NCBI GenBank assembly: GCA_020630595.1
Contig: JAHDBC010000005.1
Span: 1-64,000, forward strand
DNA: 64,000 bases
Direction: 5' to 3'
DNA from: Planktomarina sp.
Lineage (GTDB): Bacteria; Pseudomonadota; Alphaproteobacteria; Rhodobacterales; Rhodobacteraceae
The translations under genes and the position numbers were made by a program. Below, piece after piece: positions 1 through 64,000 of the stretch. Numbering within the stretch: the first letter of the stretch is position 1; every line of letters starts with the position of its first letter. The notes under the pieces were generated by a model, which saw nothing but the letters and a program-made list of their open reading frames with translations, was not told the DNA's origin and made no database searches.

Positions 1-326
1 ACGCCGCAATAGATGCCGATGACATGAATGATGGCGCGGATTTCTTCAACAGTGACGCCATTGTTGATGGCCCCTTTGCAGTGCAATTCCCATTCGTGCA
101 TCTTGCCCAAGGCGCCAATCATCGACAGGTTCATCATCGACCGGGTTTTGGCATCGATCACATCATCGCCCCAGCCAAAGCCCCAGCACCATGCGGTCAT
201 CGCCTCTTGGAAAGGGCGGGTGAAATCGTCGGCGGCGGCCAGATTGGCATCGACATAGTCTTTGCCCAACGTCGCGCGGCGTTGGTCCAACCCTTTTAGG
301 AACAGATCTTCGTCAAAGGTGCTCAT
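1..326 (-). CDS. Carboxymuconolactone decarboxylase-family protein (3' end cut by window)
   Basis: The reverse-strand ORF starts at the ATG at 326, behind a GAAGGA Shine-Dalgarno, and runs off the window before its stop. The visible ~108 residues have the all-helical CMD/AhpD look: a 'TRSMMNLSMIGALGK' helix followed by 'ELHCKGAINNGVTVEEI'. PcaC-type proteins decarboxylate 4-carboxymuconolactone, but many CMD-fold proteins are uncharacterised peroxidase- or decarboxylase-like enzymes. The AhpD-type CxxC pair is not visible in the part seen. It is the last visible gene of the leftward catabolic operon, directly after a terminator-like hairpin below the BCCT gene. The family call is fairly firm; the reaction is unknown. 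Confidence 0.75.
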   Translation of the reverse strand, partial: MSTFDEDLFLKGLDQRRATLGKDYVDANLAAADDFTRPFQEAMTAWCWGFGWGDDVIDAKTRSMMNLSMIGALGKMHEWELHCKGAINNGVTVEEIRAIIHVIGIYCG

Positions 327-345
327 CTTTTGTGTCCTTCAAGAA

Positions 346-372
346 AAAGGCGGCCCCGAAAGGGGACCGCCG
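346..372 (-). terminator. Hairpin plus T-run between the BCCT and CMD genes
   Basis: On the minus strand, a GC stem (GGCGGTCCCC / GGGGCCGCC, one unpaired base) closes a TTTC loop and is followed by TTTTTCTT, the form of a Rho-independent terminator. It lies 20 bases after the BCCT stop. The T-run leads straight into the Shine-Dalgarno of the CMD gene, so it probably acts as a partial terminator that lowers CMD expression. Confidence 0.75.
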
Positions 373-391
373 GATTGATGTATTTGCAGGG

Positions 392-2050
392 TTATTCTGC
401 CGGTGTGCTGGCAGTGGTTGACGCCACGCCCGCCTTTTCGCGTTGCCCATCCCGGTAGACGGCCTTCAGCAGGCTAAAGCACATCAGCACCATCACCAGA
501 CTAAAGGGCAGGGCGCCGATAACCATCGCGGTCTGGATCGCCGTGATCCCACCGACCAGCAACAGTGCCGCCACAACCGCACCAAGTGCGGCACCCCAGA
601 ACAGGATGTGGGGGCGGGCCTTGGGGCCTTCGTCGCCAGCGGCGTTGATCGTGTTGACGATCAGCACGGCAGAGTCAGCCGATGTCACCAGATAGGTCAT
701 CAACAAGACCACGATCAGCACAGACATCAGCCATGCCAGAACCTTGCCACCCAGCAGGATGGACGTCATCGCAAAGATCTTGTCGCCATCGGATGTTTCG
801 TTGATGGCACCACCGGCCACGCCGGACAGTTCCAGATCAATCGCTGTGCCACCGGCCCATGCGAACCAGACAAAGCACATGATCGATGGCACGATCATCG
901 CACCCAGAACAAATTCCCGCACGCTGCGCCCTTTGGAAATACGCGCCAAGAACACGCCAACGAATGGCGCAAACGCAACCCACCACGCCCAATAGAAGAC
1001 GGACCAAGCGCCCTGCCATCCGGCCAGCGCATCGCCTGTTTCCGTGCCATCCGGGCGGAATACTTCAAATGACAGGCGTGGCAGGGCGATCAGATAATCC
1101 CAGATGCCGATAAAGAACGCCTTGGTGCCAAAGAACGTGGACCCGAAGATGATCAGGAAACCCAGCAGGAAAATCGACAGGGCCATATTGATGTTGGACA
1201 GCCATTTGATGCCTTTGCCCACACCCGAAAGGGCCGACAGGGTCGATGCCCCCATGATCACAAGGATTGCGAAAATGATGCCAACGCTGGATGGGTTGCC
1301 ATCGGCCGCGGTCAGCCAATCGCCAATACCAATACGCGACAAACCAGCCACGAATTGGTTGACCCCAAAGCCCAGTGTCTGTGCCACGCCCAGGATCGTT
1401 GCCACAACAGCCACGATGTCGATGATGTGCCCCAACGGGCCGGACAGGGTTTTGCCAAACAGCGGCGTCAACGCGGACCGCACCGTCAGTGGCAGGTCAC
1501 GGCGATAGGCGAAATAGGCCAATGCAAGCCCAACAATCGCGTAACAGGCCCACGCACCCAAACCCCAGTGCAGGTTCGAATAGACGTAAGCGTTGCGGAT
1601 GTTGTCTGCCGTGCCACCCGTGGCAAGCCCCTGAATGGTTTCTGGGTTTTTGCCGAAATGATAGATGGGTTCAGCAACCGACCACGTCAGCATGCCCACA
1701 CCAATCCCGGCACCAAACATCATGGAAAACCAGGAAAAGTTTGAAAATTCAGGCTTTTCACCCGGCAGGCCCAGATACAGGCGGCCCGACGCGGGCCAGA
1801 TCGCCAAGACAATACATACAATCACAAAGAACGCGACGGACCAGATGTACCAGCTGGCAAAATTGGTCAGGATGAAACTGTTGATCCCAGACAGGACAGC
1901 GCCCGCTTGGGTCGGAAAGATCACGGCCCACAACACCAAAAGTGAAATGATGATTTTGGAGGTGATGGCAACGAACTTCGAAAAGCCCGAATAAAACCCT
2001 TCGTCTGCCGTTTCAATCGGCAGATCCGTCAGGGGTGGTTGGATAGACAT
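392..2050 (-). CDS. BCCT-family betaine/carnitine/choline-type transporter
   Basis: This is a 552-residue inner-membrane carrier with about 12 membrane segments. The family signature is clear: a glycine-rich TM3 'GAGIGVGMLTWSVAEP' and the Trp-rich TM8 stretch 'WSVFYWAWWVAFAPFVG', then 'FLARISKGRSVREF'. The ORF track starts further upstream, but the ATG at 2050 has an AAAAGGGA Shine-Dalgarno and begins 'MSIQPPLTDLP', so it is preferred. BCCT carriers import quaternary ammonium or sulfonium zwitterions such as glycine betaine, choline, carnitine and DMSP. The Rieske demethylase, DMGDH-like and DddQ-like genes nearby suggest an onium substrate. The exact substrate cannot be read from sequence. 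Confidence 0.93.
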   Translation of the reverse strand: MSIQPPLTDLPIETADEGFYSGFSKFVAITSKIIISLLVLWAVIFPTQAGAVLSGINSFILTNFASWYIWSVAFFVIVCIVLAIWPASGRLYLGLPGEKPEFSNFSWFSMMFGAGIGVGMLTWSVAEPIYHFGKNPETIQGLATGGTADNIRNAYVYSNLHWGLGAWACYAIVGLALAYFAYRRDLPLTVRSALTPLFGKTLSGPLGHIIDIVAVVATILGVAQTLGFGVNQFVAGLSRIGIGDWLTAADGNPSSVGIIFAILVIMGASTLSALSGVGKGIKWLSNINMALSIFLLGFLIIFGSTFFGTKAFFIGIWDYLIALPRLSFEVFRPDGTETGDALAGWQGAWSVFYWAWWVAFAPFVGVFLARISKGRSVREFVLGAMIVPSIMCFVWFAWAGGTAIDLELSGVAGGAINETSDGDKIFAMTSILLGGKVLAWLMSVLIVVLLMTYLVTSADSAVLIVNTINAAGDEGPKARPHILFWGAALGAVVAALLLVGGITAIQTAMVIGALPFSLVMVLMCFSLLKAVYRDGQREKAGVASTTASTPAE

Positions 2051-2144
2051 ATCGTTCCCTTTTCGATTGGGCCTGTTTTTGTTGTGCGGTGTCCCATTGG
2101 CCCTTATCGCGGACATCGCGTTGGCAGTTTTCTGCTATTGTCTT

Positions 2145-2164
2145 GTCAGGCTACTGTGCCTGAC
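2145..2164. repeat. Inverted repeat GTCAGGC-N6-GCCTGAC upstream of the BCCT gene
   Basis: Perfect 7-bp arms are separated by 6 bases in the 174-base gap between the ALDH stop and the BCCT start. There is no T-run on the minus side, so it resembles an operator more than a terminator. A TTGACA hexamer lies just upstream on the minus strand, so a BCCT promoter could start here, but no good -10 box was found. Confidence 0.4.
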
Positions 2165-2224
2165 GCGATTGTCAAAGGGGCTGCTGATCCGTTGTGGTTG
2201 TGACGTTGGATCAAATGTTTGGCG

Positions 2225-3670
2225 TCAGCCGCCCAATTTGATGGCGATGTTTTTTGTTTGGACGTAATTCCAAAGGGCCTCGCGCCCCTTTTCGCGGCCA
2301 TAGCCAGATTGCCCATAGCCCCCAAACGGTGTTTCCACGCCCCCGGCATACCATTCGTTGACAAACACCTGCCCCGCCCGAATGCGCTGCGCGTCGCGCA
2401 TGGCCTGATCGATGTTCTGGGTGAACGTGCCACCGACCAGCCCATAGGGTGTGCCGTTGGCGATTTCGATGGCTTGGTCCGGTGTTTTGAACGACATGAC
2501 CGAAACAACCGGGCCAAAGATTTCTTCCTGTGCGACGGTCATGCCCGGTTGCACATCTGACAAGACTGTTGGTTCCAGAAACGCACCGGGGCGGTTCAGC
2601 TTGTGGCCCCCTGTGACCAGTGTCGCGCCTTGGGCTTGCGCATCGGCGACCATCGCAACGGCACGGTCCCGCTGTGCGTCACTGACCATCGCGCCCATGT
2701 TTGCGCCGAAGTCCGGGCGTTCGATCCCGGGGCCAACAGACAGGGATTTGGCAAGTGTGCTGACCCGTTCGACCAGTTCATCCTTGCGGTCTTCGTGCAC
2801 GATGATGCGCGACATCGCAGAACACACCTGACCGGCATTGAAATAGATGCCCCAGCGCACATTGTCGGTAAACGCATCCAGATCGGCGTCGCGATGGACA
2901 ATTGCACCCGATTTGCCGCCCAGTTCCAGCACACAAGGCACCACATTTTGTGCGGCGGCGGTTGCGATGATCTTGCCGGTTTGCACCGATCCCGTGAACA
3001 CGATCTGGCGCACATCGGGGTGGGCGGTCAGGGCGGCACCGGCTTCGTGGCCATAGCCGCACAGAATGTTGACGGCACCTTTGGGCAGGCCCGCGGCTTC
3101 GGCGGCATGGGCAAAGATATAGCAGCTGATTGGGGTGAGTTCGGGGGTTTTGATCACCACGGTATTGGCTGTGGCCAGCGCTGCCGACAGCGACCGGGCT
3201 GTCATTTCCACGGGGTAGTTCCACGGAATAACATGGGCTGATACGCCAAAGGGTTCATAGGCCGTGAAATCGTAATAGGCAGCCCCCAACGGAATGGACC
3301 GGCCTTCTACCGTTTCGGCCTGATTGCCGTAGTATTCGAAATACCGCGCAGACCCTTCCAATTCGATCCGCGCCTCCCACAGGGGTTTGCCCTGTTCTAA
3401 CGTCAGAATTTCGGCCAGCGTGTCGATGTGGTCCAAAATATAGCGCCCCATGGCCTGCACCATGCGGCCCCGTTCCACTGGGCGCAGGGACGACAGCGCC
3501 CCGCTTTCGTGCACCCGTTTGGCCGCTGCCACAGCGCGCGCGACGTCACCGGCATCGGCCAAGGCATGTTGGGCCAGCGTTTCACCGGTGCCGGGGTTGA
3601 TCACATCGATCCGCCCTGCGCCGCCATCGACCCAAGCGCCGTCGATGTAATTCTGATAGTAGCTTTGCAT
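2225..3670 (-). CDS. NAD(P)-dependent aldehyde dehydrogenase (betaine-aldehyde dehydrogenase-like)
   Basis: This is a 481-residue soluble aldehyde dehydrogenase of usual family length. The catalytic glutamate lies in 'LELGGKSGA' and the nucleophilic cysteine in 'FNAGQVCSAMSR'. The C-terminal third has the typical 'EEIFGPVVSVM' and 'PFGGYGQSGYGRE'. The start at 3670 has AAGGA ahead of it; the longer ORF in the track would overlap the sulfotransferase gene. It oxidises an aldehyde to an acid using NAD or NADP. In this operon it could handle an aldehyde released by demethylation or side-chain cleavage of an onium compound. The substrate is inferred only from neighbours. Confidence 0.92.
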   Translation of the reverse strand: MQSYYQNYIDGAWVDGGAGRIDVINPGTGETLAQHALADAGDVARAVAAAKRVHESGALSSLRPVERGRMVQAMGRYILDHIDTLAEILTLEQGKPLWEARIELEGSARYFEYYGNQAETVEGRSIPLGAAYYDFTAYEPFGVSAHVIPWNYPVEMTARSLSAALATANTVVIKTPELTPISCYIFAHAAEAAGLPKGAVNILCGYGHEAGAALTAHPDVRQIVFTGSVQTGKIIATAAAQNVVPCVLELGGKSGAIVHRDADLDAFTDNVRWGIYFNAGQVCSAMSRIIVHEDRKDELVERVSTLAKSLSVGPGIERPDFGANMGAMVSDAQRDRAVAMVADAQAQGATLVTGGHKLNRPGAFLEPTVLSDVQPGMTVAQEEIFGPVVSVMSFKTPDQAIEIANGTPYGLVGGTFTQNIDQAMRDAQRIRAGQVFVNEWYAGGVETPFGGYGQSGYGREKGREALWNYVQTKNIAIKLGG

Positions 3671-3674
3671 GGGG

Positions 3675-4418
3675 TCAGTCCTTGGTGATGCGGTGGGCGT
3701 ACAGTCGATCATAATGCGGCTTCATCCGGCGGTGCACCTGCTGGACGCGGGGCGGTGCGTCTGAAACCTCTACGTATTTGCGGGGCTGGGGTGTCAGCCC
3801 GGTGGATTGCGCAAGGTTATGGTGAAACGATCCGCCATCCCACCAACTGTGTTCTGATGGATCGCCGCCCGGTGCCCATGACAAGGCGCTTTCGATGAAC
3901 GGAATGCCGACGCTGTCACAGAATTTTGCGACCATCGTATGGGGGTCTTCCAGCAGATCATCGCTGTCAAACACAGGCGGCGGGGTGCCGTTCAGCGCCC
4001 ACAAAAGATCGAACAAGGCGCGTTGTTCGGGAAAGCCCACTTCGCCTTCGTCGAAGTCCGGCCATTTGTTGTACATGCTGGAAATGGTTTTGGCCGGGTC
4101 GCGGATCAAAAACGCATGGGTGAAATGCGACAGGAAGTCTGCATCCCACATGTGGTTGATGTAGTGGGGGAAGTCTTTCAAAAAGACGGGCCCTTTTTCC
4201 GCCCGCGCCTGAATGTCGGCCCAGACGCTGTCCAATGTCAGCCCGGCGGTGGTTTTTTCACCGGGTTTGAACCGCTGCCACAGCGGATCTTCGCCCTGAT
4301 ACCATGCTTCGCCGAACGGTTCATGCAGGCAATCCAGATCGCCACGTTGGCGCATCATCCATTCAAAGGCGGTCGACGTGGACCGGGGCACTGCCCAAAG
4401 AGCGATGATCTTATGCAT
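3675..4418 (-). CDS. Sulfotransferase-like P-loop protein
   Basis: 247 residues. The N-terminus 'ALWAVPRSTSTAFEWMM' fits the 5'-phosphosulfate-binding loop of PAPS-dependent sulfotransferases, and 'FLIRDPAKTISSMYNKW' fits the 3'-phosphate-binding segment. It overlaps the upstream racemase-like gene by 8 bases (ATGCATAA) and ends 4 bases before the ALDH start, so it is translationally embedded in the catabolic operon. A sulfotransferase is an odd member of a degradation operon. Proteins of this subfamily are largely uncharacterised and may not transfer sulfate at all. The fold call is good; the function is open. Confidence 0.75.
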   Translation of the reverse strand: MHKIIALWAVPRSTSTAFEWMMRQRGDLDCLHEPFGEAWYQGEDPLWQRFKPGEKTTAGLTLDSVWADIQARAEKGPVFLKDFPHYINHMWDADFLSHFTHAFLIRDPAKTISSMYNKWPDFDEGEVGFPEQRALFDLLWALNGTPPPVFDSDDLLEDPHTMVAKFCDSVGIPFIESALSWAPGGDPSEHSWWDGGSFHHNLAQSTGLTPQPRKYVEVSDAPPRVQQVHRRMKPHYDRLYAHRITKD

Positions 4419-5238
4419 GTTGAACGCCTTTCAATAGGGTGCCGTGATCCCCGATGGGACCAATGCCAAGGGATTTGTAGATACGCCAATAAAGGGCCGT
4501 ATCGTGACCCACCACGGGTTTGCCCAATGCCTGTTCCAGCATCGGCGTCAGGTGCAGCGGGCGTTGGGGCAGGCCATCCGGTCCGCTGCGGAAATTGCAC
4601 ATGCCATTGATCAGATAGGCGTCTGCGTCAGGGGCTTGATCAGCCACGTATTCAAAGGATTTAAGGGCAAGATCGCCGTCAAAGACCCAGCGCAGATCGT
4701 TGACAGCGTCTTGGCTGTCAAACCAGCCTTGGTCGTGAAAATTCCCGGCCCATAGGACGTCAAATCCTGCCTCTTTCAGGAACCCGACCGTGCCCTGCCA
4801 CCACGCGGGCCAATGGTAGGCCGCATTCAGCGCGACCTTTTCCACGTTCAATTCGCGCAAGGCTTCCACCATGGCATAGCCTGCCATGTGGAAGTTCAGC
4901 CCGTATCTATCCGACAGGTCCGCACAGTGTTGGCGAATGCCTTCGACGCCCAATTCGCTGGCATGCACCCAGTTCGACCCGACTTGTGCCGCCACATCGC
5001 AGCCATTGCGGGACATTGCGTGGCAGAAATCATCCATCATGCCGAAATTCTGTTTTCGCTGATCCAACCCATGGGCATAGTCGGGGACATGCAGCATCCA
5101 GCCATGCACCCCGACGGTGTCAGGCGACATGCGCAGGAAATCTGACGGGGCGGCGTCGTAGTCAAACGGGGGGCAGGTAAAGCCCACTTGGTGCGCGAAC
5201 AGTTTGTGTTCGGGCCGCCATGTTTCCGGCATCAGCAT
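4411..5238 (-). CDS. Arylmalonate decarboxylase / Asp-Glu racemase-like protein
   Basis: 275 residues, started at 5238 behind AAAGGAAAC. The second half carries 'YLINGMCNFRSGP', which lines up with the C-terminal catalytic cysteine region of maleate isomerase and arylmalonate decarboxylase. The N-terminal cysteine found in two-cysteine racemases and isomerases is not evident. 'VEKVALNAAYHWP' and 'KPVVGHDTALYW' also fit the family layout. One-cysteine members decarboxylate or isomerise via a single general acid. It sits between the GFA gene and the sulfotransferase gene of the leftward operon. The superfamily call is moderate; the reaction is unknown. Confidence 0.65.
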   Translation of the reverse strand: MLMPETWRPEHKLFAHQVGFTCPPFDYDAAPSDFLRMSPDTVGVHGWMLHVPDYAHGLDQRKQNFGMMDDFCHAMSRNGCDVAAQVGSNWVHASELGVEGIRQHCADLSDRYGLNFHMAGYAMVEALRELNVEKVALNAAYHWPAWWQGTVGFLKEAGFDVLWAGNFHDQGWFDSQDAVNDLRWVFDGDLALKSFEYVADQAPDADAYLINGMCNFRSGPDGLPQRPLHLTPMLEQALGKPVVGHDTALYWRIYKSLGIGPIGDHGTLLKGVQHA

Positions 5239-5302
5239 GGATGTTTCCTTTCAACGGTGTGCCCACCCGCCGCCCTTCTGCGGCGTTCCGCCTTGAACCA
5301 AA

Positions 5303-5375
5303 GGGGGCCGCGCCCTGACGGGCGCGGTGCCTCCGGCGGGAGTGTATGGGGCAAAATGAAGATCATGGGGCGGAC
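5303..5375. repeat. Gene-end repeat of Rhodobacteraceae type, copy 1
   Basis: A GC hairpin (CCGCGCCC-TGAC-GGGCGCGG at 5308-5327) is followed by a 'CGGGAGTGTATGGGGCAAAATGAAG' type tail. The same tail recurs near 18655-18690. Such hairpin-plus-'GGAGTATTT..GGCAAAATGAA' elements occur repeatedly at gene ends in Rhodobacteraceae genomes; this is from general familiarity, not from a search. It fills the gap between the GFA gene and the racemase-like gene, overlapping the GFA 3' end. Confidence 0.55.
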
Positions 5376-5755
5376 GCGGGATGACGGGGCAGCGCGTCGT
5401 TCAGATGAAGCCATGGCAAGGCTTCGGCGTGGTGGCAATGCAGATCCGGTGTGTAGGCTGCCGGATCGTCGAGCGAGGCTGCGTAAAGATGCAATTCGCC
5501 GGGCCAGCGGGTGCTTTCAAAGCTGAGTTGCGTGCCGCAGGTGGGGCAAAAGCTGCGTGTGGCGATATCTGACGAATTGAAGAACTGGCGGTCGCCCGTC
5601 CAGATGACACTGTCTTTTTCAAAGCCCATCCAAGCAACCACCGGGGCAGATGCTGCCCGACGGCAGCTTTCGCAATGGCAAAGTGCTGTCCATTTGGGTG
5701 CGGCTGGCGCAGCATAGCGGACTGCCCCACACAGGCAGCGGCCTGTTGTCTTCAT
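5363..5755 (-). CDS. GFA-family (glutathione-dependent formaldehyde-activating fold) protein
   Basis: 130 residues from the ATG at 5755. The zinc-binding cysteines of the GFA fold are all visible: 'GRCLCGAVRY' near the N-terminus, 'LCHCESCRRA' around residues 25-35, and 'FCPTCGTQLSFES' around 75-85. The start codon overlaps the Rieske stop as ATGA, so the two are translationally coupled. Coupling to a demethylating oxygenase would fit a formaldehyde-handling role, since N-demethylation releases formaldehyde. However, most GFA-fold proteins have no proven link to formaldehyde. The family is confident; the role is inferred. Confidence 0.88.
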   Translation of the reverse strand: MKTTGRCLCGAVRYAAPAAPKWTALCHCESCRRAASAPVVAWMGFEKDSVIWTGDRQFFNSSDIATRSFCPTCGTQLSFESTRWPGELHLYAASLDDPAAYTPDLHCHHAEALPWLHLNDALPRHPASAP

Positions 5756-6840
5756 TGCGCGGCCCCCCCGTCGACAGCGTCGCGCATCCAACGTTGCAAA
5801 TGCAGGATCGAATGTTCGGAATTCACGCCGCATTTCGGGTCAACCACCAGTGGCCCGGGCACATAGCCCCGTGATTTCAGGCCACGTTGTACGCTTTCGA
5901 CCAAGTGGATGTCTTCTTCGACCGTTGTTTCGCGGTCCTGGATGGCCAGTTTGCGGACGGTTTCAGATTCCGCCCCATCCACGGAATACCATCCGCGCCA
6001 GACGACCACGTGATCGGCGTCAATCGCCCGCCAATGGTATGTGTTCAGCACATTGCCGGGATAGACTTGGAACGAAAACATGGGCCACAGGAACCATGAT
6101 GAATATTCATTCCAATGGTCGAACCCGGAATGGATGTCATAGGTCATCGCGTCCAGATTTTGGCATTCCGTGCGGTGACGCAAGATTTTGCCTTCGGGCT
6201 GGATGTCATAGGTTTCGGGTTTCACAACGCCGGTCGCAAAGGTCGGGTGGTTCAGCGAACAGTGATAGCATTCCGAATAGTTTTCGACGCTGACCTTCCA
6301 ATTGCACCGTTCGGGGATTTCCACCCATTCCAGCGGTTTCAGGGCCGCCCAATTCGGTACCCATTGTTCCAATTCGGCACGTGCGTTTGGAAACCAGTCT
6401 TCCATCGGTTTGGCATTGGGGTCGAGGTTCACGAACACAAAGCCCAGAAATTCTTCGGTGCGCACACCCGTCAGGCAAATGTCTGCGGTGTTGAACCCTT
6501 CGACAGATTTCACATTTGGGCCTGCCCGCATTTGGCCGGTCAATTCATAGGTCCATGCATGATACGGGCAGACGACGACGCGGGTGTTGCCGGACCCCTG
6601 AACCAACTGATGCGCGCGGTGTTGGCAGACATTGTAGAATGTGCGGATCACGCCATCGCGACCCCGCACGCAAAACAGGCTTTCGCCCGCCAGATCAAAG
6701 GCGTGGTAATCCCCGGGGTTGGCAATGTCCGACACATGGCAGGCAAATTGCCATGTTTGCGACAGCACGCCCGTGCGTTCGATTTCGAACACCTGCGGGT
6801 CCGTATAGTATTTTGCGGCAAGGGATCGGGTCAGCGTCAT
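5752..6840 (-). CDS. Rieske non-haem iron oxygenase, quaternary-amine demethylase type
   Basis: 362 residues. The Rieske [2Fe-2S] ligands lie in 'CQHRAHQLV' and 'CPYHAWTYEL' (about residues 68-92). The mononuclear iron site shows as 'ENYSECYHCSLNHPTF' around residue 200. This pattern is shared by choline monooxygenase, carnitine monooxygenase CntA, glycine-betaine monooxygenase GbcA and stachydrine demethylase, and less by aromatic ring dioxygenases. It would oxidise an N-methyl or C-N bond using O2 and electrons from a reductase. No reductase gene lies in the window, so the partner must be elsewhere. It begins 1 base from the RpiR stop and ends in a 4-base overlap with the GFA gene. Confidence 0.9.
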   Translation of the reverse strand: MTLTRSLAAKYYTDPQVFEIERTGVLSQTWQFACHVSDIANPGDYHAFDLAGESLFCVRGRDGVIRTFYNVCQHRAHQLVQGSGNTRVVVCPYHAWTYELTGQMRAGPNVKSVEGFNTADICLTGVRTEEFLGFVFVNLDPNAKPMEDWFPNARAELEQWVPNWAALKPLEWVEIPERCNWKVSVENYSECYHCSLNHPTFATGVVKPETYDIQPEGKILRHRTECQNLDAMTYDIHSGFDHWNEYSSWFLWPMFSFQVYPGNVLNTYHWRAIDADHVVVWRGWYSVDGAESETVRKLAIQDRETTVEEDIHLVESVQRGLKSRGYVPGPLVVDPKCGVNSEHSILHLQRWMRDAVDGGAAQ

Positions 6841-7725
6841 CTAGGGATCCTCTGAATACAGGCCCATTTTCTGACGGCGGTCGTGGAACGCTTCGACACG
6901 GGCGACAATTTCTGGGCTTGAGACGGCAATCACAAACGACAGCAGCGTTTCCAAAACGGCGATGGTTGACACCGATGATGGGAAAAACTGCGGGGTGTCC
7001 GTGCTGATCACGATGCCCACATCCGCCGCACGAATGATCGGGCTGGCGGGGCTGTCAGACAGGGCGACAACCCGCATGCCTTGGTCTTTGGCCAAAGCGA
7101 CGGCTTCGACGACTTCGCGGCGGTAGGGTTTGCAGGTGATCGCGATCAATGCGTCCTGATCATCAGCCCAGACCAAATCGTCATAGGCGTTGCTGCCGGG
7201 GCGGGGAATGGCGTTGAAATCCACCATGCCGGTTGAGGCCAGATAGGTGAAATTCTGCGCGTTCGCAGCGTTCACTCCCACGCCCAAGGTATAGACCTTG
7301 CGGGCGGTCCAGATCAGCTGTGCGGCCCGGTGCAAATCATCGACGTCAATGCCCGCGAAGGTGTCTTCGATGTTTTGGATCGTGCTGCCGACCATATCGG
7401 CAAACAGCGTGCCCAAATCACCGCCCGATGCGATGGATTGCAGCCACCGGGCGCGGTCGGGAAAGCTGGCTGTGCCGTTGCGAATTTCTTCGCGGAAGGG
7501 GGCGCGGAAATCATCGTAACCTTCGAACCCCGCGTGACGCGCCATGCGCACCACAGTGTTGGGTTTGACCTTTGCCGCTTCGGCAATTTCGCGCACGGTG
7601 CTGACGCCCACGTCCTGAGGATTTTCCAGCACATAGGTTGCCGCCTTGCGGGTTTCGGGTGTCAGGTCCTGCAGCCCGTCGGCCAGCCGTTCCAGAATCG
7701 CGTTTGAATTATTTGTACCATCCAT
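6841..7725 (-). CDS. RpiR/MurR-family transcriptional regulator (HTH plus SIS)
   Basis: 294 residues. The N-terminal helix-turn-helix of the RpiR type appears as 'VREIAEAAKVKPNTVVRMARHAGFEGYDDFR' (about 44-75). The C-terminal SIS sugar-phosphate-isomerase-like effector domain spans roughly 130-265, with 'VYTLGVGVNAANAQNFTY' and 'ITCKPYRREVVEAV'. It is the first gene of the leftward operon and is divergent from the DMGDH-like gene. A perfect inverted repeat overlaps its start codon, so autoregulation and control of both operons are likely. The effector is unknown. Confidence 0.92.
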   Translation of the reverse strand: MDGTNNSNAILERLADGLQDLTPETRKAATYVLENPQDVGVSTVREIAEAAKVKPNTVVRMARHAGFEGYDDFRAPFREEIRNGTASFPDRARWLQSIASGGDLGTLFADMVGSTIQNIEDTFAGIDVDDLHRAAQLIWTARKVYTLGVGVNAANAQNFTYLASTGMVDFNAIPRPGSNAYDDLVWADDQDALIAITCKPYRREVVEAVALAKDQGMRVVALSDSPASPIIRAADVGIVISTDTPQFFPSSVSTIAVLETLLSFVIAVSSPEIVARVEAFHDRRQKMGLYSEDP

Positions 7726-7741
7726 GATTGACGATGGTACA
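7714..7741. promoter_or_regulatory. Palindromic operator candidate over the rpiR-family start codon
   Basis: TGTACCATC and GATGGTACA form perfect 9-bp arms with a 10-base spacer, centred on the RpiR start codon and lying 55 bases upstream of the divergent DMGDH-like start. Symmetry, position and the adjoining regulator gene all fit an operator for this regulator. Binding is inferred. Confidence 0.6.
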
Positions 7742-7795
7742 TTCGTTCGATTAGCCTGTCCAGCAACAACTGAGTCTTTTAAAAGGATGAACCCG

Positions 7796-10234
7796 ATGGC
7801 CGAACTGCCAAGCCATGCCCGCGTCGTGATTGTCGGGGGCGGTGTGATGGGGGTGGGTCTGGCCTACCATCTGGCCCACGAAGGCTGGGGGGCAGATACG
7901 GTCTTGCTTGAAAAGGCCGAATTGACCAGCGGGTCAACGTGGCACGCGGCAGGCCAGATCACCCATTCCACCAGTTCATTTTCGCTGGGCAAGTGCGTGG
8001 ATTATAACATTAATCTTTACTCAGGCGCGCTGGAACGCGAAACAGGCCAGGCGGTCACCTGGCATGGGTGCGGGTCGTTCCGTTTGGCCTATACTGACGA
8101 TGAAATGGATTGGTTGCGGCATACTTTGTCTGTCGGGCGGTCATTGGGGTTCAACATTGAATTGGTGGGGCCGGACCGGATCGCGGAACTGCATCCGTTC
8201 TACAATCTTGATGGTGTTCAGGGGGCGCTTCACACCCCGGATGATGGGCATGTGGACCCCACCAATGTGACGATGGCCATGGCCGCCGGGGCGCGGCAAA
8301 AGGGGGCCACCATCGTGCGCCACTGCCGGGCGACGAACATCACACAGGCCCCGAACGGCGAATGGGTGGTGGAAACCGAAAAGGGCACAATCACCTGCGA
8401 ACATGTGGTCAATGCCGGTGGCACCTATGCGCGGCAAATGGGGGAATGGTCGGGGCTTCAACTGCCCATGACATCGATGACGCACCATTATTTTGTCACT
8501 GAACCTGTGCCTGAATTCAATGACTTACAGGCCGAACTTCCAGTGATCCGGGACGACAGGAAGGTGTCCGGTTATATTCGCATGGAACAAAAGCGCGGGT
8601 TGATCGGGATCTATGAAAAGGAAAACCCCAACAGCGTGTGGCATGACCATTGCCCGTGGGAATATGAAAACTGGCTGTTTGATGCGGATTATGACCGGAT
8701 CATGCCGTATCTGGAAGAATCGCTGAACCGCATGCCCATCTTTGCAGATTTGGGCATTCAGCGCGAAGTGCATGGCGCGATTTCCCATCCGCCCGATGGC
8801 AACCCGTTGATCGGACCTGCGCCCGGGGTGCGGAACTATTGGTGTTGCTGCGGCACGCAGATTGGCATTGGCTGGGGGCCGGGCCTGACGCGCGAACTGG
8901 CGCGGTGGATGGTGCATGGGTCAGCCGATATTTCGATGCGCGATTATGACCCCCGTCGGTTTGGCGATTACGCCACGAAAGACTGGCAGGTGATCAAGGC
9001 TGAAGAAGATTATTGCCTGCGTCACGAAATCCCGTTTCCGCATTTCAACCGGCTGGCCGGGCGGCCGATCAAACCGTCACCACTTTACAACAGGTTAAAG
9101 GCGAAAGGTGCTGTTTTCGAAGAAGTTTTTGGTCACGAACGGCCCCGTTGGTTCGCGCCAGATGGGGTGCCAGCGGTCGATCAATATTCGTTCCGCCGCA
9201 ACGCCGTGCACGACATCGTGGGCGCGGAATGCCGTGCGGTCCGCGATGCGGTTGGCATCATGGACATCAGCGCGTTTACCAAGGTCCGCGTGTCAGGCCC
9301 CGATGCTGAAACGTTGCTGGATGGTCTGGTTGCGAACCGATTGCCCCAAAAGGTTGGTGGCATTGCGCTGACCCATTTTCTGAACCGCAAAGGTCGGATT
9401 GAACTGGAAACAACCGTGGTAAAGCTGGCTGATGACAGTTTCTATCTGGTCTGTGCTGCATTCTTTGAAAACCGGTTGATGGATCATCTGGCCCAGCATC
9501 GCGGGGATGCGGACGTCCTTATCGAATGTTTGTCCACCGATTGGGCGGCAATCACATTGAACGGTCCCCGGGCGCGGGATGTTCTGGCGGCCTGTACGGA
9601 AACCGCATTGGACAATGCGCAGTGGCGCTGGCTGTCCGCGCAGCAGATCGACCTTGCAGGGCACACGGTCTGGGCGTTCCGAATGTCGTATGCCGGGGAA
9701 CTGGGCTGGGAATTCCACATGCCGCAGGGCAGCGCCCTGGCTGTTTACGATGCGCTTTGGGCTGCGGGTGAACCCCACGGGATCACCGATTATGGATCGT
9801 TCGCCATGAACAGCCTGCGCATGGAAAAGATGTTCAAAGGCGCGGGCGAGCTGACGAATGAAGTCACCCTTGCCGAAGCAGACGTGTTGCGGTTTGCCAA
9901 ACAGGACAAAGACTATCTGGGCAAGGATCTGTCGTGGAACACGGACGATATGAAATGGGTCTGTGCCTATCTGGAAATTGAACCGGATGGCGTCGAAGAC
10001 GGACATGGTGGCGAAGCAATCGTGGTGGACGGTCAAGTGGTTGGGTCCACGGCGTCGGTGGCGTTTGGTCACACGACGGGCAAAATTCTGGCGTTCGCCT
10101 ATGTCCAGCCGCACGTGAATGCGCCCGGAACCGAGGTTGAGGTGATCATCGCAGGGGCGCCCCGCAAGGGGCGGATTTTGGATGCGCCGATTTACGATCC
10201 GGCCTCAGACAGGCCGCGGGCCGATGCATCCTGA
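7796..10234 (+). CDS. Dimethylglycine dehydrogenase / sarcosine dehydrogenase-like flavoprotein
   Basis: 812 residues. The ATG at 7796 is chosen for its AAAAGGA Shine-Dalgarno, 8 bases upstream. Domains in order: FAD-binding oxidoreductase with 'VVIVGGGVMGVGLAYHL' (residues 10-26), the covalent-FAD motif 'GSTWHAAGQ' (near 50), an FAO_M linker (about 375-430), then a GcvT folate-binding aminomethyltransferase domain and GCV_T_C (about 430-800). Such proteins oxidatively demethylate N-methylated amino acids and pass the C1 unit to tetrahydrofolate. It leads the rightward operon and overlaps the DddQ-like gene by 11 bases. Family is firm; substrate (dimethylglycine or another N-methyl compound) is inferred. 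Confidence 0.9.
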   Translation: MAELPSHARVVIVGGGVMGVGLAYHLAHEGWGADTVLLEKAELTSGSTWHAAGQITHSTSSFSLGKCVDYNINLYSGALERETGQAVTWHGCGSFRLAYTDDEMDWLRHTLSVGRSLGFNIELVGPDRIAELHPFYNLDGVQGALHTPDDGHVDPTNVTMAMAAGARQKGATIVRHCRATNITQAPNGEWVVETEKGTITCEHVVNAGGTYARQMGEWSGLQLPMTSMTHHYFVTEPVPEFNDLQAELPVIRDDRKVSGYIRMEQKRGLIGIYEKENPNSVWHDHCPWEYENWLFDADYDRIMPYLEESLNRMPIFADLGIQREVHGAISHPPDGNPLIGPAPGVRNYWCCCGTQIGIGWGPGLTRELARWMVHGSADISMRDYDPRRFGDYATKDWQVIKAEEDYCLRHEIPFPHFNRLAGRPIKPSPLYNRLKAKGAVFEEVFGHERPRWFAPDGVPAVDQYSFRRNAVHDIVGAECRAVRDAVGIMDISAFTKVRVSGPDAETLLDGLVANRLPQKVGGIALTHFLNRKGRIELETTVVKLADDSFYLVCAAFFENRLMDHLAQHRGDADVLIECLSTDWAAITLNGPRARDVLAACTETALDNAQWRWLSAQQIDLAGHTVWAFRMSYAGELGWEFHMPQGSALAVYDALWAAGEPHGITDYGSFAMNSLRMEKMFKGAGELTNEVTLAEADVLRFAKQDKDYLGKDLSWNTDDMKWVCAYLEIEPDGVEDGHGGEAIVVDGQVVGSTASVAFGHTTGKILAFAYVQPHVNAPGTEVEVIIAGAPRKGRILDAPIYDPASDRPRADAS

Positions 10235-10835
10235 TTTGACCCATTTGATGGCCGCCGCCACGGCACTGCATGCCGGTCATGCCGATTTGCGGGACTTTGT
10301 CGCCATGGGCAATGATCTGGTGGATGGCGACTATCAACGCCAAGACCATCCGGCACAGGCCGTAATGTGCGCACAACACTGGCCGGATGCGCGGCCCGGT
10401 GATCCGCTGGAATTGGCAACGGCGCTGCGCGATGCCTTTGTCGCGGCGGCACCGCTGGCCCAATGGCGCTATACCTATGAAGGGTCCAAAATTGATCCCG
10501 ATTTCATCGAACGGTTCGGCTGTTATTGCATGATCGGCAGCGGTGGATTCTGGTCCAGCGCGCAATTGTCAGGCTATGTGGTCTACATGCCGCCCGGCCT
10601 GCATTATCCGTGGCACCAGCACCCGGCAGAAGAAATGTACGTGATGCTGGCAGGGTCGGCGGAATTTCATCTGCAAGGACAGCCCCCCCAAACCCTTACG
10701 GCGGGGCAGGCCGTGTTTCACCCCAGCGGGGTGCCCCATGCGACCACCACCCACGATGACCCGATGATGGCCTATGTGACTTGGCGCAATCATCTGGATA
10801 TCGTGCCTGAATGGACAGATCCGGGGCTGCGCTGA
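10224..10835 (+). CDS. dddQ: DddQ-like cupin, probable DMSP lyase family
   Basis: 203 residues, the usual DddQ length. The C-terminal cupin has 'HYPWHQHPAEEMY' (about residues 127-139), reproducing the spacing I recall for DddQ: a Tyr three residues before the first His, His-x-His, Glu four residues on, and the proposed base Tyr two after that. A further His in 'GVPHATT' (~172) supplies the last metal ligand. DddQ cleaves dimethylsulfoniopropionate to DMS and acrylate. The start at 10224 overlaps the DMGDH-like gene. Not every DMSP-lyase-like cupin has high DMSP lyase activity, so another onium beta-elimination is possible. Confidence 0.72.
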   Translation: MHPDLTHLMAAATALHAGHADLRDFVAMGNDLVDGDYQRQDHPAQAVMCAQHWPDARPGDPLELATALRDAFVAAAPLAQWRYTYEGSKIDPDFIERFGCYCMIGSGGFWSSAQLSGYVVYMPPGLHYPWHQHPAEEMYVMLAGSAEFHLQGQPPQTLTAGQAVFHPSGVPHATTTHDDPMMAYVTWRNHLDIVPEWTDPGLR

Positions 10836-10848
10836 TGGGGGGTATGGC

Positions 10849-11955
10849 ATGAAAATCACCCGCATCCGCGTGTTTCAAACCGGCTTGCCATATGTTGATG
10901 GCTTTTATGCTTGGGGTGCGGGCAACCGAATTGACGTTGCACAGGCATCGGTTGTGGTGATCGACACAGATGCAGGCCTGCAAGGCTGCGGGGAATTCAC
11001 CCCGTGCGGCGAAAACTATATGGTTGCCCACTCCGAAGGGGTGCCTGCCTTGGCGCGTTTGGTCGCGCCGCATCTGCTGGGCCAAGATCCGCGGCAGGTG
11101 GGTTTGATTGAACGCATTATGGATGGGGTGGTTCAGGGTCATGGCTATGCCAAGGCGCCGTTTGATGCAGCCTGTTGGGATATTCTGGGCCACGCGGCTG
11201 ACCAACCTGTTTGGATGCTGTTGGGGGGCAAGCTGTGTGATGGCGCACCCATGTACCGTGTCGCGCCACAGCGGCCCGTCGATGAAACGGTCGCAGAACT
11301 GCAGCGTCACCGCGCCAGCGGATACGGGCAGTTCCAGATCAAGGTGGGCGCGGATTGGGCCGAAGATATCGACCGCATTCGCGCCACCGTGCCGCTTTTG
11401 AAGCCGGGCGAAAAGGCGATGGCGGACGCCAATCAGGGCTGGCGGGTCGACAATGCGATCCGCGTCGCCCGGGCAACAGCCGATCTGGACTATATCCTGG
11501 AACAACCCTGTCAGACGTACGAAGAATGCCAACAGGTCCGGCGGGTCGCGCAACACCCGATGAAACTGGATGAATGCGTCACAGGCATCCAAATGGCGCA
11601 ACGCATTGTTGCCGACCGGGGTGCCGAAATCTGTTGTCTGAAAATTTCGAATCTGGGCGGATTGTCAAAGGCGCGTCGGGTGCGTGATTACCTGATCGAC
11701 AACCGCATCCCCGTGGTCGCCGAAGACACGTGGGGTGGGGAAATCACATCGGCCATAGTTGCACATTTTGCAACTTCGACGCCAAAAGATTACCTTCAGA
11801 ACAGCACAGACTTGATGAATTACAACACCCGGTCCACTGGGGTGGGTGGCCCATTGGTGCGGGATGGCAAGCTGTATGCCACCGATACGCCCGGCTTGGG
11901 CGTTGTGCCTGATTTCGAAAGCCTTGGCCCCCCGATTGCGGAGTATGCCCTATGA
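10849..11955 (+). CDS. Enolase-superfamily (mandelate racemase/MLE group) enzyme 1
   Basis: 368 residues with an N-terminal capping domain and a C-terminal barrel. Likely catalytic and metal-binding stretches are 'FQIKVGAD' (~K165), 'ADANQGW' (~D193), 'KLDECVTG' and 'CLKISNLGG'. The first lysine site reads QxK rather than KxK, as I recall for the hydroxyproline-betaine 2-epimerase group (HpbD). Enzymes of this group abstract the alpha-proton of a carboxylate for racemisation, epimerisation or dehydration. It follows the DddQ-like gene by 13 bases and overlaps the next enolase gene as ATGA. Betaine epimerase activity is a hypothesis. Confidence 0.85.
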   Translation: MKITRIRVFQTGLPYVDGFYAWGAGNRIDVAQASVVVIDTDAGLQGCGEFTPCGENYMVAHSEGVPALARLVAPHLLGQDPRQVGLIERIMDGVVQGHGYAKAPFDAACWDILGHAADQPVWMLLGGKLCDGAPMYRVAPQRPVDETVAELQRHRASGYGQFQIKVGADWAEDIDRIRATVPLLKPGEKAMADANQGWRVDNAIRVARATADLDYILEQPCQTYEECQQVRRVAQHPMKLDECVTGIQMAQRIVADRGAEICCLKISNLGGLSKARRVRDYLIDNRIPVVAEDTWGGEITSAIVAHFATSTPKDYLQNSTDLMNYNTRSTGVGGPLVRDGKLYATDTPGLGVVPDFESLGPPIAEYAL

Positions 11956-13058
11956 AGATCACACGCATCACGGTTTATCACGTCGATCTGCCGCTCGAAC
12001 ATCCTTATTGGCTGTCCGGTGGGCGGCTGAAATTCGAATGTCTGGACGCCACGCTGGTCAAGCTGGAAACGGATGCCGGCTTGACCGGCTGGGGCGAAGG
12101 CACACCATGGGGGCACACTTATGTGCCCGCCCATGGCCCCGGCATTCGCGCCGGGATTGAAACCATGGCGCCGTTCGTTCTGGGCCTTGATCCGCGACGG
12201 GTTCTGGATGTGGAACGGGCGATGGATCTGGCCTTGCCCGGTCATTTGTACGCCAAAAGCCCCATCGATATGGCCTGTTGGGATATTGCCGGGCAGGCCG
12301 CAGGGGTGCCGATTGCCGATTTGATGGGGGGCGGGTCACGTACGCCGCGCGCCATTGCGTCATCGGTTGGGGCAAAGACGATCGATGACACCCGCGCCGT
12401 GATGGACCGGTACCGCCAGCGCGGGTATGTCGCCCATTCGGTGAAAATCGGTGGGGACGTGGCCCGTGATATTGCCCGCATTCGCGATGTGGAAAGCATC
12501 CGCAAACCGGGTGAGATTGTCTTGTACGACGTGAACCGGGGCTGGACCCGGCAACAGGCGCTGCGGGTGATGCGTGCGACCGAAGATCTGCACGTGATGT
12601 TCGAACAACCCTGTGAAACGCTGGATGATATTGCCGCAATTCGGCCTTTGCATGCGGCCCCGGTCAGTGTCGATGAAACGCTTGTCACGTTGCAAGACGC
12701 CGCACGGATCGCCCGCGATGGTCTGGCAGAGGTATTCGGGATCAAGCTGAACCGCGTCGGCGGTTTGACCAAAGCCGCCCGCATGCGCGACATCGCACTG
12801 GCCCATGGGATTGATATGTTCGTGATGGCCACGGGCGGGTCCGTTTTGGCCGATACCGAAGCGCTGCATTTGGCGGCCACAATCCCCGATGCCAACTGCC
12901 ATGCCGTCTGGGCCTGCCAGGATATGCTGACTGTCGATATTGCGGGGGGGCGGGGCCCGCGCAACATCGATGGGCATCTGCATCTTCCCGAAGCCCCGGG
13001 TCTGGGCGTCGCCCCAGACGAAGGCGCGTTGGGTGATCCAGTCGCGGTCTACGTATGA
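11952..13058 (+). CDS. Enolase-superfamily (mandelate racemase/MLE group) enzyme 2
   Basis: 368 residues, the same length as enzyme 1 and clearly paralogous ('MKITRI' start, 'SPIDMACWDIAGQAAGVPIADLMGG'). Active-site segments are 'HSVKIGGD', 'YDVNRGW', 'SVDETLVT' and 'FGIKLNRVGG'. The end of the barrel differs from its neighbours ('MFVMATGGSVLAD' where enzymes 1 and 3 have 'VEDTWG'), so its substrate or stereochemistry probably differs. It is translationally coupled to enzyme 1 by ATGA and followed by the aminotransferase after about 40 bases. The specific reaction is unknown. Confidence 0.85.
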   Translation: MKITRITVYHVDLPLEHPYWLSGGRLKFECLDATLVKLETDAGLTGWGEGTPWGHTYVPAHGPGIRAGIETMAPFVLGLDPRRVLDVERAMDLALPGHLYAKSPIDMACWDIAGQAAGVPIADLMGGGSRTPRAIASSVGAKTIDDTRAVMDRYRQRGYVAHSVKIGGDVARDIARIRDVESIRKPGEIVLYDVNRGWTRQQALRVMRATEDLHVMFEQPCETLDDIAAIRPLHAAPVSVDETLVTLQDAARIARDGLAEVFGIKLNRVGGLTKAARMRDIALAHGIDMFVMATGGSVLADTEALHLAATIPDANCHAVWACQDMLTVDIAGGRGPRNIDGHLHLPEAPGLGVAPDEGALGDPVAVYV

Positions 13059-13101
13059 CCACCCGCCCCACATTCATATGCCGGAACAAAGGGCCAGCCT
13101 G

Positions 13102-14457
13102 ATGGAATTTTCAAACGAATACCCAACCCACGACCCGGAATGGGTGCAGGACATGCACGCCAATCATTACCTGCAAAGCTGGTCGAAACAGGGGTCGCGT
13201 CCGCGTGTGATCACGGGGGGGCAGGGATCATGGTTTTGGGACAGTGATGGCAAACGGTATCTGGATTTCCAGTCGCAGCTGGTGAACCTGAACCTGGGTC
13301 ACCAACACCCCAAGATCGTTCAGGCGATCAAGGATCAGGCGGACAAGCTGTGCTATATCGGCCCCGCGATGGGATCAGATGTGCGGTCTGAACTGGCCGC
13401 GTTGATGACGCAGATCACGCCGCCGAATATCACATCCACATTCTTTACAACCGGTGGGTCAGCGGCCAATGAAACCGCGATCCGGCTGGCGCGGCATTAC
13501 ACCGGGCGGCACAAGATCATTGCCCGCTATCGCAGTTACCATGGGGCCACAGGGGGCGCGCTGTCCCTGACGGGGGACCCACGCCACCACCTGACACGGG
13601 GCGATATGCCGGGCGTCGTGCGCATGCAGGATCCATACTGTTATCGGTGCCCCATGGGCCACAGCGCCCCGGCCCATTGCCCCGTGTCGCAGGGGGGGCC
13701 GCATCTGGAACAGATTTTGCAGTTCGAAAACCCACAAACCGTGGCGGCGGTGATCATCGAACCCATTGTGGGCACCAACGGCATTCTGGTGCCGCCGGAT
13801 GGATACCTGCAATCCATCCGCGACACCTGCACCAAACACGGCATCCTTTTGATTGCGGATGAAGTGATGGCAGGCTTTGGGCGCACGGGGAAATGGTTTG
13901 GGATGGATCATTGGGGGGTGGAACCCGACATGATCGCATCGGCCAAAGGCATCAATTCCGGCTATGTGCCGCTGGGCACTTTGTCTGTGTCCAAACAGCT
14001 GGCCGATTGGTTGCAGGAGTATCCTTTCCCGGGTGGGCTGACCTATGCCGGGCATCCCTTGGCCTGTGCGTCAGGCGTGGCTGCGATCCGTGCGATGATG
14101 GAAGAAGGCACATTGGACCATGCCACCAAGATGGGTGAAAAAATGCGCGCTGAACTGGCGCGTATGGCAGACCGCCACCCCTGTATCGGCGATATTCGCG
14201 GCAAGGGCATGTTCAACGGCATCGAACTGGTCAAAGACCGCGATACCCGTGAACCGCTGGTGCCCTTTGCGGCCAAGGGTGCGGATGCGAAACCCATGAC
14301 AGACATGATGGGTTTTGCGATGGATCAGGGGCTGTACCTGTCGTTCTTTTCCAATGTGATCCGCCTGACGCCGCCACTGAACATCAGCGAAGACGATATG
14401 ATGACGGGTCTGGAAATACTCGACCGGACTTTAGACATTGCGGACAAAGCACGATGA
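13102..14457 (+). CDS. Class III PLP-dependent aminotransferase
   Basis: 451 residues. The start at 13102 is chosen because AAAGGG lies 8 bases upstream; a longer form from the ATG at 13078 is possible. PLP-site features are visible: 'TTGGSAANETAIRLAR' (phosphate-binding), 'LLIADEVMAGFGRTG' (Asp), and the Schiff-base lysine in 'IASAKGINSGYVPLG'. The internal 'YCYRCPMGHSAPAHCPV' is common in omega-amino-acid aminotransferases. It probably moves the amino group from an amino acid or amine to a 2-oxo acid after demethylation upstream in the pathway. Its stop overlaps the third enolase start as ATGA. Confidence 0.9.
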   Translation: MEFSNEYPTHDPEWVQDMHANHYLQSWSKQGSRPRVITGGQGSWFWDSDGKRYLDFQSQLVNLNLGHQHPKIVQAIKDQADKLCYIGPAMGSDVRSELAALMTQITPPNITSTFFTTGGSAANETAIRLARHYTGRHKIIARYRSYHGATGGALSLTGDPRHHLTRGDMPGVVRMQDPYCYRCPMGHSAPAHCPVSQGGPHLEQILQFENPQTVAAVIIEPIVGTNGILVPPDGYLQSIRDTCTKHGILLIADEVMAGFGRTGKWFGMDHWGVEPDMIASAKGINSGYVPLGTLSVSKQLADWLQEYPFPGGLTYAGHPLACASGVAAIRAMMEEGTLDHATKMGEKMRAELARMADRHPCIGDIRGKGMFNGIELVKDRDTREPLVPFAAKGADAKPMTDMMGFAMDQGLYLSFFSNVIRLTPPLNISEDDMMTGLEILDRTLDIADKAR

Positions 14458-15557
14458 AGATCACCGGCATCACACTTTGGGAAATCCCGCTGACCAGCCA
14501 CGCGACCTATTACATGGCGGCGGGAAAAACCTGTGACACCGTGCTGACGGTCGTGTGCCGGCTGACAACTGACACAGGGCTGCAAGGCTGGGGAGAGGTG
14601 TGCCCAATCCCGCATTACCTGCCTGCCTTTGCCAAAGGTGTGGCCCCTGCGGTTCAGGAAATGGCGCCCCTGTTGCTGGGGGCCAACCCCGTGGGGCCAG
14701 AGGCGTTGATGGATCGGCTGAACGATTGGCTGATCGGGCATGACTATGCCAAATCCATGATCGACACGGCCCTGTGGGATCTGACGGCGCAGGCGGCGGG
14801 GCTGCCGCTTTATGCGCTGTTGGGCGGGCGGGCCGTGAAAGATATGCCGCTGTATCATTCGATCACCTGCGTGGAGCCCGACGAAATGGTGCGCATGGCG
14901 CGGGATGCGTTTGATCAGGGCATGCGGCAGTTTCAGTGCAAACTGGGCGCTGACGATGATTGGCAAGCAGATGTCGAACGCCTGACCAAAGTGCGCGATG
15001 CGGTGGGGCCGGGGCCATTGGTCTATGGCGATTGGAATTGCGGCGCAGACAAGCTGACGGCGACCCGTGTGGGCCGCGCGGTGGCACATCTGGATGTGAT
15101 GCTGGAACAACCTTGCCGCACCATCGAAGACTGCGCCCATGTTCGCCAGGCCACGGGGTTGGCGATGAAACAGGATGAAACGGCGCATGACACGGCGTCG
15201 CTGCTGAAAGCGTGGCAGATGGGCTGCATGGATGCCATGGCGCTGAAGCTTTCGAAATTCGGGGGCCTGTCCAAGGCGCGACAGGCACGGGATTTGTGCC
15301 TGCATCTGGGAACGAAACTGTGCGTTGAAGATACATGGGGGTCCGACATCACGACCTGTGCGGTGCTGCATCTGGCCGCCAGCACGCCCGCCCGGGCGGT
15401 GATGAACACCTGTGATTTGTCTGGCTATGTGGGTCCGCGCCTTGACGTCGGGGCACCTGTGCGGTCAAACGGGCGCATCGCGCCGCCGGATGGTGTGGGG
15501 CTGGGCGTTTCGCCTGATTTGGATGTGTTGGGGACCCCGGTTTTGGAGCTGGCATAG
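14454..15557 (+). CDS. Enolase-superfamily (mandelate racemase/MLE group) enzyme 3
   Basis: 367 residues, third paralogue in the operon. Active-site segments are 'FQCKLGADDDW', 'YGDWNCGAD', 'KQDETAHD' and 'ALKLSKFGG', with 'VEDTWGSDITT' near the end, closer to enzyme 1 than to enzyme 2. The cysteine after the metal-ligand Asp-x-Asn ('DWNCGAD') replaces the usual Arg or Gln at that position. It sits between the aminotransferase gene (ATGA overlap) and the glycerate kinase gene, so all these steps are probably co-expressed. Confidence 0.85.
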   Translation: MKITGITLWEIPLTSHATYYMAAGKTCDTVLTVVCRLTTDTGLQGWGEVCPIPHYLPAFAKGVAPAVQEMAPLLLGANPVGPEALMDRLNDWLIGHDYAKSMIDTALWDLTAQAAGLPLYALLGGRAVKDMPLYHSITCVEPDEMVRMARDAFDQGMRQFQCKLGADDDWQADVERLTKVRDAVGPGPLVYGDWNCGADKLTATRVGRAVAHLDVMLEQPCRTIEDCAHVRQATGLAMKQDETAHDTASLLKAWQMGCMDAMALKLSKFGGLSKARQARDLCLHLGTKLCVEDTWGSDITTCAVLHLAASTPARAVMNTCDLSGYVGPRLDVGAPVRSNGRIAPPDGVGLGVSPDLDVLGTPVLELA

Positions 15558-15575
15558 CCCCAGAAAGGGGCAGTG

Positions 15576-16781
15576 ATGGATCATCCGTTTTACGCAGATG
15601 CATTAAAGGCATTTCAGGCGGGGGTCGCGGCGGCGGATCCGTATAAGGCTGTGGCAGACCACATGCCGATGTTTGAACAACCGCCCCTTGTGATCGCTGT
15701 GGGCAAGGCCGCCATTCGCATGGCCCATGCGGCCCGCGATGCGCTGGGTGGTTTTGCGGATGCGATCATCGTCACGAACCCGGAAAATGCGACCGATGTG
15801 GCGGGGGCCACGGTCTTTGCGGCCGCCCATCCCGTGCCGGATTCCATTGGCATGGCCGCCGGTCAGGCCGTGATCGATGCGTTGCAAACGGCATCCCCCG
15901 GGCGGCCTGTCTTGTGTTTGATTTCGGGCGGGGGATCTGCGCTGTTGCCCGCACCGGTTGCGCCACTGACCTTGGCCGACAAGGCCGCAGTGAACGAAGC
16001 GTTGCTGGCCAGTGGTGCAGATATCGTGACCATGAACATGGTGCGCCAGCAATTGTCTGATCTGAAAGGCGGCGGGCTTTTGCGCCATGCCCAAGGGCCA
16101 GTGACGGCGCTGATCTTAAGCGATGTGATTGGCGATGACCTGCGGGCGATCGCCTCTGGCCCGACAGTGGGCCCGATTGGGTCGCGGTCTTCTGCCCGCG
16201 AAGCTTTGCGCGCCATGGGTGTTTGGGATGGGCTGCCTGCGTCGGTGATCGGCGTGCTGAGCCAGCCTGATCTGGACACGGAATGGCCAGATGCAACCAA
16301 TGTGCTGGTGGGATCGAATGCGATCAGCGTGGCCGCCATGGCGCGGGCCTTGCCCGACGCCACGCGCCACCACGCGCCCCTAGAGGGCAACGTGACAGAG
16401 GCCGCACCGTGGGTCGCGGCTTTGCCCAGCGGCACCCATGTGTTTGGCGGCGAAACCACCGTAACACTGACAGGCACGGGCAAAGGCGGGCGCAATCAGG
16501 ATCTTGCCCTGCGCGTCGCGCTGTTGGCCGAAGCGCAGGATTGGCAGGGCCCATGGCTGTATCTGCAAGGCGGCACGGATGGGCGCGACGGCCCCACGGA
16601 TGCAGCCGGCGGGGTTGTCCACGGTGGCACCTTGGCCGCGATCCGGGCGGCTGGGGTGGATCCCTTGGCGGCCCTGAACAACAATGATGCCTATACCGCA
16701 CTCAAAGCGGGGGATGCCTTGTTGATGACAGGGGGCACGGGCACAAATGTGGCCGACATCGGGGTTTTGATCCGGGGCTAA
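15576..16781 (+). CDS. Glycerate 2-kinase, MOFRL (TtuD/GckA) type
   Basis: 401 residues with the two-domain GCK-II layout: an N-terminal Rossmann-like half with 'ICLISGGGSALLPAP'-type sequence ('LCLISGGGSALLP') and a C-terminal MOFRL domain ending 'GGTDGRDGPTDAAGGVV' and 'LLMTGGTGTNVADIGVLI'. The enzyme phosphorylates D-glycerate to 2-phosphoglycerate with ATP; older annotations call it hydroxypyruvate reductase. ATG 15576 is preferred to the GTG 3 bases before it. As the last gene of the rightward operon it implies that the pathway delivers glycerate or a similar C3 hydroxy acid to central metabolism. Confidence 0.9.
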   Translation: MDHPFYADALKAFQAGVAAADPYKAVADHMPMFEQPPLVIAVGKAAIRMAHAARDALGGFADAIIVTNPENATDVAGATVFAAAHPVPDSIGMAAGQAVIDALQTASPGRPVLCLISGGGSALLPAPVAPLTLADKAAVNEALLASGADIVTMNMVRQQLSDLKGGGLLRHAQGPVTALILSDVIGDDLRAIASGPTVGPIGSRSSAREALRAMGVWDGLPASVIGVLSQPDLDTEWPDATNVLVGSNAISVAAMARALPDATRHHAPLEGNVTEAAPWVAALPSGTHVFGGETTVTLTGTGKGGRNQDLALRVALLAEAQDWQGPWLYLQGGTDGRDGPTDAAGGVVHGGTLAAIRAAGVDPLAALNNNDAYTALKAGDALLMTGGTGTNVADIGVLIRG

Positions 16782-16792
16782 CGCGCGCGGGG

Positions 16793-18112
16793 TCAGCGAT
16801 CGACGGGCAACCCGCTGGGCACCGCGTCTGGGACCCCCAGACGGAACGCCCCTGCAGCGGCAGACACGCCGGTCAGACTGTTCAGGAATGCCTCCAGATC
16901 GGCGACGTCCGCATCGGTCAGACGCAAGGGCGTGATATCCAGCCGCGCGGCCTGACGGGCCATTTCACGCCGGTCAGATTGGATCACGAAATCGATCTTT
17001 TCCAACCAAGGGGCGGCGGGCAGTTTTGCATCATCGCGCGACCATGCGGCGCGGGTGCCAGCGGGATCCAGATGATGGCGGATCATGTCTTGCAACGTTG
17101 GATAGGCCCCGTTGTGGCCATAGGGCGCGGTCAGGGCCACATTGCGCAACATTGGCGTGCGGAAGCGGTACGCATCTTCCAACACATCGCTTTCCCCCAT
17201 GCGCCCCACATCGCGCGGGATCGGATCGAACCGCCGGGTGCGCCCCGGGCCAAAGGCAGGCAGGCCAAGGGCGTGGAAGGATTGATCGCTGAACAGCGCA
17301 CCCGAATGGCACGTGCTGCACTGCCCCTTGCCAAAGAACAGATCCCGCCCCCGGTCGGCGTCATCGGGCAGGGGCGTGCCAGCCAGATAGGCGTCCCACG
17401 GGCTGTCAAAGCTTTGAAATTCCGAATTGATAAAGGCGGACAGGGCGGTTGCGATATGGGTGATGTCGACCTGTGTCGGATCGTCAATATCATCAAACGC
17501 GCCAACGAACATGTCGCCATATTCCGGGATCACACGCACCCGTTTTGCAATGATTGGCCATGCCGCATCGATCCGGTCGTGCACAGCGCCCGCAACTTCG
17601 TTTTCTTTGGGATTGCCGGCCATTTCAAACTGCGCGGTCATGGGAAACACCGCTTGTGCTGCGAGAATATTTGGCAGGCCCTGTGGCAGCCATTCTTCGG
17701 CAGGGGAATTGAACCCGTTTTGGTAAATATTCGAAACGGACAAACGCCCGTCATGGAACAAGACCGTGATGTCCCGGTGCCCCAGATTCCAAAGGGGCGG
17801 CGCATTGCGCGGGATGCGTTTGCGGATCGCATCATCGCCCAAACCGGCCATGCGCTGATCACCCAGGCCCGTGCCCCCTTCGCCAACGCCCAGCGACAGC
17901 CCGTCCCCGGTGCCAAGATCATGGTGGTGGCAGGTGCCGCAACTGATGTTTTGATTGCCCGACAGCACTTTGTCATAGAACAAAAGCTGGCCAATCGCCG
18001 CCTGATCCGGTTCAAAGGGATGGAAATCCTGCGGCCCCACGGCCAATGTGTCGGCGGCCACGGGGCTGGCGCAGAACAGCGAAAGGGCGAAGACGTGCGG
18101 ACGATACTTCAT
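16793..18112 (-). CDS. Dihaem cytochrome c peroxidase, MauG/CcpA family
   Basis: 439 residues with a signal peptide cleaved near 'ASPVAA-DT', so periplasmic. Two CxxCH haem-binding motifs are present: 'CGTCHHHD' near residue 59 and 'CSTCHSG' near residue 266. The family reduces H2O2 or, in MauG-like members, performs oxidative protein modification. No methylamine dehydrogenase or other obvious target is adjacent. It converges with the glycerate kinase gene 11 bases away, and its 5' end overlaps the divergent Sel1 gene by 18 bases. Its own Shine-Dalgarno is weak. Confidence 0.9.
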   Translation of the reverse strand: MKYRPHVFALSLFCASPVAADTLAVGPQDFHPFEPDQAAIGQLLFYDKVLSGNQNISCGTCHHHDLGTGDGLSLGVGEGGTGLGDQRMAGLGDDAIRKRIPRNAPPLWNLGHRDITVLFHDGRLSVSNIYQNGFNSPAEEWLPQGLPNILAAQAVFPMTAQFEMAGNPKENEVAGAVHDRIDAAWPIIAKRVRVIPEYGDMFVGAFDDIDDPTQVDITHIATALSAFINSEFQSFDSPWDAYLAGTPLPDDADRGRDLFFGKGQCSTCHSGALFSDQSFHALGLPAFGPGRTRRFDPIPRDVGRMGESDVLEDAYRFRTPMLRNVALTAPYGHNGAYPTLQDMIRHHLDPAGTRAAWSRDDAKLPAAPWLEKIDFVIQSDRREMARQAARLDITPLRLTDADVADLEAFLNSLTGVSAAAGAFRLGVPDAVPSGLPVDR

Positions 18113-18580
18113 AGGGCGATACTGGCGCTTTTTGCCTGTCTGGCAAGCCCTGTTTCAGCAGAAATCGAAGTCGGGCGCGACCTGATGGAGGCGGGCCGTT
18201 TTGAAGAAGCGCTAGAGGCATTTTGGCCTGCCGCCCGGTCTGGAAATGCCGATGCCGAAGAACTGATCGGGGTGATGTATGCGTTGGGTCTGGGGGTCGA
18301 ACAGGATTATGTGCGGGCGTTTGAATGGTATCTGCGGTCCGCGATGAAGGGGCACCCCGGTGCGCAATCTGGCGTAGGTTGGTATTACGAGGTGGGGTTG
18401 GGCATGCCCGAACCAGATTTGGTGCGGGCCTATATGTGGTACGTGCTGTCGGCCATTGGCGGGGATCCGGATGCGGCCATCAGCCAGGAAGAAGTCATCA
18501 AGAAAATGACGGATGAACAGATCGCCCATGCCAATGTTCTGATCGACGACTATCGTGTCTGGATGTACCCGTTCCGCTAA
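18095..18580 (+). CDS. Exported Sel1-like repeat protein
   Basis: 161 residues from a GTG at 18095 with AAAGGG upstream. The track's longer ORF is an extension through the antisense of the peroxidase. The N-terminus 'ILHRAILALFACLASPVSA' is a signal peptide. Two to three Sel1/TPR-like repeats follow, e.g. 'AEELIGVMYALGLGVEQDY' and 'AQSGVGWYYEVGLGMPEPD'. Sel1 repeats mediate protein contacts. The start lies inside the first codons of the divergent peroxidase gene, so each promoter must sit in the other gene. Confidence 0.8.
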   Translation: MRTILHRAILALFACLASPVSAEIEVGRDLMEAGRFEEALEAFWPAARSGNADAEELIGVMYALGLGVEQDYVRAFEWYLRSAMKGHPGAQSGVGWYYEVGLGMPEPDLVRAYMWYVLSAIGGDPDAAISQEEVIKKMTDEQIAHANVLIDDYRVWMYPFR

Positions 18581-18629
18581 CCGGTGCGGGCGTGCGCCCG
18601 CGCATGATGTTTTATGTTCGGGCCACATG

Positions 18630-18690
18630 GGCCTTTGAGGGCGCTGCCCTCAAAACGCCCGGAGTATTTTTGGCAAAATGAAAATCAGGG
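18630..18690. repeat. Gene-end repeat of Rhodobacteraceae type, copy 2
   Basis: A hairpin 'TTTGAGGGCGCTGCCCTCAAA' is followed by 'CGCCCGGAGTATTTTTGGC' and 'AAAATGAAAATCAGGGGC'. The tail matches copy 1 at about 5330-5375 with small changes. It lies between the convergent Sel1 and amrS genes and slightly overlaps the amrS 3' end, where it could also serve as a terminator. Confidence 0.6.
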
Positions 18691-19758
18691 GCGTGTCAGC
18701 CGAACGGGCTGGCGTTTGCGGCCCCACGTGCCGGGGGGACCGTCGAATTGGCCGGGTAGGGGTGTGTTGCAGGTCAGACAGGTTCCGTGATCATCAAGGT
18801 GCCAGTGATCCAGTGCATGCCAATCGCGCCCAATCAGCATCGTGCCGCAGCCGCTGCAATAGGTGGATTGGCGGGCATGGTTTTTGACATTGCCGATATA
18901 GACGTGGTTCAGACCCGTTTTGCGGGCAATCTCTTGGGCCCGGATCAGGGTGTGTTCGGGTGTGCGGGGGCGGTCTGTCAGTTTATGGTCGGGGTGGAAT
19001 GCTGTGAAGTGCAGCGGAATGTTCGGGCCGCAGGTGTCTATCACCCATTCGGACAGGGCATGGAGTTCGGCATCGCTGTCATTGGCATCGGGGATCAGCA
19101 GGGTCGTCAATTCGACCCAGCAGTCGGTTTCGTGCACCGCGTATCTGATCGTGTCGAGCACAGGGGCGATATGGGCGCCAGTGAGTTTGAAATAGAAGTC
19201 TTCGGAAAAGGCTTTGAGATCGATGTTGGCGGCGTCCATCGCGTTGAAAAATTCGGGCCGTGCATGATCGGACAGATAGCCCGCGGTTACGGCCACGTTC
19301 TTGATGTGATGGTCGCGGCAGGCGGCGGCGACATCGGTGGCGTATTCAATGAAAATGACGGGATCGTTATAGGTATAGGCCACGGATGTGCAGCCCGCCT
19401 GTGCTGCCGCGTGGGCAATCATGGCGGGTGTGGCGTGGCTGGCCAGGCTGTCTTGTTGGCGGGATTTCGAAATGTCGTGATTTTGGCAAAATTTGCACGC
19501 CAGATTGCATCCGGCCGTTCCAAACGACAGCACAGGCGTGCCGGGGTAAAAATGGTTCAGCGGTTTTTTTTCGATGGGATCAATGCAGAACCCGGATGAC
19601 CGGCCATAGGTGTCGAGCATCAATGCGTCGCCCACCCGTTCGCGCACAAAGCACATGCCCCGTTGGCCGTCGCGCAAACTGCACAGGCGCGGGCACAGGG
19701 TGCAGGTGATGCGCCCGTCGTCTGACCAGTTCCAATAGCGTGCGGTTTTTCCCATCAT
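18685..19758 (-). CDS. amrS: AmmeMemoRadiSam system radical SAM enzyme
   Basis: 357 residues. 'TAGCNLACKFCQNHDIS' carries the radical SAM CxxxCxxC cluster motif at about residue 85. The N-terminal 'CTLCPRLCSLRDGQRGMC' and a C-terminal 'YCSGCGTMLIGRDW' and 'CLTCNTPL' give further cysteine clusters typical of this pyruvate-formate-lyase-activating-like family. It is divergent from, and 62 bases away from, the Memo-AMMECR1 fusion gene, which is the usual partner. The chemistry of the system is not established. The start at 19758 has AAGGGA upstream. Confidence 0.92.
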   Translation of the reverse strand: MMGKTARYWNWSDDGRITCTLCPRLCSLRDGQRGMCFVRERVGDALMLDTYGRSSGFCIDPIEKKPLNHFYPGTPVLSFGTAGCNLACKFCQNHDISKSRQQDSLASHATPAMIAHAAAQAGCTSVAYTYNDPVIFIEYATDVAAACRDHHIKNVAVTAGYLSDHARPEFFNAMDAANIDLKAFSEDFYFKLTGAHIAPVLDTIRYAVHETDCWVELTTLLIPDANDSDAELHALSEWVIDTCGPNIPLHFTAFHPDHKLTDRPRTPEHTLIRAQEIARKTGLNHVYIGNVKNHARQSTYCSGCGTMLIGRDWHALDHWHLDDHGTCLTCNTPLPGQFDGPPGTWGRKRQPVRLTRP

Positions 19759-19820
19759 CAGGATTCCCTTAAGCCCTGAAAGTGCATAACCTGTGTACAG
19801 CTGTCTGCGAAGGAGTTTGC

Positions 19821-21185
19821 ATGGCCCCCCAACCTGCGCGATTTGCTGGGTCGTTTTTCACAGCGGAACCCATTCCGCTGAACCGGCAGGTGCGTTTGTT
19901 TGTCGAAGGTGGAACGGCGGGCGCGGGGCTGTCACAAGCCGCCCCCCTTGCGATTGTGAGCCCCCATGCGGGCTATCGGTTTTCCGGGGCGATTGCGGGG
20001 CAGGCCTTTGCGGCGGCGAAAGGGCATGACTACAAGCGGATTGTTATCTTGTCGCCCAGCCATCGGTATGCGTTTGATGGGCTGGCGATGCCGTCCTGGA
20101 CCCAGATGCAACTGCCCAACGGGCGGGTCACGGTCGACAAATTCATGCGCAATCATCTGCGCGACAAACGCCTGATCCGGATCGAAGACGCGGCCCACGA
20201 CAATGAACATGGAATTGAAACGCAATTGCCGTTCATCGCGCGGTTTTTTCGCGGCGCACGTATTGTGCCCGTTGTATGCGGGCGTGCCCCGGTGGCAGAG
20301 GTGGCGCGGCTGGTGGATGCGCTGGCGGGACCGGACACGCTGTTCGTGATTTCGACGGATTTGTCCCATTTCCGGTCACAGGGGGACGCGCAGACGATTG
20401 ATGCCGAAACAGCGCGCATGATTGAAACGGCAGAGATTTCGGGCCTGGATGGGCAACATGCCTGCGGTTGGTTGCCGTTGGCGGGGTTTTTGGCGTCAGA
20501 CACGGGGGCAGGGGCGCGGGTTGTTCGTTTGGCCATGGGCGACAGCGTTGCCGCCAACGATGACGCCAATCGGGTCGTGGGGTACGGGGCCTGGGCGTGT
20601 TACGGTGCCAATGCAGACGTGTTCAGCGAAACCTATCGCCGGGAAATGCTGGGGGTGGCGCGAAAGGTGCTGAAGTCGCGCTTGGCGAAGGGAAAACCGC
20701 CGAACCTGCATGTGTCCAGCTTTCGCACGCCGTTGCAGACCCAGATGGCCAGTTTTGTGACCCTGACCGAAAACGGACGGTTGCGGGGGTGCATTGGATC
20801 CCTTGCCGCGCAACGTCCCCTGATCGAAGATATTGCGATAAATGTGGTCAAGGCGGGTACGGCGGACCCGCGGTTCAAGCCGATGACCGATGGGGGGCAG
20901 TTGGATCAGATCAAGCTGAAAATCGCCCTGTTGACCAAAGCCGCGCCCGTGAGCGTCAGCAGCCGGGCCGATTTGGAAGCGGCGCTGGTGCCGGGCCAAA
21001 CCGGGGTTATCCTGCAAGATCAGGGCAAACGTGGAACGTTCCTGCCCATGGTGTGGGACAGCCTGCCGGATGTGCCGCAGTTTGTGAATGGGTTGATGGT
21101 CAAGGCGGGACTGTCGAAAGACCATTGGTCTGATACGGTGCGGGTCTGGACATACCGGGCCGAAAGTTTCGCAGAAACTGATTAA
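19821..21185 (+). CDS. amrB: AmmeMemoRadiSam system protein B-protein A fusion (Memo-AMMECR1)
   Basis: 454 residues from the ATG at 19821, which has a strong GAAGGAG site. Residues ~1-265 are a Memo-like domain: 'AIVSPHAGYRFSGAIAGQAF', 'VILSPSHRYAF' and 'VISTDLSHFRS' hold the conserved His residues of the metal site. Residues ~275-454 are an AMMECR1 domain with the hallmark 'LRGCIGSLAAQRPLIEDI'. In many genomes these are separate amrB and amrA genes; here one polypeptide carries both. It is divergent from amrS. Function is unknown beyond the conserved association. Confidence 0.92.
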   Translation: MAPQPARFAGSFFTAEPIPLNRQVRLFVEGGTAGAGLSQAAPLAIVSPHAGYRFSGAIAGQAFAAAKGHDYKRIVILSPSHRYAFDGLAMPSWTQMQLPNGRVTVDKFMRNHLRDKRLIRIEDAAHDNEHGIETQLPFIARFFRGARIVPVVCGRAPVAEVARLVDALAGPDTLFVISTDLSHFRSQGDAQTIDAETARMIETAEISGLDGQHACGWLPLAGFLASDTGAGARVVRLAMGDSVAANDDANRVVGYGAWACYGANADVFSETYRREMLGVARKVLKSRLAKGKPPNLHVSSFRTPLQTQMASFVTLTENGRLRGCIGSLAAQRPLIEDIAINVVKAGTADPRFKPMTDGGQLDQIKLKIALLTKAAPVSVSSRADLEAALVPGQTGVILQDQGKRGTFLPMVWDSLPDVPQFVNGLMVKAGLSKDHWSDTVRVWTYRAESFAETD

Positions 21186-21187
21186 CC

Positions 21188-21205
21188 AGTTGACAGCTGT
21201 CAACT
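21188..21205. repeat. Perfect 18-bp palindrome after the Memo-AMMECR1 gene
   Basis: AGTTGACAGCTGTCAACT is its own reverse complement and begins 3 bases after the stop codon. As RNA it could fold into a 7-bp stem with an AGCT loop followed by TTTAGGTTGTTTT, a weak terminator. As DNA it could be a protein-binding site. Confidence 0.5.
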
Positions 21206-21480
21206 TTAGGTTGTTTTCATGGTGCTGTCGCTAAGTTCCGGCACTGACGCAGTATTTTGTGGTGTCTAACGTCAGATATTGCCAGACCATAAAGCAACCG
21301 CCCGACGGCAGACCGGCCAAACGCCCTGAAGTGTTAACCTTTGAACCGGATCAGTTCCGTGTTGTGCCAAACAGTTTGGGCATCGTCCCACTGGATTGGT
21401 GCATCGTCTTTCAGCCATGCCACCGCTTCTTTCGTCCGATTTGCCGAATGATGATCAGGGCCGGGCCGTGCACAAAAAAG
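21206..21480 (-). pseudogene. Gap holding a possible 3' gene remnant (minus strand, stop at 21334)
   Basis: The ~270 bases between the palindrome and the dctP terminator hold no convincing complete gene. On the minus strand, one frame from about 21480 to a TAA at 21334 reads '...KEAVAWLKDDAPIQWDDAQT...ELIRFKG', with coding-like third positions but no start codon. It looks like the last ~45 residues of a lost gene. I do not recognise the family. The plus-strand ORF of the track here looks spurious. Confidence 0.35.
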
Positions 21481-21503
21481 GCGGCCCCGAAAGACCGCCT
21501 TTT
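21474..21503 (-). terminator. Rho-independent terminator after dctP
   Basis: On the minus strand AAGGCGG and CCGCCTT form a stem with a 10-base loop, followed by TTTTTTGTG. It lies 20 bases past the dctP stop and resembles the hairpin after the BCCT gene. Confidence 0.8.
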
Positions 21504-21523
21504 CCGCCAGATTGATCCCTGAC

Positions 21524-22591
21524 TTAGTTCAGGTCAGCGTCCCGGCCTGCGGCCAGATCGGCTTCTGCTTCGGCCACTGCGGCGATCAGCGCATCCAGGA
21601 TTTCGCTGCCACCATCGACGTTGTCGCGGAACCAGCCCTGAACAGGGGCGGCGGCTTCTGCGAACATCGCCTTTTCAGCGGGGGTTGGCACGTACAGCGT
21701 GCCGCCACCGGCCACGAAATCTTCGTAAGCTTGGATGGATTTACGCTTTGGCGACGCGAATGTGGCCTGCTGCAATGCATAAAAGCCATCTACCACAACG
21801 CGGCGCATGTCTTCGTCCATACCCATGAACTTTTCGTTGTTCATCCACCACAGGGCACCCATGTAGGCGTGCCCGTCCAGTGTGACGTATTGCAGACCCG
21901 CATCTGGGAATTTCATGCCCATGATGTCGGTGATGCCGTTTTTGGACCCGTCCACAACGCCTGTTTGGAACGATGTGAACAGTTCGGGCCATGGGATCGG
22001 CGTTGGCGATGCACCCAAGGCGCGCACCAGTTCCTGCGGCAGGTCAGCCACAACAGTCCGGATTTTCAGGCCTTCCATATCTGCGGGGGTCTGAATGGTG
22101 CGGACGGTGTTGGCAAAGTTGCGCCAGCCGCCGGTGTTGCCGATGGTCATCAGGCGGATCGCGCCATCAGATGTTTCCAGCGCCATTTCACGCATCTTGC
22201 GTGTGAAATCACCCTGCAGCACAGCTTCGGCCACACGGTCGTCAGCCATCAGGTAAGGCAGGTCCAGCACCTGAACATAAGGGAACAGGCCCGCTGCCCC
22301 GCCAGAGGTTGAGATGTAGACGTCGATCGACCCATCGGCCACGCCCTGCAGACATTCCGCACCCTTGGAACACAGCTGTGTGCCGATGAACAGTTCAACG
22401 GCGATTTTGCCGTTCGATGCTGCCTCTACATAGTTTTTGAAAACCACCAGACCATCATAGTCTTCGTCGTTTTCGTTGGAATTGGCCGTGGCGCGGATGG
22501 TGATTTCCGCGTGACCCGCAGCCCAGCCCGCCACGGCAGATGTCATCATAAAGCCGGCGGCAAGTGCGGCTTTGGTGAAGGTTTTAAGCAT
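21524..22591 (-). CDS. dctP: TRAP transporter periplasmic substrate-binding protein (DctP family)
   Basis: 355 residues from the ATG at 22591 (site GGGAGGA), with signal peptide 'FTKAALAAGFMMTSAVAGWAAG'. The mature part shows DctP features: 'GKIAVELFIGTQLCSKGAECLQGVADGSIDVY' and the conserved arginine region 'MEGLKIRTVVADLPQELVRALGASPTPIPWPEL', whose Arg binds a carboxylate or similar anion. It is the third gene of the TRAP set, separated from dctM by a large inverted repeat. Its neighbours suggest an organosulfonate such as sulfoquinovose, but the ligand is inferred. Confidence 0.93.
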   Translation of the reverse strand: MLKTFTKAALAAGFMMTSAVAGWAAGHAEITIRATANSNENDEDYDGLVVFKNYVEAASNGKIAVELFIGTQLCSKGAECLQGVADGSIDVYISTSGGAAGLFPYVQVLDLPYLMADDRVAEAVLQGDFTRKMREMALETSDGAIRLMTIGNTGGWRNFANTVRTIQTPADMEGLKIRTVVADLPQELVRALGASPTPIPWPELFTSFQTGVVDGSKNGITDIMGMKFPDAGLQYVTLDGHAYMGALWWMNNEKFMGMDEDMRRVVVDGFYALQQATFASPKRKSIQAYEDFVAGGGTLYVPTPAEKAMFAEAAAPVQGWFRDNVDGGSEILDALIAAVAEAEADLAAGRDADLN

Positions 22592-22621
22592 GTGTATCCT
22601 CCCTATGCTTTTGTGGGTGGC

Positions 22622-22672
22622 GGTGGGTTTCACCCACCCTACGCGACTTTTGTAGGGTGGGTGAAACCCACC
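22622..22672. repeat. Large perfect inverted repeat (REP-like) between dctM and dctP
   Basis: Two perfect 21-base arms (GGTGGGTTTCACCC... at 22622-22642 and its complement at 22652-22672) flank 9 bases. Each arm is itself near-palindromic (GGTGGGT-TTC-ACCCACC), and a further GTGGGTGGCGGTGGGT lies just before. Elements with TAGGGTGGGTGAAACCCACC are scattered through many bacterial genomes. The track ORF 22584-23315 reads through it and gives the familiar spurious peptide 'WVSPTLQKSRRVGETHRHP'. Confidence 0.8.
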
Positions 22673-22720
22673 ACCCGTTGAATGCAGGCTGCGACATTCC
22701 GCCCCCTGCGTAAAGATTTT

Positions 22721-24226
22721 TCATGGCCAAGGCACATACCCCAACAGACGTGGCACGGTCAGCGAAATGGCCGGGAAATAAGTGATCAGGAAGATCACCA
22801 ACACTTCGACCGCCAAGAACGGCAAGATCGCCTTGGCAATGGTTTCGACCCGTTCGCCACTGACCGAACTGGCCACGAATAAGACAAGCCCCATGGGGGG
22901 CGTTGCCAACCCCACGGTCAGGTTCACCGACATGATGATCGCAAAATGAACGGGGTGCACATCGATGCCCAAAAACACGGTCGCCAAAATGGGCCCCAAA
23001 ATGATGATCGCTGGACCCGCATCCAGAAACATCCCGACGATGAACAACAGGATGTTGATCAAAAACAGGATGATCAGCGGATTGTCTGAAATCGACAGGA
23101 TCTGTTCTGTCATGATTTCGGGCAGGTGCGAAATCGCGATGATTGTCTTGAACGCCACGGCGGCGCCAACCAGCAACAACACAGCGGCCGATGCCACGGC
23201 GGTTTTGCCCATCACCGTCCACAGGTCTTTGAACGTCATGGATCGCAAAATCGCAAAGCTGATGATCAGCGCGTAGACGACGGCGATCACCGATGCCTCT
23301 GTCGGGGTGAACCATCCGGTTAGGATGCCACCCAAAATGATGATCGGCGTTTGCAGCGGGGCAGCGGCTTTTTTCACAACGATGCGGAAATCATCCGAAA
23401 TGCGGCCCCTTAACCAGACAATGACCAGATGCCCGAAGGGCACCATGATGGCGAAAGTGATCCAGCCATAACTGGGCAAACCCGCGATCCAACTGACCAG
23501 CGCACAGGCCGCATACAGGATTGCCGCCATGTTGATGCGAAGCAGGATCGATGCCACCCAGCCTTCGCCGGTGCCGATGGTCTGGCCCTTGGTGACGATG
23601 CGTTCCGCCTTGGGCAGATCGTATTTGTCGGCCATCAGGCGCACGACCAGCATCAGGCCCAACCCCACCAGAATGCCCGGGACGATCCCGGCGGCAAACA
23701 GGGCGGCCACGGATTCCCCCATCACATAGGCGTAGATGATCATAATCCCTGATGGCGGAATGATGGGGCCAATCACCGATGATGCCGCTGTCACCGCCGC
23801 TGCGAATTTGCGGGAATAGCCGTTCTTTTCCATCGCCGGGATCAGCGTGGACCCCAGCGCAGATGTATCGGCCACCGCCGACCCGGACAGCCCCGCGAAC
23901 AGAATGGATGACAGGATGTTCACGTGGGCCAGCCCCCCGCGCAAATGCCCGATCAGCGCCTGTGAAAATTCCACCAGTCGGATCGTGATCCCACCGCGGT
24001 TCATGATTTCGCCGGCCAAAAGAAAGAACGGCAGTGCCATCAGGGGAAAGCTGTCCATGCCGGAAAACAGGCCCCGGTACAGCTGGCTCATCGCTTTGAA
24101 ATTTGTTGGCGATGCACCGTCGCCAAAGATGCCAACCAGCCCGATGGGCGCCAAAAGCAGCCCCAGCGCAATGGGCACGCCAATCAAAAGCAGGATCAGA
24201 AAAATGGGAAGCAACCATAACAACAT
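22721..24226 (-). CDS. dctM: TRAP transporter large permease (DctM family)
   Basis: 501 residues with about 12 membrane segments: 'LLPIFLILLLIGVPIALGLLLAPIGL' at the start, and the family stretch 'SGSAVADTSALGSTLIPAMEKNGYSRKFAAAVTAASSVIGPIIPPS' in the middle. It forms the Na+-driven transport channel with DctQ. The ATG at 24226 overlaps the dctQ stop by one base (TGATG); a GTG just before it is possible. Order on the strand is dctQ-dctM-repeat-dctP. Confidence 0.94.
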   Translation of the reverse strand: MLLWLLPIFLILLLIGVPIALGLLLAPIGLVGIFGDGASPTNFKAMSQLYRGLFSGMDSFPLMALPFFLLAGEIMNRGGITIRLVEFSQALIGHLRGGLAHVNILSSILFAGLSGSAVADTSALGSTLIPAMEKNGYSRKFAAAVTAASSVIGPIIPPSGIMIIYAYVMGESVAALFAAGIVPGILVGLGLMLVVRLMADKYDLPKAERIVTKGQTIGTGEGWVASILLRINMAAILYAACALVSWIAGLPSYGWITFAIMVPFGHLVIVWLRGRISDDFRIVVKKAAAPLQTPIIILGGILTGWFTPTEASVIAVVYALIISFAILRSMTFKDLWTVMGKTAVASAAVLLLVGAAVAFKTIIAISHLPEIMTEQILSISDNPLIILFLINILLFIVGMFLDAGPAIIILGPILATVFLGIDVHPVHFAIIMSVNLTVGLATPPMGLVLFVASSVSGERVETIAKAILPFLAVEVLVIFLITYFPAISLTVPRLLGYVPWP

Positions 24227-24798
24227 CACGCATCCCCCCCGATGGGGGCCAAGCGGTCTGCACCGCCCAGCATGGTCACCAGATGGCGCAGGATCAGTTC
24301 AATATTGATCAGCATCATCAGGCAAAATCCCAGATACAGGCTGAAAAACGCATGCCAGTTGCGGACCTGAAAATCCTTGAGCCCGGCCCAGCTGAGTTCG
24401 ATACGAAAGTTCGGGATGGTGCCTTTGCCGCCGAAACTGTTGATTTCCGCATAGCCCAGCTGCGTGCCCAGAAAGATCACGATGCCGCACAGCACCAGAA
24501 TAACCAACGTCAAAAGATGCGACAGAACCCGGGGCAGGGATCGTTCCAGCAAGTCAATCCCGACAAAGCTGCCTTGGCGATATCCAATTGGGGCCGCCAG
24601 ACCAATCATCCAAAGCATCATGAATTTTGCAGCCGCAATGGTCCACCCCGCAGGGGAAATGACCCGCATGATGATCTGATAGGTGATGATCAAAACCATG
24701 ATCGCCAAAAGCGCAGTGGCCAGCCAGCGCGCCACGGTCAGCAGCGTCACATTCAGCATTTCAAGCGGTTTTAGAACCGCAAGTATCAGGCCCATCAT
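24226..24798 (-). CDS. dctQ: TRAP transporter small permease (DctQ family)
   Basis: 190 residues with four membrane segments, e.g. 'LATALLAIMVLIITYQIIMRVI' and 'LLTLVILVLCGIVIFLGTQL'. The segment 'AKFMMLWMIGLAAPIGYRQGSFVGIDLL' is typical of DctQ proteins. The start at 24798 has a GGGAGGG site. It is the first gene of the TRAP set and follows the flavin reductase stop by about 55 bases on the same strand, so the monooxygenase genes and the transporter are probably one transcript. Confidence 0.9.
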   Translation of the reverse strand: MMGLILAVLKPLEMLNVTLLTVARWLATALLAIMVLIITYQIIMRVISPAGWTIAAAKFMMLWMIGLAAPIGYRQGSFVGIDLLERSLPRVLSHLLTLVILVLCGIVIFLGTQLGYAEINSFGGKGTIPNFRIELSWAGLKDFQVRNWHAFFSLYLGFCLMMLINIELILRHLVTMLGGADRLAPIGGDA

Positions 24799-24854
24799 GG
24801 GACCCTCCCTCCCTTTTGAACAGCGGCCGGTTTTCCGGTTCTATGCTGTGGTGT

Positions 24855-25337
24855 TTATGGCTGGCCCAGGCCAGCGTAGCGCCCCCCTGCAAACACAAGT
24901 GGCGCATTCGGGGCGGTGGCAAAGTCAGTCACCTGTCCCAAAATGATCGTGTGATCGCCTGCATCGTGGGATGCATAGCGGTCGCATTCGAAACGGGTCA
25001 CACAGCCATCGATCAGGGGTGTGCCGTTGTCAGACCGGTGCCAATCCAGCGCGGTAAAGGCATTGGCTTCGCGCACGAAACCATCGGCCACCGCGCGTTG
25101 ATCCGATGACAGGACATGGATCGCAAAATGCGCCGCTTCGGCAAACACATCGTGGCGGCGTGACGATTTCGCGGGGGACCACATGACCAAAGGCGGGTCC
25201 AGCGAAATAGAAGCAAAACTGTTGGCCGTGATGCCAACCACCTGACCATCGGGCGTGGATGTGGTGATCACGCAGACGCCTGTGGCAAAGCCCCCGCAGG
25301 CATCGCGGAATGCGCGTGTATCAAACGCGCCCGTCAC
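24855..25337 (-). CDS. Flavin reductase (two-component monooxygenase partner; SmoA-like position)
   Basis: 160 residues, starting at a GTG directly after the aldo-keto reductase stop (TAG-GTG). The flavin-reductase-like fold is clear: 'FATGVCVITTSTPDGQVVGITANSFASISLDPPLVMWSPAKSS' holds the FMN-binding region, and 'AIHVLSSDQ' and 'GRYAGLG' complete it. It would supply reduced FMN to the LLM monooxygenase two genes upstream. The order flavin reductase, aldo-keto reductase, SsuD-like monooxygenase matches smoA-smoB-smoC of the sulfoquinovose monooxygenase pathway described in Agrobacterium. Confidence 0.88.
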   Translation of the reverse strand: MTGAFDTRAFRDACGGFATGVCVITTSTPDGQVVGITANSFASISLDPPLVMWSPAKSSRRHDVFAEAAHFAIHVLSSDQRAVADGFVREANAFTALDWHRSDNGTPLIDGCVTRFECDRYASHDAGDHTIILGQVTDFATAPNAPLVFAGGRYAGLGQP

Positions 25338-26225
25338 CTATGCGACCTCGCGGCCCAGTGCCGCCGTGTAGATTTCGTACCATGTTTCGCGGTCCATCGC
25401 GACGCGGGTGGCATCGCTGATCCTGGCGATGCGCGACAGATTGTTGGTGCCCATGACCGGAACAATTTTGGCCGGGTGGGCCAAAAGCCACGCGACAGCA
25501 ACCGCACCGGTATCCGTTTCCTGATCTTCTGCGATCTGGTTCAGCACCTTCATGACAGCTTCGTTCGCAAAAAGTTCGCCGCCCGCAAGGGGTGACCACG
25601 CCATGGGGGACACACCCTTCATCTGCAGATCGGCCACATCCCCATTCACGAACCCGTCGTGCGCGATGACAGACAGTTCGATCTGGTTCGTGACCAGCGG
25701 ATTTTTCATCGCCGATTGCAGCAGATTCCAATCCCACGGGCGGAAATTCGAAACGCCAACGGTTTTCACCTTGCCCGCAGCCACCAGATCATCCAGCGTT
25801 TCGCCCGTTTCATGGGCGTCCATGAACGGATCGGGCCGGTGGATCAGCAACAGATCAATCGCATCAACATCCATCAGCCGCAGCGACGCATCAACGGATG
25901 CTTCGATATGGGCGCGGCTGGTGTCGTAATATTTCACGCGTGCGCCGGAATGGCGGCCCGCAGGGGCGACGATATCGCATTTGGTGACGATTTCGATTTT
26001 GTCTTTCAGCGCGGGGGCCGCCGACAGGCATTCCCCCAGAATTTCTTCGGCCATGTACCCGCCATAAATATCGGCCTGATCCATGGTCGTGATGCCCTGT
26101 TCCAAGCAGGCTTCGATCTTGGCCTGGACATGGGTCGGGCTGGTGTTGGCGTCATCGCCCAAACGCCACATGCCGTAAACGATGCGGCTGATCGACAAAT
26201 CGTCGGAAAGTGTGATGCGATCCAT
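25338..26225 (-). CDS. Aldo/keto reductase (SmoB-like, probable 6-oxo-glucose reductase)
   Basis: 295 residues; the start at 26225 has AGGAGAG and overlaps the monooxygenase stop (TAATG). The catalytic tetrad of the aldo-keto reductase barrel is visible: Asp and Tyr in 'MDQADIYGGY', Lys in 'IVTKCDI', His in 'LLLIHRPDP'. The NADPH-binding end 'AWLLAHPAKIVPVMGTNN' is also present. The overall sequence resembles what I recall of SmoB, which reduces 6-oxo-glucose to glucose after sulfite release from sulfoquinovose. The family call is firm; the substrate rests on gene order and resemblance. Confidence 0.88.
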   Translation of the reverse strand: MDRITLSDDLSISRIVYGMWRLGDDANTSPTHVQAKIEACLEQGITTMDQADIYGGYMAEEILGECLSAAPALKDKIEIVTKCDIVAPAGRHSGARVKYYDTSRAHIEASVDASLRLMDVDAIDLLLIHRPDPFMDAHETGETLDDLVAAGKVKTVGVSNFRPWDWNLLQSAMKNPLVTNQIELSVIAHDGFVNGDVADLQMKGVSPMAWSPLAGGELFANEAVMKVLNQIAEDQETDTGAVAVAWLLAHPAKIVPVMGTNNLSRIARISDATRVAMDRETWYEIYTAALGREVA

Positions 26226-27379
26226 TAGCGGCGCTCTCCTGATCCCAGTGGTGTGTTGGGGGTGGCGGCTGGCACGCGGCCATATGCGTGGGGCAATGAC
26301 ACAGTGTTCAGATGCGGCATCACCTTTTCCCCAAAGTGTATGCATTCATCAATGTGCGGATAGCCCGAAAAGATAAAGGACCGAATGCCCATCTTTTGGT
26401 AATTTTCGATCTTGGACATGACCTGATCCACAGACCCGACCAAAGCCGCCCCGCACCCGGATCGCGCCCGGCCCACGCCCGTCCACAAACCCGGTTCGAC
26501 GTAGCCGAATTTGTCGGCCAGTTCGCGTGCCTTGGCCTGATGCGCCACGCCCAAGGATATGGAATCATGCGCCCGGTCGCGGATCAGTTTGCCGTATTCA
26601 TCATCCAGTTTGGACACGATGTAATCGGCATAGTCGCGCGCTTCGGCTTCTGTGTCGCGCACGATCATATGAACCCGCAGGCCATAATCCAGCGTGCGGT
26701 TGTACCGTTCGGCCACCGCGTTCACGTCTTTCATTCGCTGGGCTATGTTTTCTTCGGGTTCGGGCCACATCAGGTAAACGTCACAGTGTTGCCCACACAA
26801 TTCCAACGCCGCAGGGGAATACCCCCCAAAATACAACAGTGGTCCGCCGGTCTGGTAGGGTGTGGCGGGGGCTGTGGTCAAATTCTTGAACTGATAGACT
26901 TCGCCGTCAAAGTTGATTTCGTCTTGGGTCCAGGCCTGTTTCAGAATTTCAACCACTTCGCGGCTGCGCTGATACCGGAACCCGCTTTCGGCCACTTCGC
27001 CCGGAAAATCCGATGAGATGATGTTGACCGTCAAACGCCCCTGCAACATGTGATCCAGCGTCGCGATGGTGCGCGCCAGCATGATGGGCTGCATTTCCCC
27101 GCAGCGCACGGCGGCCAGCATGTTGATCTTTTCTGTCAGGGGCGCGCACCCCGCGACAAACGACAGCGTGTCTTGCCCCACCTGATACGATGATGGGCAC
27201 AGAATATTGCGAAATCCCTGTTGTTCAGCTGTCAGCAGAATGTCGCGGCAGTGGGCCCATGATGACCGCAAATCCCCATCCGGCACACCCAGAAACTGAT
27301 AATCATCAGAACACAGGGCCGAAAACCACGAAACCTCTGCACCTTTCAGGTCCGGGGATGTGATGGGGACAATCGTCAC
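26225..27379 (-). CDS. SsuD/LLM-class flavin-dependent monooxygenase (candidate sulfoquinovose monooxygenase)
   Basis: 384 residues from a GTG at 27379 with AAAGGAA upstream; the track's upstream extension is antisense to the GntR gene. The luciferase-like barrel is clear: 'LAAVRCGEMQPIMLARTIATLDHMLQGRLTVNI', and an SsuD-like end 'IRSFIFSGYPHIDECIHFGEKVMPHL'. With reduced FMN and O2 such enzymes split a C-S bond, giving an aldehyde and sulfite. The adjoining reductase genes and TRAP transporter suggest an organosulfonate sugar. It is divergent from the GntR gene, with an 87-base gap. Confidence 0.85.
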   Translation of the reverse strand: MTIVPITSPDLKGAEVSWFSALCSDDYQFLGVPDGDLRSSWAHCRDILLTAEQQGFRNILCPSSYQVGQDTLSFVAGCAPLTEKINMLAAVRCGEMQPIMLARTIATLDHMLQGRLTVNIISSDFPGEVAESGFRYQRSREVVEILKQAWTQDEINFDGEVYQFKNLTTAPATPYQTGGPLLYFGGYSPAALELCGQHCDVYLMWPEPEENIAQRMKDVNAVAERYNRTLDYGLRVHMIVRDTEAEARDYADYIVSKLDDEYGKLIRDRAHDSISLGVAHQAKARELADKFGYVEPGLWTGVGRARSGCGAALVGSVDQVMSKIENYQKMGIRSFIFSGYPHIDECIHFGEKVMPHLNTVSLPHAYGRVPAATPNTPLGSGERR

Positions 27380-27466
27380 GCGAATCTTCCTTTGCCGGTC
27401 ATTTCTTCCTTGCCTATCAGGGGAAATGCATTGCATCAATCCTGTATCAATTTTGTGAAGGCCCAA

Positions 27467-28114
27467 ATGTCGACCGCTGGTGCATTGCCCAAATACATCG
27501 CCATCGCAGAAGCGCTGGCCCGCGATATCGGGGCCGGGCGGTTTGCGGTAGGTCAACGCCTGCCCGGGGAACGGGACATGGCGCGCACCTATGATGTGTC
27601 GGTCGGCACGCTGCGCCATGCGTTGGGCGAATTGCAATCGCGCGGCATGCTGCGCCGGGTGCAAGGGTCCGGAAATTATGTGGCCAAGGCCGCCGATGAA
27701 CAGGCCGTTTATGCGTTTTTCCGGCTGGAAAAGCCGGACGGGGGTGGCTTGCCAACCGCACAGGTGTTGGCGGTGACCCGGAACCCTTGGGTGATCCGGC
27801 GGGTGCGGCTGTTAGACGGTGTGCCGGTCGCGTTGGAAGAAATTATCGTTCTGCTGGGCGCTGATGTTGATCTGGCCCGGTTGGATCTGTCAGATTCGCT
27901 GTATCTGACGTATCGCCAGCAATTGGGCGTGCTGATCACATCGGCAGAGGATCAGGTGACCGTGGGGCGATGGCCGGATTGGGGCCCTGATCTGGGGGAA
28001 GGACCCTGTGGTTTGGTACATCGCCGCGCCTTTGCGCGTGATGGAACACTGGCCGAACAATCAACAACTTGGTACGCGCCCGACCGGGCCGTTTACACAA
28101 ACCGCTTCACCTAA
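27467..28114 (+). CDS. GntR-family regulator with UTRA effector domain
   Basis: 215 residues from the ATG at 27467 behind GAAGG. The N-terminal winged helix-turn-helix appears as 'LPKYIAIAEALARDIGAGRFAVGQRLPGERDMARTYDVSVGTLRHAL' (residues ~8-55), then 'SRGMLRRVQGSGNYV'. A UTRA-type ligand domain fills ~80-215. It is divergent from the monooxygenase operon and is followed by the Gfo/Idh/MocA gene 13 bases later. It probably controls both directions in response to a sugar or sugar phosphate. Confidence 0.9.
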   Translation: MSTAGALPKYIAIAEALARDIGAGRFAVGQRLPGERDMARTYDVSVGTLRHALGELQSRGMLRRVQGSGNYVAKAADEQAVYAFFRLEKPDGGGLPTAQVLAVTRNPWVIRRVRLLDGVPVALEEIIVLLGADVDLARLDLSDSLYLTYRQQLGVLITSAEDQVTVGRWPDWGPDLGEGPCGLVHRRAFARDGTLAEQSTTWYAPDRAVYTNRFT

Positions 28115-28127
28115 GATGGGACAGACT

Positions 28128-29201
28128 ATGAAATACGGCGTGGTTGGCTGTGGCATGATGGGCATCGAACATATCCAAAACATTGCGCTTTTGGAGGGCG
28201 CAGATGTCACTGCCGTTTATGATCCGGTTGCGGATCTGGCGCAGCATGCGGCAAACATTGCCGGTGGCGCGCATATTTGCGAAAGCCTGCGCGATCTGGT
28301 CGAACGGGTGGATGCGGTGGTGATCGTGTCGCCCAATTTTGTGCATGTCGATCAGCTGATGGAAATTGCCACGATCCGCCATATTCCGATCCTGTGTGAA
28401 AAGCCGCTTTATACCCGTGCCGAAGGCGCCCCCCGCATCGCAGATTTCGCGCAGCGCTACACGGCACCGGTGTGGGTTGCGATGGAATATCGCTATATGC
28501 CCCCGGTTGCGGCTTTGATCGAACAGGTGCAGGCGGCAACCGGTGGGATCAATATGCTGACCATCCGCGAACACCGGTTCCCGTTTTTGCCAAAGATTGG
28601 AAACTGGAACCGGTTCAATCGCTATACGGGCGGCACGCTGGTGGAAAAATGCTGCCATTTCTTTGATCTGATGCGCTTGATCATGGGATCAGAGGCAGTA
28701 TCGGTCATGGCCAGCGCAGGGCAATCGGTGAACCACACCGGGGAAAGCTATATGGGTGAAGTGCCCGATATCTGGGACAACGGCTATGTGATCGTAAATT
28801 TCGAAAACGGATCGCGGGCCATGCTGGAACTGTGCATGTTTGCCGAAGGATCACGGTTTCAGGAAGAAATTCATGCCGTTGGCCGCGAAGGCAAGATTGA
28901 ATGCCATGTGCCCGGACCCGGCCGGTTCTGGCCATCTGATCTGGGTGATCCGCCAACCGCGGAACTGATCATCAGCCCACGCAGCCCCAAAGGCCCCCGT
29001 CTGGTGGAAATCCCGGTGGACCCGAAATTGCTGGCGGCGGGGGATCACAACGGATCGACCTTTTATCAGCATGAACGGTTCTTGCGGGCGGCAACAGGGG
29101 CGGGGCCGGTGGAAGTCACACTGGATGATGGGGCCAAGGCTGTCGCCATCGGGTTGGCCGCGCAGGAAAGTGCCGCCACGGGGCAAGCCGTGCTGCTGTA
29201 A
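28128..29201 (+). CDS. Gfo/Idh/MocA-family NAD(P)-dependent protein
   Basis: 357 residues. The N-terminal Rossmann fold shows 'YGVVGCGMMGIEHIQNI' and the conserved 'ILCEKPLYT' (~residues 88-96). The C-terminal domain has 'VAMEYRYMPPV' and 'TLVEKCCHFFDLMRLI', where the His/Lys pair of the family lies. Classical members are sugar or inositol dehydrogenases. The same fold also includes NAD-dependent glycosidases (GH109, and the GH188 sulfoquinovosidases). Next to a sulfo-SMO-like set that lacks a GH31 sulfoquinovosidase, a glycosidase role is attractive but unproven. MKYGVV at 28128 is preferred over the ATG at 28116. Confidence 0.88.
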   Translation: MKYGVVGCGMMGIEHIQNIALLEGADVTAVYDPVADLAQHAANIAGGAHICESLRDLVERVDAVVIVSPNFVHVDQLMEIATIRHIPILCEKPLYTRAEGAPRIADFAQRYTAPVWVAMEYRYMPPVAALIEQVQAATGGINMLTIREHRFPFLPKIGNWNRFNRYTGGTLVEKCCHFFDLMRLIMGSEAVSVMASAGQSVNHTGESYMGEVPDIWDNGYVIVNFENGSRAMLELCMFAEGSRFQEEIHAVGREGKIECHVPGPGRFWPSDLGDPPTAELIISPRSPKGPRLVEIPVDPKLLAAGDHNGSTFYQHERFLRAATGAGPVEVTLDDGAKAVAIGLAAQESAATGQAVLL

Positions 29202-29215
29202 CCCCGGTGGGCTGG

Positions 29216-29734
29216 TCAGCCGGTTTTGGGGCAGCTTCGCGCCTCTAACGCGACGCGGCGATGGGCCAGGCTTTCTTTGGGAATGTTGGTCAGGGGAACG
29301 GCTTCGCCGCGCCCTGTCACCGAAATATCCGGGGCCATAATACCCATCTGTCGGATCAGGAATTCTGCAACCACTTGCGCCCGCAGATACGACAGGTGCA
29401 GATTGACATCTTCCGGCCCAACCGGGTCCGTGTGCCCAACCAGACGCAAGCATGTTTGCGCCAGATCAGGATGCAACAGCGCATTTGACAACGCAATCAG
29501 CTGATCTTTGGCGGCGGCGTCCAATTTTGCCCCGCCACCGGGAAAGAACACATGGCTGGCCCGGACCGACGGCGAAAGCCCAAGAATATCTGCAATCGGC
29601 GGACAGGCCAGTGGCCGGTCAATCGCGGTTGCAGCGCAATCGGGGTGCGTGGTGTCCAACGCGCCCAGCGGCGTTCCAAGGATCGTCACGGTTGTCGTGC
29701 ACAGCCCCAAAATCAAAAGTTTCAGCTTTGTCAT
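29216..29734 (-). CDS. Exported OmpA-like C-terminal domain protein
   Basis: 172 residues with signal peptide 'LKLLILGLCTTTVTILGTPLGA'. There is no beta-barrel. The C-terminal half is an OmpA peptidoglycan-binding domain: 'VFFPGGGAKLDAAAKDQL' and 'LVGHTDPVGPEDVNLHLSYLRAQVV', the last being the characteristic NxxLSxxRA helix. It would tether to peptidoglycan in the periplasm. It lies between the MocA gene (convergent) and the glycan locus (divergent), so it may belong to the latter. Confidence 0.85.
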   Translation of the reverse strand: MTKLKLLILGLCTTTVTILGTPLGALDTTHPDCAATAIDRPLACPPIADILGLSPSVRASHVFFPGGGAKLDAAAKDQLIALSNALLHPDLAQTCLRLVGHTDPVGPEDVNLHLSYLRAQVVAEFLIRQMGIMAPDISVTGRGEAVPLTNIPKESLAHRRVALEARSCPKTG

Positions 29735-29785
29735 GTCGTCCCCCAAACGCCAACGTCATGCGCACCGTGATAGCGCCCAGTCTTT

Positions 29786-29835
29786 AAAAAAGTGCTGACA
29801 AAAAAACCGTCAGGCGTTCACGCTTTTTTCAGCAC
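29786..29835 (-). other. Terminator-like hairpin in the divergent gap upstream of the OmpA-like gene
   Basis: On the minus strand GTGCTGA plus an A-run can pair with a T-run and TCAGCAC, with a small inner GCGT-GA-ACGC hairpin, followed by TTTTTT. It lies about 50 bases before the OmpA-like start, inside the 142-base divergent gap, so it could be a leader attenuator or simply a structured AT-rich spacer. No clean -10/-35 pair was identified in this gap. Confidence 0.4.
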
Positions 29836-29876
29836 AACCGCCCATGGTCTGCATCGATATTGTTCATGGGGGACGC

Positions 29877-31001
29877 ATGGCGAAAGCGCGGATGATATGG
29901 CTGGACGGACTGCGTCTGCTGGCCGGGGTTTCGATGGTGGGGTTGCACGCGACGTCTGACGCGCAGGGCCTGCCATGGGTAGATTATGATGTTTCAGATC
30001 GATGGGGGCCGCTGTTCATTCGGACCGTCCTGTACGTGGCGCGGACCGAATTGTTTTTGATCATTTCGCTGTTTTTGCTGTTGCTGTCGCTGGACAAACG
30101 CCCGCGCGGGTATCAGGCCACAATCGCAGAACAGGCGCGTCGGTTGTTGGTGCCTTTCGTATTTTGGACCGTGTTTTTCGCGTTCTACAACCTGATAAAG
30201 GCCAATGCGTTTCAGTATGGGCCGTGGGCGGTAACCCAGCTGATGACACCCCGTGTTTGGCTGGAATATCTGCTGTTGGGAACATCGAAATACCACATGC
30301 ATTTTCTGCCGACGCTGTTCGGGCTGATCCTGTTTTATCCGTTGTTTTTGCTGGCAAAATCAAAGCCGTGGCTTGGTGTTTTGGTTCTTGCGGCACTGGT
30401 GTGCAAACGGGAAATCGACGGGTTTATCTGGGCCAATTATTACGACAGCGACGCGTTGGCATGGGCCTTGCGGGCCACGAAAATCGTCACCTATTGCGGC
30501 TATGGCATGGTGGCGGGGGCGGCGGTATCGCTGTGGCAGAACGGCTTTCAGGGGCAGCGTCTGTTTTTGGCCTGCGCCGTGGTCGGATGTGGGCTGTTTG
30601 CGATCAAGATTCACGCCATGGCGTTGACCGCACATTCGGGTGCGTGGCCCTTTCAGTATACACCGGGGTATTGGGCTGATTTCTTGATGCCTGCGGTTTT
30701 GTTTTTGGGGGTTATGGCCGTGTCAGCGGCGCGGTGGCCGTCGGTTCTTTCGCGCCTCGCGCCCTATTCGTTTGGCATATACCTGTGCCACCCGATCTTT
30801 CTGGATTTGGCGGAAATCGGATTGCGGGATGTGGCATGGTCGCCCACTGCGATTGTGGTGACCAAGATCGCATTTGCAGTGGTTTTGACATCCATTCTGG
30901 TGCGTGCCCTGTCGCGCAGCGCGGTTCTGGGCTGGACCGTCGGGTTGGGCCCGTTGCCACGCATGACATTCCTGAAAACAAAAGGGGCAAATCAATGTTG
31001 A
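29877..31001 (+). CDS. Acyltransferase 3-family membrane protein (glycan O-acylation)
   Basis: 374 residues from the ATG at 29877 (site GGGGGA), with about ten membrane helices. The start 'MIWLDGLRLLAGVSMVGLH' matches the family N-terminus with Arg and His of the active-site region (usually 'DxLRxxAxxxVxxxH'). 'YHMHFLPTLFGLILFYPLFLLAK' and 'APYSFGIYLCHPIFLDL' are typical internal and C-terminal motifs. Such proteins move acetyl or succinyl groups onto exported polysaccharides. It opens the glycan locus and overlaps the next gene by 7 bases (ATGTTGA). Confidence 0.88.
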   Translation: MAKARMIWLDGLRLLAGVSMVGLHATSDAQGLPWVDYDVSDRWGPLFIRTVLYVARTELFLIISLFLLLLSLDKRPRGYQATIAEQARRLLVPFVFWTVFFAFYNLIKANAFQYGPWAVTQLMTPRVWLEYLLLGTSKYHMHFLPTLFGLILFYPLFLLAKSKPWLGVLVLAALVCKREIDGFIWANYYDSDALAWALRATKIVTYCGYGMVAGAAVSLWQNGFQGQRLFLACAVVGCGLFAIKIHAMALTAHSGAWPFQYTPGYWADFLMPAVLFLGVMAVSAARWPSVLSRLAPYSFGIYLCHPIFLDLAEIGLRDVAWSPTAIVVTKIAFAVVLTSILVRALSRSAVLGWTVGLGPLPRMTFLKTKGANQC

Positions 31002-32230
31002 TCCGTGTTGATGATATTTTGGACCTGCCCGCATTCCGATTGCGGCGCCGGTTGCCGGGGCAGGGACTGACGTCTGTCATTTCAACCTTGCCGCGCGTGT
31101 TGGAAGGATCGGATTGCACGGGCGCGATCTTGATGCTGGATCAGTTGCGGGCCTTTCGCCAAAGCGAAGCCCTCGCATTGACAGAGGCGATTCTGGCGAC
31201 TGGTGGCCGTGGCATATCCGCTATTGTTGCGGATGGCGCAGTGGCCGCCGCGCTGACCCGCGCTGGTTTGGGGCAGTTTGCGCAGATCGTTTCGACGGTG
31301 GATGGGCTGTGCGATCAGCCGCCCAACGGATCCTTATCCCATCATGCGGCCGTCATGTTTTGTGACCGACGGGTCCCCTTTTTGGGGCCGATGGCACAGC
31401 TGGACCCCCATGATCTTGCCGATCCCACTGGCAGCACCCCGTGGCTTGATACGCTGCGGACCCTTGCCCAGACCGGCATCACGCAGGTACAGATCGTGAT
31501 CCGCCCGGATCAGGAATGCTATGTCCCTGCGTTGCGCAGGCTTTGCCCGCGCGGTGTGCATCTTCGATTTGTTTTGGCGGAACATGGGCCGCTTCAGGCG
31601 GTCAGCCGGATCAGCGACAATGGACTGGGTCATGCCGGTCCAACGGTGTTGATCGACGGGTGGGCGGATGCGTCGCCGCGGTGTCTAACGGCATTGGCAT
31701 TGCGCCATGATCCTGACCGGCTGACGCATTTGCAATCTGGCGGGAAAGATCAGGATGCCCGGGGGATCAGCATCGTGTCACCCGGCATGGTCGGTGCAAT
31801 TTGTTACGATAACACACCATGGCATTTGGGCGTGCAATTGGCGCGTCACCGCAATCTGATCGCCGTGCCAGATATCAACTTTGCCCCGCTGGATCGCGGC
31901 AGCCTGACGGGGGCATGCGCGGTTCTGACTCGACAGGTTTCTGGCCAATCCCAGGTGCATGGGACCGCCCGCGTGTCGCGCCGTGCAAACGTCAATCAGG
32001 GGTGTTGGATTGGGGCCAACTGCCGCATCGATGCGGACGCCCATCTGGAAAACGTGGTGTTGTTGCCAGGAACACAGGTCGCTGCAGGCACATGGTTGTC
32101 CGACATGGTGGTTGGCCCCGATTGGGCGGTTGATCTGAAATACGCTTGGGCCACGCCGCTAAACCTGTCTGCGGCGGACGGTTGCAAGCCCATCGCACAA
32201 GTGGCCCAACAGCTTGGCAAAATTGCATGA
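30995..32230 (+). CDS. Hexapeptide-repeat protein with an N-terminal domain of unknown type
   Basis: 411 residues. The C-terminal part (~310-375) is a left-handed beta-helix: 'GTARVSRRANVNQGCWIGANCRID' and 'ENVVLLPGTQVAAGTWL', as in sugar nucleotidyltransferases and acyltransferases. The first ~300 residues have an alternating alpha/beta pattern reminiscent of sugar-phosphate nucleotidyltransferases, but the GxGxR nucleotide motif is absent. The order acyltransferase, this gene, GT2 suggests a role in precursor supply or acyl transfer for the glycan. I do not recognise a named family. Confidence 0.7.
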   Translation: MLIRVDDILDLPAFRLRRRLPGQGLTSVISTLPRVLEGSDCTGAILMLDQLRAFRQSEALALTEAILATGGRGISAIVADGAVAAALTRAGLGQFAQIVSTVDGLCDQPPNGSLSHHAAVMFCDRRVPFLGPMAQLDPHDLADPTGSTPWLDTLRTLAQTGITQVQIVIRPDQECYVPALRRLCPRGVHLRFVLAEHGPLQAVSRISDNGLGHAGPTVLIDGWADASPRCLTALALRHDPDRLTHLQSGGKDQDARGISIVSPGMVGAICYDNTPWHLGVQLARHRNLIAVPDINFAPLDRGSLTGACAVLTRQVSGQSQVHGTARVSRRANVNQGCWIGANCRIDADAHLENVVLLPGTQVAAGTWLSDMVVGPDWAVDLKYAWATPLNLSAADGCKPIAQVAQQLGKIA

Positions 32231-32249
32231 TCAAGGGAACTGAAACTTC

Positions 32250-33911
32250 GTGACTGTCCAATATTACAAGGCTTTTGAAGACCGTCGCCCGCCACAGCCG
32301 CGGACATTGTCACCCCTGCGGCAGGGCCTTTGGCAGTTCTTGGCAAGCTGGATGCTGGGACTTGCCGCTTGGTATTTCCTGTGGCGTTGGACACAATCCC
32401 TGAACCCCGATGCAATGGTGTTTTCCATTGTGATCGCCACGGCAGAAACGCTGTTTTTGGTCGGTATGATCTTATATCTTTATGATACTTGGTCAGAACC
32501 GCCGTTGCCAGAAATCGTGGACCCTGATCCGCTGAAGGCGGGCGGTCGAACGGTGGATGTTTTCATCACAACCTATGACGAACCCTATGAAATGGTCGAA
32601 GACAGCATCCGGGATGCGCGTGCGCTGATTGTCCCAGTCGGCTGGTCGTGCAGGGTCCATGTGTTGGACGATGGCGATCGCCCGACATTCCGTCATCTGG
32701 CGGACCTGCACGGGGCGATGTATCATCGCCGCGACACGAACACAGGGTTCAAAGCCGGCAATCTAAAGAACGCGCTGTTGCATACAGATGGTGATTTCAT
32801 CGTCATCGCCGATGCCGACACGCGATTGTTTCCGCAGTTTTTGCAACGAACCTTGGGCCATTTTCATGATCCGACGGTCGCATGGGTTCAGACGCCCCAT
32901 TGGTTTTATGATGTGCCCGAACCGCCGAAACAGCGCAATTGGCTGCAACGGACCTTTGGTTTGGGCCATGATCCGTTTCTGGTCGATCCGTCGCTGTTTT
33001 TTGATGTGATCCTGCGCCGCCGGGATCGCCACGGCGCATCCTTTTGTTGTGGGGCCGGGTCTGTGCACCGCCGCGAAGCCATTTGCGCCGCCGCGCTTGC
33101 GGATCCTTCGCCAGCCGCCCTTGGGGCAGGCACGCAACCGTTCATTTTTCACGTGTCCGAAGACATTCACACGTCCATCCGACTGCATGCAGGGGCAGGG
33201 GGCAGATGGCGGTCCGTGTATCACCCATGGGTCGAAGCACGTATGCTGTCGCCGTGGAGTTTGGATGCATGGGCCGCACAAAAGCTGAAATATGCAGGCG
33301 GCACCTTCGATATCTTTCTGAACCACAAAGCGCCGTGGCGGCGCGGCATGCCATGGAAAATACGGATGCACTATCTGACCACCATCTGGTCGTACCTAAG
33401 TGTCTTTCCGATGCTTGTGTTGTTTTTCGCACCCGTCTTTACACTGTTCACGGCGATTGCACCGGTTGCGGCCTATTCATCGGAATTCTTCATCCGCCTG
33501 TTGCCGATGGCGATCATGGCAGAACTGGCCCTTATGATAGGAAGCAAAGGGTACGATATTCAGGCTGCACGCACTTTGAACATTGCAACGGCCCCTTATG
33601 TGCTGCGCGGCTTTTTTCAGGCCCTGACGCGGCGCAAGATCGGGTTCCGCCCGACCCCGAAAACACTGAAATCCGGATCAGAATTTCGGTTTGTCAGCTG
33701 GCAAATCGTGGCGCTGATCGTGTTTGGCGCCGCAGCCGTTCATGGCGTTGGGCAATATCTGTCCGGAAACACCGCATATACGCTGGGTCTTCTGACCGTG
33801 AACGGGTTTTGGGTCCTTTACAACATGTCAGTTCTTTGGCGCGTCGTGCGTCTGGGAAGTTGGCAGCCTGATGTTTCTCATTCCGACGCTGGAGGCGCCG
33901 AATATGTCTAA
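32250..33911 (+). CDS. Cellulose synthase-like GT2 membrane glycosyltransferase
   Basis: 553 residues from a GTG at 32250. Two N-terminal membrane helices, a GT-A domain (~95-350) and four C-terminal helices are seen. Catalytic signatures: 'FITTYDEPYEM' and 'VLDDGDRP' (UDP site), 'GFKAGNLKNAL', 'IADADTRLFP' (DxD, ~187) and 'SEDIHTSIRLH' (TED-like, ~303). The usual QxxRW is 'QKLKY' here (~344). No PilZ domain follows, and no BcsB or BcsC gene is present. It would polymerise a processive beta-glycan across the inner membrane. Its 3' end overlaps the DUF3131 gene by 8 bases. Confidence 0.9.
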   Translation: MTVQYYKAFEDRRPPQPRTLSPLRQGLWQFLASWMLGLAAWYFLWRWTQSLNPDAMVFSIVIATAETLFLVGMILYLYDTWSEPPLPEIVDPDPLKAGGRTVDVFITTYDEPYEMVEDSIRDARALIVPVGWSCRVHVLDDGDRPTFRHLADLHGAMYHRRDTNTGFKAGNLKNALLHTDGDFIVIADADTRLFPQFLQRTLGHFHDPTVAWVQTPHWFYDVPEPPKQRNWLQRTFGLGHDPFLVDPSLFFDVILRRRDRHGASFCCGAGSVHRREAICAAALADPSPAALGAGTQPFIFHVSEDIHTSIRLHAGAGGRWRSVYHPWVEARMLSPWSLDAWAAQKLKYAGGTFDIFLNHKAPWRRGMPWKIRMHYLTTIWSYLSVFPMLVLFFAPVFTLFTAIAPVAAYSSEFFIRLLPMAIMAELALMIGSKGYDIQAARTLNIATAPYVLRGFFQALTRRKIGFRPTPKTLKSGSEFRFVSWQIVALIVFGAAAVHGVGQYLSGNTAYTLGLLTVNGFWVLYNMSVLWRVVRLGSWQPDVSHSDAGGAEYV

Positions 33912-35214
33912 TAGTCTTTCCCTGAAATCGCTGTGGTTCATGGGCGGCCTTCTTGCTGCTGCTGGAACGGCGACGTGGCTGGATGGTGCGACGATCCGCC
34001 TGGCCGACCCATTGGCGGGCCGCGTGGATTTTCAGGAACCGCTTTACGCCTTGGCCGATCACCGTCCGCTGACCTACAAGGAACAGCAGGCTGCACAAAT
34101 TGCCTGGGACTTCATCGAAAAGAACACACAGCCCGAAACCGGTTGGGTCAATTCGGTGGCATGGTTTCCATCCAGCACGCTGTGGGATCAGGGATCCTAT
34201 CTGATGGCCCTTGTGTCGGCGGATGTGCTGGACATCATCGACGACGCAGAATTTGACGACCGCGCAACCCTGTTTCTGGAAAGCCTTGCCCGCATTGAAT
34301 TGATCGACGGCGTGCTGCCAAACAAGGTGTACAACACACAGACCCTGCAAATGACGGACTATGCCGATACGCCCACGCCAGACGGCATCGGGTGGTCGGC
34401 CCTGGATATTGCGCGGCTTTTGCTGTCGTTGCGTATTCTGGAACGGCATGCCCCGCATCTGGGACCGCAAATTCGCCAAACGCTTGTCAGCTGGGATCTG
34501 GATGCCGTTGCCGTCGAAGGTGAACTGGTCGGCACCAGCCTGCGGAATGGGGAACTTGTTGCGTTGCAAGAAGGGCGGATAGGGTATGAACAATACGGTG
34601 CGCGTGCGGCCGCCATGTGGGGGCTAGACGTATCGATGGCCCTTTCGTCGCGCCGTGTGCTGGGCTGGCGCACGATTAATGGTGCTGATGTGCCTGTCGA
34701 TCTGCGCAGTGCTGCGCGGTATCAAACGATCAATCCCACATCATCGGAACCCTATGTTCTGATGGGGTTGGAAATGGGGTTCGATGCGGAAAGCCGGGCG
34801 CTGGCCGAACAGGTTTTGGCCGCACAGGAAGCGCGCTTTGATGCATCGGGTCACATGACCATCGTATCCGAAGACCATTTGGACGACGCGCCCCATTTTG
34901 CCTATGCGTCCGTGTTTTCAAACGCGCGAAACTGGGCTGTCGTGGATGCGGACGGGGGGCAACACCCTGATATGCGCACGCAAAGCACCAAAGCAAGTTT
35001 TGGGTGGGATGCCTTGTTTGACACCCCCTTCACCAACCATTCCGTCGCGCGTGTCTCTGGGTTGGGGCGTTCTGGGATCGGCTGGTACGCAGGGATTTAT
35101 GAAAAGACCGGCGCACGCAACAAAGCACTGGCGTTGAACACAAACGCCGTGATCCTGACCGCGCTGCATTACCGTGTGCACGGCCCGTTGTGGAATATTC
35201 ACGGGTCTGATTGA
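33904..35214 (+). CDS. DUF3131-type protein, copy A (membrane-anchored or exported)
   Basis: 436 residues from the ATG at 33904, behind GGAGG. One N-terminal hydrophobic segment ('SLWFMGGLLAAAGTATWL') acts as signal or anchor. The rest is a DUF3131-like all-helical domain with 'NSVAWFPSSTLWDQGSYL', 'GVLPNKVYNTQ', 'IGWSALDIARLLLSLRIL', 'GRIGYEQYGA' and 'NTNAVILTALHYRVHGPL'. Each is shared with copy B at 36895-38583. The layout recalls alpha/alpha-barrel glucan hydrolases, so glycan trimming or transfer is plausible. No activity is proven to my knowledge. Confidence 0.82.
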   Translation: MSNSLSLKSLWFMGGLLAAAGTATWLDGATIRLADPLAGRVDFQEPLYALADHRPLTYKEQQAAQIAWDFIEKNTQPETGWVNSVAWFPSSTLWDQGSYLMALVSADVLDIIDDAEFDDRATLFLESLARIELIDGVLPNKVYNTQTLQMTDYADTPTPDGIGWSALDIARLLLSLRILERHAPHLGPQIRQTLVSWDLDAVAVEGELVGTSLRNGELVALQEGRIGYEQYGARAAAMWGLDVSMALSSRRVLGWRTINGADVPVDLRSAARYQTINPTSSEPYVLMGLEMGFDAESRALAEQVLAAQEARFDASGHMTIVSEDHLDDAPHFAYASVFSNARNWAVVDADGGQHPDMRTQSTKASFGWDALFDTPFTNHSVARVSGLGRSGIGWYAGIYEKTGARNKALALNTNAVILTALHYRVHGPLWNIHGSD

Positions 35215-35240
35215 TCTGGATCAAACAACCACTCACGAAA

Positions 35241-35275
35241 AAGGCCAGCGATCTTTCGATCGCTGGCCTTTTCTT
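35241..35275. terminator. Bidirectional terminator between the convergent glycan genes
   Basis: AAGGCCAGCGATC and GATCGCTGGCCTT form a perfect 13-bp stem with a TTTC loop, followed by TTCTTT on the plus side and TTTCG on the minus side. It separates DUF3131 copy A (plus) from the coiled-coil gene (minus), 27 bases after the former. Confidence 0.92.
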
Positions 35276-35293
35276 TGTGCCTTGTCTGCCCCG

Positions 35294-36895
35294 TTATTGG
35301 GTCGGGTTCAGAATTGTTTCAAAGTATGCGCCGATGGGTTGATACAGATCCGATTGCCCTGCGGCGACCTGTGTGTCGCTGGCCAATTCAACTGTTGGGT
35401 CGTCGGCCGCCATGTCGGTTTCTGCGACAACGTCAGCGGCTTGATCTTCGGCCGGTGTGTCCTCTGCCACTGCGGCTGGCGCGGCGGCCATGTCTTCGGC
35501 AGGCGCATCTTGCGTATCCGCTTGGGCGTCTGTCTTTTTCGTGTTGTCAGACGTTTCCAACGCCCGTTCCAAATCAATCGCCGCAGCAGAAGCATTCAGA
35601 TCGGCCTCAAGCTCTTCCAGAATGGTTTGGGCAAGCGTGTCGTGGTAGCTGCGCGAAATGGCATCTGATTGTGCGGCTTGATCTTCGGGCTTGATGAATT
35701 GCATCAACACCAGCGCAGTTTTCGGATCAAGGCCCATTTCGGCGACCAGATACTGCAAATGCCGCACTTCATCGGGCAATGCGTCCGACGGCATTGGTGT
35801 TGAATCAACATCCTGTTGGACCTGATCGCGCCATTCGGCATTGGCCTGTGGTGACGGAAATTGCGGTTGGGGCTGAAGCGGCGCGGGTTGCTGAAGCGGT
35901 TGGGCCAGCTTTACAGCTGTCGTCGCCACGCTGAGTTGGCCCAGCTCATTTTGCAGACGCTGGATCATCGCCTCCATCTGTTTCATTTGTTCCTGCACCG
36001 GATCAGCCGCGGGTGGTTGTGCCGCTTCGATGGTCGTTGCTTCGTTTTGGCGGTTTTCCAACAGCCGGCGCAATTCGGTCAGATCTGTTTGCATGGCATC
36101 CAACGCGGCTGCGCTGTCTTCATCGGCATAGGCCGCACCTTGCGAAACCTGACCGATCGACAGGGGCTGTGGCATCGGGTTCACCCAATTCTGCGCTTCA
36201 GTCAGGGTTTCGCGCGTCGTTCCCGTGCGGGCATTTGGCACTGGCCAGCCCGTGGGTAGCACGGTGTAATCCTGCCGCGCGGAAATCCAGCGCAAATAGG
36301 CAGTGACCGCACCGAACCCTTTCAATGATATGGTCGCCAGCGTGTTTTCCCCCCTGCGCACAACCAGATCGCCGCCCGTGGACAGCAAACGTTCGAATTG
36401 CAGTTCCAGCGGTTCAAGAATGCGCATCGGCAGCGCAAGTTCGGTTGTGGTGTCCGCCAAAAACAGCTGATCCGTGGGTTGCAAACCGTCCATCATCAGG
36501 TGGATTGCTTTTTGATCCGTCAAAACCATGCGCAACGCACCCTTTTGCGCCATGCAACTGTAGGTGCGCGGTCTGCAGACCACTTCGAATACGTCATCGT
36601 CCAGACGGGGCGATGGTGAAAACCGTGCGTATCCATCGGGGTCAAACCGGAAATATACGCCTTCGACCAACCCTTCTTGAAATGTTGGCCAACCAAAGGC
36701 CCCGCGCAGGTTTTGCTGGGCTTCGCGCGCGCCATCGGCGAACAGAAGACGCGTATCAAGGATCACGTTTTCAGATGCGAATGCCGCGGAAAGTTGTGTG
36801 TCAGTATCCCCGGACGCGGCGATGGTTTGGGCGACTGCAACGGGGGCCGCTGCAAGGGCCGCAATGAATGCGGAAAGTGAGAGTGCGCGGTTCAT
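35294..36895 (-). CDS. Exported coiled-coil protein of unknown function in the glycan locus
   Basis: 533 residues. Signal peptide 'LSLSAFIAALAAAPVAVA' at the N-terminus; residues ~25-230 form an unrecognised folded domain with two cysteines ('VVCRPRTYSCMAQKG'). Around 255-320 is a likely coiled coil ('DLTELRRLLENRQ', 'QMKQMEAMIQRLQNELGQL'), then Pro/Gln-rich and Ala/Asp/Glu-rich low-complexity stretches to the end. Periplasmic location is likely. Its start is translationally coupled to DUF3131 copy B (TAATG). A scaffold role in a glycan complex, like BcsB, is only a guess. Confidence 0.7.
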   Translation of the reverse strand: MNRALSLSAFIAALAAAPVAVAQTIAASGDTDTQLSAAFASENVILDTRLLFADGAREAQQNLRGAFGWPTFQEGLVEGVYFRFDPDGYARFSPSPRLDDDVFEVVCRPRTYSCMAQKGALRMVLTDQKAIHLMMDGLQPTDQLFLADTTTELALPMRILEPLELQFERLLSTGGDLVVRRGENTLATISLKGFGAVTAYLRWISARQDYTVLPTGWPVPNARTGTTRETLTEAQNWVNPMPQPLSIGQVSQGAAYADEDSAAALDAMQTDLTELRRLLENRQNEATTIEAAQPPAADPVQEQMKQMEAMIQRLQNELGQLSVATTAVKLAQPLQQPAPLQPQPQFPSPQANAEWRDQVQQDVDSTPMPSDALPDEVRHLQYLVAEMGLDPKTALVLMQFIKPEDQAAQSDAISRSYHDTLAQTILEELEADLNASAAAIDLERALETSDNTKKTDAQADTQDAPAEDMAAAPAAVAEDTPAEDQAADVVAETDMAADDPTVELASDTQVAAGQSDLYQPIGAYFETILNPTQ

Positions 36896-38583
36896 TAGAA
36901 ATCAGCCTCTTTCTGGACGGAATGACGAATAGCTGGCAACCAGTCCGCCTGTGTCGGCGGATCGGGCATATTGCGCTTTTGGCGAATGTCTTGATCGCGA
37001 AAGGCGGTGTACCAGACTTCGGTGTTTCCGGTATAGGGGGTCAGAATCGGGCCCTGCACCTTGTGCAAAAGGGCCGTCAGGATGATCCCGTTGTTGTTGG
37101 CTGTGAAGATTTCAACGCGGCCCTGGCCCCGTTCATACAGCCCTTCGTACATCCCGTTTTCGGGATCATAAAGTTCGATAATCGCATCAAAAAGCGCATC
37201 GGTGTATTCCGTATCCCACAGAACCCACATGCCAATGGCCGCCTTTGCCGCGACAGCGGCGTGGTCGGGCACATAGTCCCCGCGCGGCGTGACCGTGTTC
37301 CATGGATAGCCATCCGAAAAGATCGTATCGTAGGTAAAATAAGGTGGTCCTTTGACGTTGTGTTCGGAACGCGCCGTCATAAAGCCCGTCTGACGCCAAC
37401 GATTTTCCTGAACCTGATAGATCCTGTCGGCGAATTCCGCACGCCAGCCATCCGTAGACAGCCATTCGGGGCTGCTGTCGTCGTGGGGCATGTCCCAGCC
37501 CAGTTCCAACCCATCTTGCAGATAGGATTCCGTTACCACGTAGTTTTGGGAATGAAACACCCGCGGATCACGCCCATCATAGGGCACTTGCACGCCAAAG
37601 ATGCTGGCTGTCAGAAACGGTTCTGCACGGTGGGCCAGAATTGGCTGGAAGCCCCATAGGGCGAACCCTTTGGCCGCATATTCTTCGTAGCCCAGACGCC
37701 CTTCCTGCGCATAGACGGTTTCGCCCGTTTCCTTGTCAACGAATGCACCCCAAAGCACGCCCTCTTCGTCGACGGCATTGGAATAATCCCATTTCAGCAG
37801 GACGCTGTCGATTGTGTTGGCCAAATAGGGATAGCGGTTTTTCAAAATCCGCATCCAGACCAGGAACCGCCCGATATCAAGCGCCGAAAAGCCAATTTCG
37901 CCCGGCTTGTTGGTATAGTCCACCTTTTCGCCGGTTTGGGTGTGATACACCTTGTTGGGCATTTCACCACGGAACAGATCCAACCCCTTGATCGTGGTCA
38001 AAAGGCGCATCATGCGTTGGTCAAAATCCGGTTTTTCGATGATGCACAATTCATAAGCCGCGACGGCCCCCGCAATATAGGATGCGGTGTCCCACAAGGT
38101 GGTCGATGGGTAGTTGCCCACCGAATTCGCAAGACCGGTGTTTTCTTGTGTAAAATTTTCGAAATATCGCCAGGCAACATGGGCCGCTTTCAATTCGCGG
38201 TCCGTCAGAAAACCGCGACGGGACTGGAAATTGCGCACATAGGCATTGCGCCGATCATATCCGGGCGCGCGTCCCCGTTCCAAATCCAGCCCATCAAAAT
38301 AGTTGGATGACATTTCGCACATTCGCGGCGGTTTTTGCCGTCTTGGTTCCTGTCGAACAACGCTTGTTACGGCCACCGGTTGGTTGCCGCGCATCAGGGC
38401 AGGAATACGGTCAAGGGCCCCGCCCGCGACGATGGGTTCTTCCTCTTCTTCCCGGAACAGGAACATGTCGCGCGCTGCATTGCCAACACCCCATGCTGTT
38501 CCGCCGATGATTGCGGATGACGATGCAAGGACAAGTGCGGCAAAGACCCACGATTTGCGTGACGGTGATGATTGTTTTGTCAT
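36895..38583 (-). CDS. DUF3131-type protein, copy B
   Basis: 562 residues; the ATG at 38583 is chosen because a membrane anchor follows ('SWVFAALVLASSSAIIGGTAWGVG'). A charged linker (FREEEEEP) leads to a DUF3131 domain (~130-530) with 'NSVGNYPSTTLWDTASYI', 'GEMPNKVYHTQT', 'IGFSALDIGRFLVWMRIL', 'GRLGYEEYAA' and 'NNNGIILTALLHKVQGPI', all paralogous to copy A. It is longer at both ends. It lies on the opposite strand from copy A, with the coiled-coil gene next after it, so the locus has one DUF3131 protein in each operon. Confidence 0.82.
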   Translation of the reverse strand: MTKQSSPSRKSWVFAALVLASSSAIIGGTAWGVGNAARDMFLFREEEEEPIVAGGALDRIPALMRGNQPVAVTSVVRQEPRRQKPPRMCEMSSNYFDGLDLERGRAPGYDRRNAYVRNFQSRRGFLTDRELKAAHVAWRYFENFTQENTGLANSVGNYPSTTLWDTASYIAGAVAAYELCIIEKPDFDQRMMRLLTTIKGLDLFRGEMPNKVYHTQTGEKVDYTNKPGEIGFSALDIGRFLVWMRILKNRYPYLANTIDSVLLKWDYSNAVDEEGVLWGAFVDKETGETVYAQEGRLGYEEYAAKGFALWGFQPILAHRAEPFLTASIFGVQVPYDGRDPRVFHSQNYVVTESYLQDGLELGWDMPHDDSSPEWLSTDGWRAEFADRIYQVQENRWRQTGFMTARSEHNVKGPPYFTYDTIFSDGYPWNTVTPRGDYVPDHAAVAAKAAIGMWVLWDTEYTDALFDAIIELYDPENGMYEGLYERGQGRVEIFTANNNGIILTALLHKVQGPILTPYTGNTEVWYTAFRDQDIRQKRNMPDPPTQADWLPAIRHSVQKEADF

Positions 38584-38750
38584 GGGCCCCCCCGGTTTTG
38601 GCTCAACATCCCGGTGATACCGCTTGGGTCTTAACAAACTGGAAAACTTACAAATTTACGGATCAGGCAGGCCCAAAGCCTGTTGAAACAGCACTTTCTT
38701 AACGGTCCGGGGCGCATAAATGCCCGCAACGCAGAGGGCGGGGAAAAAAG
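38584..38750. other. Divergent promoter region of the exporter and DUF3131-B operons
   Basis: The 167 bases between the divergent starts are AT-richer than the flanks ('AACAAACTGG', 'AAAACTTACAAATTTACGG'). They contain a short inverted repeat CAGGC-CCAAA-GCCTG. Promoters for both directions should lie here, but no unambiguous -35/-10 pair was found. Confidence 0.45.
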
Positions 38751-40748
38751 ATGAAACATTTTCAGCAGACCGACATTCAAAGCCACGAAAGTGTTGATCC
38801 AGTGGTGTCACAAGATCACGAAACCACGATCCAGACCGTTATGATGAACGACCGTGGATTGCCCCGTTGGGCCGCACTGATCAGTCTGTTGTTTTCGGTT
38901 GCGTCCGCGGTCTGCGTGGCCGGGATTGCGATTGTGGCCATCTTGTTTCAAAGTCTGGTCGCGCAAAACGGGGATGTGTTTGGCACGTTGCCGTTTCTGG
39001 CGCTGGGCATGGTGCCGGTGATCGGCCTTTACGTTTTGGAATTTGCGCAGGTCAAAGCCTTTGCCGGGCTGCAAAAGGTGCAACAGTCCGTGCGGCTGCG
39101 GACCGGGGCCATTGCGGGGCTTTTGATTATCCTTGCGCTTGCGTTTGTGCATCCGCTTTTGATCTTGCCAACTGCTGTGTCCGTTGCCGTTGGTGCCGCA
39201 TGTATGGCGTTGGCGGTTCGGTTCGGACGCTGGCACCCGGCTTGGGAATTTTCCCCGGCAGAGGCTGTGTCGATCCTGTCGGGCCGTGATGCAGAAGGGT
39301 TCACATATGCGCAATCCCAGCCCGTTGCCCCTGCAGCGCTGACGGCACTGAAATGGTTTATTCCCGCTTGTGCGATTGTTTTGTCGGTCGCATTGGGCAG
39401 TTGGATGGTGGCACAATCCATTCTGATGCTGCCTGCATTGATCGCCGTGGCCGGATTGTCGTTTTGGGCCAGCGTTCAGATTGCGGCCTTTTTGTTGGCC
39501 CGTTTCATCAATGGGGCGTCCGCAGATCCCCATCACGCGCCGACGGTTGTGGATCAAACCGATGTGCCGCCCGCATTCCGCGAAAGCTGTAACGCCGAAG
39601 GTCTGATCGTGCATGGGCTGACGGTTTCAGATGCAAATGGCGCCCGGCTTTTGTCCGATCTGCGTTTCAATCTGGCACCGGGGACAATCGTTGCAGTGAC
39701 AGGGGCGGCGGCCTGCGGGAAATCCGTTCTGGCGCGGGCCTTGGTCAATCCATTTTCGATTGCGGGCGCATCTGTGACTGGCGCCGTTCAGTTTCGTGAT
39801 CAAAGCCTGTGGCAACGCAGCACACGCGACATGGGTCTTTATGCCGGGCTGATCGCCGAAACGCCCCTTATCCTTGCACAAAATGGCGCAGCCAACGCTA
39901 TGGCATTTCAGTCTGATGGGTATCGGGATCGGGCGCGGCGGTGTCTGGAAAGTATCGTTTTTTCGTCCGAAGTTGTTGACCGTATCCTTGGCGCGCCTGA
40001 TGCGACGCGCCTGTCGATGTCGGACCAACGCCGGTTGGAACTGTCGCGGATGTTTTTTCTCGCGCCTTTTGTGATGGTTCTGGACCGGCCTGAAAATCAT
40101 TGTGATCCCGCAACCGTGCGCGCGCTGGCAGCCCGTTTGCAACAGGAACGCCGGGCAGGGCGCATTGTTATCTTGGTGACCGAAGACCGCGCGCTTTTGG
40201 AAATTTGCGACAGGATGATGGTCTTGCAAAACGGGCGCATCATTGACCATGGCCCCGCCGCTGAAATTCTGGGCCGCACGTCCACGGGCTGGGCCAGATT
40301 CGTGTGTGACCAGCGTTTGGAATCCGAAGATGTTCTGACCGATTGGGTGCGGTCCCATTTCAAGCGCAAAGGCGATGAAGGCAATCGTGATACCGTGGCA
40401 GCCATTGCAGCGGAACTTTTGGCGTTTTCGTGTCAGGATATTGCGCCGGTTGGAACGGAAAAAATCGATTTCGATTTCAAACATTACCAAGGGCATTGCG
40501 TTTTGAAACTGACAGACACCGGGCGTTTGCTGAGCAGTGGTCAAATTCAGCGCGCACAGCGTGCAAGCCTGAACGAAAAGGGATCGTCCATGACGCCTTT
40601 GGGGGCCGTGTTGCGCGGTGCTTTGGGGTTCGAACAGGTCATGGAAGATGGCAAGCGCACGATCAGCCTGACCATCAAAACCTATGACCCACGATTGACA
40701 GGTGGATCTGACACCGCCCCGGCGCCTCGTGTCAGGGAAACAGCCTAA
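38751..40748 (+). CDS. ABC exporter-like protein (type I secretion/PrtD-like layout) with degenerate ATPase
   Basis: 665 residues: six membrane helices (~40-260), an ABC domain (~285-520) and an unusual ~130-residue C-terminal extension. Walker A is intact ('GAAACGKS', ~318). The signature is 'LSMSDQRRLELSR' instead of LSGGQ (~421). Walker B reads 'VMVLDRPE', so the catalytic Glu after the Asp is Arg (~439-447). The H-loop reads 'VTEDRALL', with Glu for His (~477). ATP hydrolysis is probably lost or strongly reduced. It overlaps the HlyD-like gene by one base and faces the DUF3131-B operon, suggesting a structural or regulatory export role for the glycan system. Confidence 0.82.
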   Translation: MKHFQQTDIQSHESVDPVVSQDHETTIQTVMMNDRGLPRWAALISLLFSVASAVCVAGIAIVAILFQSLVAQNGDVFGTLPFLALGMVPVIGLYVLEFAQVKAFAGLQKVQQSVRLRTGAIAGLLIILALAFVHPLLILPTAVSVAVGAACMALAVRFGRWHPAWEFSPAEAVSILSGRDAEGFTYAQSQPVAPAALTALKWFIPACAIVLSVALGSWMVAQSILMLPALIAVAGLSFWASVQIAAFLLARFINGASADPHHAPTVVDQTDVPPAFRESCNAEGLIVHGLTVSDANGARLLSDLRFNLAPGTIVAVTGAAACGKSVLARALVNPFSIAGASVTGAVQFRDQSLWQRSTRDMGLYAGLIAETPLILAQNGAANAMAFQSDGYRDRARRCLESIVFSSEVVDRILGAPDATRLSMSDQRRLELSRMFFLAPFVMVLDRPENHCDPATVRALAARLQQERRAGRIVILVTEDRALLEICDRMMVLQNGRIIDHGPAAEILGRTSTGWARFVCDQRLESEDVLTDWVRSHFKRKGDEGNRDTVAAIAAELLAFSCQDIAPVGTEKIDFDFKHYQGHCVLKLTDTGRLLSSGQIQRAQRASLNEKGSSMTPLGAVLRGALGFEQVMEDGKRTISLTIKTYDPRLTGGSDTAPAPRVRETA

Positions 40749-41998
40749 TGCGAATGAAACAGGTCCCCTTTGGACCGCCCCGGCTGCGTGCCGTTGGGTG
40801 GTTTGGGTTGGCGGTCACAGGCTGCTTGGCCATGGTGGTTGGCGCGTTGATCGCAGCAGATCAAGTGATGCACCGCCCGCAAATGACGTTGGTCGGTACA
40901 TTGCAATCCGCGCAGCGTCCGGTCCCGGTTGTTTTGCCCGGGGGGGCACAGATTTCTGAATTGCTTGTGAAAAACGGGGATCATGTTGCCCAGGGCCAGA
41001 CCCTTGCATCCTATGATCACGCGGCCCTTTCAGATCTGGCCGACAGCCTTGATATTAAGCTGTTGGTGATGCGGTTTGATCGCGAATGCGCGCTGGACCA
41101 TGCGGTGATCCAAGACATGCAAGATTGGACACAATCTGCAGGTCCCGACGTGCGCGGGCAACTTAGGTTGGCGGCGGAATCTTGTCTGGCACGGCATCAA
41201 ACCGACAGCCGCGCGTTGCGCGCCAGCATGCGCGAACGAGACATGCTGCAAGACCGCGCGCGGCTGATAGATCAGCACATCCTTGCGCTGCAGGGCGAAC
41301 CGGTGGCAACCAATCAATCCGGTCGCGCCCGTACGATTATGTCTGCGCTGCTCGCACAGTCTGAAATTGATACCCAATTGGCGCAAACTGCCCTGCAAAT
41401 CGAAGATGCGGCGGCGATCTTGAAACAGATGTCGATTGATCGCACCGCGGCGCTTGATGCGCAAATCAACGATTTGAAAGCGCAACGGGCGCAACTTGCG
41501 CGGTTGTTGGCAGCACCGCGCCTCGATGCGCCCACGGATGGGCGGGTGCGCCGGGTGCGGGTGCCATCCACCCGCGATGCCCTGCCGCAGGATGTGGTGG
41601 TTATGGAAATCGTTCCCGATGTGGCCGCGCCATATGTTCTGGATGTCCAGATCGATCCGGAAATTGCAGATCGTCTGGCCCCGGGCACCCGCTTTGATTT
41701 GCGGATGTCTGGGTTGGATCGGCGCGATGATCCGGGGGCAACAGCCATCTGGAACCCAATTTCAAAGATCGCTTCGGCGGATGGCACAGCCCTTCGGGTG
41801 CAAATCCCATTGACGCCAGATTCCGAAGAACGTCTGTTGCAACGCCAAGACCGGATCGCATTTTCAGATGCCACCAGTGCGGCCGTGGTGACATTTCATC
41901 CGCAAGCCGTTGGGGTGCGTCAGTCAGTCGTTTCGGCGTTAAACAGGCTTGTGGCAGACACGGATATCGCCGCGCTGTTCGGACTTTCCGCATCCTGA
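40748..41998 (+). CDS. HlyD-family membrane fusion (periplasmic adaptor) protein
   Basis: 416 residues with one N-terminal membrane helix ('GWFGLAVTGCLAMVVGALIAADQ'). A biotinyl-lipoyl-like half-motif follows, 'GGAQISELLVKNGDHVAQGQTLASYDH', then a helical hairpin (~110-260) and a beta-rich end with 'LDAPTDGRVRRVRVPS'. Such proteins link an inner-membrane exporter to an outer-membrane channel. It is co-transcribed with the pseudo-ATPase gene (overlap TAATG). No TolC-like gene lies nearby. Confidence 0.85.
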   Translation: MRMKQVPFGPPRLRAVGWFGLAVTGCLAMVVGALIAADQVMHRPQMTLVGTLQSAQRPVPVVLPGGAQISELLVKNGDHVAQGQTLASYDHAALSDLADSLDIKLLVMRFDRECALDHAVIQDMQDWTQSAGPDVRGQLRLAAESCLARHQTDSRALRASMRERDMLQDRARLIDQHILALQGEPVATNQSGRARTIMSALLAQSEIDTQLAQTALQIEDAAAILKQMSIDRTAALDAQINDLKAQRAQLARLLAAPRLDAPTDGRVRRVRVPSTRDALPQDVVVMEIVPDVAAPYVLDVQIDPEIADRLAPGTRFDLRMSGLDRRDDPGATAIWNPISKIASADGTALRVQIPLTPDSEERLLQRQDRIAFSDATSAAVVTFHPQAVGVRQSVVSALNRLVADTDIAALFGLSAS

Positions 41999-42043
41999 TC
42001 GCTGTGTTAGGCCCCCGCATCAATGGATTAGGGGAATATCGAC

Positions 42044-43090
42044 GTGAATGCGGTGACGAATGCGGCAATGCTGGATCAAGCGGCAAGACTGTCTGTTGCG
42101 CCGATGATGGCGTGGACCGACAGCCTGTGTCGCCAGTTTCACCGCACGCTGACCCGCAAATCGTTGTTGTATACGGAAATGGTGACGGCCGCGGCCCTGG
42201 TCCACGGCAACGCGACGCATTTGCTGGACCATGATCCAGCAGAACATCCGCTGGCGGTGCAATTGGGCGGATCAGACCCGCACCTGTTGAAGCAGGCTGC
42301 CCGCATCTGCCGCGATGCCGGCTATGCAGAGGTTAATCTGAACGTCGGCTGCCCATCCGATCGTGTCCAATCGGGTGCCTTTGGCGCCGTTTTGATGAAA
42401 TCACCTGATGTGGTTCGCGCATGTCTGGAAGCGATGCAGGACGTTGATGGGATCATTGTTACCGTCAAATGCCGCATCGGGGTCGATGACCAATCACCGC
42501 AAGATGTGTTGCCAGCGTTTCTGGACATGGTGCGGGACACCGGCGTTCACAGGGTTGCAGTGCATGCGCGCAAGGCGTGGCTGCAAGGGTTAAGCCCCAA
42601 GGAAAACCGCGACATCCCGCCACTGGATTATCCGCTGGTCTTTGCCATGAAACAGGCCTTCCCATCCCTGCACATCAGCCTGAACGGTGGGGTGTGTGAT
42701 TTGAAGGATGCGGCACATCATCTGGGGCAGGGTTTGGATGGTGTCATGATTGGGCGGGCCGCCTATCACGATCCCGCGCAGATCCTGCTGACAGCTGATG
42801 GCGATATCTTTGGCGCAGAGAACCCGCACGTCAGCGTGCTTGACGCTGCGGTTGCCATGGAACCCGTTCTGGCTGCGCATCTGGAACGGGGCGGGCGCAT
42901 GCACCAATTGACGCGCCACATGCTGGGCCTGTTTGCAGGCCTGCCCGGCGCGCGCCATTGGCGCAGACGTTTGTCAGAAGCGGGGGCTGACCCAAATGCC
43001 GATCTTGGCAGCTATCGCATGATCCTTGCCGAAGTGCGGCAGCGCATGTCACAGGCAGACACCGCTGAACCTCAAAGAAAGGCAGTTTGA
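42044..43090 (+). CDS. dusA: tRNA-dihydrouridine(20/20a) synthase DusA
   Basis: 348 residues from a GTG at 42044 with AGGGGA upstream. FMN-barrel and Dus motifs: 'LSVAPMMAWTDSLCRQFHR', 'AEVNLNVGCPSDRVQSGAFGAVLM' (catalytic Cys), 'VTVKCRIGVDD', 'VHRVAVHARKAWLQGLSPKENR' (DusA-specific) and 'LDGVMIGRAAYHDP'. It reduces U20/U20a in tRNA using NADPH and FMN. The stop overlaps the TSUP start (TGATG). Confidence 0.95.
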   Translation: MNAVTNAAMLDQAARLSVAPMMAWTDSLCRQFHRTLTRKSLLYTEMVTAAALVHGNATHLLDHDPAEHPLAVQLGGSDPHLLKQAARICRDAGYAEVNLNVGCPSDRVQSGAFGAVLMKSPDVVRACLEAMQDVDGIIVTVKCRIGVDDQSPQDVLPAFLDMVRDTGVHRVAVHARKAWLQGLSPKENRDIPPLDYPLVFAMKQAFPSLHISLNGGVCDLKDAAHHLGQGLDGVMIGRAAYHDPAQILLTADGDIFGAENPHVSVLDAAVAMEPVLAAHLERGGRMHQLTRHMLGLFAGLPGARHWRRRLSEAGADPNADLGSYRMILAEVRQRMSQADTAEPQRKAV

Positions 43091-43908
43091 TGGATCCCAT
43101 GACAGTGCTGACCGTTGCGATTTTGATGCTGATCATCGGGGCCATCGCCGGTATTCTTGCGGGCCTTTTGGGTGTGGGTGGCGGTGTCGTTCTTGTGCCC
43201 GCGTTCTTTTACACCTTTACCGCGTTGGGCTTTGATGGCCCGGGGGTGATGCAGGTGTGTCTTGCCACATCGCTGGCCACGATCATCGTCACGTCGATCC
43301 GGTCAACCCAATCGCATCACAAGAAAGGGGCGGTGGATTGGGATATTCTGCGCAGCATGGCCCCCGGTATCGTGCTTGGCGCAATTGTGGGGGTTTTCGT
43401 TGCCGCGCAGCTGTCGTCCCTGACGTTGCAGATCATCTTTGGCGTTCTGGGGGCCTGTATTGGCGCATACTTCATTTTTGGCCGGGCGGATTGGACGCTG
43501 AAAACCGAATTGCCGGGGCCGCGTTTGCGCACAGCATGGGGCGGGTTCATGGGCATCCTGTCCGTTCTTTTGGGCATTGGCGGGGGGTCACTGGGTGTGC
43601 CGTTCATGACGCTGCACGGGGTTGCAATTCACCGCGCTGTTGCGACGGCTGCGGGGTTTGGGCTTGCCATCGCTTTGCCATCGGTGGTGGCCTGGTTTTT
43701 TGTCACGGTTGATGGGCCAACACCACCGTTTACGATTGGGGCAGTCAACATCCCGGCCTTTGCCATCATTGTGCCGATGACCATTTTGACGGCCCCCTAT
43801 GGTGCGCGACTTGCGCATGCGATGCCTGCGGGTCCATTGCGCAAGGTTTTTGGCGTCTTTTTGATATTTGTCGCGCTGAACATGGCACGTGCGGCCATAT
43901 GGGGCTGA
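43090..43908 (+). CDS. TSUP (TauE/SafE) family membrane permease
   Basis: 272 residues with about eight membrane helices and the two family repeats: 'IAGILAGLLGVGGGVVLVPAFF' at the start and 'GFMGILSVLLGIGGGSLGVPFM' in the second half. TSUP proteins move sulfite, sulfonates or other small anions. Sulfite export would suit a genome that cleaves sulfonates, but this gene is far from the monooxygenase locus and is coupled to dusA instead. Substrate unknown. Confidence 0.92.
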   Translation: MDPMTVLTVAILMLIIGAIAGILAGLLGVGGGVVLVPAFFYTFTALGFDGPGVMQVCLATSLATIIVTSIRSTQSHHKKGAVDWDILRSMAPGIVLGAIVGVFVAAQLSSLTLQIIFGVLGACIGAYFIFGRADWTLKTELPGPRLRTAWGGFMGILSVLLGIGGGSLGVPFMTLHGVAIHRAVATAAGFGLAIALPSVVAWFFVTVDGPTPPFTIGAVNIPAFAIIVPMTILTAPYGARLAHAMPAGPLRKVFGVFLIFVALNMARAAIWG

Positions 43909-44693
43909 CGGATTTTGATAGATTGGGGTGGGCTGCGTTCCCACCCGAAGACTGTGTGTCTGAATGGGTGGCATCTGTCGCGCCAGTGGCCCGGGCGATC
44001 GCGTCTGATCCCAACCGCCCAGCGGAATGGGTGCGCCATCAGGCGACGTGGTTTGTGGGCGTGAATGCATTGCCCAATGACGCCGGGGGGGCCGTCAACG
44101 GGGGACCGGGGTTGGACGGTCAGGCCATCCGTGCGGCGCGCGCAATGTATGGTGATCTGCCGCTTGAACCGGCGCAGGTGTCCGTGATCTATCGCGGATA
44201 CCCCAAACAGGACCCAGATGAAACGGATGCCAATCACCGATTTCGCCTGAACCGTGATGCCGCCCATGTGGATGGGTTGCTGCCCGTTGGGCCGACCAAG
44301 CGTCGAAAATTGCTGGAACCGCACGCCTTTGTTCTGGGCATCCCGCTGAACGCGTCACCTGTTGCGGCCGCCCCGATGGTGGTGTGGGAAGGAAGCCACC
44401 AGATTATGGCACAAGCCTTTATCCAAGCCTTTGAACGGGTGGCAGAGGCGGATCGACCCGATCTGGATGTCACTGACATTTACAAGGCAGCCCGCAAACG
44501 CTGTTTTGAAGAGTGTCAGCGAAGCGTCGTTCATGTGCCCGTGGGGGGCAGTTATTTGATCCACCGCATGGCGCTGCATGGTGTGGCCCCATGGGATGAT
44601 GCCGTGGATGGACCCAAAGACGGGCGCATCATTGCCTATTTCCGCCCAGAAGCACCGGGCGGGATTGCCCAATGGTTGACGGGCTGGCGCTAA
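43899..44693 (+). CDS. Phytanoyl-CoA dioxygenase-like 2OG-Fe(II) oxygenase
   Basis: 264 residues. Iron ligands fit 'DAAHVDGLLP' (HxD, ~123-125) and a distal His in 'IHRMALHGVAPW' (~225), followed by the 2-oxoglutarate Arg in 'AYFRPEAPGG'. This is the PhyH-type pattern. The substrate is unknown. It overlaps the TSUP gene by 10 bases, and its stop overlaps the stop of the convergent DUF1289 gene (CTAA). Confidence 0.7.
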   Translation: MGLTDFDRLGWAAFPPEDCVSEWVASVAPVARAIASDPNRPAEWVRHQATWFVGVNALPNDAGGAVNGGPGLDGQAIRAARAMYGDLPLEPAQVSVIYRGYPKQDPDETDANHRFRLNRDAAHVDGLLPVGPTKRRKLLEPHAFVLGIPLNASPVAAAPMVVWEGSHQIMAQAFIQAFERVAEADRPDLDVTDIYKAARKRCFEECQRSVVHVPVGGSYLIHRMALHGVAPWDDAVDGPKDGRIIAYFRPEAPGGIAQWLTGWR

Positions 44694-44917
44694 CCTTGCC
44701 GGGTGGTGCGCCCGCCGCGCCGTTTGCGCAGACGCGGTGCGCGGGTCGGCAATTCATCCATCACCGCACGGCGTTCGTCTGGCGTCATGCGCGACCACAT
44801 TCCGATTTCTTCCATGGATCGCAGGCACCCGACACAGATGCGTTCGACCGGATGGATGGAACACAGCTTCAGACAGGGGCTTTCGATTTCGTCGCGTTTC
44901 CAAACTTGGTCGGTCAT
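44690..44917 (-). CDS. DUF1289-family small cysteine-rich protein
   Basis: 75 residues from the ATG at 44917. The DUF1289 signature is '[20 protein letters not shown]' followed by '[20 protein letters not shown]'; the four cysteines probably bind a metal. The C-terminus is very basic ('[17 protein letters not shown]'). Its start overlaps the ruvX stop by 4 bases. Function is unknown. Confidence 0.9.
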
Positions 44918-45390
44918 CTGTTCGCCCTGATATGGCGCCAACGATCCAGCGCCCCCTGAAGGATGAAGGCGGCGGCCACATGGTCGATCACCTCTGCCCG
45001 TTTCTTGCGACTTGTGTCCGCTTCTAGCAAGGCCCTTTCTGCGGCAACGGTCGATAATCTTTCATCCCAATAGGTGATCGGCAGTTCTGTTTTGGCAGCA
45101 AAATTGCGGGCAAAGGCGCGGGTTGATTGGCACCGTGGGCCTTCGCTGCCATCCATATTGCGCGGCAGGCCCAGAATGATGCCCCCGGGCGCACGGTCCG
45201 CGATCAATGCCAAAAGCGCTTCTGCATCAGTGCCGAACTTTTTACGCCGGATTGTCGTGATAGGGGTCGCCGTGGACCACAGCCCGTCAGACACAGCGAC
45301 GCCAATGGTTTTCGTGCCCAGATCCAGCCCCATCCAACCCTGGCCGATGGGGGTCTGTGGGGCAAATTCAGCAAAGTCTTCGTAGATCAT
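44914..45390 (-). CDS. ruvX: Putative pre-16S rRNA nuclease / Holliday junction resolvase-like YqgF (RuvX)
   Basis: 158 residues. RNase H-like motifs: '[19 protein letters not shown]' (first catalytic Asp), '[17 protein letters not shown]', '[16 protein letters not shown]' and '[18 protein letters not shown]' (last Asp). The family matures the 16S rRNA 5' end. It lies between ccmI and the DUF1289 gene with 4-base overlaps on both sides. Confidence 0.94.
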
Positions 45391-46580
45391 TGGGAAACCC
45401 CCGCTGCTTGTGCCGCCTGATCCAGTTGCTGCAAATCAGATGGACGCCCGGCAAACACGGATCGCGCTTCGCCGTAAACGGCTGCGGCTTGTTCCGTTTG
45501 ACCCAACACGCCAAAGGCGCGGATCAGTTGCGCCCAATCCTGTGCCGGTCCGCCGTCATTGGCCAAACGATCGGCAAGCCCTGCCACCATGCCTTCAATC
45601 ATTGCGGCACGGTCTTGTGGCGACATGTTTTCCGCATCCGCGATGGCATCCAGATCGGGACCGCGCGGGCGGGGTTGTTCATAGTTCGGGAAACCGGCCA
45701 TGACCGCCACCCGGTCAATCTGCGCGCGGATCGCGGGCACAAACGGTGCAGATTCGGCACTTTGATCCAGCAGATCCGCCCAGATGGAAAAGGCGATATC
45801 GGGGCGGCCGGTCTGCAATTGCAATTGCCCCGAACGGTAACGGGCCAAACCCGATTGCGGATTGCGACGAAGCGTTTCACGCAAAGCGTCCCGTGCCTGT
45901 GCCGAAAACTGTTCGTCCGATGCAAGCAGCAGATATTCCGTATAAAGGCCCCAATCTTCGGCGGTGGCCAAGTCGCCCTTGATGTCCAGAATACGCCGCT
46001 GCGCCTTGTGGGCTGCTGGAAAATCGCCCAGTCGCGATTCCGCGCGCGCCAGCAGGGTGAACCCGCGCAAATCATCCGGTCGGGCGACCAGCGCATCCCG
46101 CAAAATCTGAATCTGCGCGCGGTACGCATCATCAATCCCTACTGCGGCAAAATCGGGGCGGGGCGCATCCAGTGTCGCTTGATCGGGCAGATTGAATAGG
46201 GCCGCCGCTGCCTGATCTTTGCGCAAATCAAGCGGTGCATCCGGGCGCGTGGGCGCACCGACAAAGGCGTAAACGGCCCCCCCAACCAACACCGACCCCA
46301 CGATGCCAATCATCAGGCCCCGTTTGCGACGGGTCTGATGCAATGCGACCGCCGGGGCGTCATCGGTTGCCAAAAGCCTGCGTGCAATTTCGGCACGCAA
46401 CGCATCATATTCCGCGCCTGTCACGATCCCACGGGCCAAGTCCTTGTCAAGGGCGGCAAGTTGATCGCGATACACGTCTGCGTCCTGACCGCGACGGTCA
46501 GATATCAGCGCAGGTGCGATCAGCGTCGTCAGGATCAGCACCACCAGCGCAAGCCCGATTGCATAGAACAGAAATGTCAT
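45387..46580 (-). CDS. ccmI: Cytochrome c biogenesis protein CcmI
   Basis: 397 residues from the ATG at 46580. Two membrane segments ('[23 protein letters not shown]' and '[20 protein letters not shown]') flank a cytoplasmic leucine-zipper-like stretch with '[34 protein letters not shown]', the CcmI hallmark. A periplasmic TPR domain (~130-397) chaperones apocytochrome c. Required for c-type haem attachment, e.g. on the dihaem peroxidase of this window. Confidence 0.93.
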
Positions 46581-46619
46581 TTTGGATGCTGCCTTTTGTC
46601 CTCTGTCCCAGATGGCGCA

Positions 46620-46656
46620 ATGTCGCAATAAATTCAACTTATGGCGCTTGCGACAT
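46620..46656. promoter_or_regulatory. Inverted repeat ATGTCGCAA-N19-TTGCGACAT upstream of soxB
   Basis: Perfect 9-bp arms lie 58 bases before the soxB start in the ccmI-soxB divergent gap. Two ATGGCGC direct repeats (46612 and 46641) overlap the arms. The wide spacing and symmetry suit an activator or repressor dimer site controlling sarcosine oxidase. The binding protein is unknown. Confidence 0.55.
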
Positions 46657-46713
46657 GAAGCCTTTTGAAGCAGTCCGCCATAACCACGTCAAACACCACG
46701 CTGTGAGTCTGCC

Positions 46714-47958
46714 ATGAAACGCTATTCTGTTTTCGCCGTCGCCAAAGAAGCCTTTCGCCAGCACAAAGGGTGGGACCGTGCGTGGGCCAACCCGGAACCC
46801 AAAAAAGAATACGAAGCCATCATCATCGGCGCCGGCGGGCATGGTCTGGCAACCGCCTATTATCTGGGCAAGAATTTCGGCATCACCAATGTGGCCGTGA
46901 TCGAAAAAGGGTGGCTGGGGGGCGGCAACACCGGTCGCAACACAACGATCATCCGGTCCAACTATCTGCAAGACCCATCCGCCGCGATCTATGAAAAGGC
47001 CCGGTCGCTGTACGAAGGTCTAAGCCAGGATTTGAACTACAACATCATGTTCAGCCCGCGCGGCGTGATCATGCTGGCCCAGACGCAGCACGAAATTCGC
47101 GGTTACAAACGCACAGCCTATGCCAATCAATTGCAAGGCGTGAAAACGGAATGGATCGAACCCAAACGGGTCAAAGAACTGGTTCCGATCATGAATATCG
47201 AAGGGCCGCGCTATCCGGTTTTGGGTGGCCTGTGGCAAGCACGTGGCGGAACAGCGCGCCATGATGCAGTGGCATGGGGTTATGCGCGGGCGTGTTCAGA
47301 CATGGGCATGCACATCCTGCAAAAGACCGAAGTGACGGGCGTGACACAGGAAAACGGGCAGGTCACGGGCGTGGAAACATCGCGCGGCCACATCGGCTGC
47401 AAGAAACTGGGGATTGTGGTTGCCGGGCACTGCAGCCACGTGGCTGAAATGGCAGGCTTCCGGTTGCCTGTTGAATCCGTTCCTTTGCAGGCGCTGGTGT
47501 CAGAACCGATCAAACCCTGCATGGATGTGGTCGTGATGGCCAACACCGTGCACGGCTATATGTCCCAATCCGACAAAGGCGAAATGGTCATCGGTGGCGG
47601 GACAGACAGCTTTAATGGCTATCACCAGCGGGGGTCATTCCACCATTTGGAAGAAACCGTCCGCGCCCTGGTCGAAACATTTCCCATGATTGCGCGGTTG
47701 AAAATGCTGCGCCACTGGGGCGGCATCGTAGATGTTACCGGGGACCGGTCCCCGATCCTGTCAGATACGCCGCTGGGCGGGTGTTTTATCAACTGCGGCT
47801 GGGGCACCGGCGGGTTCAAAGCGATCCCGGGGTCGGGCTGGGGCTTTGCCGAATTGATGGCCAAGGGATATTCCCCGCTGACGGCTGATTTCGGGCTGAA
47901 CCGGTTCACCGAAGGCCGGTTCATTGACGAAAGCGTTGCAGCCGGGGTGGCGCACTAA
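46714..47958 (+). CDS. soxB: Sarcosine oxidase subunit beta
   Basis: 414 residues. The FAD-binding motif 'EAIIIGAGGHGLATAYYLG' (~33-51) and 'WLGGGNTGRNTTIIRSNYL' are typical. 'ARGGTARHDAVAWGYARA' near residue 175 has the His that carries covalent FMN in heterotetrameric sarcosine oxidase. With SoxA, D and G it oxidises sarcosine to glycine, formaldehyde equivalents and H2O2 in the cytoplasm. First gene of the operon. Confidence 0.96.
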   Translation: MKRYSVFAVAKEAFRQHKGWDRAWANPEPKKEYEAIIIGAGGHGLATAYYLGKNFGITNVAVIEKGWLGGGNTGRNTTIIRSNYLQDPSAAIYEKARSLYEGLSQDLNYNIMFSPRGVIMLAQTQHEIRGYKRTAYANQLQGVKTEWIEPKRVKELVPIMNIEGPRYPVLGGLWQARGGTARHDAVAWGYARACSDMGMHILQKTEVTGVTQENGQVTGVETSRGHIGCKKLGIVVAGHCSHVAEMAGFRLPVESVPLQALVSEPIKPCMDVVVMANTVHGYMSQSDKGEMVIGGGTDSFNGYHQRGSFHHLEETVRALVETFPMIARLKMLRHWGGIVDVTGDRSPILSDTPLGGCFINCGWGTGGFKAIPGSGWGFAELMAKGYSPLTADFGLNRFTEGRFIDESVAAGVAH

Positions 47959-48025
47959 TGCCGACCAACTTGCCGCGCACATCGCTGATCCTATCTGTCT
48001 GTCAAAGACAGAAAGGCATCGCACC

Positions 48026-48181
48026 ATGGGCACTTATTTCGCACGCAACAAAGGCAAAATCGCAGGGCTTGCGGTTGGCATTTTCGGCTCGATCGTCCTT
48101 ATGGCGTTTGTTGGCGTTGCCTATTCCGGCGACCCGCTGGGCGGCGCATCCGAACCACCAGAACAAATCTATTTCTTCTAA
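48026..48181 (+). CDS. Small single-pass membrane peptide in the sox operon
   Basis: 51 residues from an ATG with GAAAGG upstream. One membrane helix, 'IAGLAVGIFGSIVLMAFVGVAYS', then a short 'GDPLGGASEPPEQIYFF' tail. It lies between soxB and soxD on the same strand. I do not recognise it as a named family. The good ribosome site and helix support it as real. Confidence 0.65.
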   Translation: MGTYFARNKGKIAGLAVGIFGSIVLMAFVGVAYSGDPLGGASEPPEQIYFF

Positions 48182-48220
48182 TCCTGCGGGTCTGACGCCC
48201 GCTTTGTCGGGGGTCTGCCC

Positions 48221-48550
48221 ATGTTGACACTTGATTGTCCGTATTGCGGTCTTGCGAAAGACGAGACCGAATTGTCCTATGGTGGCGAAGCCCATCTGAA
48301 ACGGCACGGGCCGGGGTCCAGCGCCGCGGAAATGGAAGAATATCTGTTTACGCGCGAAAACCCCAAGGGGCTTCATTTTGAACGCTGGCGCTGTTCTGCA
48401 GGCTGTGGGAAATGGTTTCACGCGGCCCGCTGCACCGTGACGATGGAAGTCTTTGGCACTTACGCTGCACAGACATTCGAACCCCCGGCAGAGATCAAAA
48501 AAGCCATCACAGCCAAACGACCCGGCTGGACGTGGAGGAATTTCCAATGA
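48221..48550 (+). CDS. soxD: Sarcosine oxidase subunit delta
   Basis: 109 residues. Zinc ligands fit 'LDCPYCGLAKDETELSYGGEAH' and 'RCSAGCGKWFHAARCTVTME', the family signature. A small structural subunit of the heterotetrameric enzyme. The stop overlaps the soxA start as ATGA. Confidence 0.96.
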   Translation: MLTLDCPYCGLAKDETELSYGGEAHLKRHGPGSSAAEMEEYLFTRENPKGLHFERWRCSAGCGKWFHAARCTVTMEVFGTYAAQTFEPPAEIKKAITAKRPGWTWRNFQ

Positions 48551-51500
48551 GCACACGTTTGCAAACGGGCGGCCGCCTGATCGACCGCACAACAGCACAG
48601 GAATTCACCTTTAACGGCAAACGGTTCAAGGGGTTTGCTGGCGACACGCTGGCCTCTGGGCTGTTGGCGAACGACCAGATGCTGATGGGCCGGTCGTTCA
48701 AATACCACCGTCCCCGCGGGGTTGTGGCATCGGGTGCAGAAGAACCCAATGCCCTGTTCAACATGGGCGAAGACGGTCGTTTTGAACCCAACGCCCGTGC
48801 CACGACGACGGAATTGTTCGATGGGCTGACTGCGGGATCGCAGAACCATTTTCCGTCGCTGGAATTCGATATCGGGGCGATCAACGCGAAACTGTCGCGG
48901 TTCCTGCCTGCCGGGTTCTATTACAAGATGTTCATTCACCCGCGTCCGTTCTGGAAATACGTGTACGAACCCTTCATCCGGCAATCAGCGGGTCTGGGCA
49001 AAGCGCCAAAGGCACGCGATGACGATCATTACGAACACTTTTATCACCACTGCGATGTGGCCATCGTGGGCGGCGGAATCGCCGGTCTGCGGGCGGCGCT
49101 GATTGCAGGGCAGGCGGGTTTGCGTGTTCTGGTGTTGGAACAAACTGCCCATTGGGGCGGGCGTGGCCCCGTGGATGGTGCGACGGTCGGGGGGCAACCT
49201 GCGGCAGACTGGGTTGATGCAACGGTTGCGGACCTGTCTGCGATGGAAAATGTGGTCATGCGCACCCGCACGATGGGGGCTGGTGTTTACGATCACGGCT
49301 ACCTGTTGGGGTATGAACGTGTGGCCGATCACACGCCGGGCGATGGCCGTCCGCGCCATCGGTTGTGGCGCGTGCGCACCAAGCAGATCGTGACCGCGAC
49401 CGGCGCGATTGAACGTCCGCTGGCCTTTGCGGGCAACGACATTCCGGGGGTCATGCTGGCCTCTGCCGTGCGCGATTATGTTGTGAACTATGCGGTATCC
49501 CCGGGGGACCGCACCGTTGTTGTGACCAACAACGATGATGCTTACCGCACAGCCCTTGCAATCAAGGACGCAGGGTTGGACGTGCCCGCGATCATCGACG
49601 CGCGGCCCGAAGGCGGCGGTGCGCTGATGGCGCAGGCGATCGAAGCTGGCATCCGCGTGGAAACTGGCAAGGGCATTGCCAAGGTCAAGGGTGGCAAGCG
49701 CGTGACCGGTGTTGGCATCTGTGCGCAGGCGGGCGAAGGGGCGGTTTTGGAAACCATCCCTTGCGATGTGGTTGCCATGTCAGGCGGCTGGTCCCCCGTT
49801 GTGCACCTGTGGTCCCATTGCGGCGGCAAACTTTTTTGGGATGATGCGGCTGCAATGTTCCGGCCCGATGCATCAAAACCGCCACTGGGATCTGACGGTG
49901 CGGGGTTCGTGACGGTCGTTGGATCCGCTGATGGGCATCTGCACACCACTGATATTCTGGCCAATACCGCCGACGCGATGGGCGCACTGGTCAAGACGCT
50001 GGGCGCAAAACCCGGCAAATTGCCCGCGTTGTCAGGGGAAGACATGCCCGAAGCGCCGTTGGCCCCCGTCTGGATGATGCCGCAGGGTGCGTCCTATGCG
50101 CTGCGGTCAAAAGCATGGCTGGATTACCAGAACGACGTGAAAGTGTCGGATGTGCAATTGGCCGCGCAAGAAGGGTTCGAAAGCGTCGAACATGCGAAAC
50201 GCTACACCACGCTGGGCATGGCCACGGATCAGGGCAAACTGTCCAACATCAATGGCCTTGCGATCCTGTCGCAATCATTAAACAGCGACATTCCCTCTGT
50301 CGGAACGACGACGTTCCGTCCGCCGTATCATCCGATTTCCATGTCTTCGCTGGCAGGCGAGGCAACGCGCGACTTGTTCCAACCGATCCGCAAAACGCCA
50401 ATGCACGACTGGCACGATGCCAACGGCGCAGATTGGGAACCGGTGGGCGCGTGGCGCCGACCCTATGCGTTCCCCCGTGGCCACGAAACCGTGGAAGACG
50501 CCGTTCACCGCGAAGTTTTGAACACCCGCGAACGGTTGGGGCTTTTGGATGCATCCACGCTGGGCAAGCTGATCGTCAAAGGGCCGGATGCGGGCAAGTT
50601 TCTGGACATGCTGTACACCAACATGATGTCCACGCTGAAACCGGGACGGTGCCGTTACGGTTTGATGTGCAACGAAAACGGCTTTCTGGTCGATGACGGT
50701 GTTGTCGCACGTTTGGACGATGATACGTTCCTGTGTCACACCACATCCGGCGGTGCAGACAGCATCCATGCCCATATGGAAGAATGGCTGCAAACCGAAT
50801 GGTGGGACTGGAAAGTCTGGGTGGTCAACGCGACCGAACAATACGCACAGGTTGCCGTTGTTGGGCCGAACGCCCGCAAAGTTCTGGAAAAGATCGGTGG
50901 CATGAACGTGTCAAAAGAGGCGCTGCCGTTCATGGGCTGGGCCGATGGCGAACTGGGTGGGATTGCATGCCGTGCGTATCGGATCAGTTTTTCTGGCGAA
51001 TTGTCCTATGAAATTGCCGTGCCTGCCAACCGCGGCCTTGAATTTTGGGAAATGCTGGTGGACGCGGGCCAGGAATTCGGCGTCATGCCATACGGCACCG
51101 AAGCGCTGCACATCATGCGGGCTGAAAAAGGGTTCATCATGATCGGTGATGAAACCGATGGCACCGTGATCCCGCAGGATTTGGGGCTGCACTGGGCGAT
51201 TTCGAAAAAGAAAGAAGATTTTCTGGGCAAGCGCGCACAACAGCGGTCGTTCATGGACAATCCTGATCGGTGGCAGTTGGTGGGGTTGGAAACCGTCGAT
51301 GGATCCGTTTTGGGTGATGGCATGTTGGCCGTGGCCGACGGCAGCAACGAAAACGGCCAGCGCAACACCCAGGGCCGCGTTACATCGACCTATCATTCCC
51401 CAACGCTGGGGCGGGGCATCGCCATGGGGCTGGTCAAAGATGGGCCGGACCGCATGGGCGAAATGCTGGACTTTATGAAACTGGACGGGCTGACCGTGAA

Positions 51501-51558
51501 AGCGAAAATCGTGGATCCCGTGTTCTTTGACCCAGAAGGGGAGAAGCAGAATGTCTGA
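48547..51558 (+). CDS. soxA: Sarcosine oxidase subunit alpha
   Basis: 1003 residues from the ATG at 48547; the longer ORF of the track runs through soxD. Domains: N-terminal ferredoxin-like segment ('FNGKRFKGFAGDTLASGLLAND'), NAD-binding flavoprotein-like core ('VAIVGGGIAGLRAALIAGQAG', ~170-190), and a C-terminal GcvT-like tetrahydrofolate domain (~610-1000; 'LGLLDASTLGKLIVKGPDAG'). It transfers the sarcosine methyl to THF. It overlaps soxG by 8 bases. Confidence 0.96.
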   Translation: MSTRLQTGGRLIDRTTAQEFTFNGKRFKGFAGDTLASGLLANDQMLMGRSFKYHRPRGVVASGAEEPNALFNMGEDGRFEPNARATTTELFDGLTAGSQNHFPSLEFDIGAINAKLSRFLPAGFYYKMFIHPRPFWKYVYEPFIRQSAGLGKAPKARDDDHYEHFYHHCDVAIVGGGIAGLRAALIAGQAGLRVLVLEQTAHWGGRGPVDGATVGGQPAADWVDATVADLSAMENVVMRTRTMGAGVYDHGYLLGYERVADHTPGDGRPRHRLWRVRTKQIVTATGAIERPLAFAGNDIPGVMLASAVRDYVVNYAVSPGDRTVVVTNNDDAYRTALAIKDAGLDVPAIIDARPEGGGALMAQAIEAGIRVETGKGIAKVKGGKRVTGVGICAQAGEGAVLETIPCDVVAMSGGWSPVVHLWSHCGGKLFWDDAAAMFRPDASKPPLGSDGAGFVTVVGSADGHLHTTDILANTADAMGALVKTLGAKPGKLPALSGEDMPEAPLAPVWMMPQGASYALRSKAWLDYQNDVKVSDVQLAAQEGFESVEHAKRYTTLGMATDQGKLSNINGLAILSQSLNSDIPSVGTTTFRPPYHPISMSSLAGEATRDLFQPIRKTPMHDWHDANGADWEPVGAWRRPYAFPRGHETVEDAVHREVLNTRERLGLLDASTLGKLIVKGPDAGKFLDMLYTNMMSTLKPGRCRYGLMCNENGFLVDDGVVARLDDDTFLCHTTSGGADSIHAHMEEWLQTEWWDWKVWVVNATEQYAQVAVVGPNARKVLEKIGGMNVSKEALPFMGWADGELGGIACRAYRISFSGELSYEIAVPANRGLEFWEMLVDAGQEFGVMPYGTEALHIMRAEKGFIMIGDETDGTVIPQDLGLHWAISKKKEDFLGKRAQQRSFMDNPDRWQLVGLETVDGSVLGDGMLAVADGSNENGQRNTQGRVTSTYHSPTLGRGIAMGLVKDGPDRMGEMLDFMKLDGLTVKAKIVDPVFFDPEGEKQNV

Positions 51559-52084
51559 ACCATACGTTTCAGTCGCCCGTCTGGACGGGATTGCGATGAT
51601 CACAGTTCGTGCTGATTTGGCAGATAAGGCGGTGGTCAAGGCTGTGAAGACATCCACAGGGATGACCGTTCCCGCCACAGCCAGCGCCTTGATGGATGGC
51701 GACAGCGGTTTGGGCTGGATGTCACCGGATGAATTGCTTGTGGTGTGTCCGGAAACCGAACGCGCAGCGACGGTTGATGGGTTGACGGCGAACCTTTCCA
51801 AATCCCATGCGCTGGTCGTTGACGTCAGTGATGCACGGGCGGTGTTTGAATTGAAAGGGGCGGCGGTGCGCGACGTTTTGGCAAAATTGGTGCCAACGGA
51901 TACCCATACCGATGCCCTGCCGCAAAACGCGCTGCGCCGCACGCGGTTCGGGCAGGTTGCCGGCGCATTCTGGTTTCAGGATGCCACAACTGTTCGCATT
52001 GTCTGTTTCCGGTCTGTTGCGGATTACATGCACCGGATGCTGGACCAATCGACCGCAGCAGGTTCCGAAGTGTTTGCGACTTAA
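51551..52084 (+). CDS. soxG: Sarcosine oxidase subunit gamma
   Basis: 177 residues from the ATG at 51551, which overlaps the soxA stop (ATGTCTGA). The sequence has the SoxG pattern: 'LGWMSPDELLVVCPET', 'VVDVSDARAVFELKG' and 'FWFQDATTVRIVCFRSVADYM'. It completes the soxB-D-A-G set. Confidence 0.94.
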   Translation: MSEPYVSVARLDGIAMITVRADLADKAVVKAVKTSTGMTVPATASALMDGDSGLGWMSPDELLVVCPETERAATVDGLTANLSKSHALVVDVSDARAVFELKGAAVRDVLAKLVPTDTHTDALPQNALRRTRFGQVAGAFWFQDATTVRIVCFRSVADYMHRMLDQSTAAGSEVFAT

Positions 52085-52141
52085 CGGAACCTGAACGCCG
52101 CATTTTGCGTTTCATTCCCAGACAAAAAGGAGTGAACGCAC

Positions 52142-52345
52142 ATGGCAGATCGTTATCGCAGCCAAGACGGCCACCGCGAAACCGAAGACTTCATTTCGAA
52201 AGAAGAAACGCCGGATCAGCAGGGCCGATTTGGCGGCAATCTTCAACGAAAAGTGGGCACCCGCGATGCGCTGAAGCGTGTCGAACAGGGGGATGATGCC
52301 ACCACCCGCGTCCGCAAATCCGACGAAGCGGAAGGGGACGCATGA
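52142..52345 (+). CDS. Small hydrophilic protein before the host-attachment gene
   Basis: 67 residues with a strong AAAAAGGAG site. The sequence is highly charged and probably disordered ('SKEETPDQQGRFGGNLQRK', 'RVRKSDEAEGDA'). Its stop overlaps the next start (ATGATGA), so the pair is co-translated. No family recognised. Confidence 0.65.
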   Translation: MADRYRSQDGHRETEDFISKEETPDQQGRFGGNLQRKVGTRDALKRVEQGDDATTRVRKSDEAEGDA

Positions 52346-52800
52346 TGACAAAGCTGGAAAATGGTGCGTGGGTCGTTGTGGCCGACGGGGAAAAGGCGCT
52401 GTTCTTGCACAATGAAACCGATGGGGACGATCCGCATCTGACCGTGTTTCGCGAAGAAGAACAGGACAATCCCCCCAACCGTGAACAAAAAACCCACAAA
52501 GCCGGGCGGATGCCAGATACGGGTCAAGGCCAGCGCAGCGCGCTTGACGACACGGATTGGCACGAATTGGAAAAGGAACGCTTTGCCGAAGATCTGGCCG
52601 ATATTCTGTACAAACAGGCCCACAAGGGCAAAATCAAATCGCTTGTGATTGTTGCCAGCCCCAACGTTCTGGGCGTTCTGCGGGACGCTTATCACAAGAC
52701 AGTGGCTGATAAGGTTGTTCACGAAATCCCGAAAACCCTGACCAATCATCCGATTGAAGACATTGAAGACATCGTAATGTCGGATCTTGCAGCGGCCTGA
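52342..52800 (+). CDS. Host-attachment-family protein (Host_attach)
   Basis: 152 residues. It matches the family named for a plant-attachment-defective Agrobacterium mutant: 'AWVVVADGEKALFLHNE' at the start, 'RSALDDTDWHELEKERFAEDLADILYKQA' in the middle and 'LVIVASPNVLGVLRDAYHKTV' at the end. The fold resembles eRF1 domain-3-like proteins. True function is uncertain. Starts at 52342 or 52345. Confidence 0.85.
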   Translation: MMTKLENGAWVVVADGEKALFLHNETDGDDPHLTVFREEEQDNPPNREQKTHKAGRMPDTGQGQRSALDDTDWHELEKERFAEDLADILYKQAHKGKIKSLVIVASPNVLGVLRDAYHKTVADKVVHEIPKTLTNHPIEDIEDIVMSDLAAA

Positions 52801-52829
52801 TCTTTGCAGGTGCTATGTCAAAAACTAAG

Positions 52830-52853
52830 CGGCCAAACCTTGACCTTTGGCCG
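52830..52853. terminator. Hairpin between the host-attachment gene and sodB
   Basis: CGGCCAAA and TTTGGCCG form an 8-bp stem with an 8-base loop, followed by TTTCACTATTC. The T-run is short, so it may be a weak terminator of the upstream gene or part of the sodB control region. Confidence 0.5.
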
Positions 52854-52900
52854 TTTCACTATTCATTACACCCCAGACACGAACCAAAAGGTGACCCCAA

Positions 52901-53500
52901 ATGGCATTTGAACTTCCTGATCTTCCCTACGCCCACGACGCATTGGCAGACAAAGGCATGAGCGCTGAAACGCTGGAATACCACCACGACCTGCACCACA
53001 ACGCCTATGTGACCAACGGCAACAAGGCGATTGAAGGCACCGAATGGGCTGACAAATCCATGGAAGACATCATTCGCGGCACCTATGACGCGGGTGCCGT
53101 TGCGCAAAATGGTATCTTCAACAACATTTCCCAATTGTGGAACCACAACCAGTTCTGGGAAATGATGGGTCCGGGCGAAAGCAAGATGCCGGGCGAGTTG
53201 GAATCTGCGTTGGTCGAAAACTTCGGTTCCGTCGATGATTTCAAATCCGCGTTTTCCGCTGCGGGTGCCGGCCAGTTCGGGTCCGGTTGGGCGTGGCTGG
53301 TGAAAAATGCTGACGGGTCTTTGGCTGTAACCAAAACCGAAAATGGCGTGAACCCATTGTGCTTTAACCAGACCGCACTGTTGGGCTGTGATGTGTGGGA
53401 ACATTCCTATTACATCGATTTCCGCAACAAACGGCCGGCGTATCTGGACAATTTCCTGAACAACCTTGTGAACTGGGAAAACGTCGCATCGCGGATGTAA
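52901..53500 (+). CDS. sodB: Fe/Mn superoxide dismutase
   Basis: 199 residues. Metal ligands fit 'LEYHHDLHHNAYVTNG' (His ~27), 'NNISQLWNHNQFWEMM' (His ~79), and 'GCDVWEHSYYIDFRNKRPAYLDNFL' (Asp and His). It dismutates superoxide in the cytoplasm. Single gene, with a strong terminator after it. Fe versus Mn cannot be decided with certainty; the Q before 'LWNHNQFW' and overall form favour the Fe type of alphaproteobacteria. Confidence 0.96.
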   Translation: MAFELPDLPYAHDALADKGMSAETLEYHHDLHHNAYVTNGNKAIEGTEWADKSMEDIIRGTYDAGAVAQNGIFNNISQLWNHNQFWEMMGPGESKMPGELESALVENFGSVDDFKSAFSAAGAGQFGSGWAWLVKNADGSLAVTKTENGVNPLCFNQTALLGCDVWEHSYYIDFRNKRPAYLDNFLNNLVNWENVASRM

Positions 53501-53525
53501 TCCGATTTGCATTTGTCATGACATC

Positions 53526-53553
53526 GGGCGCCCGCAACGGGGCGCCCTTTTTT
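53526..53553. terminator. Terminator between sodB and the LOG gene
   Basis: GGGCGCCC-GCAACG-GGGCGCCC forms an 8-bp GC stem followed by TTTTTT on the plus side. It lies 26 bases after the sodB stop and immediately before the convergent LOG stop. Confidence 0.92.
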
Positions 53554-53555
53554 GT

Positions 53556-54101
53556 TCAAGGGGCCAGATGATCCAAGGTTTGTGCGACGTCATCAGCGAC
53601 TGTGAAAAACGACTTCAGACTGGGATCAGCAAACCCCTGTGCGATCACGTGATCGACCAGCGCAATCAGCGGGTCCCAATATCCGTTGATATTTGCCAGC
53701 ACGATGGGCCGTTTGTGCAGACCCAGCTGCGCCCATGTCAGCACCTCGAAAAATTCGTCAAGCGATCCTGCGCCGCCGGGCAGCACAACCACCGCGTCTG
53801 AATTCACAAACATCAGTTTTTTGCGGCTGTGCATATCATCTGTGACGATGGCCCCCCCCAGATCAACGTTTTTGGCTTCAAATCCCACCAGGTGTTCCGG
53901 GATGATGCCCATGCGTTTGCCGCCGCCCGTGGCCACGGCATCGGACACCGCACCCATCATGCCCCGATCCCCTGCACCGAACACAAGCCGCCACCCCCGA
54001 TCTGCCATGGCTGCGCCAAGGGCAGTGGCCGCTTCGATATAGGCGGGGTCAGTGCCGGTGCGTGAACCGCAAAAAACACAGATGGAATATTTGGATGTCA
54101 T
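53556..54101 (-). CDS. LOG-family protein (cytokinin riboside 5'-monophosphate phosphoribohydrolase-like)
   Basis: 181 residues. The LOG nucleotide-binding motifs are visible: 'SICVFCGSRTG' at the N-terminus, 'GAGDRGMMGAVSDA' (GGGxxG-like), 'MHSRKKLM' (Arg/Lys), and 'VVLPGGAGSLDEFFEVLTWAQ' (PGGxGTxxE). The family splits nucleotide 5'-monophosphates at the N-glycosidic bond. Convergent with sodB. Confidence 0.93.
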   Translation of the reverse strand: MTSKYSICVFCGSRTGTDPAYIEAATALGAAMADRGWRLVFGAGDRGMMGAVSDAVATGGGKRMGIIPEHLVGFEAKNVDLGGAIVTDDMHSRKKLMFVNSDAVVVLPGGAGSLDEFFEVLTWAQLGLHKRPIVLANINGYWDPLIALVDHVIAQGFADPSLKSFFTVADDVAQTLDHLAP

Positions 54102-54183
54102 TGCGCCTCACTTGATGCTTTGTGATCGTCAGTTTCACCGTTAGCATGGCGCAAAGCATTGGGGATTGCACGGGCCAAAAGAC

Positions 54184-55464
54184 ATGGAAAACGGACAAAC
54201 GGGGAAACGAAAGCCGATCGTTGTGGTACTTGTTCTGCTGGGGTTGGGGTGTGCCAGCTATGTGTGGTGGAACAGGGGGCCCTTGTTTGCCCCCCAGCCC
54301 GATGTCGGCGTGACAGCGGCCCCTGCGGCCCAAGCGCCAGAAACGGTTGCCAGTGCTGCGCCGGAGCTGACGATTTCGCAAACCGGCGTCACGCCAACGG
54401 CGGCCCCACAGGCCCCCGACATTTCGGTCCCCGAAGTAACCGTCGGCATTTCATCGGAACCCGCGCCGCAGCCCGCACCCGCCACGCCCACAGCGCCAGA
54501 GGTGGATGTGACTGGGGATCCGCAGGCCCCGGCAGCTCAAGAACCTGCCGGACCGGTGGCTCCCAGATTTGATCTTGTGCGCGTGGAAGAAGACGGCACC
54601 GCCGTGATCGCGGGGCAGGCCGGGACAGGGGGCATGGTTTATCTGGTTGTCGATGGGCAACGTGTGGACGCGACCGAAACACCGACGCAAGACAACAGCG
54701 CCTTTGTGCTGTTTGCCGATCTGCCGCCCAAGGCACAGCCACAGGTGCTGCAGTTGGCATTGGTCACGCAAGACGGGCAGGATGTGATTTCCGAAGAAAA
54801 AGTGTTCTTGTCACCCCGGTTGGTTGCGGCGGTGGATGCGGATGCCGTCACAATCGACACGGCACCCGCTGCGGCCCCGGCAGAGGATACGCCCGTTGAA
54901 ACCGCCACCCCCGCCCCGGCAGACGATCAGACCGTGTCGGTCGATCCACAGGTCTTGATTGCAGACGCCGACGGGGACGTCCGCGTTCTGGCATCACCCG
55001 TGGCAACCGTCGCGCTGGACACGATCCAATATGATCTGGAAGGGGAAGTGGATATCGGTGGCCGGGCAGTTGGGGATGGGTTCGTGCGCGTCTATCTGGA
55101 CAACAAACCGATCACCACATCGCGCATCGAAAGCGATGGATTTTGGAATATTTCCCTGCCGAATGTCGACACTGGGGTCTACACGCTGCGGGTGGATGAA
55201 CTGGACGAAACCGGTACGGTCACATCGCGTGTTGAAACGCCGTTCCAGCGTGAATCACCAGAAGCGCTGACCGCGTTTTCCGAACCGGGTTCGGCGTTTG
55301 AAATGAAAGCCATGACCGTGCAACCGGGCACGACCCTTTGGGCGATGGCCGTTGCCAAATACGGTGACGGCACGCAATTCATGAAAGTGTTCGAAGCCAA
55401 TCGTGACACGATCCGTGATCCGAACCTGATTTTCCCGGGGCAGATTTTCGATTTGCCGGATTAG
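54184..55464 (+). CDS. Membrane-anchored LysM peptidoglycan-binding protein
   Basis: 426 residues; the ATG at 54184 gives a short basic tail and one membrane helix ('PIVVVLVLLGLGCASYVWW'). A long Ala/Pro-rich linker (~40-130) and an Ig-like region (~260-370; 'VDIGGRAVGDGFVRVYLDN') follow. The C-terminal LysM domain is 'VQPGTTLWAMAVAKYGDG...NLIFPGQIFDLPD'. It probably spans the periplasm from the inner membrane to peptidoglycan. Confidence 0.88.
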   Translation: MENGQTGKRKPIVVVLVLLGLGCASYVWWNRGPLFAPQPDVGVTAAPAAQAPETVASAAPELTISQTGVTPTAAPQAPDISVPEVTVGISSEPAPQPAPATPTAPEVDVTGDPQAPAAQEPAGPVAPRFDLVRVEEDGTAVIAGQAGTGGMVYLVVDGQRVDATETPTQDNSAFVLFADLPPKAQPQVLQLALVTQDGQDVISEEKVFLSPRLVAAVDADAVTIDTAPAAAPAEDTPVETATPAPADDQTVSVDPQVLIADADGDVRVLASPVATVALDTIQYDLEGEVDIGGRAVGDGFVRVYLDNKPITTSRIESDGFWNISLPNVDTGVYTLRVDELDETGTVTSRVETPFQRESPEALTAFSEPGSAFEMKAMTVQPGTTLWAMAVAKYGDGTQFMKVFEANRDTIRDPNLIFPGQIFDLPD

Positions 55465-55514
55465 AACCTGCCGTTTTCGCTTGGCACCGCTGCCCATCGG
55501 CGTAGGGTGCCGAA

Positions 55515-57320
55515 ATGCAATCCCTTGGAACGTCTGATGGCGCGGAACAGCGCCAAGCCGAAACCCGCATCATCCTGCGCGTCCTTCCTTATGTGTGGCC
55601 CGAAGGTCAGACATGGGTGAAAGTGCGGCTGGTGTTGGCACTGTCGTGTTTGGTGATCGCCAAATTGATCGGTTTTGCCACCCCCTTGTTTTTTGGCAAT
55701 GCTGTGGATGCGTTGTCCGGGGAAAGCCCGGATGCGACCTGGCTGTTGGTTCTGGGTGCCGCCGGTTTGACCGCCGCCTATGGCACATCGCGCCTGTTGG
55801 AAGTTGGCTTTACCCAATTGCAAAGCGTGATTTTTGCCAAGGTCGCGCAACGGACGTTGCGCACCATCGGGTTGCAGACATTCCAACATATTCATGCGCT
55901 GTCGCTGCGCTATCACATCACGCGCAAAACAGGTGGGCTGTCGCGGGTGATGGAACGCGGGGTCAAGGGCGTGGCGTTTTTGCTGCGGTTCATGGTGTTT
56001 TCCATCGGTCCGCTGATGCTGCAACTGATCCTTGTTTGTGTGGCGATGGTGGCTTTTTTCGACTGGCGCTATCTTTTGGTCATTGTCGTCGCCATTGTTG
56101 GTTACGTCTGGTTCACGATGGTGATCACCGAATGGCGCGTGCGCATCCGCAAGGAAATGAATGATCAGGATCAGGATGCCAATCAAAAGGCCATCGATAG
56201 CCTGTTGAATTTTGAAACCGTCAAATATTTCGGCGCCGAACAACGCGAAGCGGCACGCTATGACGTGGCGATGGCCGGGTATGAAAAGGCGGCGCTGAAG
56301 ACCCAGTATTCGCTGGGGATCATCAATTTCGGGCAGGCCTTCATCATCAATGCGGCCTTGGTCATCGTGATGATGCTGTCTGTGTTCGAAATCCAAGCCG
56401 GGCGTGGCACGGTTGGGGATTTTGTTACCGTAAATGCCTATATGATGCAGATCGTGTCGCCCCTGAACTTTTTGGGCTTTGTGTATCGCGAAATACGCCA
56501 GTCGCTGGTGGATATGACCGAAATGTTCGGCCTTCTGGAACAGGAGGCAGAGGTGCAGGACAAGCCCGGCGCACCGGATTTGAATGTCACTGGCGGGGCG
56601 GTGACGCTGACGGATGTGCACTTTGCCTATGATCCGGAACGGGCGATCCTGAAAGGGGTGTCGCTGCAGATCCCACCGGGCCAGACGGTCGCCATTGTTG
56701 GGGCATCCGGGTCGGGGAAATCCACAATCGGGCGGCTGTTGTTTCGGTTTTACGATGTGTCCGGCGGATCGTTTACGATTGATGGGCAGGATATCAGGGA
56801 TGTCACACAGACCAGTCTGCACAATGCGATCGGGGTCGTGCCGCAAGACACGGTGCTGTTCAATGATACGATCCTGTACAACATTGCCTATGGCAGGGCT
56901 GATGCCACACGGGCAGAGGTTGAAGCGGCTGCAAAGGCTGCGCAGATCCACGATTTCGTCATGTCGCTGCCGGATGGGTACGACACCACTGTTGGCGAAC
57001 GGGGGCTGAAATTGTCGGGCGGGGAAAAACAGCGTGTGGGCATCGCGCGCACGCTGCTGAAAAATCCGCCCATCCTGTTGCTGGACGAAGCGACCAGTGC
57101 ACTGGACACCGAAACCGAACACGACATTCTGGAAAGTCTGATCGACATGGGGCAGGGGCGCACCGTGATCACCATCGCGCACCGGCTTTCAACCATTGTG
57201 CATGCGGACCGCATCGTCGTGCTTGAGGCGGGCGAGGTGGTCGAAGAAGGCACCCACGATGACCTGATCGCCAAAGATGGGCGATACGCGCACCTGTGGC
57301 AATTGCAGTTGTCGGAATAG
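55515..57320 (+). CDS. ATM1/HMT1-type ABC transporter (permease-ATPase fusion)
   Basis: 601 residues: six membrane helices (~40-310), then an ABC domain (~360-590). Motifs intact: Walker A 'GASGSGKST', signature 'LSGGEKQRVGIARTLL', Walker B 'ILLLDEATSALD', H-loop 'ITIAHRLST'. The membrane part has 'NYQ'-less 'LLNFETVKYFGAEQREAARYD', a stretch typical of mitochondrial Atm1 and bacterial relatives that export glutathione-bound sulfur or metal species. In contrast to the exporter at 38751, all catalytic residues are kept. Confidence 0.93.
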   Translation: MQSLGTSDGAEQRQAETRIILRVLPYVWPEGQTWVKVRLVLALSCLVIAKLIGFATPLFFGNAVDALSGESPDATWLLVLGAAGLTAAYGTSRLLEVGFTQLQSVIFAKVAQRTLRTIGLQTFQHIHALSLRYHITRKTGGLSRVMERGVKGVAFLLRFMVFSIGPLMLQLILVCVAMVAFFDWRYLLVIVVAIVGYVWFTMVITEWRVRIRKEMNDQDQDANQKAIDSLLNFETVKYFGAEQREAARYDVAMAGYEKAALKTQYSLGIINFGQAFIINAALVIVMMLSVFEIQAGRGTVGDFVTVNAYMMQIVSPLNFLGFVYREIRQSLVDMTEMFGLLEQEAEVQDKPGAPDLNVTGGAVTLTDVHFAYDPERAILKGVSLQIPPGQTVAIVGASGSGKSTIGRLLFRFYDVSGGSFTIDGQDIRDVTQTSLHNAIGVVPQDTVLFNDTILYNIAYGRADATRAEVEAAAKAAQIHDFVMSLPDGYDTTVGERGLKLSGGEKQRVGIARTLLKNPPILLLDEATSALDTETEHDILESLIDMGQGRTVITIAHRLSTIVHADRIVVLEAGEVVEEGTHDDLIAKDGRYAHLWQLQLSE

Positions 57321-57362
57321 GATCCAAGGGGTGTCGGCGGCCCCATCTGGGGCCCGCCGCTT

Positions 57363-60300
57363 TTATTCCGCCGCGGGCAATTGGCGTGGGGGCAAAGGCG
57401 GCAGCATCAGCTGTTCTTCATCCCAGATCAATTCTTGCCCTTTGGCTTTCTTGGCTTCTTTGCGCAGTTTGAAATCCGCGCGGATGCGTTTGCCTTCGCC
57501 GGAACCGCTGGCGGCAACCATGCCCATGAATGCGCCATAGGCCCCGGACACCAGCCAGATGCGCAAGGCCAGCATCGCCGGCGTGAACACCAATGTCAGC
57601 GCGGTCGCAATGCCAAGGCCAAAGACAACCGCTGTGGCCAGCTGTTTCCACCAAAGGGACGTGGGGCTGTCGATGGAATAGCCACCGTTCACGAAATCAA
57701 GGCTAAGCCCGAACATCATGGGCGCAAGGCCCGCCATTGTTGTGATCGTGGTCAGCAACACGGGCCGAATGCGCGCTTCTGCTGTGCGCACGATGGCTTC
57801 GATCCGGGGCATATAGCGGCTGTATTCTTGATAGGTGTCGATCAGAACAATATTGTTGTTCACCACAATCCCCGCCAAAGCCACGATCCCCGTACCAGTC
57901 ATGATGATCGAAAACGCCTGATCCATGACCAGCATCCCAATCAAGACACCGGTGGTTGACAGAACCACCGCCAACAAAACAAGGATCGAATTGTAGATCG
58001 AATTGAATTGGGCCAGCAGAATGATGAACATCAGACCCAACGCACCTGCAAAGGCATTCATCAGAAACGCGCCTGATTCTGCCTGATCTTCCTGATCCCC
58101 GGTCCATTCCCATTCCAAACCGGACGGCAGAGGGTCGGTTTCCAACCAGTTTGTGAGCAATTCGATCCGTTCGTTGTCATTCGCCGCGGTCGCGAGATAT
58201 GACTGAGTGTCTTCATCCAAATCGTCCAGCTTTTGTTGGATGGTCCTAGGCGTTTCTCCTTTGATCAATTCAACGGCATTGAAGTATCTGGTGGTGCCTT
58301 CTGTGAAGAGGCTGAAGGGGAATGTCGCCTTATCGAATGTGGTAAAGTCTGCTTCGATTTCGGACGGGTCTTCAAAATCCGCCGCGTCGACCTCTAGAAC
58401 CAATCCGAGGTGTTCCCGGGTTGGATCATCCTGCCCTTCAACTTCTGTCAAGATATTAAAAGAAAGCACATCTTCTGCGAACTCCGTTGCCGCCTTGACG
58501 TCGAAATACCGGTCCTGATCAACACGGGTGATCATGCCCAGTTTGGCAACCGGTTCCCGCGTCACAAAGTTGGACAATGGCACCAGCCCACCGGGGGTGC
58601 GTACTTTCAATGTATCCAAGGTCGATAACACACGGTCCTGTTCGGGAAGCCGCACGCGAATGTCCACTTCTTCGTCGCTGGATGGCACGCGCATGGTGTC
58701 CAGAAAAATGCCCCGGGTCACCAATTGCACCATTGCGCCAACGGTGGCGACGTCCGCGCCATACCGGCCTGCCTTTTCCACATCGACATTGATTTGCCAG
58801 TCAATCCCCGGAAGGGGCAGATTGTCTTCGATATCTTTCAGACCGGGGGTGGCTTCGAACTGTGCGCGCGCCAATTCTGTCGCGGCCAGCAGGTCTTCCC
58901 AATTCTGCCCACGAATGCGCAGGTGGACCGGCTTGGCCGACGCCGGACCCTGCGCAAGGTTCAGAATTTCAGTCTTGATGCCCGGGATGGTGCTAAGCCG
59001 CGCCTGCAACTGCTGGATCACCAGATCCCCGTCAAAGGCCGGATCCTGTGTTGTGGATGTCCACGGAATGAAGCCCCAAACCCGTGATTGCGTTTCGGTT
59101 GAGGGGCGGTCTTCCCATGGGATCAATTCGATCTGTGCCTGACCAATGGTATCCAAGGGTGACCCGGCACCGCCTGTGTTGGCGTTCAGCCCCCCTTCAC
59201 CGGCAAAGGCAAAGGTCGAATCGACACCAGGATGGGACAACAGGACCGCTTCGGCCTGCCGCAGAAGATCATCTTTTTCTTCCAGTGACAGGTTGCCCCG
59301 TGCCCGAACATAGACAATGGCCTGTTCGGGTTCGGATTCCACAAAGAATTCGACACCGTTGTTGTTTTCGCCAAAATAGGAAAACACCGACATCACAAAG
59401 ACGATGACGCCAACCAACGTCAAGACGGGCATGACGGGATTGCCCACGATGAACTTTACAAAATGACCAAAGGGCGTGCGCTGGTGGCCGCTGTCAACGC
59501 GTTTGCGCCGCCAGCGCAGTTCCGCGGCTGTCATCGTGATCGACGTCAGCAAGGCGCCAATCAAGAACGCAAATGTTCCCTGCAAGATTTGCCAAAAACC
59601 CGCACCGTCGGTAGACGCCAGAAGCGTGCTGATCCCAAACAGCATCAGCGCCATCGCAGGCAAAACAAGAACGGCGCGCACAATCCATGGCAACCAGCGC
59701 AGGCTGTTTCCCAGCCCTGTCAGGATGTTTGACACACCACCCGTGACGCCGCCCATGACCGGCAGATACACCAACGCCACCAACAAAGAGGCAGACAAAA
59801 CAAAGATCAGCGTTACAGGCAGCATTCCCATGAACTGACCCGGCACACCCGGCCAGAACAGCATGGGCAGAAACGCACAAAGCGTCGTTGCCGTTGACGA
59901 TACGATGGGCCAGAACATGCGTTTGGCAGCATCGGTATAGGCCTCCATCGGGTCGGCACCTTCCTGCATGCGCTTGTCGGCATATTCGACCACCACGATG
60001 GCACCATCGACCAACATACCAACGGCCAGGATCAGGCCGAACATCACGATGTTTGAAATCGTGATTCCCATTACGGCAAGAAACGCAAAGCACAACAAGA
60101 ACGATGTCGGGATTGCAAAGCCAACCAACAGGGCAGGGCGCGTGCCCAACGCGGCCAGAACAACGATCATCACCAAGGCAATCGCGGTCAGGACGGACCC
60201 TTCCAGCTGTGACACCATGGATCCCACGACACGGGATTGATCGTTGGACGCTTTCACATCGACAGCAGTATCCAACGCTTCGGGCCACAGGGCGATTTCC

Positions 60301-61211
60301 TTTTCGACCTCTTCGCGCACCAGCGATGCGGTGTCGATCAGGTTGAACCCCTTGCGTTTGACGACCTGCAACGCCACGGTCGTTTCGCCATTGAACCGCG
60401 CGGTTCCGGCGCGGTCTTCAAACGTCAGGCGAATGTCGGCAATATCGCCCAGCGTGACCACGCGGTCGCCGTTGGTTTTGACGGGCAGATTGTATACATC
60501 GACCGTTTCTTCAAACGACGACGGGATTTTCACGGTGTAGTTTGATGTTGGTGTATCAACGGAACCGGCTGGAATAAGCTGGTTGTTGTTGACCACCACG
60601 TTGATCAGTTCGCCAGCCGTCACGTTATAGGCTTCAAGTTTCAACGGATCGATTGTGACTTCGACCATTTCATCGCGGTGCCCGGCCAAGCTGGCCGACA
60701 GCACGGGTTCCAATCCTTCCAGTCGGTCCTGAAGATTGTTGGAAATCTGCAGCAACGTGCGTTCCGGCACCTGACCGGACAGCGAAACGATCAGGATCGG
60801 AAATTCCGAAAAATTGAATTCTTCGATGGAATACGTGTCTGCGCCAGCGGGAAAATTCGCCTCTGCCTTGTTCATCCGGTCACGGACATCGGCAATGATC
60901 TGCGTCTTGTCCCAGCCGAATTCGAATTCCAGAACCATATTGGCATAACCATCGACCGCCGTGCCGGTCATCTTTTTCAGGCCATCCAGATCACCCAGTT
61001 CTGTTTCCATGGGTTTGATCAACAGCTTTTCACTGTCTTCCGCAGAAATCCCCTGAAACGGGAGGGAGATGATCAGCGCCGGAATCTCAATATCCGGCTC
61101 GCCTTCCTTGGGGAGGGTCCAATAGGAAAAGCCACCTGCGATCAAAGACAGCAGGATGAATGCCAACACCATGCGCGCACGGGACGCCGCCCAATCAACG
61201 ATACCGGTCAT
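57363..61211 (-). CDS. RND-superfamily efflux permease (AcrB/HAE1-like), oversized
   Basis: 1282 residues, against roughly 1030-1050 usual for HAE1 pumps. N-terminal 'DWAASRARMVLAFILLSLIAGGFSY' is TM1. The proton-relay helix 4 reads 'GLILAVGMLVDGAIVVVEYADKR' with a single Asp, and helix 10 has 'ALAGIVVNNNIVLIDTYQEYS'. Extra hydrophobic segments lie in the middle (about 490-620), including a basic loop 'RWRRKRVDSGHQR', and a further insertion lies in the second periplasmic half. ATG 61211 follows the adaptor stop by 3 bases. Confidence 0.93.
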   Translation of the reverse strand: MTGIVDWAASRARMVLAFILLSLIAGGFSYWTLPKEGEPDIEIPALIISLPFQGISAEDSEKLLIKPMETELGDLDGLKKMTGTAVDGYANMVLEFEFGWDKTQIIADVRDRMNKAEANFPAGADTYSIEEFNFSEFPILIVSLSGQVPERTLLQISNNLQDRLEGLEPVLSASLAGHRDEMVEVTIDPLKLEAYNVTAGELINVVVNNNQLIPAGSVDTPTSNYTVKIPSSFEETVDVYNLPVKTNGDRVVTLGDIADIRLTFEDRAGTARFNGETTVALQVVKRKGFNLIDTASLVREEVEKEIALWPEALDTAVDVKASNDQSRVVGSMVSQLEGSVLTAIALVMIVVLAALGTRPALLVGFAIPTSFLLCFAFLAVMGITISNIVMFGLILAVGMLVDGAIVVVEYADKRMQEGADPMEAYTDAAKRMFWPIVSSTATTLCAFLPMLFWPGVPGQFMGMLPVTLIFVLSASLLVALVYLPVMGGVTGGVSNILTGLGNSLRWLPWIVRAVLVLPAMALMLFGISTLLASTDGAGFWQILQGTFAFLIGALLTSITMTAAELRWRRKRVDSGHQRTPFGHFVKFIVGNPVMPVLTLVGVIVFVMSVFSYFGENNNGVEFFVESEPEQAIVYVRARGNLSLEEKDDLLRQAEAVLLSHPGVDSTFAFAGEGGLNANTGGAGSPLDTIGQAQIELIPWEDRPSTETQSRVWGFIPWTSTTQDPAFDGDLVIQQLQARLSTIPGIKTEILNLAQGPASAKPVHLRIRGQNWEDLLAATELARAQFEATPGLKDIEDNLPLPGIDWQINVDVEKAGRYGADVATVGAMVQLVTRGIFLDTMRVPSSDEEVDIRVRLPEQDRVLSTLDTLKVRTPGGLVPLSNFVTREPVAKLGMITRVDQDRYFDVKAATEFAEDVLSFNILTEVEGQDDPTREHLGLVLEVDAADFEDPSEIEADFTTFDKATFPFSLFTEGTTRYFNAVELIKGETPRTIQQKLDDLDEDTQSYLATAANDNERIELLTNWLETDPLPSGLEWEWTGDQEDQAESGAFLMNAFAGALGLMFIILLAQFNSIYNSILVLLAVVLSTTGVLIGMLVMDQAFSIIMTGTGIVALAGIVVNNNIVLIDTYQEYSRYMPRIEAIVRTAEARIRPVLLTTITTMAGLAPMMFGLSLDFVNGGYSIDSPTSLWWKQLATAVVFGLGIATALTLVFTPAMLALRIWLVSGAYGAFMGMVAASGSGEGKRIRADFKLRKEAKKAKGQELIWDEEQLMLPPLPPRQLPAAE

Positions 61212-61214
61212 CAA

Positions 61215-62483
61215 TCAGTCCTTTCGGTAAGTGACATGCACGGGCACGCCATCGGTGACGTATTCCTGGCCCACAACAATAACATCCACCGGATCCGGCA
61301 GGCCGGACACCCAAACGCCTTCGATTGTATCGCGCAGCAGCGTGACGGGCCTGAATGCGGCATTTGTATTTTCATCAACGATCCGCACACCCATGGTGCC
61401 CTGATCATCAAGTGTCAGCGCAGACCCGGGCAGAAGATGCGCCCGTGTGCCTTCGGCCTGAATGATCATGTCAACGGTCTGACCGTCGCGAATGGTCAGA
61501 TCAGCGTTCGGCACTTCGACTTCCACCCGGAACGTGCGCGTTGTTTGATCGGCGGACCGGGATACAAACGCAACTTCGCCCGTGACTTCGCGTCCGTTGA
61601 CCAACCGCGCCCCGGCAGCCGCGCCCAACTTTACGCGGTCCACGTCCACTTCGGGCACAAACCCAACAAGTTTGATGGGATCAAGCTGGATGACCGTCGC
61701 GCACAACCCACCGGGCTGCAAAAGGCTGCCCAATTCGGCGGTGTCTGTTTCAAGTATGCCATCAAATGACGCTTTGATTGTCAGCTTGCCGATTTCGCGT
61801 TCTGCCGCAGCTACGGCGGCGGCGGCGCTTTCAATCCCGGCGCGTGATGATTCCAGCCCGGATTGGGCCGCTTCGACGCCCGCCCGTGCCGCCTGCGTTG
61901 CAGCCGTGGCCGATGCGACGCGGGTGTCAGATGCAAATCCATCTTGGGACAGGCGTTCGGCAGCACGGTCGTTGATCAATGCCTCTTGCAGGCGGGCTTC
62001 TGCTTCGATCACCCGGGCCTGCGCTTCGGGCACGCGTGCGCGCGCTTCTGCCAATCGGGCCTGCGCTTCGGCAAGGCTTGCTTCGCGGGTGCCGGGGTCC
62101 AATGTGCACATTTCCTGGCCCGTCGTTACGAATGCACCGCGTCGCAACGGTTGCGAAATCACCGTTCCGCTTGTTTCGGACAAAAGATTGACCTGACGGG
62201 CCGCTTCGGTTTCGCCGCGCACGATCACGGCGCTGTCGATGCCGCGTGCCGTCGATGTGTAAGCCACAATTGAAATGCGATTTTCGGGATTGGGGTTCGA
62301 TGCGTCGTCATCGTCTGCTGTTTCAGCCGCGTCAGTTGACGGTGTTTGTTCAGCCGTATCCGATGTTTCTTCGGAATTTCCCATGATCCCCGCCATCGTT
62401 TCGCCGATGAAATCGCGTTGGAAGACCAGAAGGAAAATGATCGCTGAAACAAATATTGCGGTCAGGATGGGTACGATGCGCAT
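61215..62483 (-). CDS. RND efflux periplasmic adaptor (membrane fusion protein)
   Basis: 422 residues from the ATG at 62483. One N-terminal membrane segment ('ILTAIFVSAIIFLLVFQ'), an acidic linker ('AETADDDDASNPNPENR'), then the adaptor fold: 'LLSETSGTVISQPLRRGAFV' lipoyl half, a long Ala-rich hairpin (~140-235; 'AEAQARLAEARARVPEAQAR'), and the second half 'IKASFDGILETDTAELG'. First gene of the pump operon. Confidence 0.92.
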   Translation of the reverse strand: MRIVPILTAIFVSAIIFLLVFQRDFIGETMAGIMGNSEETSDTAEQTPSTDAAETADDDDASNPNPENRISIVAYTSTARGIDSAVIVRGETEAARQVNLLSETSGTVISQPLRRGAFVTTGQEMCTLDPGTREASLAEAQARLAEARARVPEAQARVIEAEARLQEALINDRAAERLSQDGFASDTRVASATAATQAARAGVEAAQSGLESSRAGIESAAAAVAAAEREIGKLTIKASFDGILETDTAELGSLLQPGGLCATVIQLDPIKLVGFVPEVDVDRVKLGAAAGARLVNGREVTGEVAFVSRSADQTTRTFRVEVEVPNADLTIRDGQTVDMIIQAEGTRAHLLPGSALTLDDQGTMGVRIVDENTNAAFRPVTLLRDTIEGVWVSGLPDPVDVIVVGQEYVTDGVPVHVTYRKD

Positions 62484-62709
62484 GGGAACGGCCTGTGTCG
62501 TCAGTATTTTTCCGGGTCTGAAATGCCCGTGCACTCTGCATATGGTGTATTTGGGGGGAATGTCAGCACCCGACAGGCAATAAAGATACGCATGCGTTGC
62601 AAAATGTTTTCATCAGGTGGCGCACATCGGTGGCGGATTTGCGCAGCGCCCCCTTGCCCCGCAGCCGGGGTCAGGACTATACCGTCGCGACCGACCGGGT
62701 GAGGGACCA

Positions 62710-63342
62710 ATGGCCAATACTGACAGCTTTATCGATGAAGTGAACGAAGAGGTCCGGCAGGATCGATTGTATGGCTATGCGCGCAAGTACGGTTGGATTG
62801 TCGCGCTTGTGATCATCGCGATTGTTGCTGGCACTGCGTTTTTCGAATTTCGGTCCGCGTCTGCGGAACGTGACGCCCAAAACCGCGGGGACGCCATCCT
62901 GAATGCGCTGCAGGCAGATGACGCGGACGCTGCGATCGCCGCCTTGGTTGAAGAAGATCAGTCTGTTGTGGTCAAACTTTTGTCTGCCACGCCAGATGCG
63001 CTGCGCGCAGTCGCCAATGATTCTGATCAGCCGGTCTATATCCGCGATCTTGCGCAGTTGCGTCTGGCCATGACCCCGGATGCCTTGCCAGCCGAAGACC
63101 GCGTTGCAGTGCTGGAAGATTTGTCTGCGCCCGGGCAGTTGTATCGCACGGCGGCCCTTGATGTGCTGGTCTTGTTGGAACTGGAAACAGGGCAGCGCGA
63201 AACCGCCGTGGCGCGGATGACTGCGGCCTTGGAAGACGCCAGTGCAAACCCGGAACAAAACCGCCGATTTGTGGAATTGTTGGTGGCCTTGGGCGAAACA
63301 CCCGAGTTGGCAAATGCGTCCTCACCTGATACCCAGAATTAA
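62710..63342 (+). CDS. YfgM-like tetratricopeptide membrane protein
   Basis: 210 residues. The start 'SFIDEVNEEVRQDRLYGYARKYGWIVALVIIAIVAGTAFFEFRSA' has the conserved short cytoplasmic head and one membrane helix of the YfgM-like family. A periplasmic TPR-like region follows. YfgM assists proteins leaving SecYEG. It precedes bamB with a 22-base gap, the usual arrangement. The 226-base region upstream (62484-62709), divergent from the RND adaptor, holds the promoters; nothing else recognised. Confidence 0.88.
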   Translation: MANTDSFIDEVNEEVRQDRLYGYARKYGWIVALVIIAIVAGTAFFEFRSASAERDAQNRGDAILNALQADDADAAIAALVEEDQSVVVKLLSATPDALRAVANDSDQPVYIRDLAQLRLAMTPDALPAEDRVAVLEDLSAPGQLYRTAALDVLVLLELETGQRETAVARMTAALEDASANPEQNRRFVELLVALGETPELANASSPDTQN

Positions 63343-63364
63343 CGGGAAGAAGGGGGGCGACGGC

Positions 63365-64000
63365 ATGCGTCATGCAGTGGCATCATGTATTGCGGCGCTG
63401 GCCTTGATGGGGTGCGAGCCAGCAGAAGAAATTCTTGCAGGGGAACGTCTTGACCTTGATGGAACCCCCACCGCTGAAGCGGCGGCAGATGTGGGTGGCG
63501 CATCGCTAAACCTTGCTGGGGCCGTTGCAAACGCGGCGTGGACCCATCCAAACCAGAACCCCCAGCAGAACCCCCAACACGTGGAATTGGCGGCCGCACC
63601 CGTGCTGGCGTGGTCAGCGGCAGTCACCGCATCGGAAGGGCGCAGGCACAATCTGGTTGCAGCCCCGATCATTGCCGATGGACGTATCTTTGTGTTGGGC
63701 AGCCGTTCCGAAGTGGTTGCGCTGAACACTGCGGGCCAACAGCTGTGGTCGCGGGATCTGACCCCGTTTGGTGACAATCCCGACGATGGGTCGGGCGGGG
63801 GGCTGTCTTTTGGGGCCGATCTGGTGTTTGCGTCCACCGGTTTTGGCGAATTGGTCGCATTGGACCCCGACACGGGCGCGATTGCCTGGCAGCAGGATCT
63901 GGAAGCAGCGGGCATCAGCCCGGCAACCGTTTCCCAAGGGTTGGTCTATGTGACAACGCGCAAAGGGGATGCCTTTGCGCTGTCCCCGGAAACGGGGCGG
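63365..64000 (+). CDS. bamB: Outer-membrane assembly lipoprotein BamB (3' end cut by window)
   Basis: The ORF starts at the ATG at 63365 (GGGCGACGGC upstream) and runs off the window; the track omits it. The N-terminus 'VASCIAALALMGCEP' carries a lipobox with Cys 16. PQQ-like beta-propeller repeats follow: 'SRSEVVALNTAGQQLWSRDL', 'GELVALDPDTGAIAWQQDL' and 'KGDAFALSPETGR'. BamB is part of the BAM complex for outer-membrane protein insertion. Visible part is 212 residues. Confidence 0.9.
   Translation, partial: MRHAVASCIAALALMGCEPAEEILAGERLDLDGTPTAEAAADVGGASLNLAGAVANAAWTHPNQNPQQNPQHVELAAAPVLAWSAAVTASEGRRHNLVAAPIIADGRIFVLGSRSEVVALNTAGQQLWSRDLTPFGDNPDDGSGGGLSFGADLVFASTGFGELVALDPDTGAIAWQQDLEAAGISPATVSQGLVYVTTRKGDAFALSPETGR

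Follow-up and report, generated by a model that had tools for sequence, protein, structure and literature searches.

The motif QxxRW serves as the accepted hallmark of processive beta-glycan synthases. In the stretch of Planktomarina sp. DNA analysed here (64,000 nucleotides; the window), a gene for a cellulose-synthase-like family 2 glycosyltransferase (GT2) carries QKLKY instead, and the locus raises the question of whether this enzyme is active, what it makes and how it is controlled. The original prediction held that the exchange, together with missing cellulose synthase partners, pointed to a product or control different from that of cellulose. The QxxKY finding is real and broader than that prediction stated, and the enzyme appears from its motifs and predicted fold to be of the processive GT2 synthase kind. 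The genes discussed below are as follows.

29216 to 29746, minus strand: outer-membrane-type protein with an OmpA domain; divergent from the operon and conserved in the subclade
29844 to 31001, plus strand: AT3 membrane acyltransferase (PF01757), the operon's first gene, found in 27 of 28 full subclade loci
30992 to 32230, plus strand: diverged STAS/nucleotidyltransferase/left-handed beta-helix protein; a profile detects the hexapeptide part only
32250 to 33911, plus strand: BcsA-like GT2 synthase of the QxxKY type, an open frame of 553 amino acids with a GTG start
about 33279 to 33293, plus strand: QKLKY motif, residues 344-348 of the GT2, by alignment to BcsA
33871 to 35214, plus strand: DUF3131 protein a (PF11329, E 2.6e-124), with an N-terminal membrane helix and a helical-barrel domain
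35294 to 36895, minus strand: secreted coiled-coil-rich protein with no Pfam family, conserved close to the synthase in 50 of 80 loci
36895 to 38637, minus strand: DUF3131 protein b, the second paralogue (PF11329, E 4.3e-118)
38751 to 40748, plus strand: ABC ATPase resembling PrtD of type I secretion, often adjoining DUF3131 b
40748 to 41998, plus strand: HlyD-like periplasmic adaptor

The plus-strand genes from 29844 to 35214 (AT3, nucleotidyltransferase-like, GT2 and DUF3131 a) form a compact run with overlaps or short gaps. The probable ATG start of DUF3131 a, near 33904, overlaps the GT2 stop.

The QxxKY motif and its clade

Searching the PDB with phmmer aligns QKLKY to the QRIRW segment of BcsA from E. 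coli (E 1.8e-35) and to QRGRW in Rhodobacter BcsA (E 2e-27). The exchange falls exactly on the QxxRW column, so the predicted position was right and the motif does not lie elsewhere in the alignment. The enzyme retains DDG, KAGN, DxD (as DADTR), QTP and SED, the last at the TED position; DxD and SED are therefore kept, as had been claimed. A gating-loop-like FxxTPK segment, comparable to the FxVT type, reads FRPTPK in the window enzyme. The features that define the processive GT2 superfamily, a GT-A domain with DDG, DxD and ED, a transmembrane channel and a gating loop, were all found. The AlphaFold model (pLDDT 85.4) has BcsA as all of its top PDB matches in Foldseek, with TM (query) up to 0.78, followed by plant CesA, CslF6, hyaluronan synthase and Cgs.

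The only Pfam matches in the 553-residue protein are GT2 domains, with no PilZ domain detected, and neither PilZ (PF07238) nor BcsB (PF03170) has a match anywhere in the 94.5%-complete genome of the organism, which bears out the original reading as regards PilZ and BcsB. TIGR03030, the NCBI cellulose-synthase model, gives 192 bits, below its cut-off of 699.1. The enzyme shares with BcsA (GT2; TIGR03030, PDB 4HG6/9FMV) the GT-A fold and transmembrane channel, the DDG, DxD, QTP and ED motifs and the gating-loop-like FxxTPK, but it has QxxKY for QxxRW, QTP(H/Q)W for QTPH(H/F) and SED for TED, and its system is without PilZ and BcsB and far under the CelA cut-off. Sequence comparison supports the view that this is not a Bcs-type cellulose synthase.

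Relatives came from four sources: the genus and family of the window's organism, 84,980 species genomes (412 relatives confirmed, 80 of them retained), a phylum-wide draw and plasmids; the viral contigs searched yielded none. All 105 clade relatives (99 distinct sequences) have Q344, K347 and Y348; they span alphaproteobacteria, gammaproteobacteria and Desulfoluna, and one of them carries QRVKY. Q, R and W occupy the same positions in all 30 outgroup sequences (BcsA, BgsA, CrdS-like and Nostoc). W218, in QTP(H/Q)W, is likewise present in 105 of 105 clade members, with H, D, F, Y or T at that position in others, and further clade marks are H301, SED for TED, FCCGA for FFCGS and MLSP for GLAT/GLAP. 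The clade has thus replaced QxxRW completely, and QxxKY is a lineage signature, not a mutation. Given its invariance and the co-fixed marks, the simplest account is a single origin of the substitution, fixed along with other acceptor-site changes; one idea is that W218 might compensate for the lost Trp. Sequencing error or chance as the source of QKLKY is ruled out by the conservation in all 105 relatives.

In a tree of 89 sequences (quick search, midpoint root, SH-aLRT support without bootstrap, one cyanobacterial sequence), the QxxKY enzymes form a single clade with SH-aLRT 100 and a stem of 1.24 changes per column. BcsA, BgsA and a CrdS-like protein, the last a plasmid gene assigned by gene order and sitting on a long branch, fall together on the opposite side. 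The two sides are separated with strong support, and the window GT2 is not placed with BgsA or CrdS, so that the phylogeny called for in the original prediction sets the QxxKY enzymes apart from all three. The nearest neighbour of the clade is a Nostoc plasmid protein with QRLRW (support 98), whose locus holds DUF3131-like, SpoIIE-type phosphatase, receiver-domain and HATPase-like frames. Because this QRLRW enzyme already adjoins DUF3131, the DUF3131 partnership seems older than the motif change.

The exchanges of R for K and W for Y are conservative, preserving charge and an aromatic platform, and the motif by itself is therefore no argument for a new product; on this point the original prediction goes further than the motif allows. 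We predict that Lys would direct its positive charge toward the diphosphate and that Tyr would serve as the aromatic platform for the acceptor sugar. Alternatively, QKLKY could be the mark of an inactive pseudo-synthase that acts as a regulator or scaffold, as it departs from a motif whose Trp touches the acceptor in BcsA (PMC6821405). The cassette has been kept across phyla, however, and we rejected this highly improbable alternative because every other catalytic residue is invariant in the 105 relatives. That the synthase polymerises a beta-glycan and exports it is very probable, as its retained motifs and channel suggest. The large natural QxxKY clade makes it easy to ask what counts in Arg and Trp: charge, stacking or linkage.

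Within the genus, 3 of 20 genomes, the window's included, encode the synthase; its distribution is patchy, and it is thus an accessory trait. A record titled Mycobacterium sp. KBS0706 groups with the alphaproteobacterial QxxKY enzymes; it may be mislabelled, or the locus may have been transferred.

The conserved gene cassette

The comparison covered 61 loci for which 20 kb of sequence or more was available, 28 from the window's subclade and 33 from elsewhere. The conserved cassette consists of the GT2, one to three DUF3131 genes and an AT3/OpgC acyltransferase. Loci of the window's subclade encode DUF3131 (28/28), AT3 (27/28), the nucleotidyltransferase-like protein (24/28) and GH16 (16/28). 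In none of these 28, the window included, are separate SpoIIE, STAS or HATPase genes linked to the synthase. The other 33 loci encode a partner switch of SpoIIE phosphatase (33/33), STAS (32/33) and HATPase (28/33), along with DUF3131 (32/33), histidine kinase (27/33), AT3 (22/33), GH2 (5/33) and GH9 (3/33). Among 299 genomes, 11 of the 12 with a QxxKY synthase encode a full-length DUF3131, as do 4 of the 287 without the synthase (Fisher p 4.6e-16, a guide only, as the genomes are related). This partner set (DUF3131 and AT3/OpgC), which the original prediction did not use, is the stronger ground for doubting that cellulose is the product.

The cassette is common in marine Rhodobacterales and extends to Photobacterium, Thiothrix, plasmids of Pantoea and Salmonella and, apparently, Klebsiella. 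Annotated plasmid loci of Pantoea, Salmonella and Paracoccus carry OpgC, SpoIIE, STAS and ATP-binding genes beside the synthase. The large Pantoea and Salmonella plasmids bear the full cassette, with OpgC, SpoIIE, STAS, three DUF3131 genes and GH2. The accessory locus 'block 3b' of Klebsiella pneumoniae includes the same components, as compared by their listing in a paper that gives the locus without function or motif (PMC12974863).

Sphingobium and Devosia loci hold a QxxKY synthase without an adjacent DUF3131, indicating that DUF3131 is not strictly required. One of these, at 9365-15929 of a Sphingobium plasmid, is a cassette variant with a separate PilZ gene, a SPOR protein, GH16 and BcsS. 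On a Sulfitobacter plasmid (4553-10131), a diverged DUF3131 within a protein of ~840 amino acids adjoins a glycosyltransferase of ~1,020 amino acids, forming a second DUF3131-glycosyltransferase system.

The genes of the cassette are routinely annotated as cellulose synthase, and its polymer appears undescribed. In the literature searched, the motif string QxxKY was found in no paper, and we found no functional account of DUF3131 and nothing on a DUF3131 synthase cassette, on a partner switch or STAS with exopolysaccharide, or on the Thiothrix sheath glucosaminoglucan.

DUF3131 and clan GH-S

The model of DUF3131 a (pLDDT 92.8) has an N-terminal helix at residues 14-44. Its top 19 Foldseek matches are mostly beta-1,2-glucanases of several GH families and Cgs; putative glucoamylases sharing this fold and the Cgs cyclisation domain on its own are also among its best matches, with BcsZ appearing later. 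Full-length TM values are about 0.57-0.63 only. By sequence, a DUF3131 profile picks up the Thermoanaerobacter Cgs cyclisation domain (8wy1, E 3.5e-6) and gives E 0.014 against Agrobacterium Cgs. Compared profile to profile, DUF3131 matches ten Cgs-type proteins with P 2.7e-6 over about 95 columns and GH144-type proteins more weakly. In addition, Pfam PF11329 exceeds its own cut-off in frames of about 2,800-2,970 amino acids, a size typical of Cgs. DUF3131 shows both the (alpha/alpha)6 barrel and the kinship to GH189 and GH144 by which membership of clan GH-S (GH144/162/189/192-194) was assessed.

Kinship of DUF3131 to clan GH-S is well supported by these fold and profile matches, and the Pfam family seems to belong to the same clan as the GH189 Cgs cyclisation domain and beta-1,2-glucanases. 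This previously unrecognised link is the most useful by-product of the analysis, as it gives a concrete substrate class for the domain. Significant sequence similarity to GH189 is limited to the N-terminal ~100 residues of DUF3131. E234, E293 and E334 are invariant, and E411 is conserved at 94%. Aligned with several hhalign settings, DUF3131 and GH189 give two rival pairings to E1356/E1442, with E234 or E293 as the acid and E334 or E411 as the second residue, neither significant past the N-terminal ~100 residues. No significant alignment was obtained to the region of the XcSGL clan residues E239, F286 and Y367.

Cgs resembles the window system in combining a BcsA-like glycosyltransferase with a DUF3131-related helical-barrel domain of the GH-S type, and in having no PilZ (PMC10901819). 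It differs in being a single polypeptide of ~2,800 amino acids that keeps the RW motif and has a cytoplasmic cyclase and no export channel, whereas the window system is split into separate genes with a membrane-anchored DUF3131.

Product and control

Given the analyses above, we favour as probable an active, processive beta-glucan synthase, with conservative R-to-K and W-to-Y exchanges, working with membrane-anchored DUF3131 glycosidases or transglycosylases and free of PilZ control. In the mechanism that we propose, a membrane-embedded, inverting, processive GT2 would elongate and export a beta-glucan-like polymer, its motif having changed from QxxRW to QxxKY once in the clade, with W218 co-fixed. 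The polymer would likely be processed by DUF3131 and acylated.

The signs of linkage conflict: DUF3131 and OpgC point to beta-1,2, whereas the kinship of the GT2 and the GH16/GH9 neighbours point to beta-1,3/1,4. OpgC succinylates osmoregulated periplasmic glucans (OPGs) based on beta-1,2 linkages, and it is annotated beside several synthases; the window acyltransferase itself matches PF01757 only, the OpgC domain (PF10129, OpgC_C) being found in some relatives. A beta-1,2-linked product is further suggested by the match of DUF3131, in fold and in sequence, to beta-1,2-glucanases and the Cgs cyclisation domain, and characterised members of GH144, GH162, GH189 and GH192-194 act on beta-1,2-glucan (PMC12102758, PMC10834661). 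However, the GT2 is BcsA-like, its closest solved relative being BcsA and not Cgs or OpgH, and the neighbouring GH16 (16/28 subclade loci) and GH9 (3 loci) are families with beta-1,3/1,4 substrates. Moreover, Cgs has its glycosyltransferase and cyclase domains in the cytoplasm (PMC10901819), in contrast to DUF3131 with its N-terminal helix. We consider a beta-1,2-linked product rather unlikely.

The same kinship of the catalytic domain to BcsA and BgsA, the GH16, GH9 and GH2 genes of the cassettes and the conservative nature of both exchanges would fit a beta-1,4, beta-1,3 or mixed-linkage glucan of the kind made by BgsA or CrdS, with DUF3131 having drifted to that substrate and QxxKY without effect on the product. 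We regard this as possible, if somewhat less likely than not. The BgsA mixed-linkage glucan synthase of Sinorhizobium and the CrdS-type curdlan synthase do have a BcsA-like core without PilZ, and an HlyD-type adaptor lies nearby in their loci as in the window. They nevertheless keep QxxRW and occupy the other half of the tree, far from the long-stemmed QxxKY clade, and in the loci viewed no DUF3131 adjoins them; DUF3131 itself points elsewhere.

It seems unlikely that the product is a heteropolymer, for example a glycan containing glucosamine or mannose, for which the linked nucleotidyltransferase would supply the sugar nucleotide. Gammaproteobacterial cassettes do encode an intact sugar-nucleotidyltransferase (PF00483, E 6.8e-54), and the GH2 and GH9 families include exo-glucosaminidases. 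The GxGTR nucleotide-binding signature, which is present in the Photobacterium copy, is nevertheless lost in the window protein and missing from 25 of the 38 members of its cluster, so that the nucleotidyltransferase would not be needed in the window's organism. We consider it similarly doubtful, though worth stating, that QxxKY synthase and DUF3131 form a second, split-gene route to secreted or periplasmic beta-1,2-linked or cyclised glucans. Such a route would involve OpgC-like acylation, SpoIIE/STAS/HATPase switching instead of c-di-GMP, DUF3131 as a new GH-S transglycosylase family and a QxxKY motif tuned to linkage.

As regards control, PilZ is also absent from BgsA, CrdS and Cgs (PMC5567048, PMC6821405, PMC10901819), and its absence is thus not telling by itself. 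The positive sign of different control appears to be the partner switch linked in most relatives. As far as the genomes show, control differs from that by PilZ and c-di-GMP, as predicted. We suggest that the synthase is controlled by a route other than PilZ, with the adjoining SpoIIE phosphatase, STAS and HATPase as the candidate switch in most relatives. In the window's subclade, the diverged STAS-nucleotidyltransferase protein may take the place of this module, possibly as a regulatory pseudoenzyme. Its N-terminal STAS part is detectable in 14 of 26 relatives of the 30992-32230 protein; in the window copy, where a profile does not detect it on its own, it is placed by position only, and a regulatory role for it would be a guess by analogy with these relatives. 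The organism's own genome encodes one SpoIIE gene and a STAS-HATPase pair, both unlinked to the synthase.
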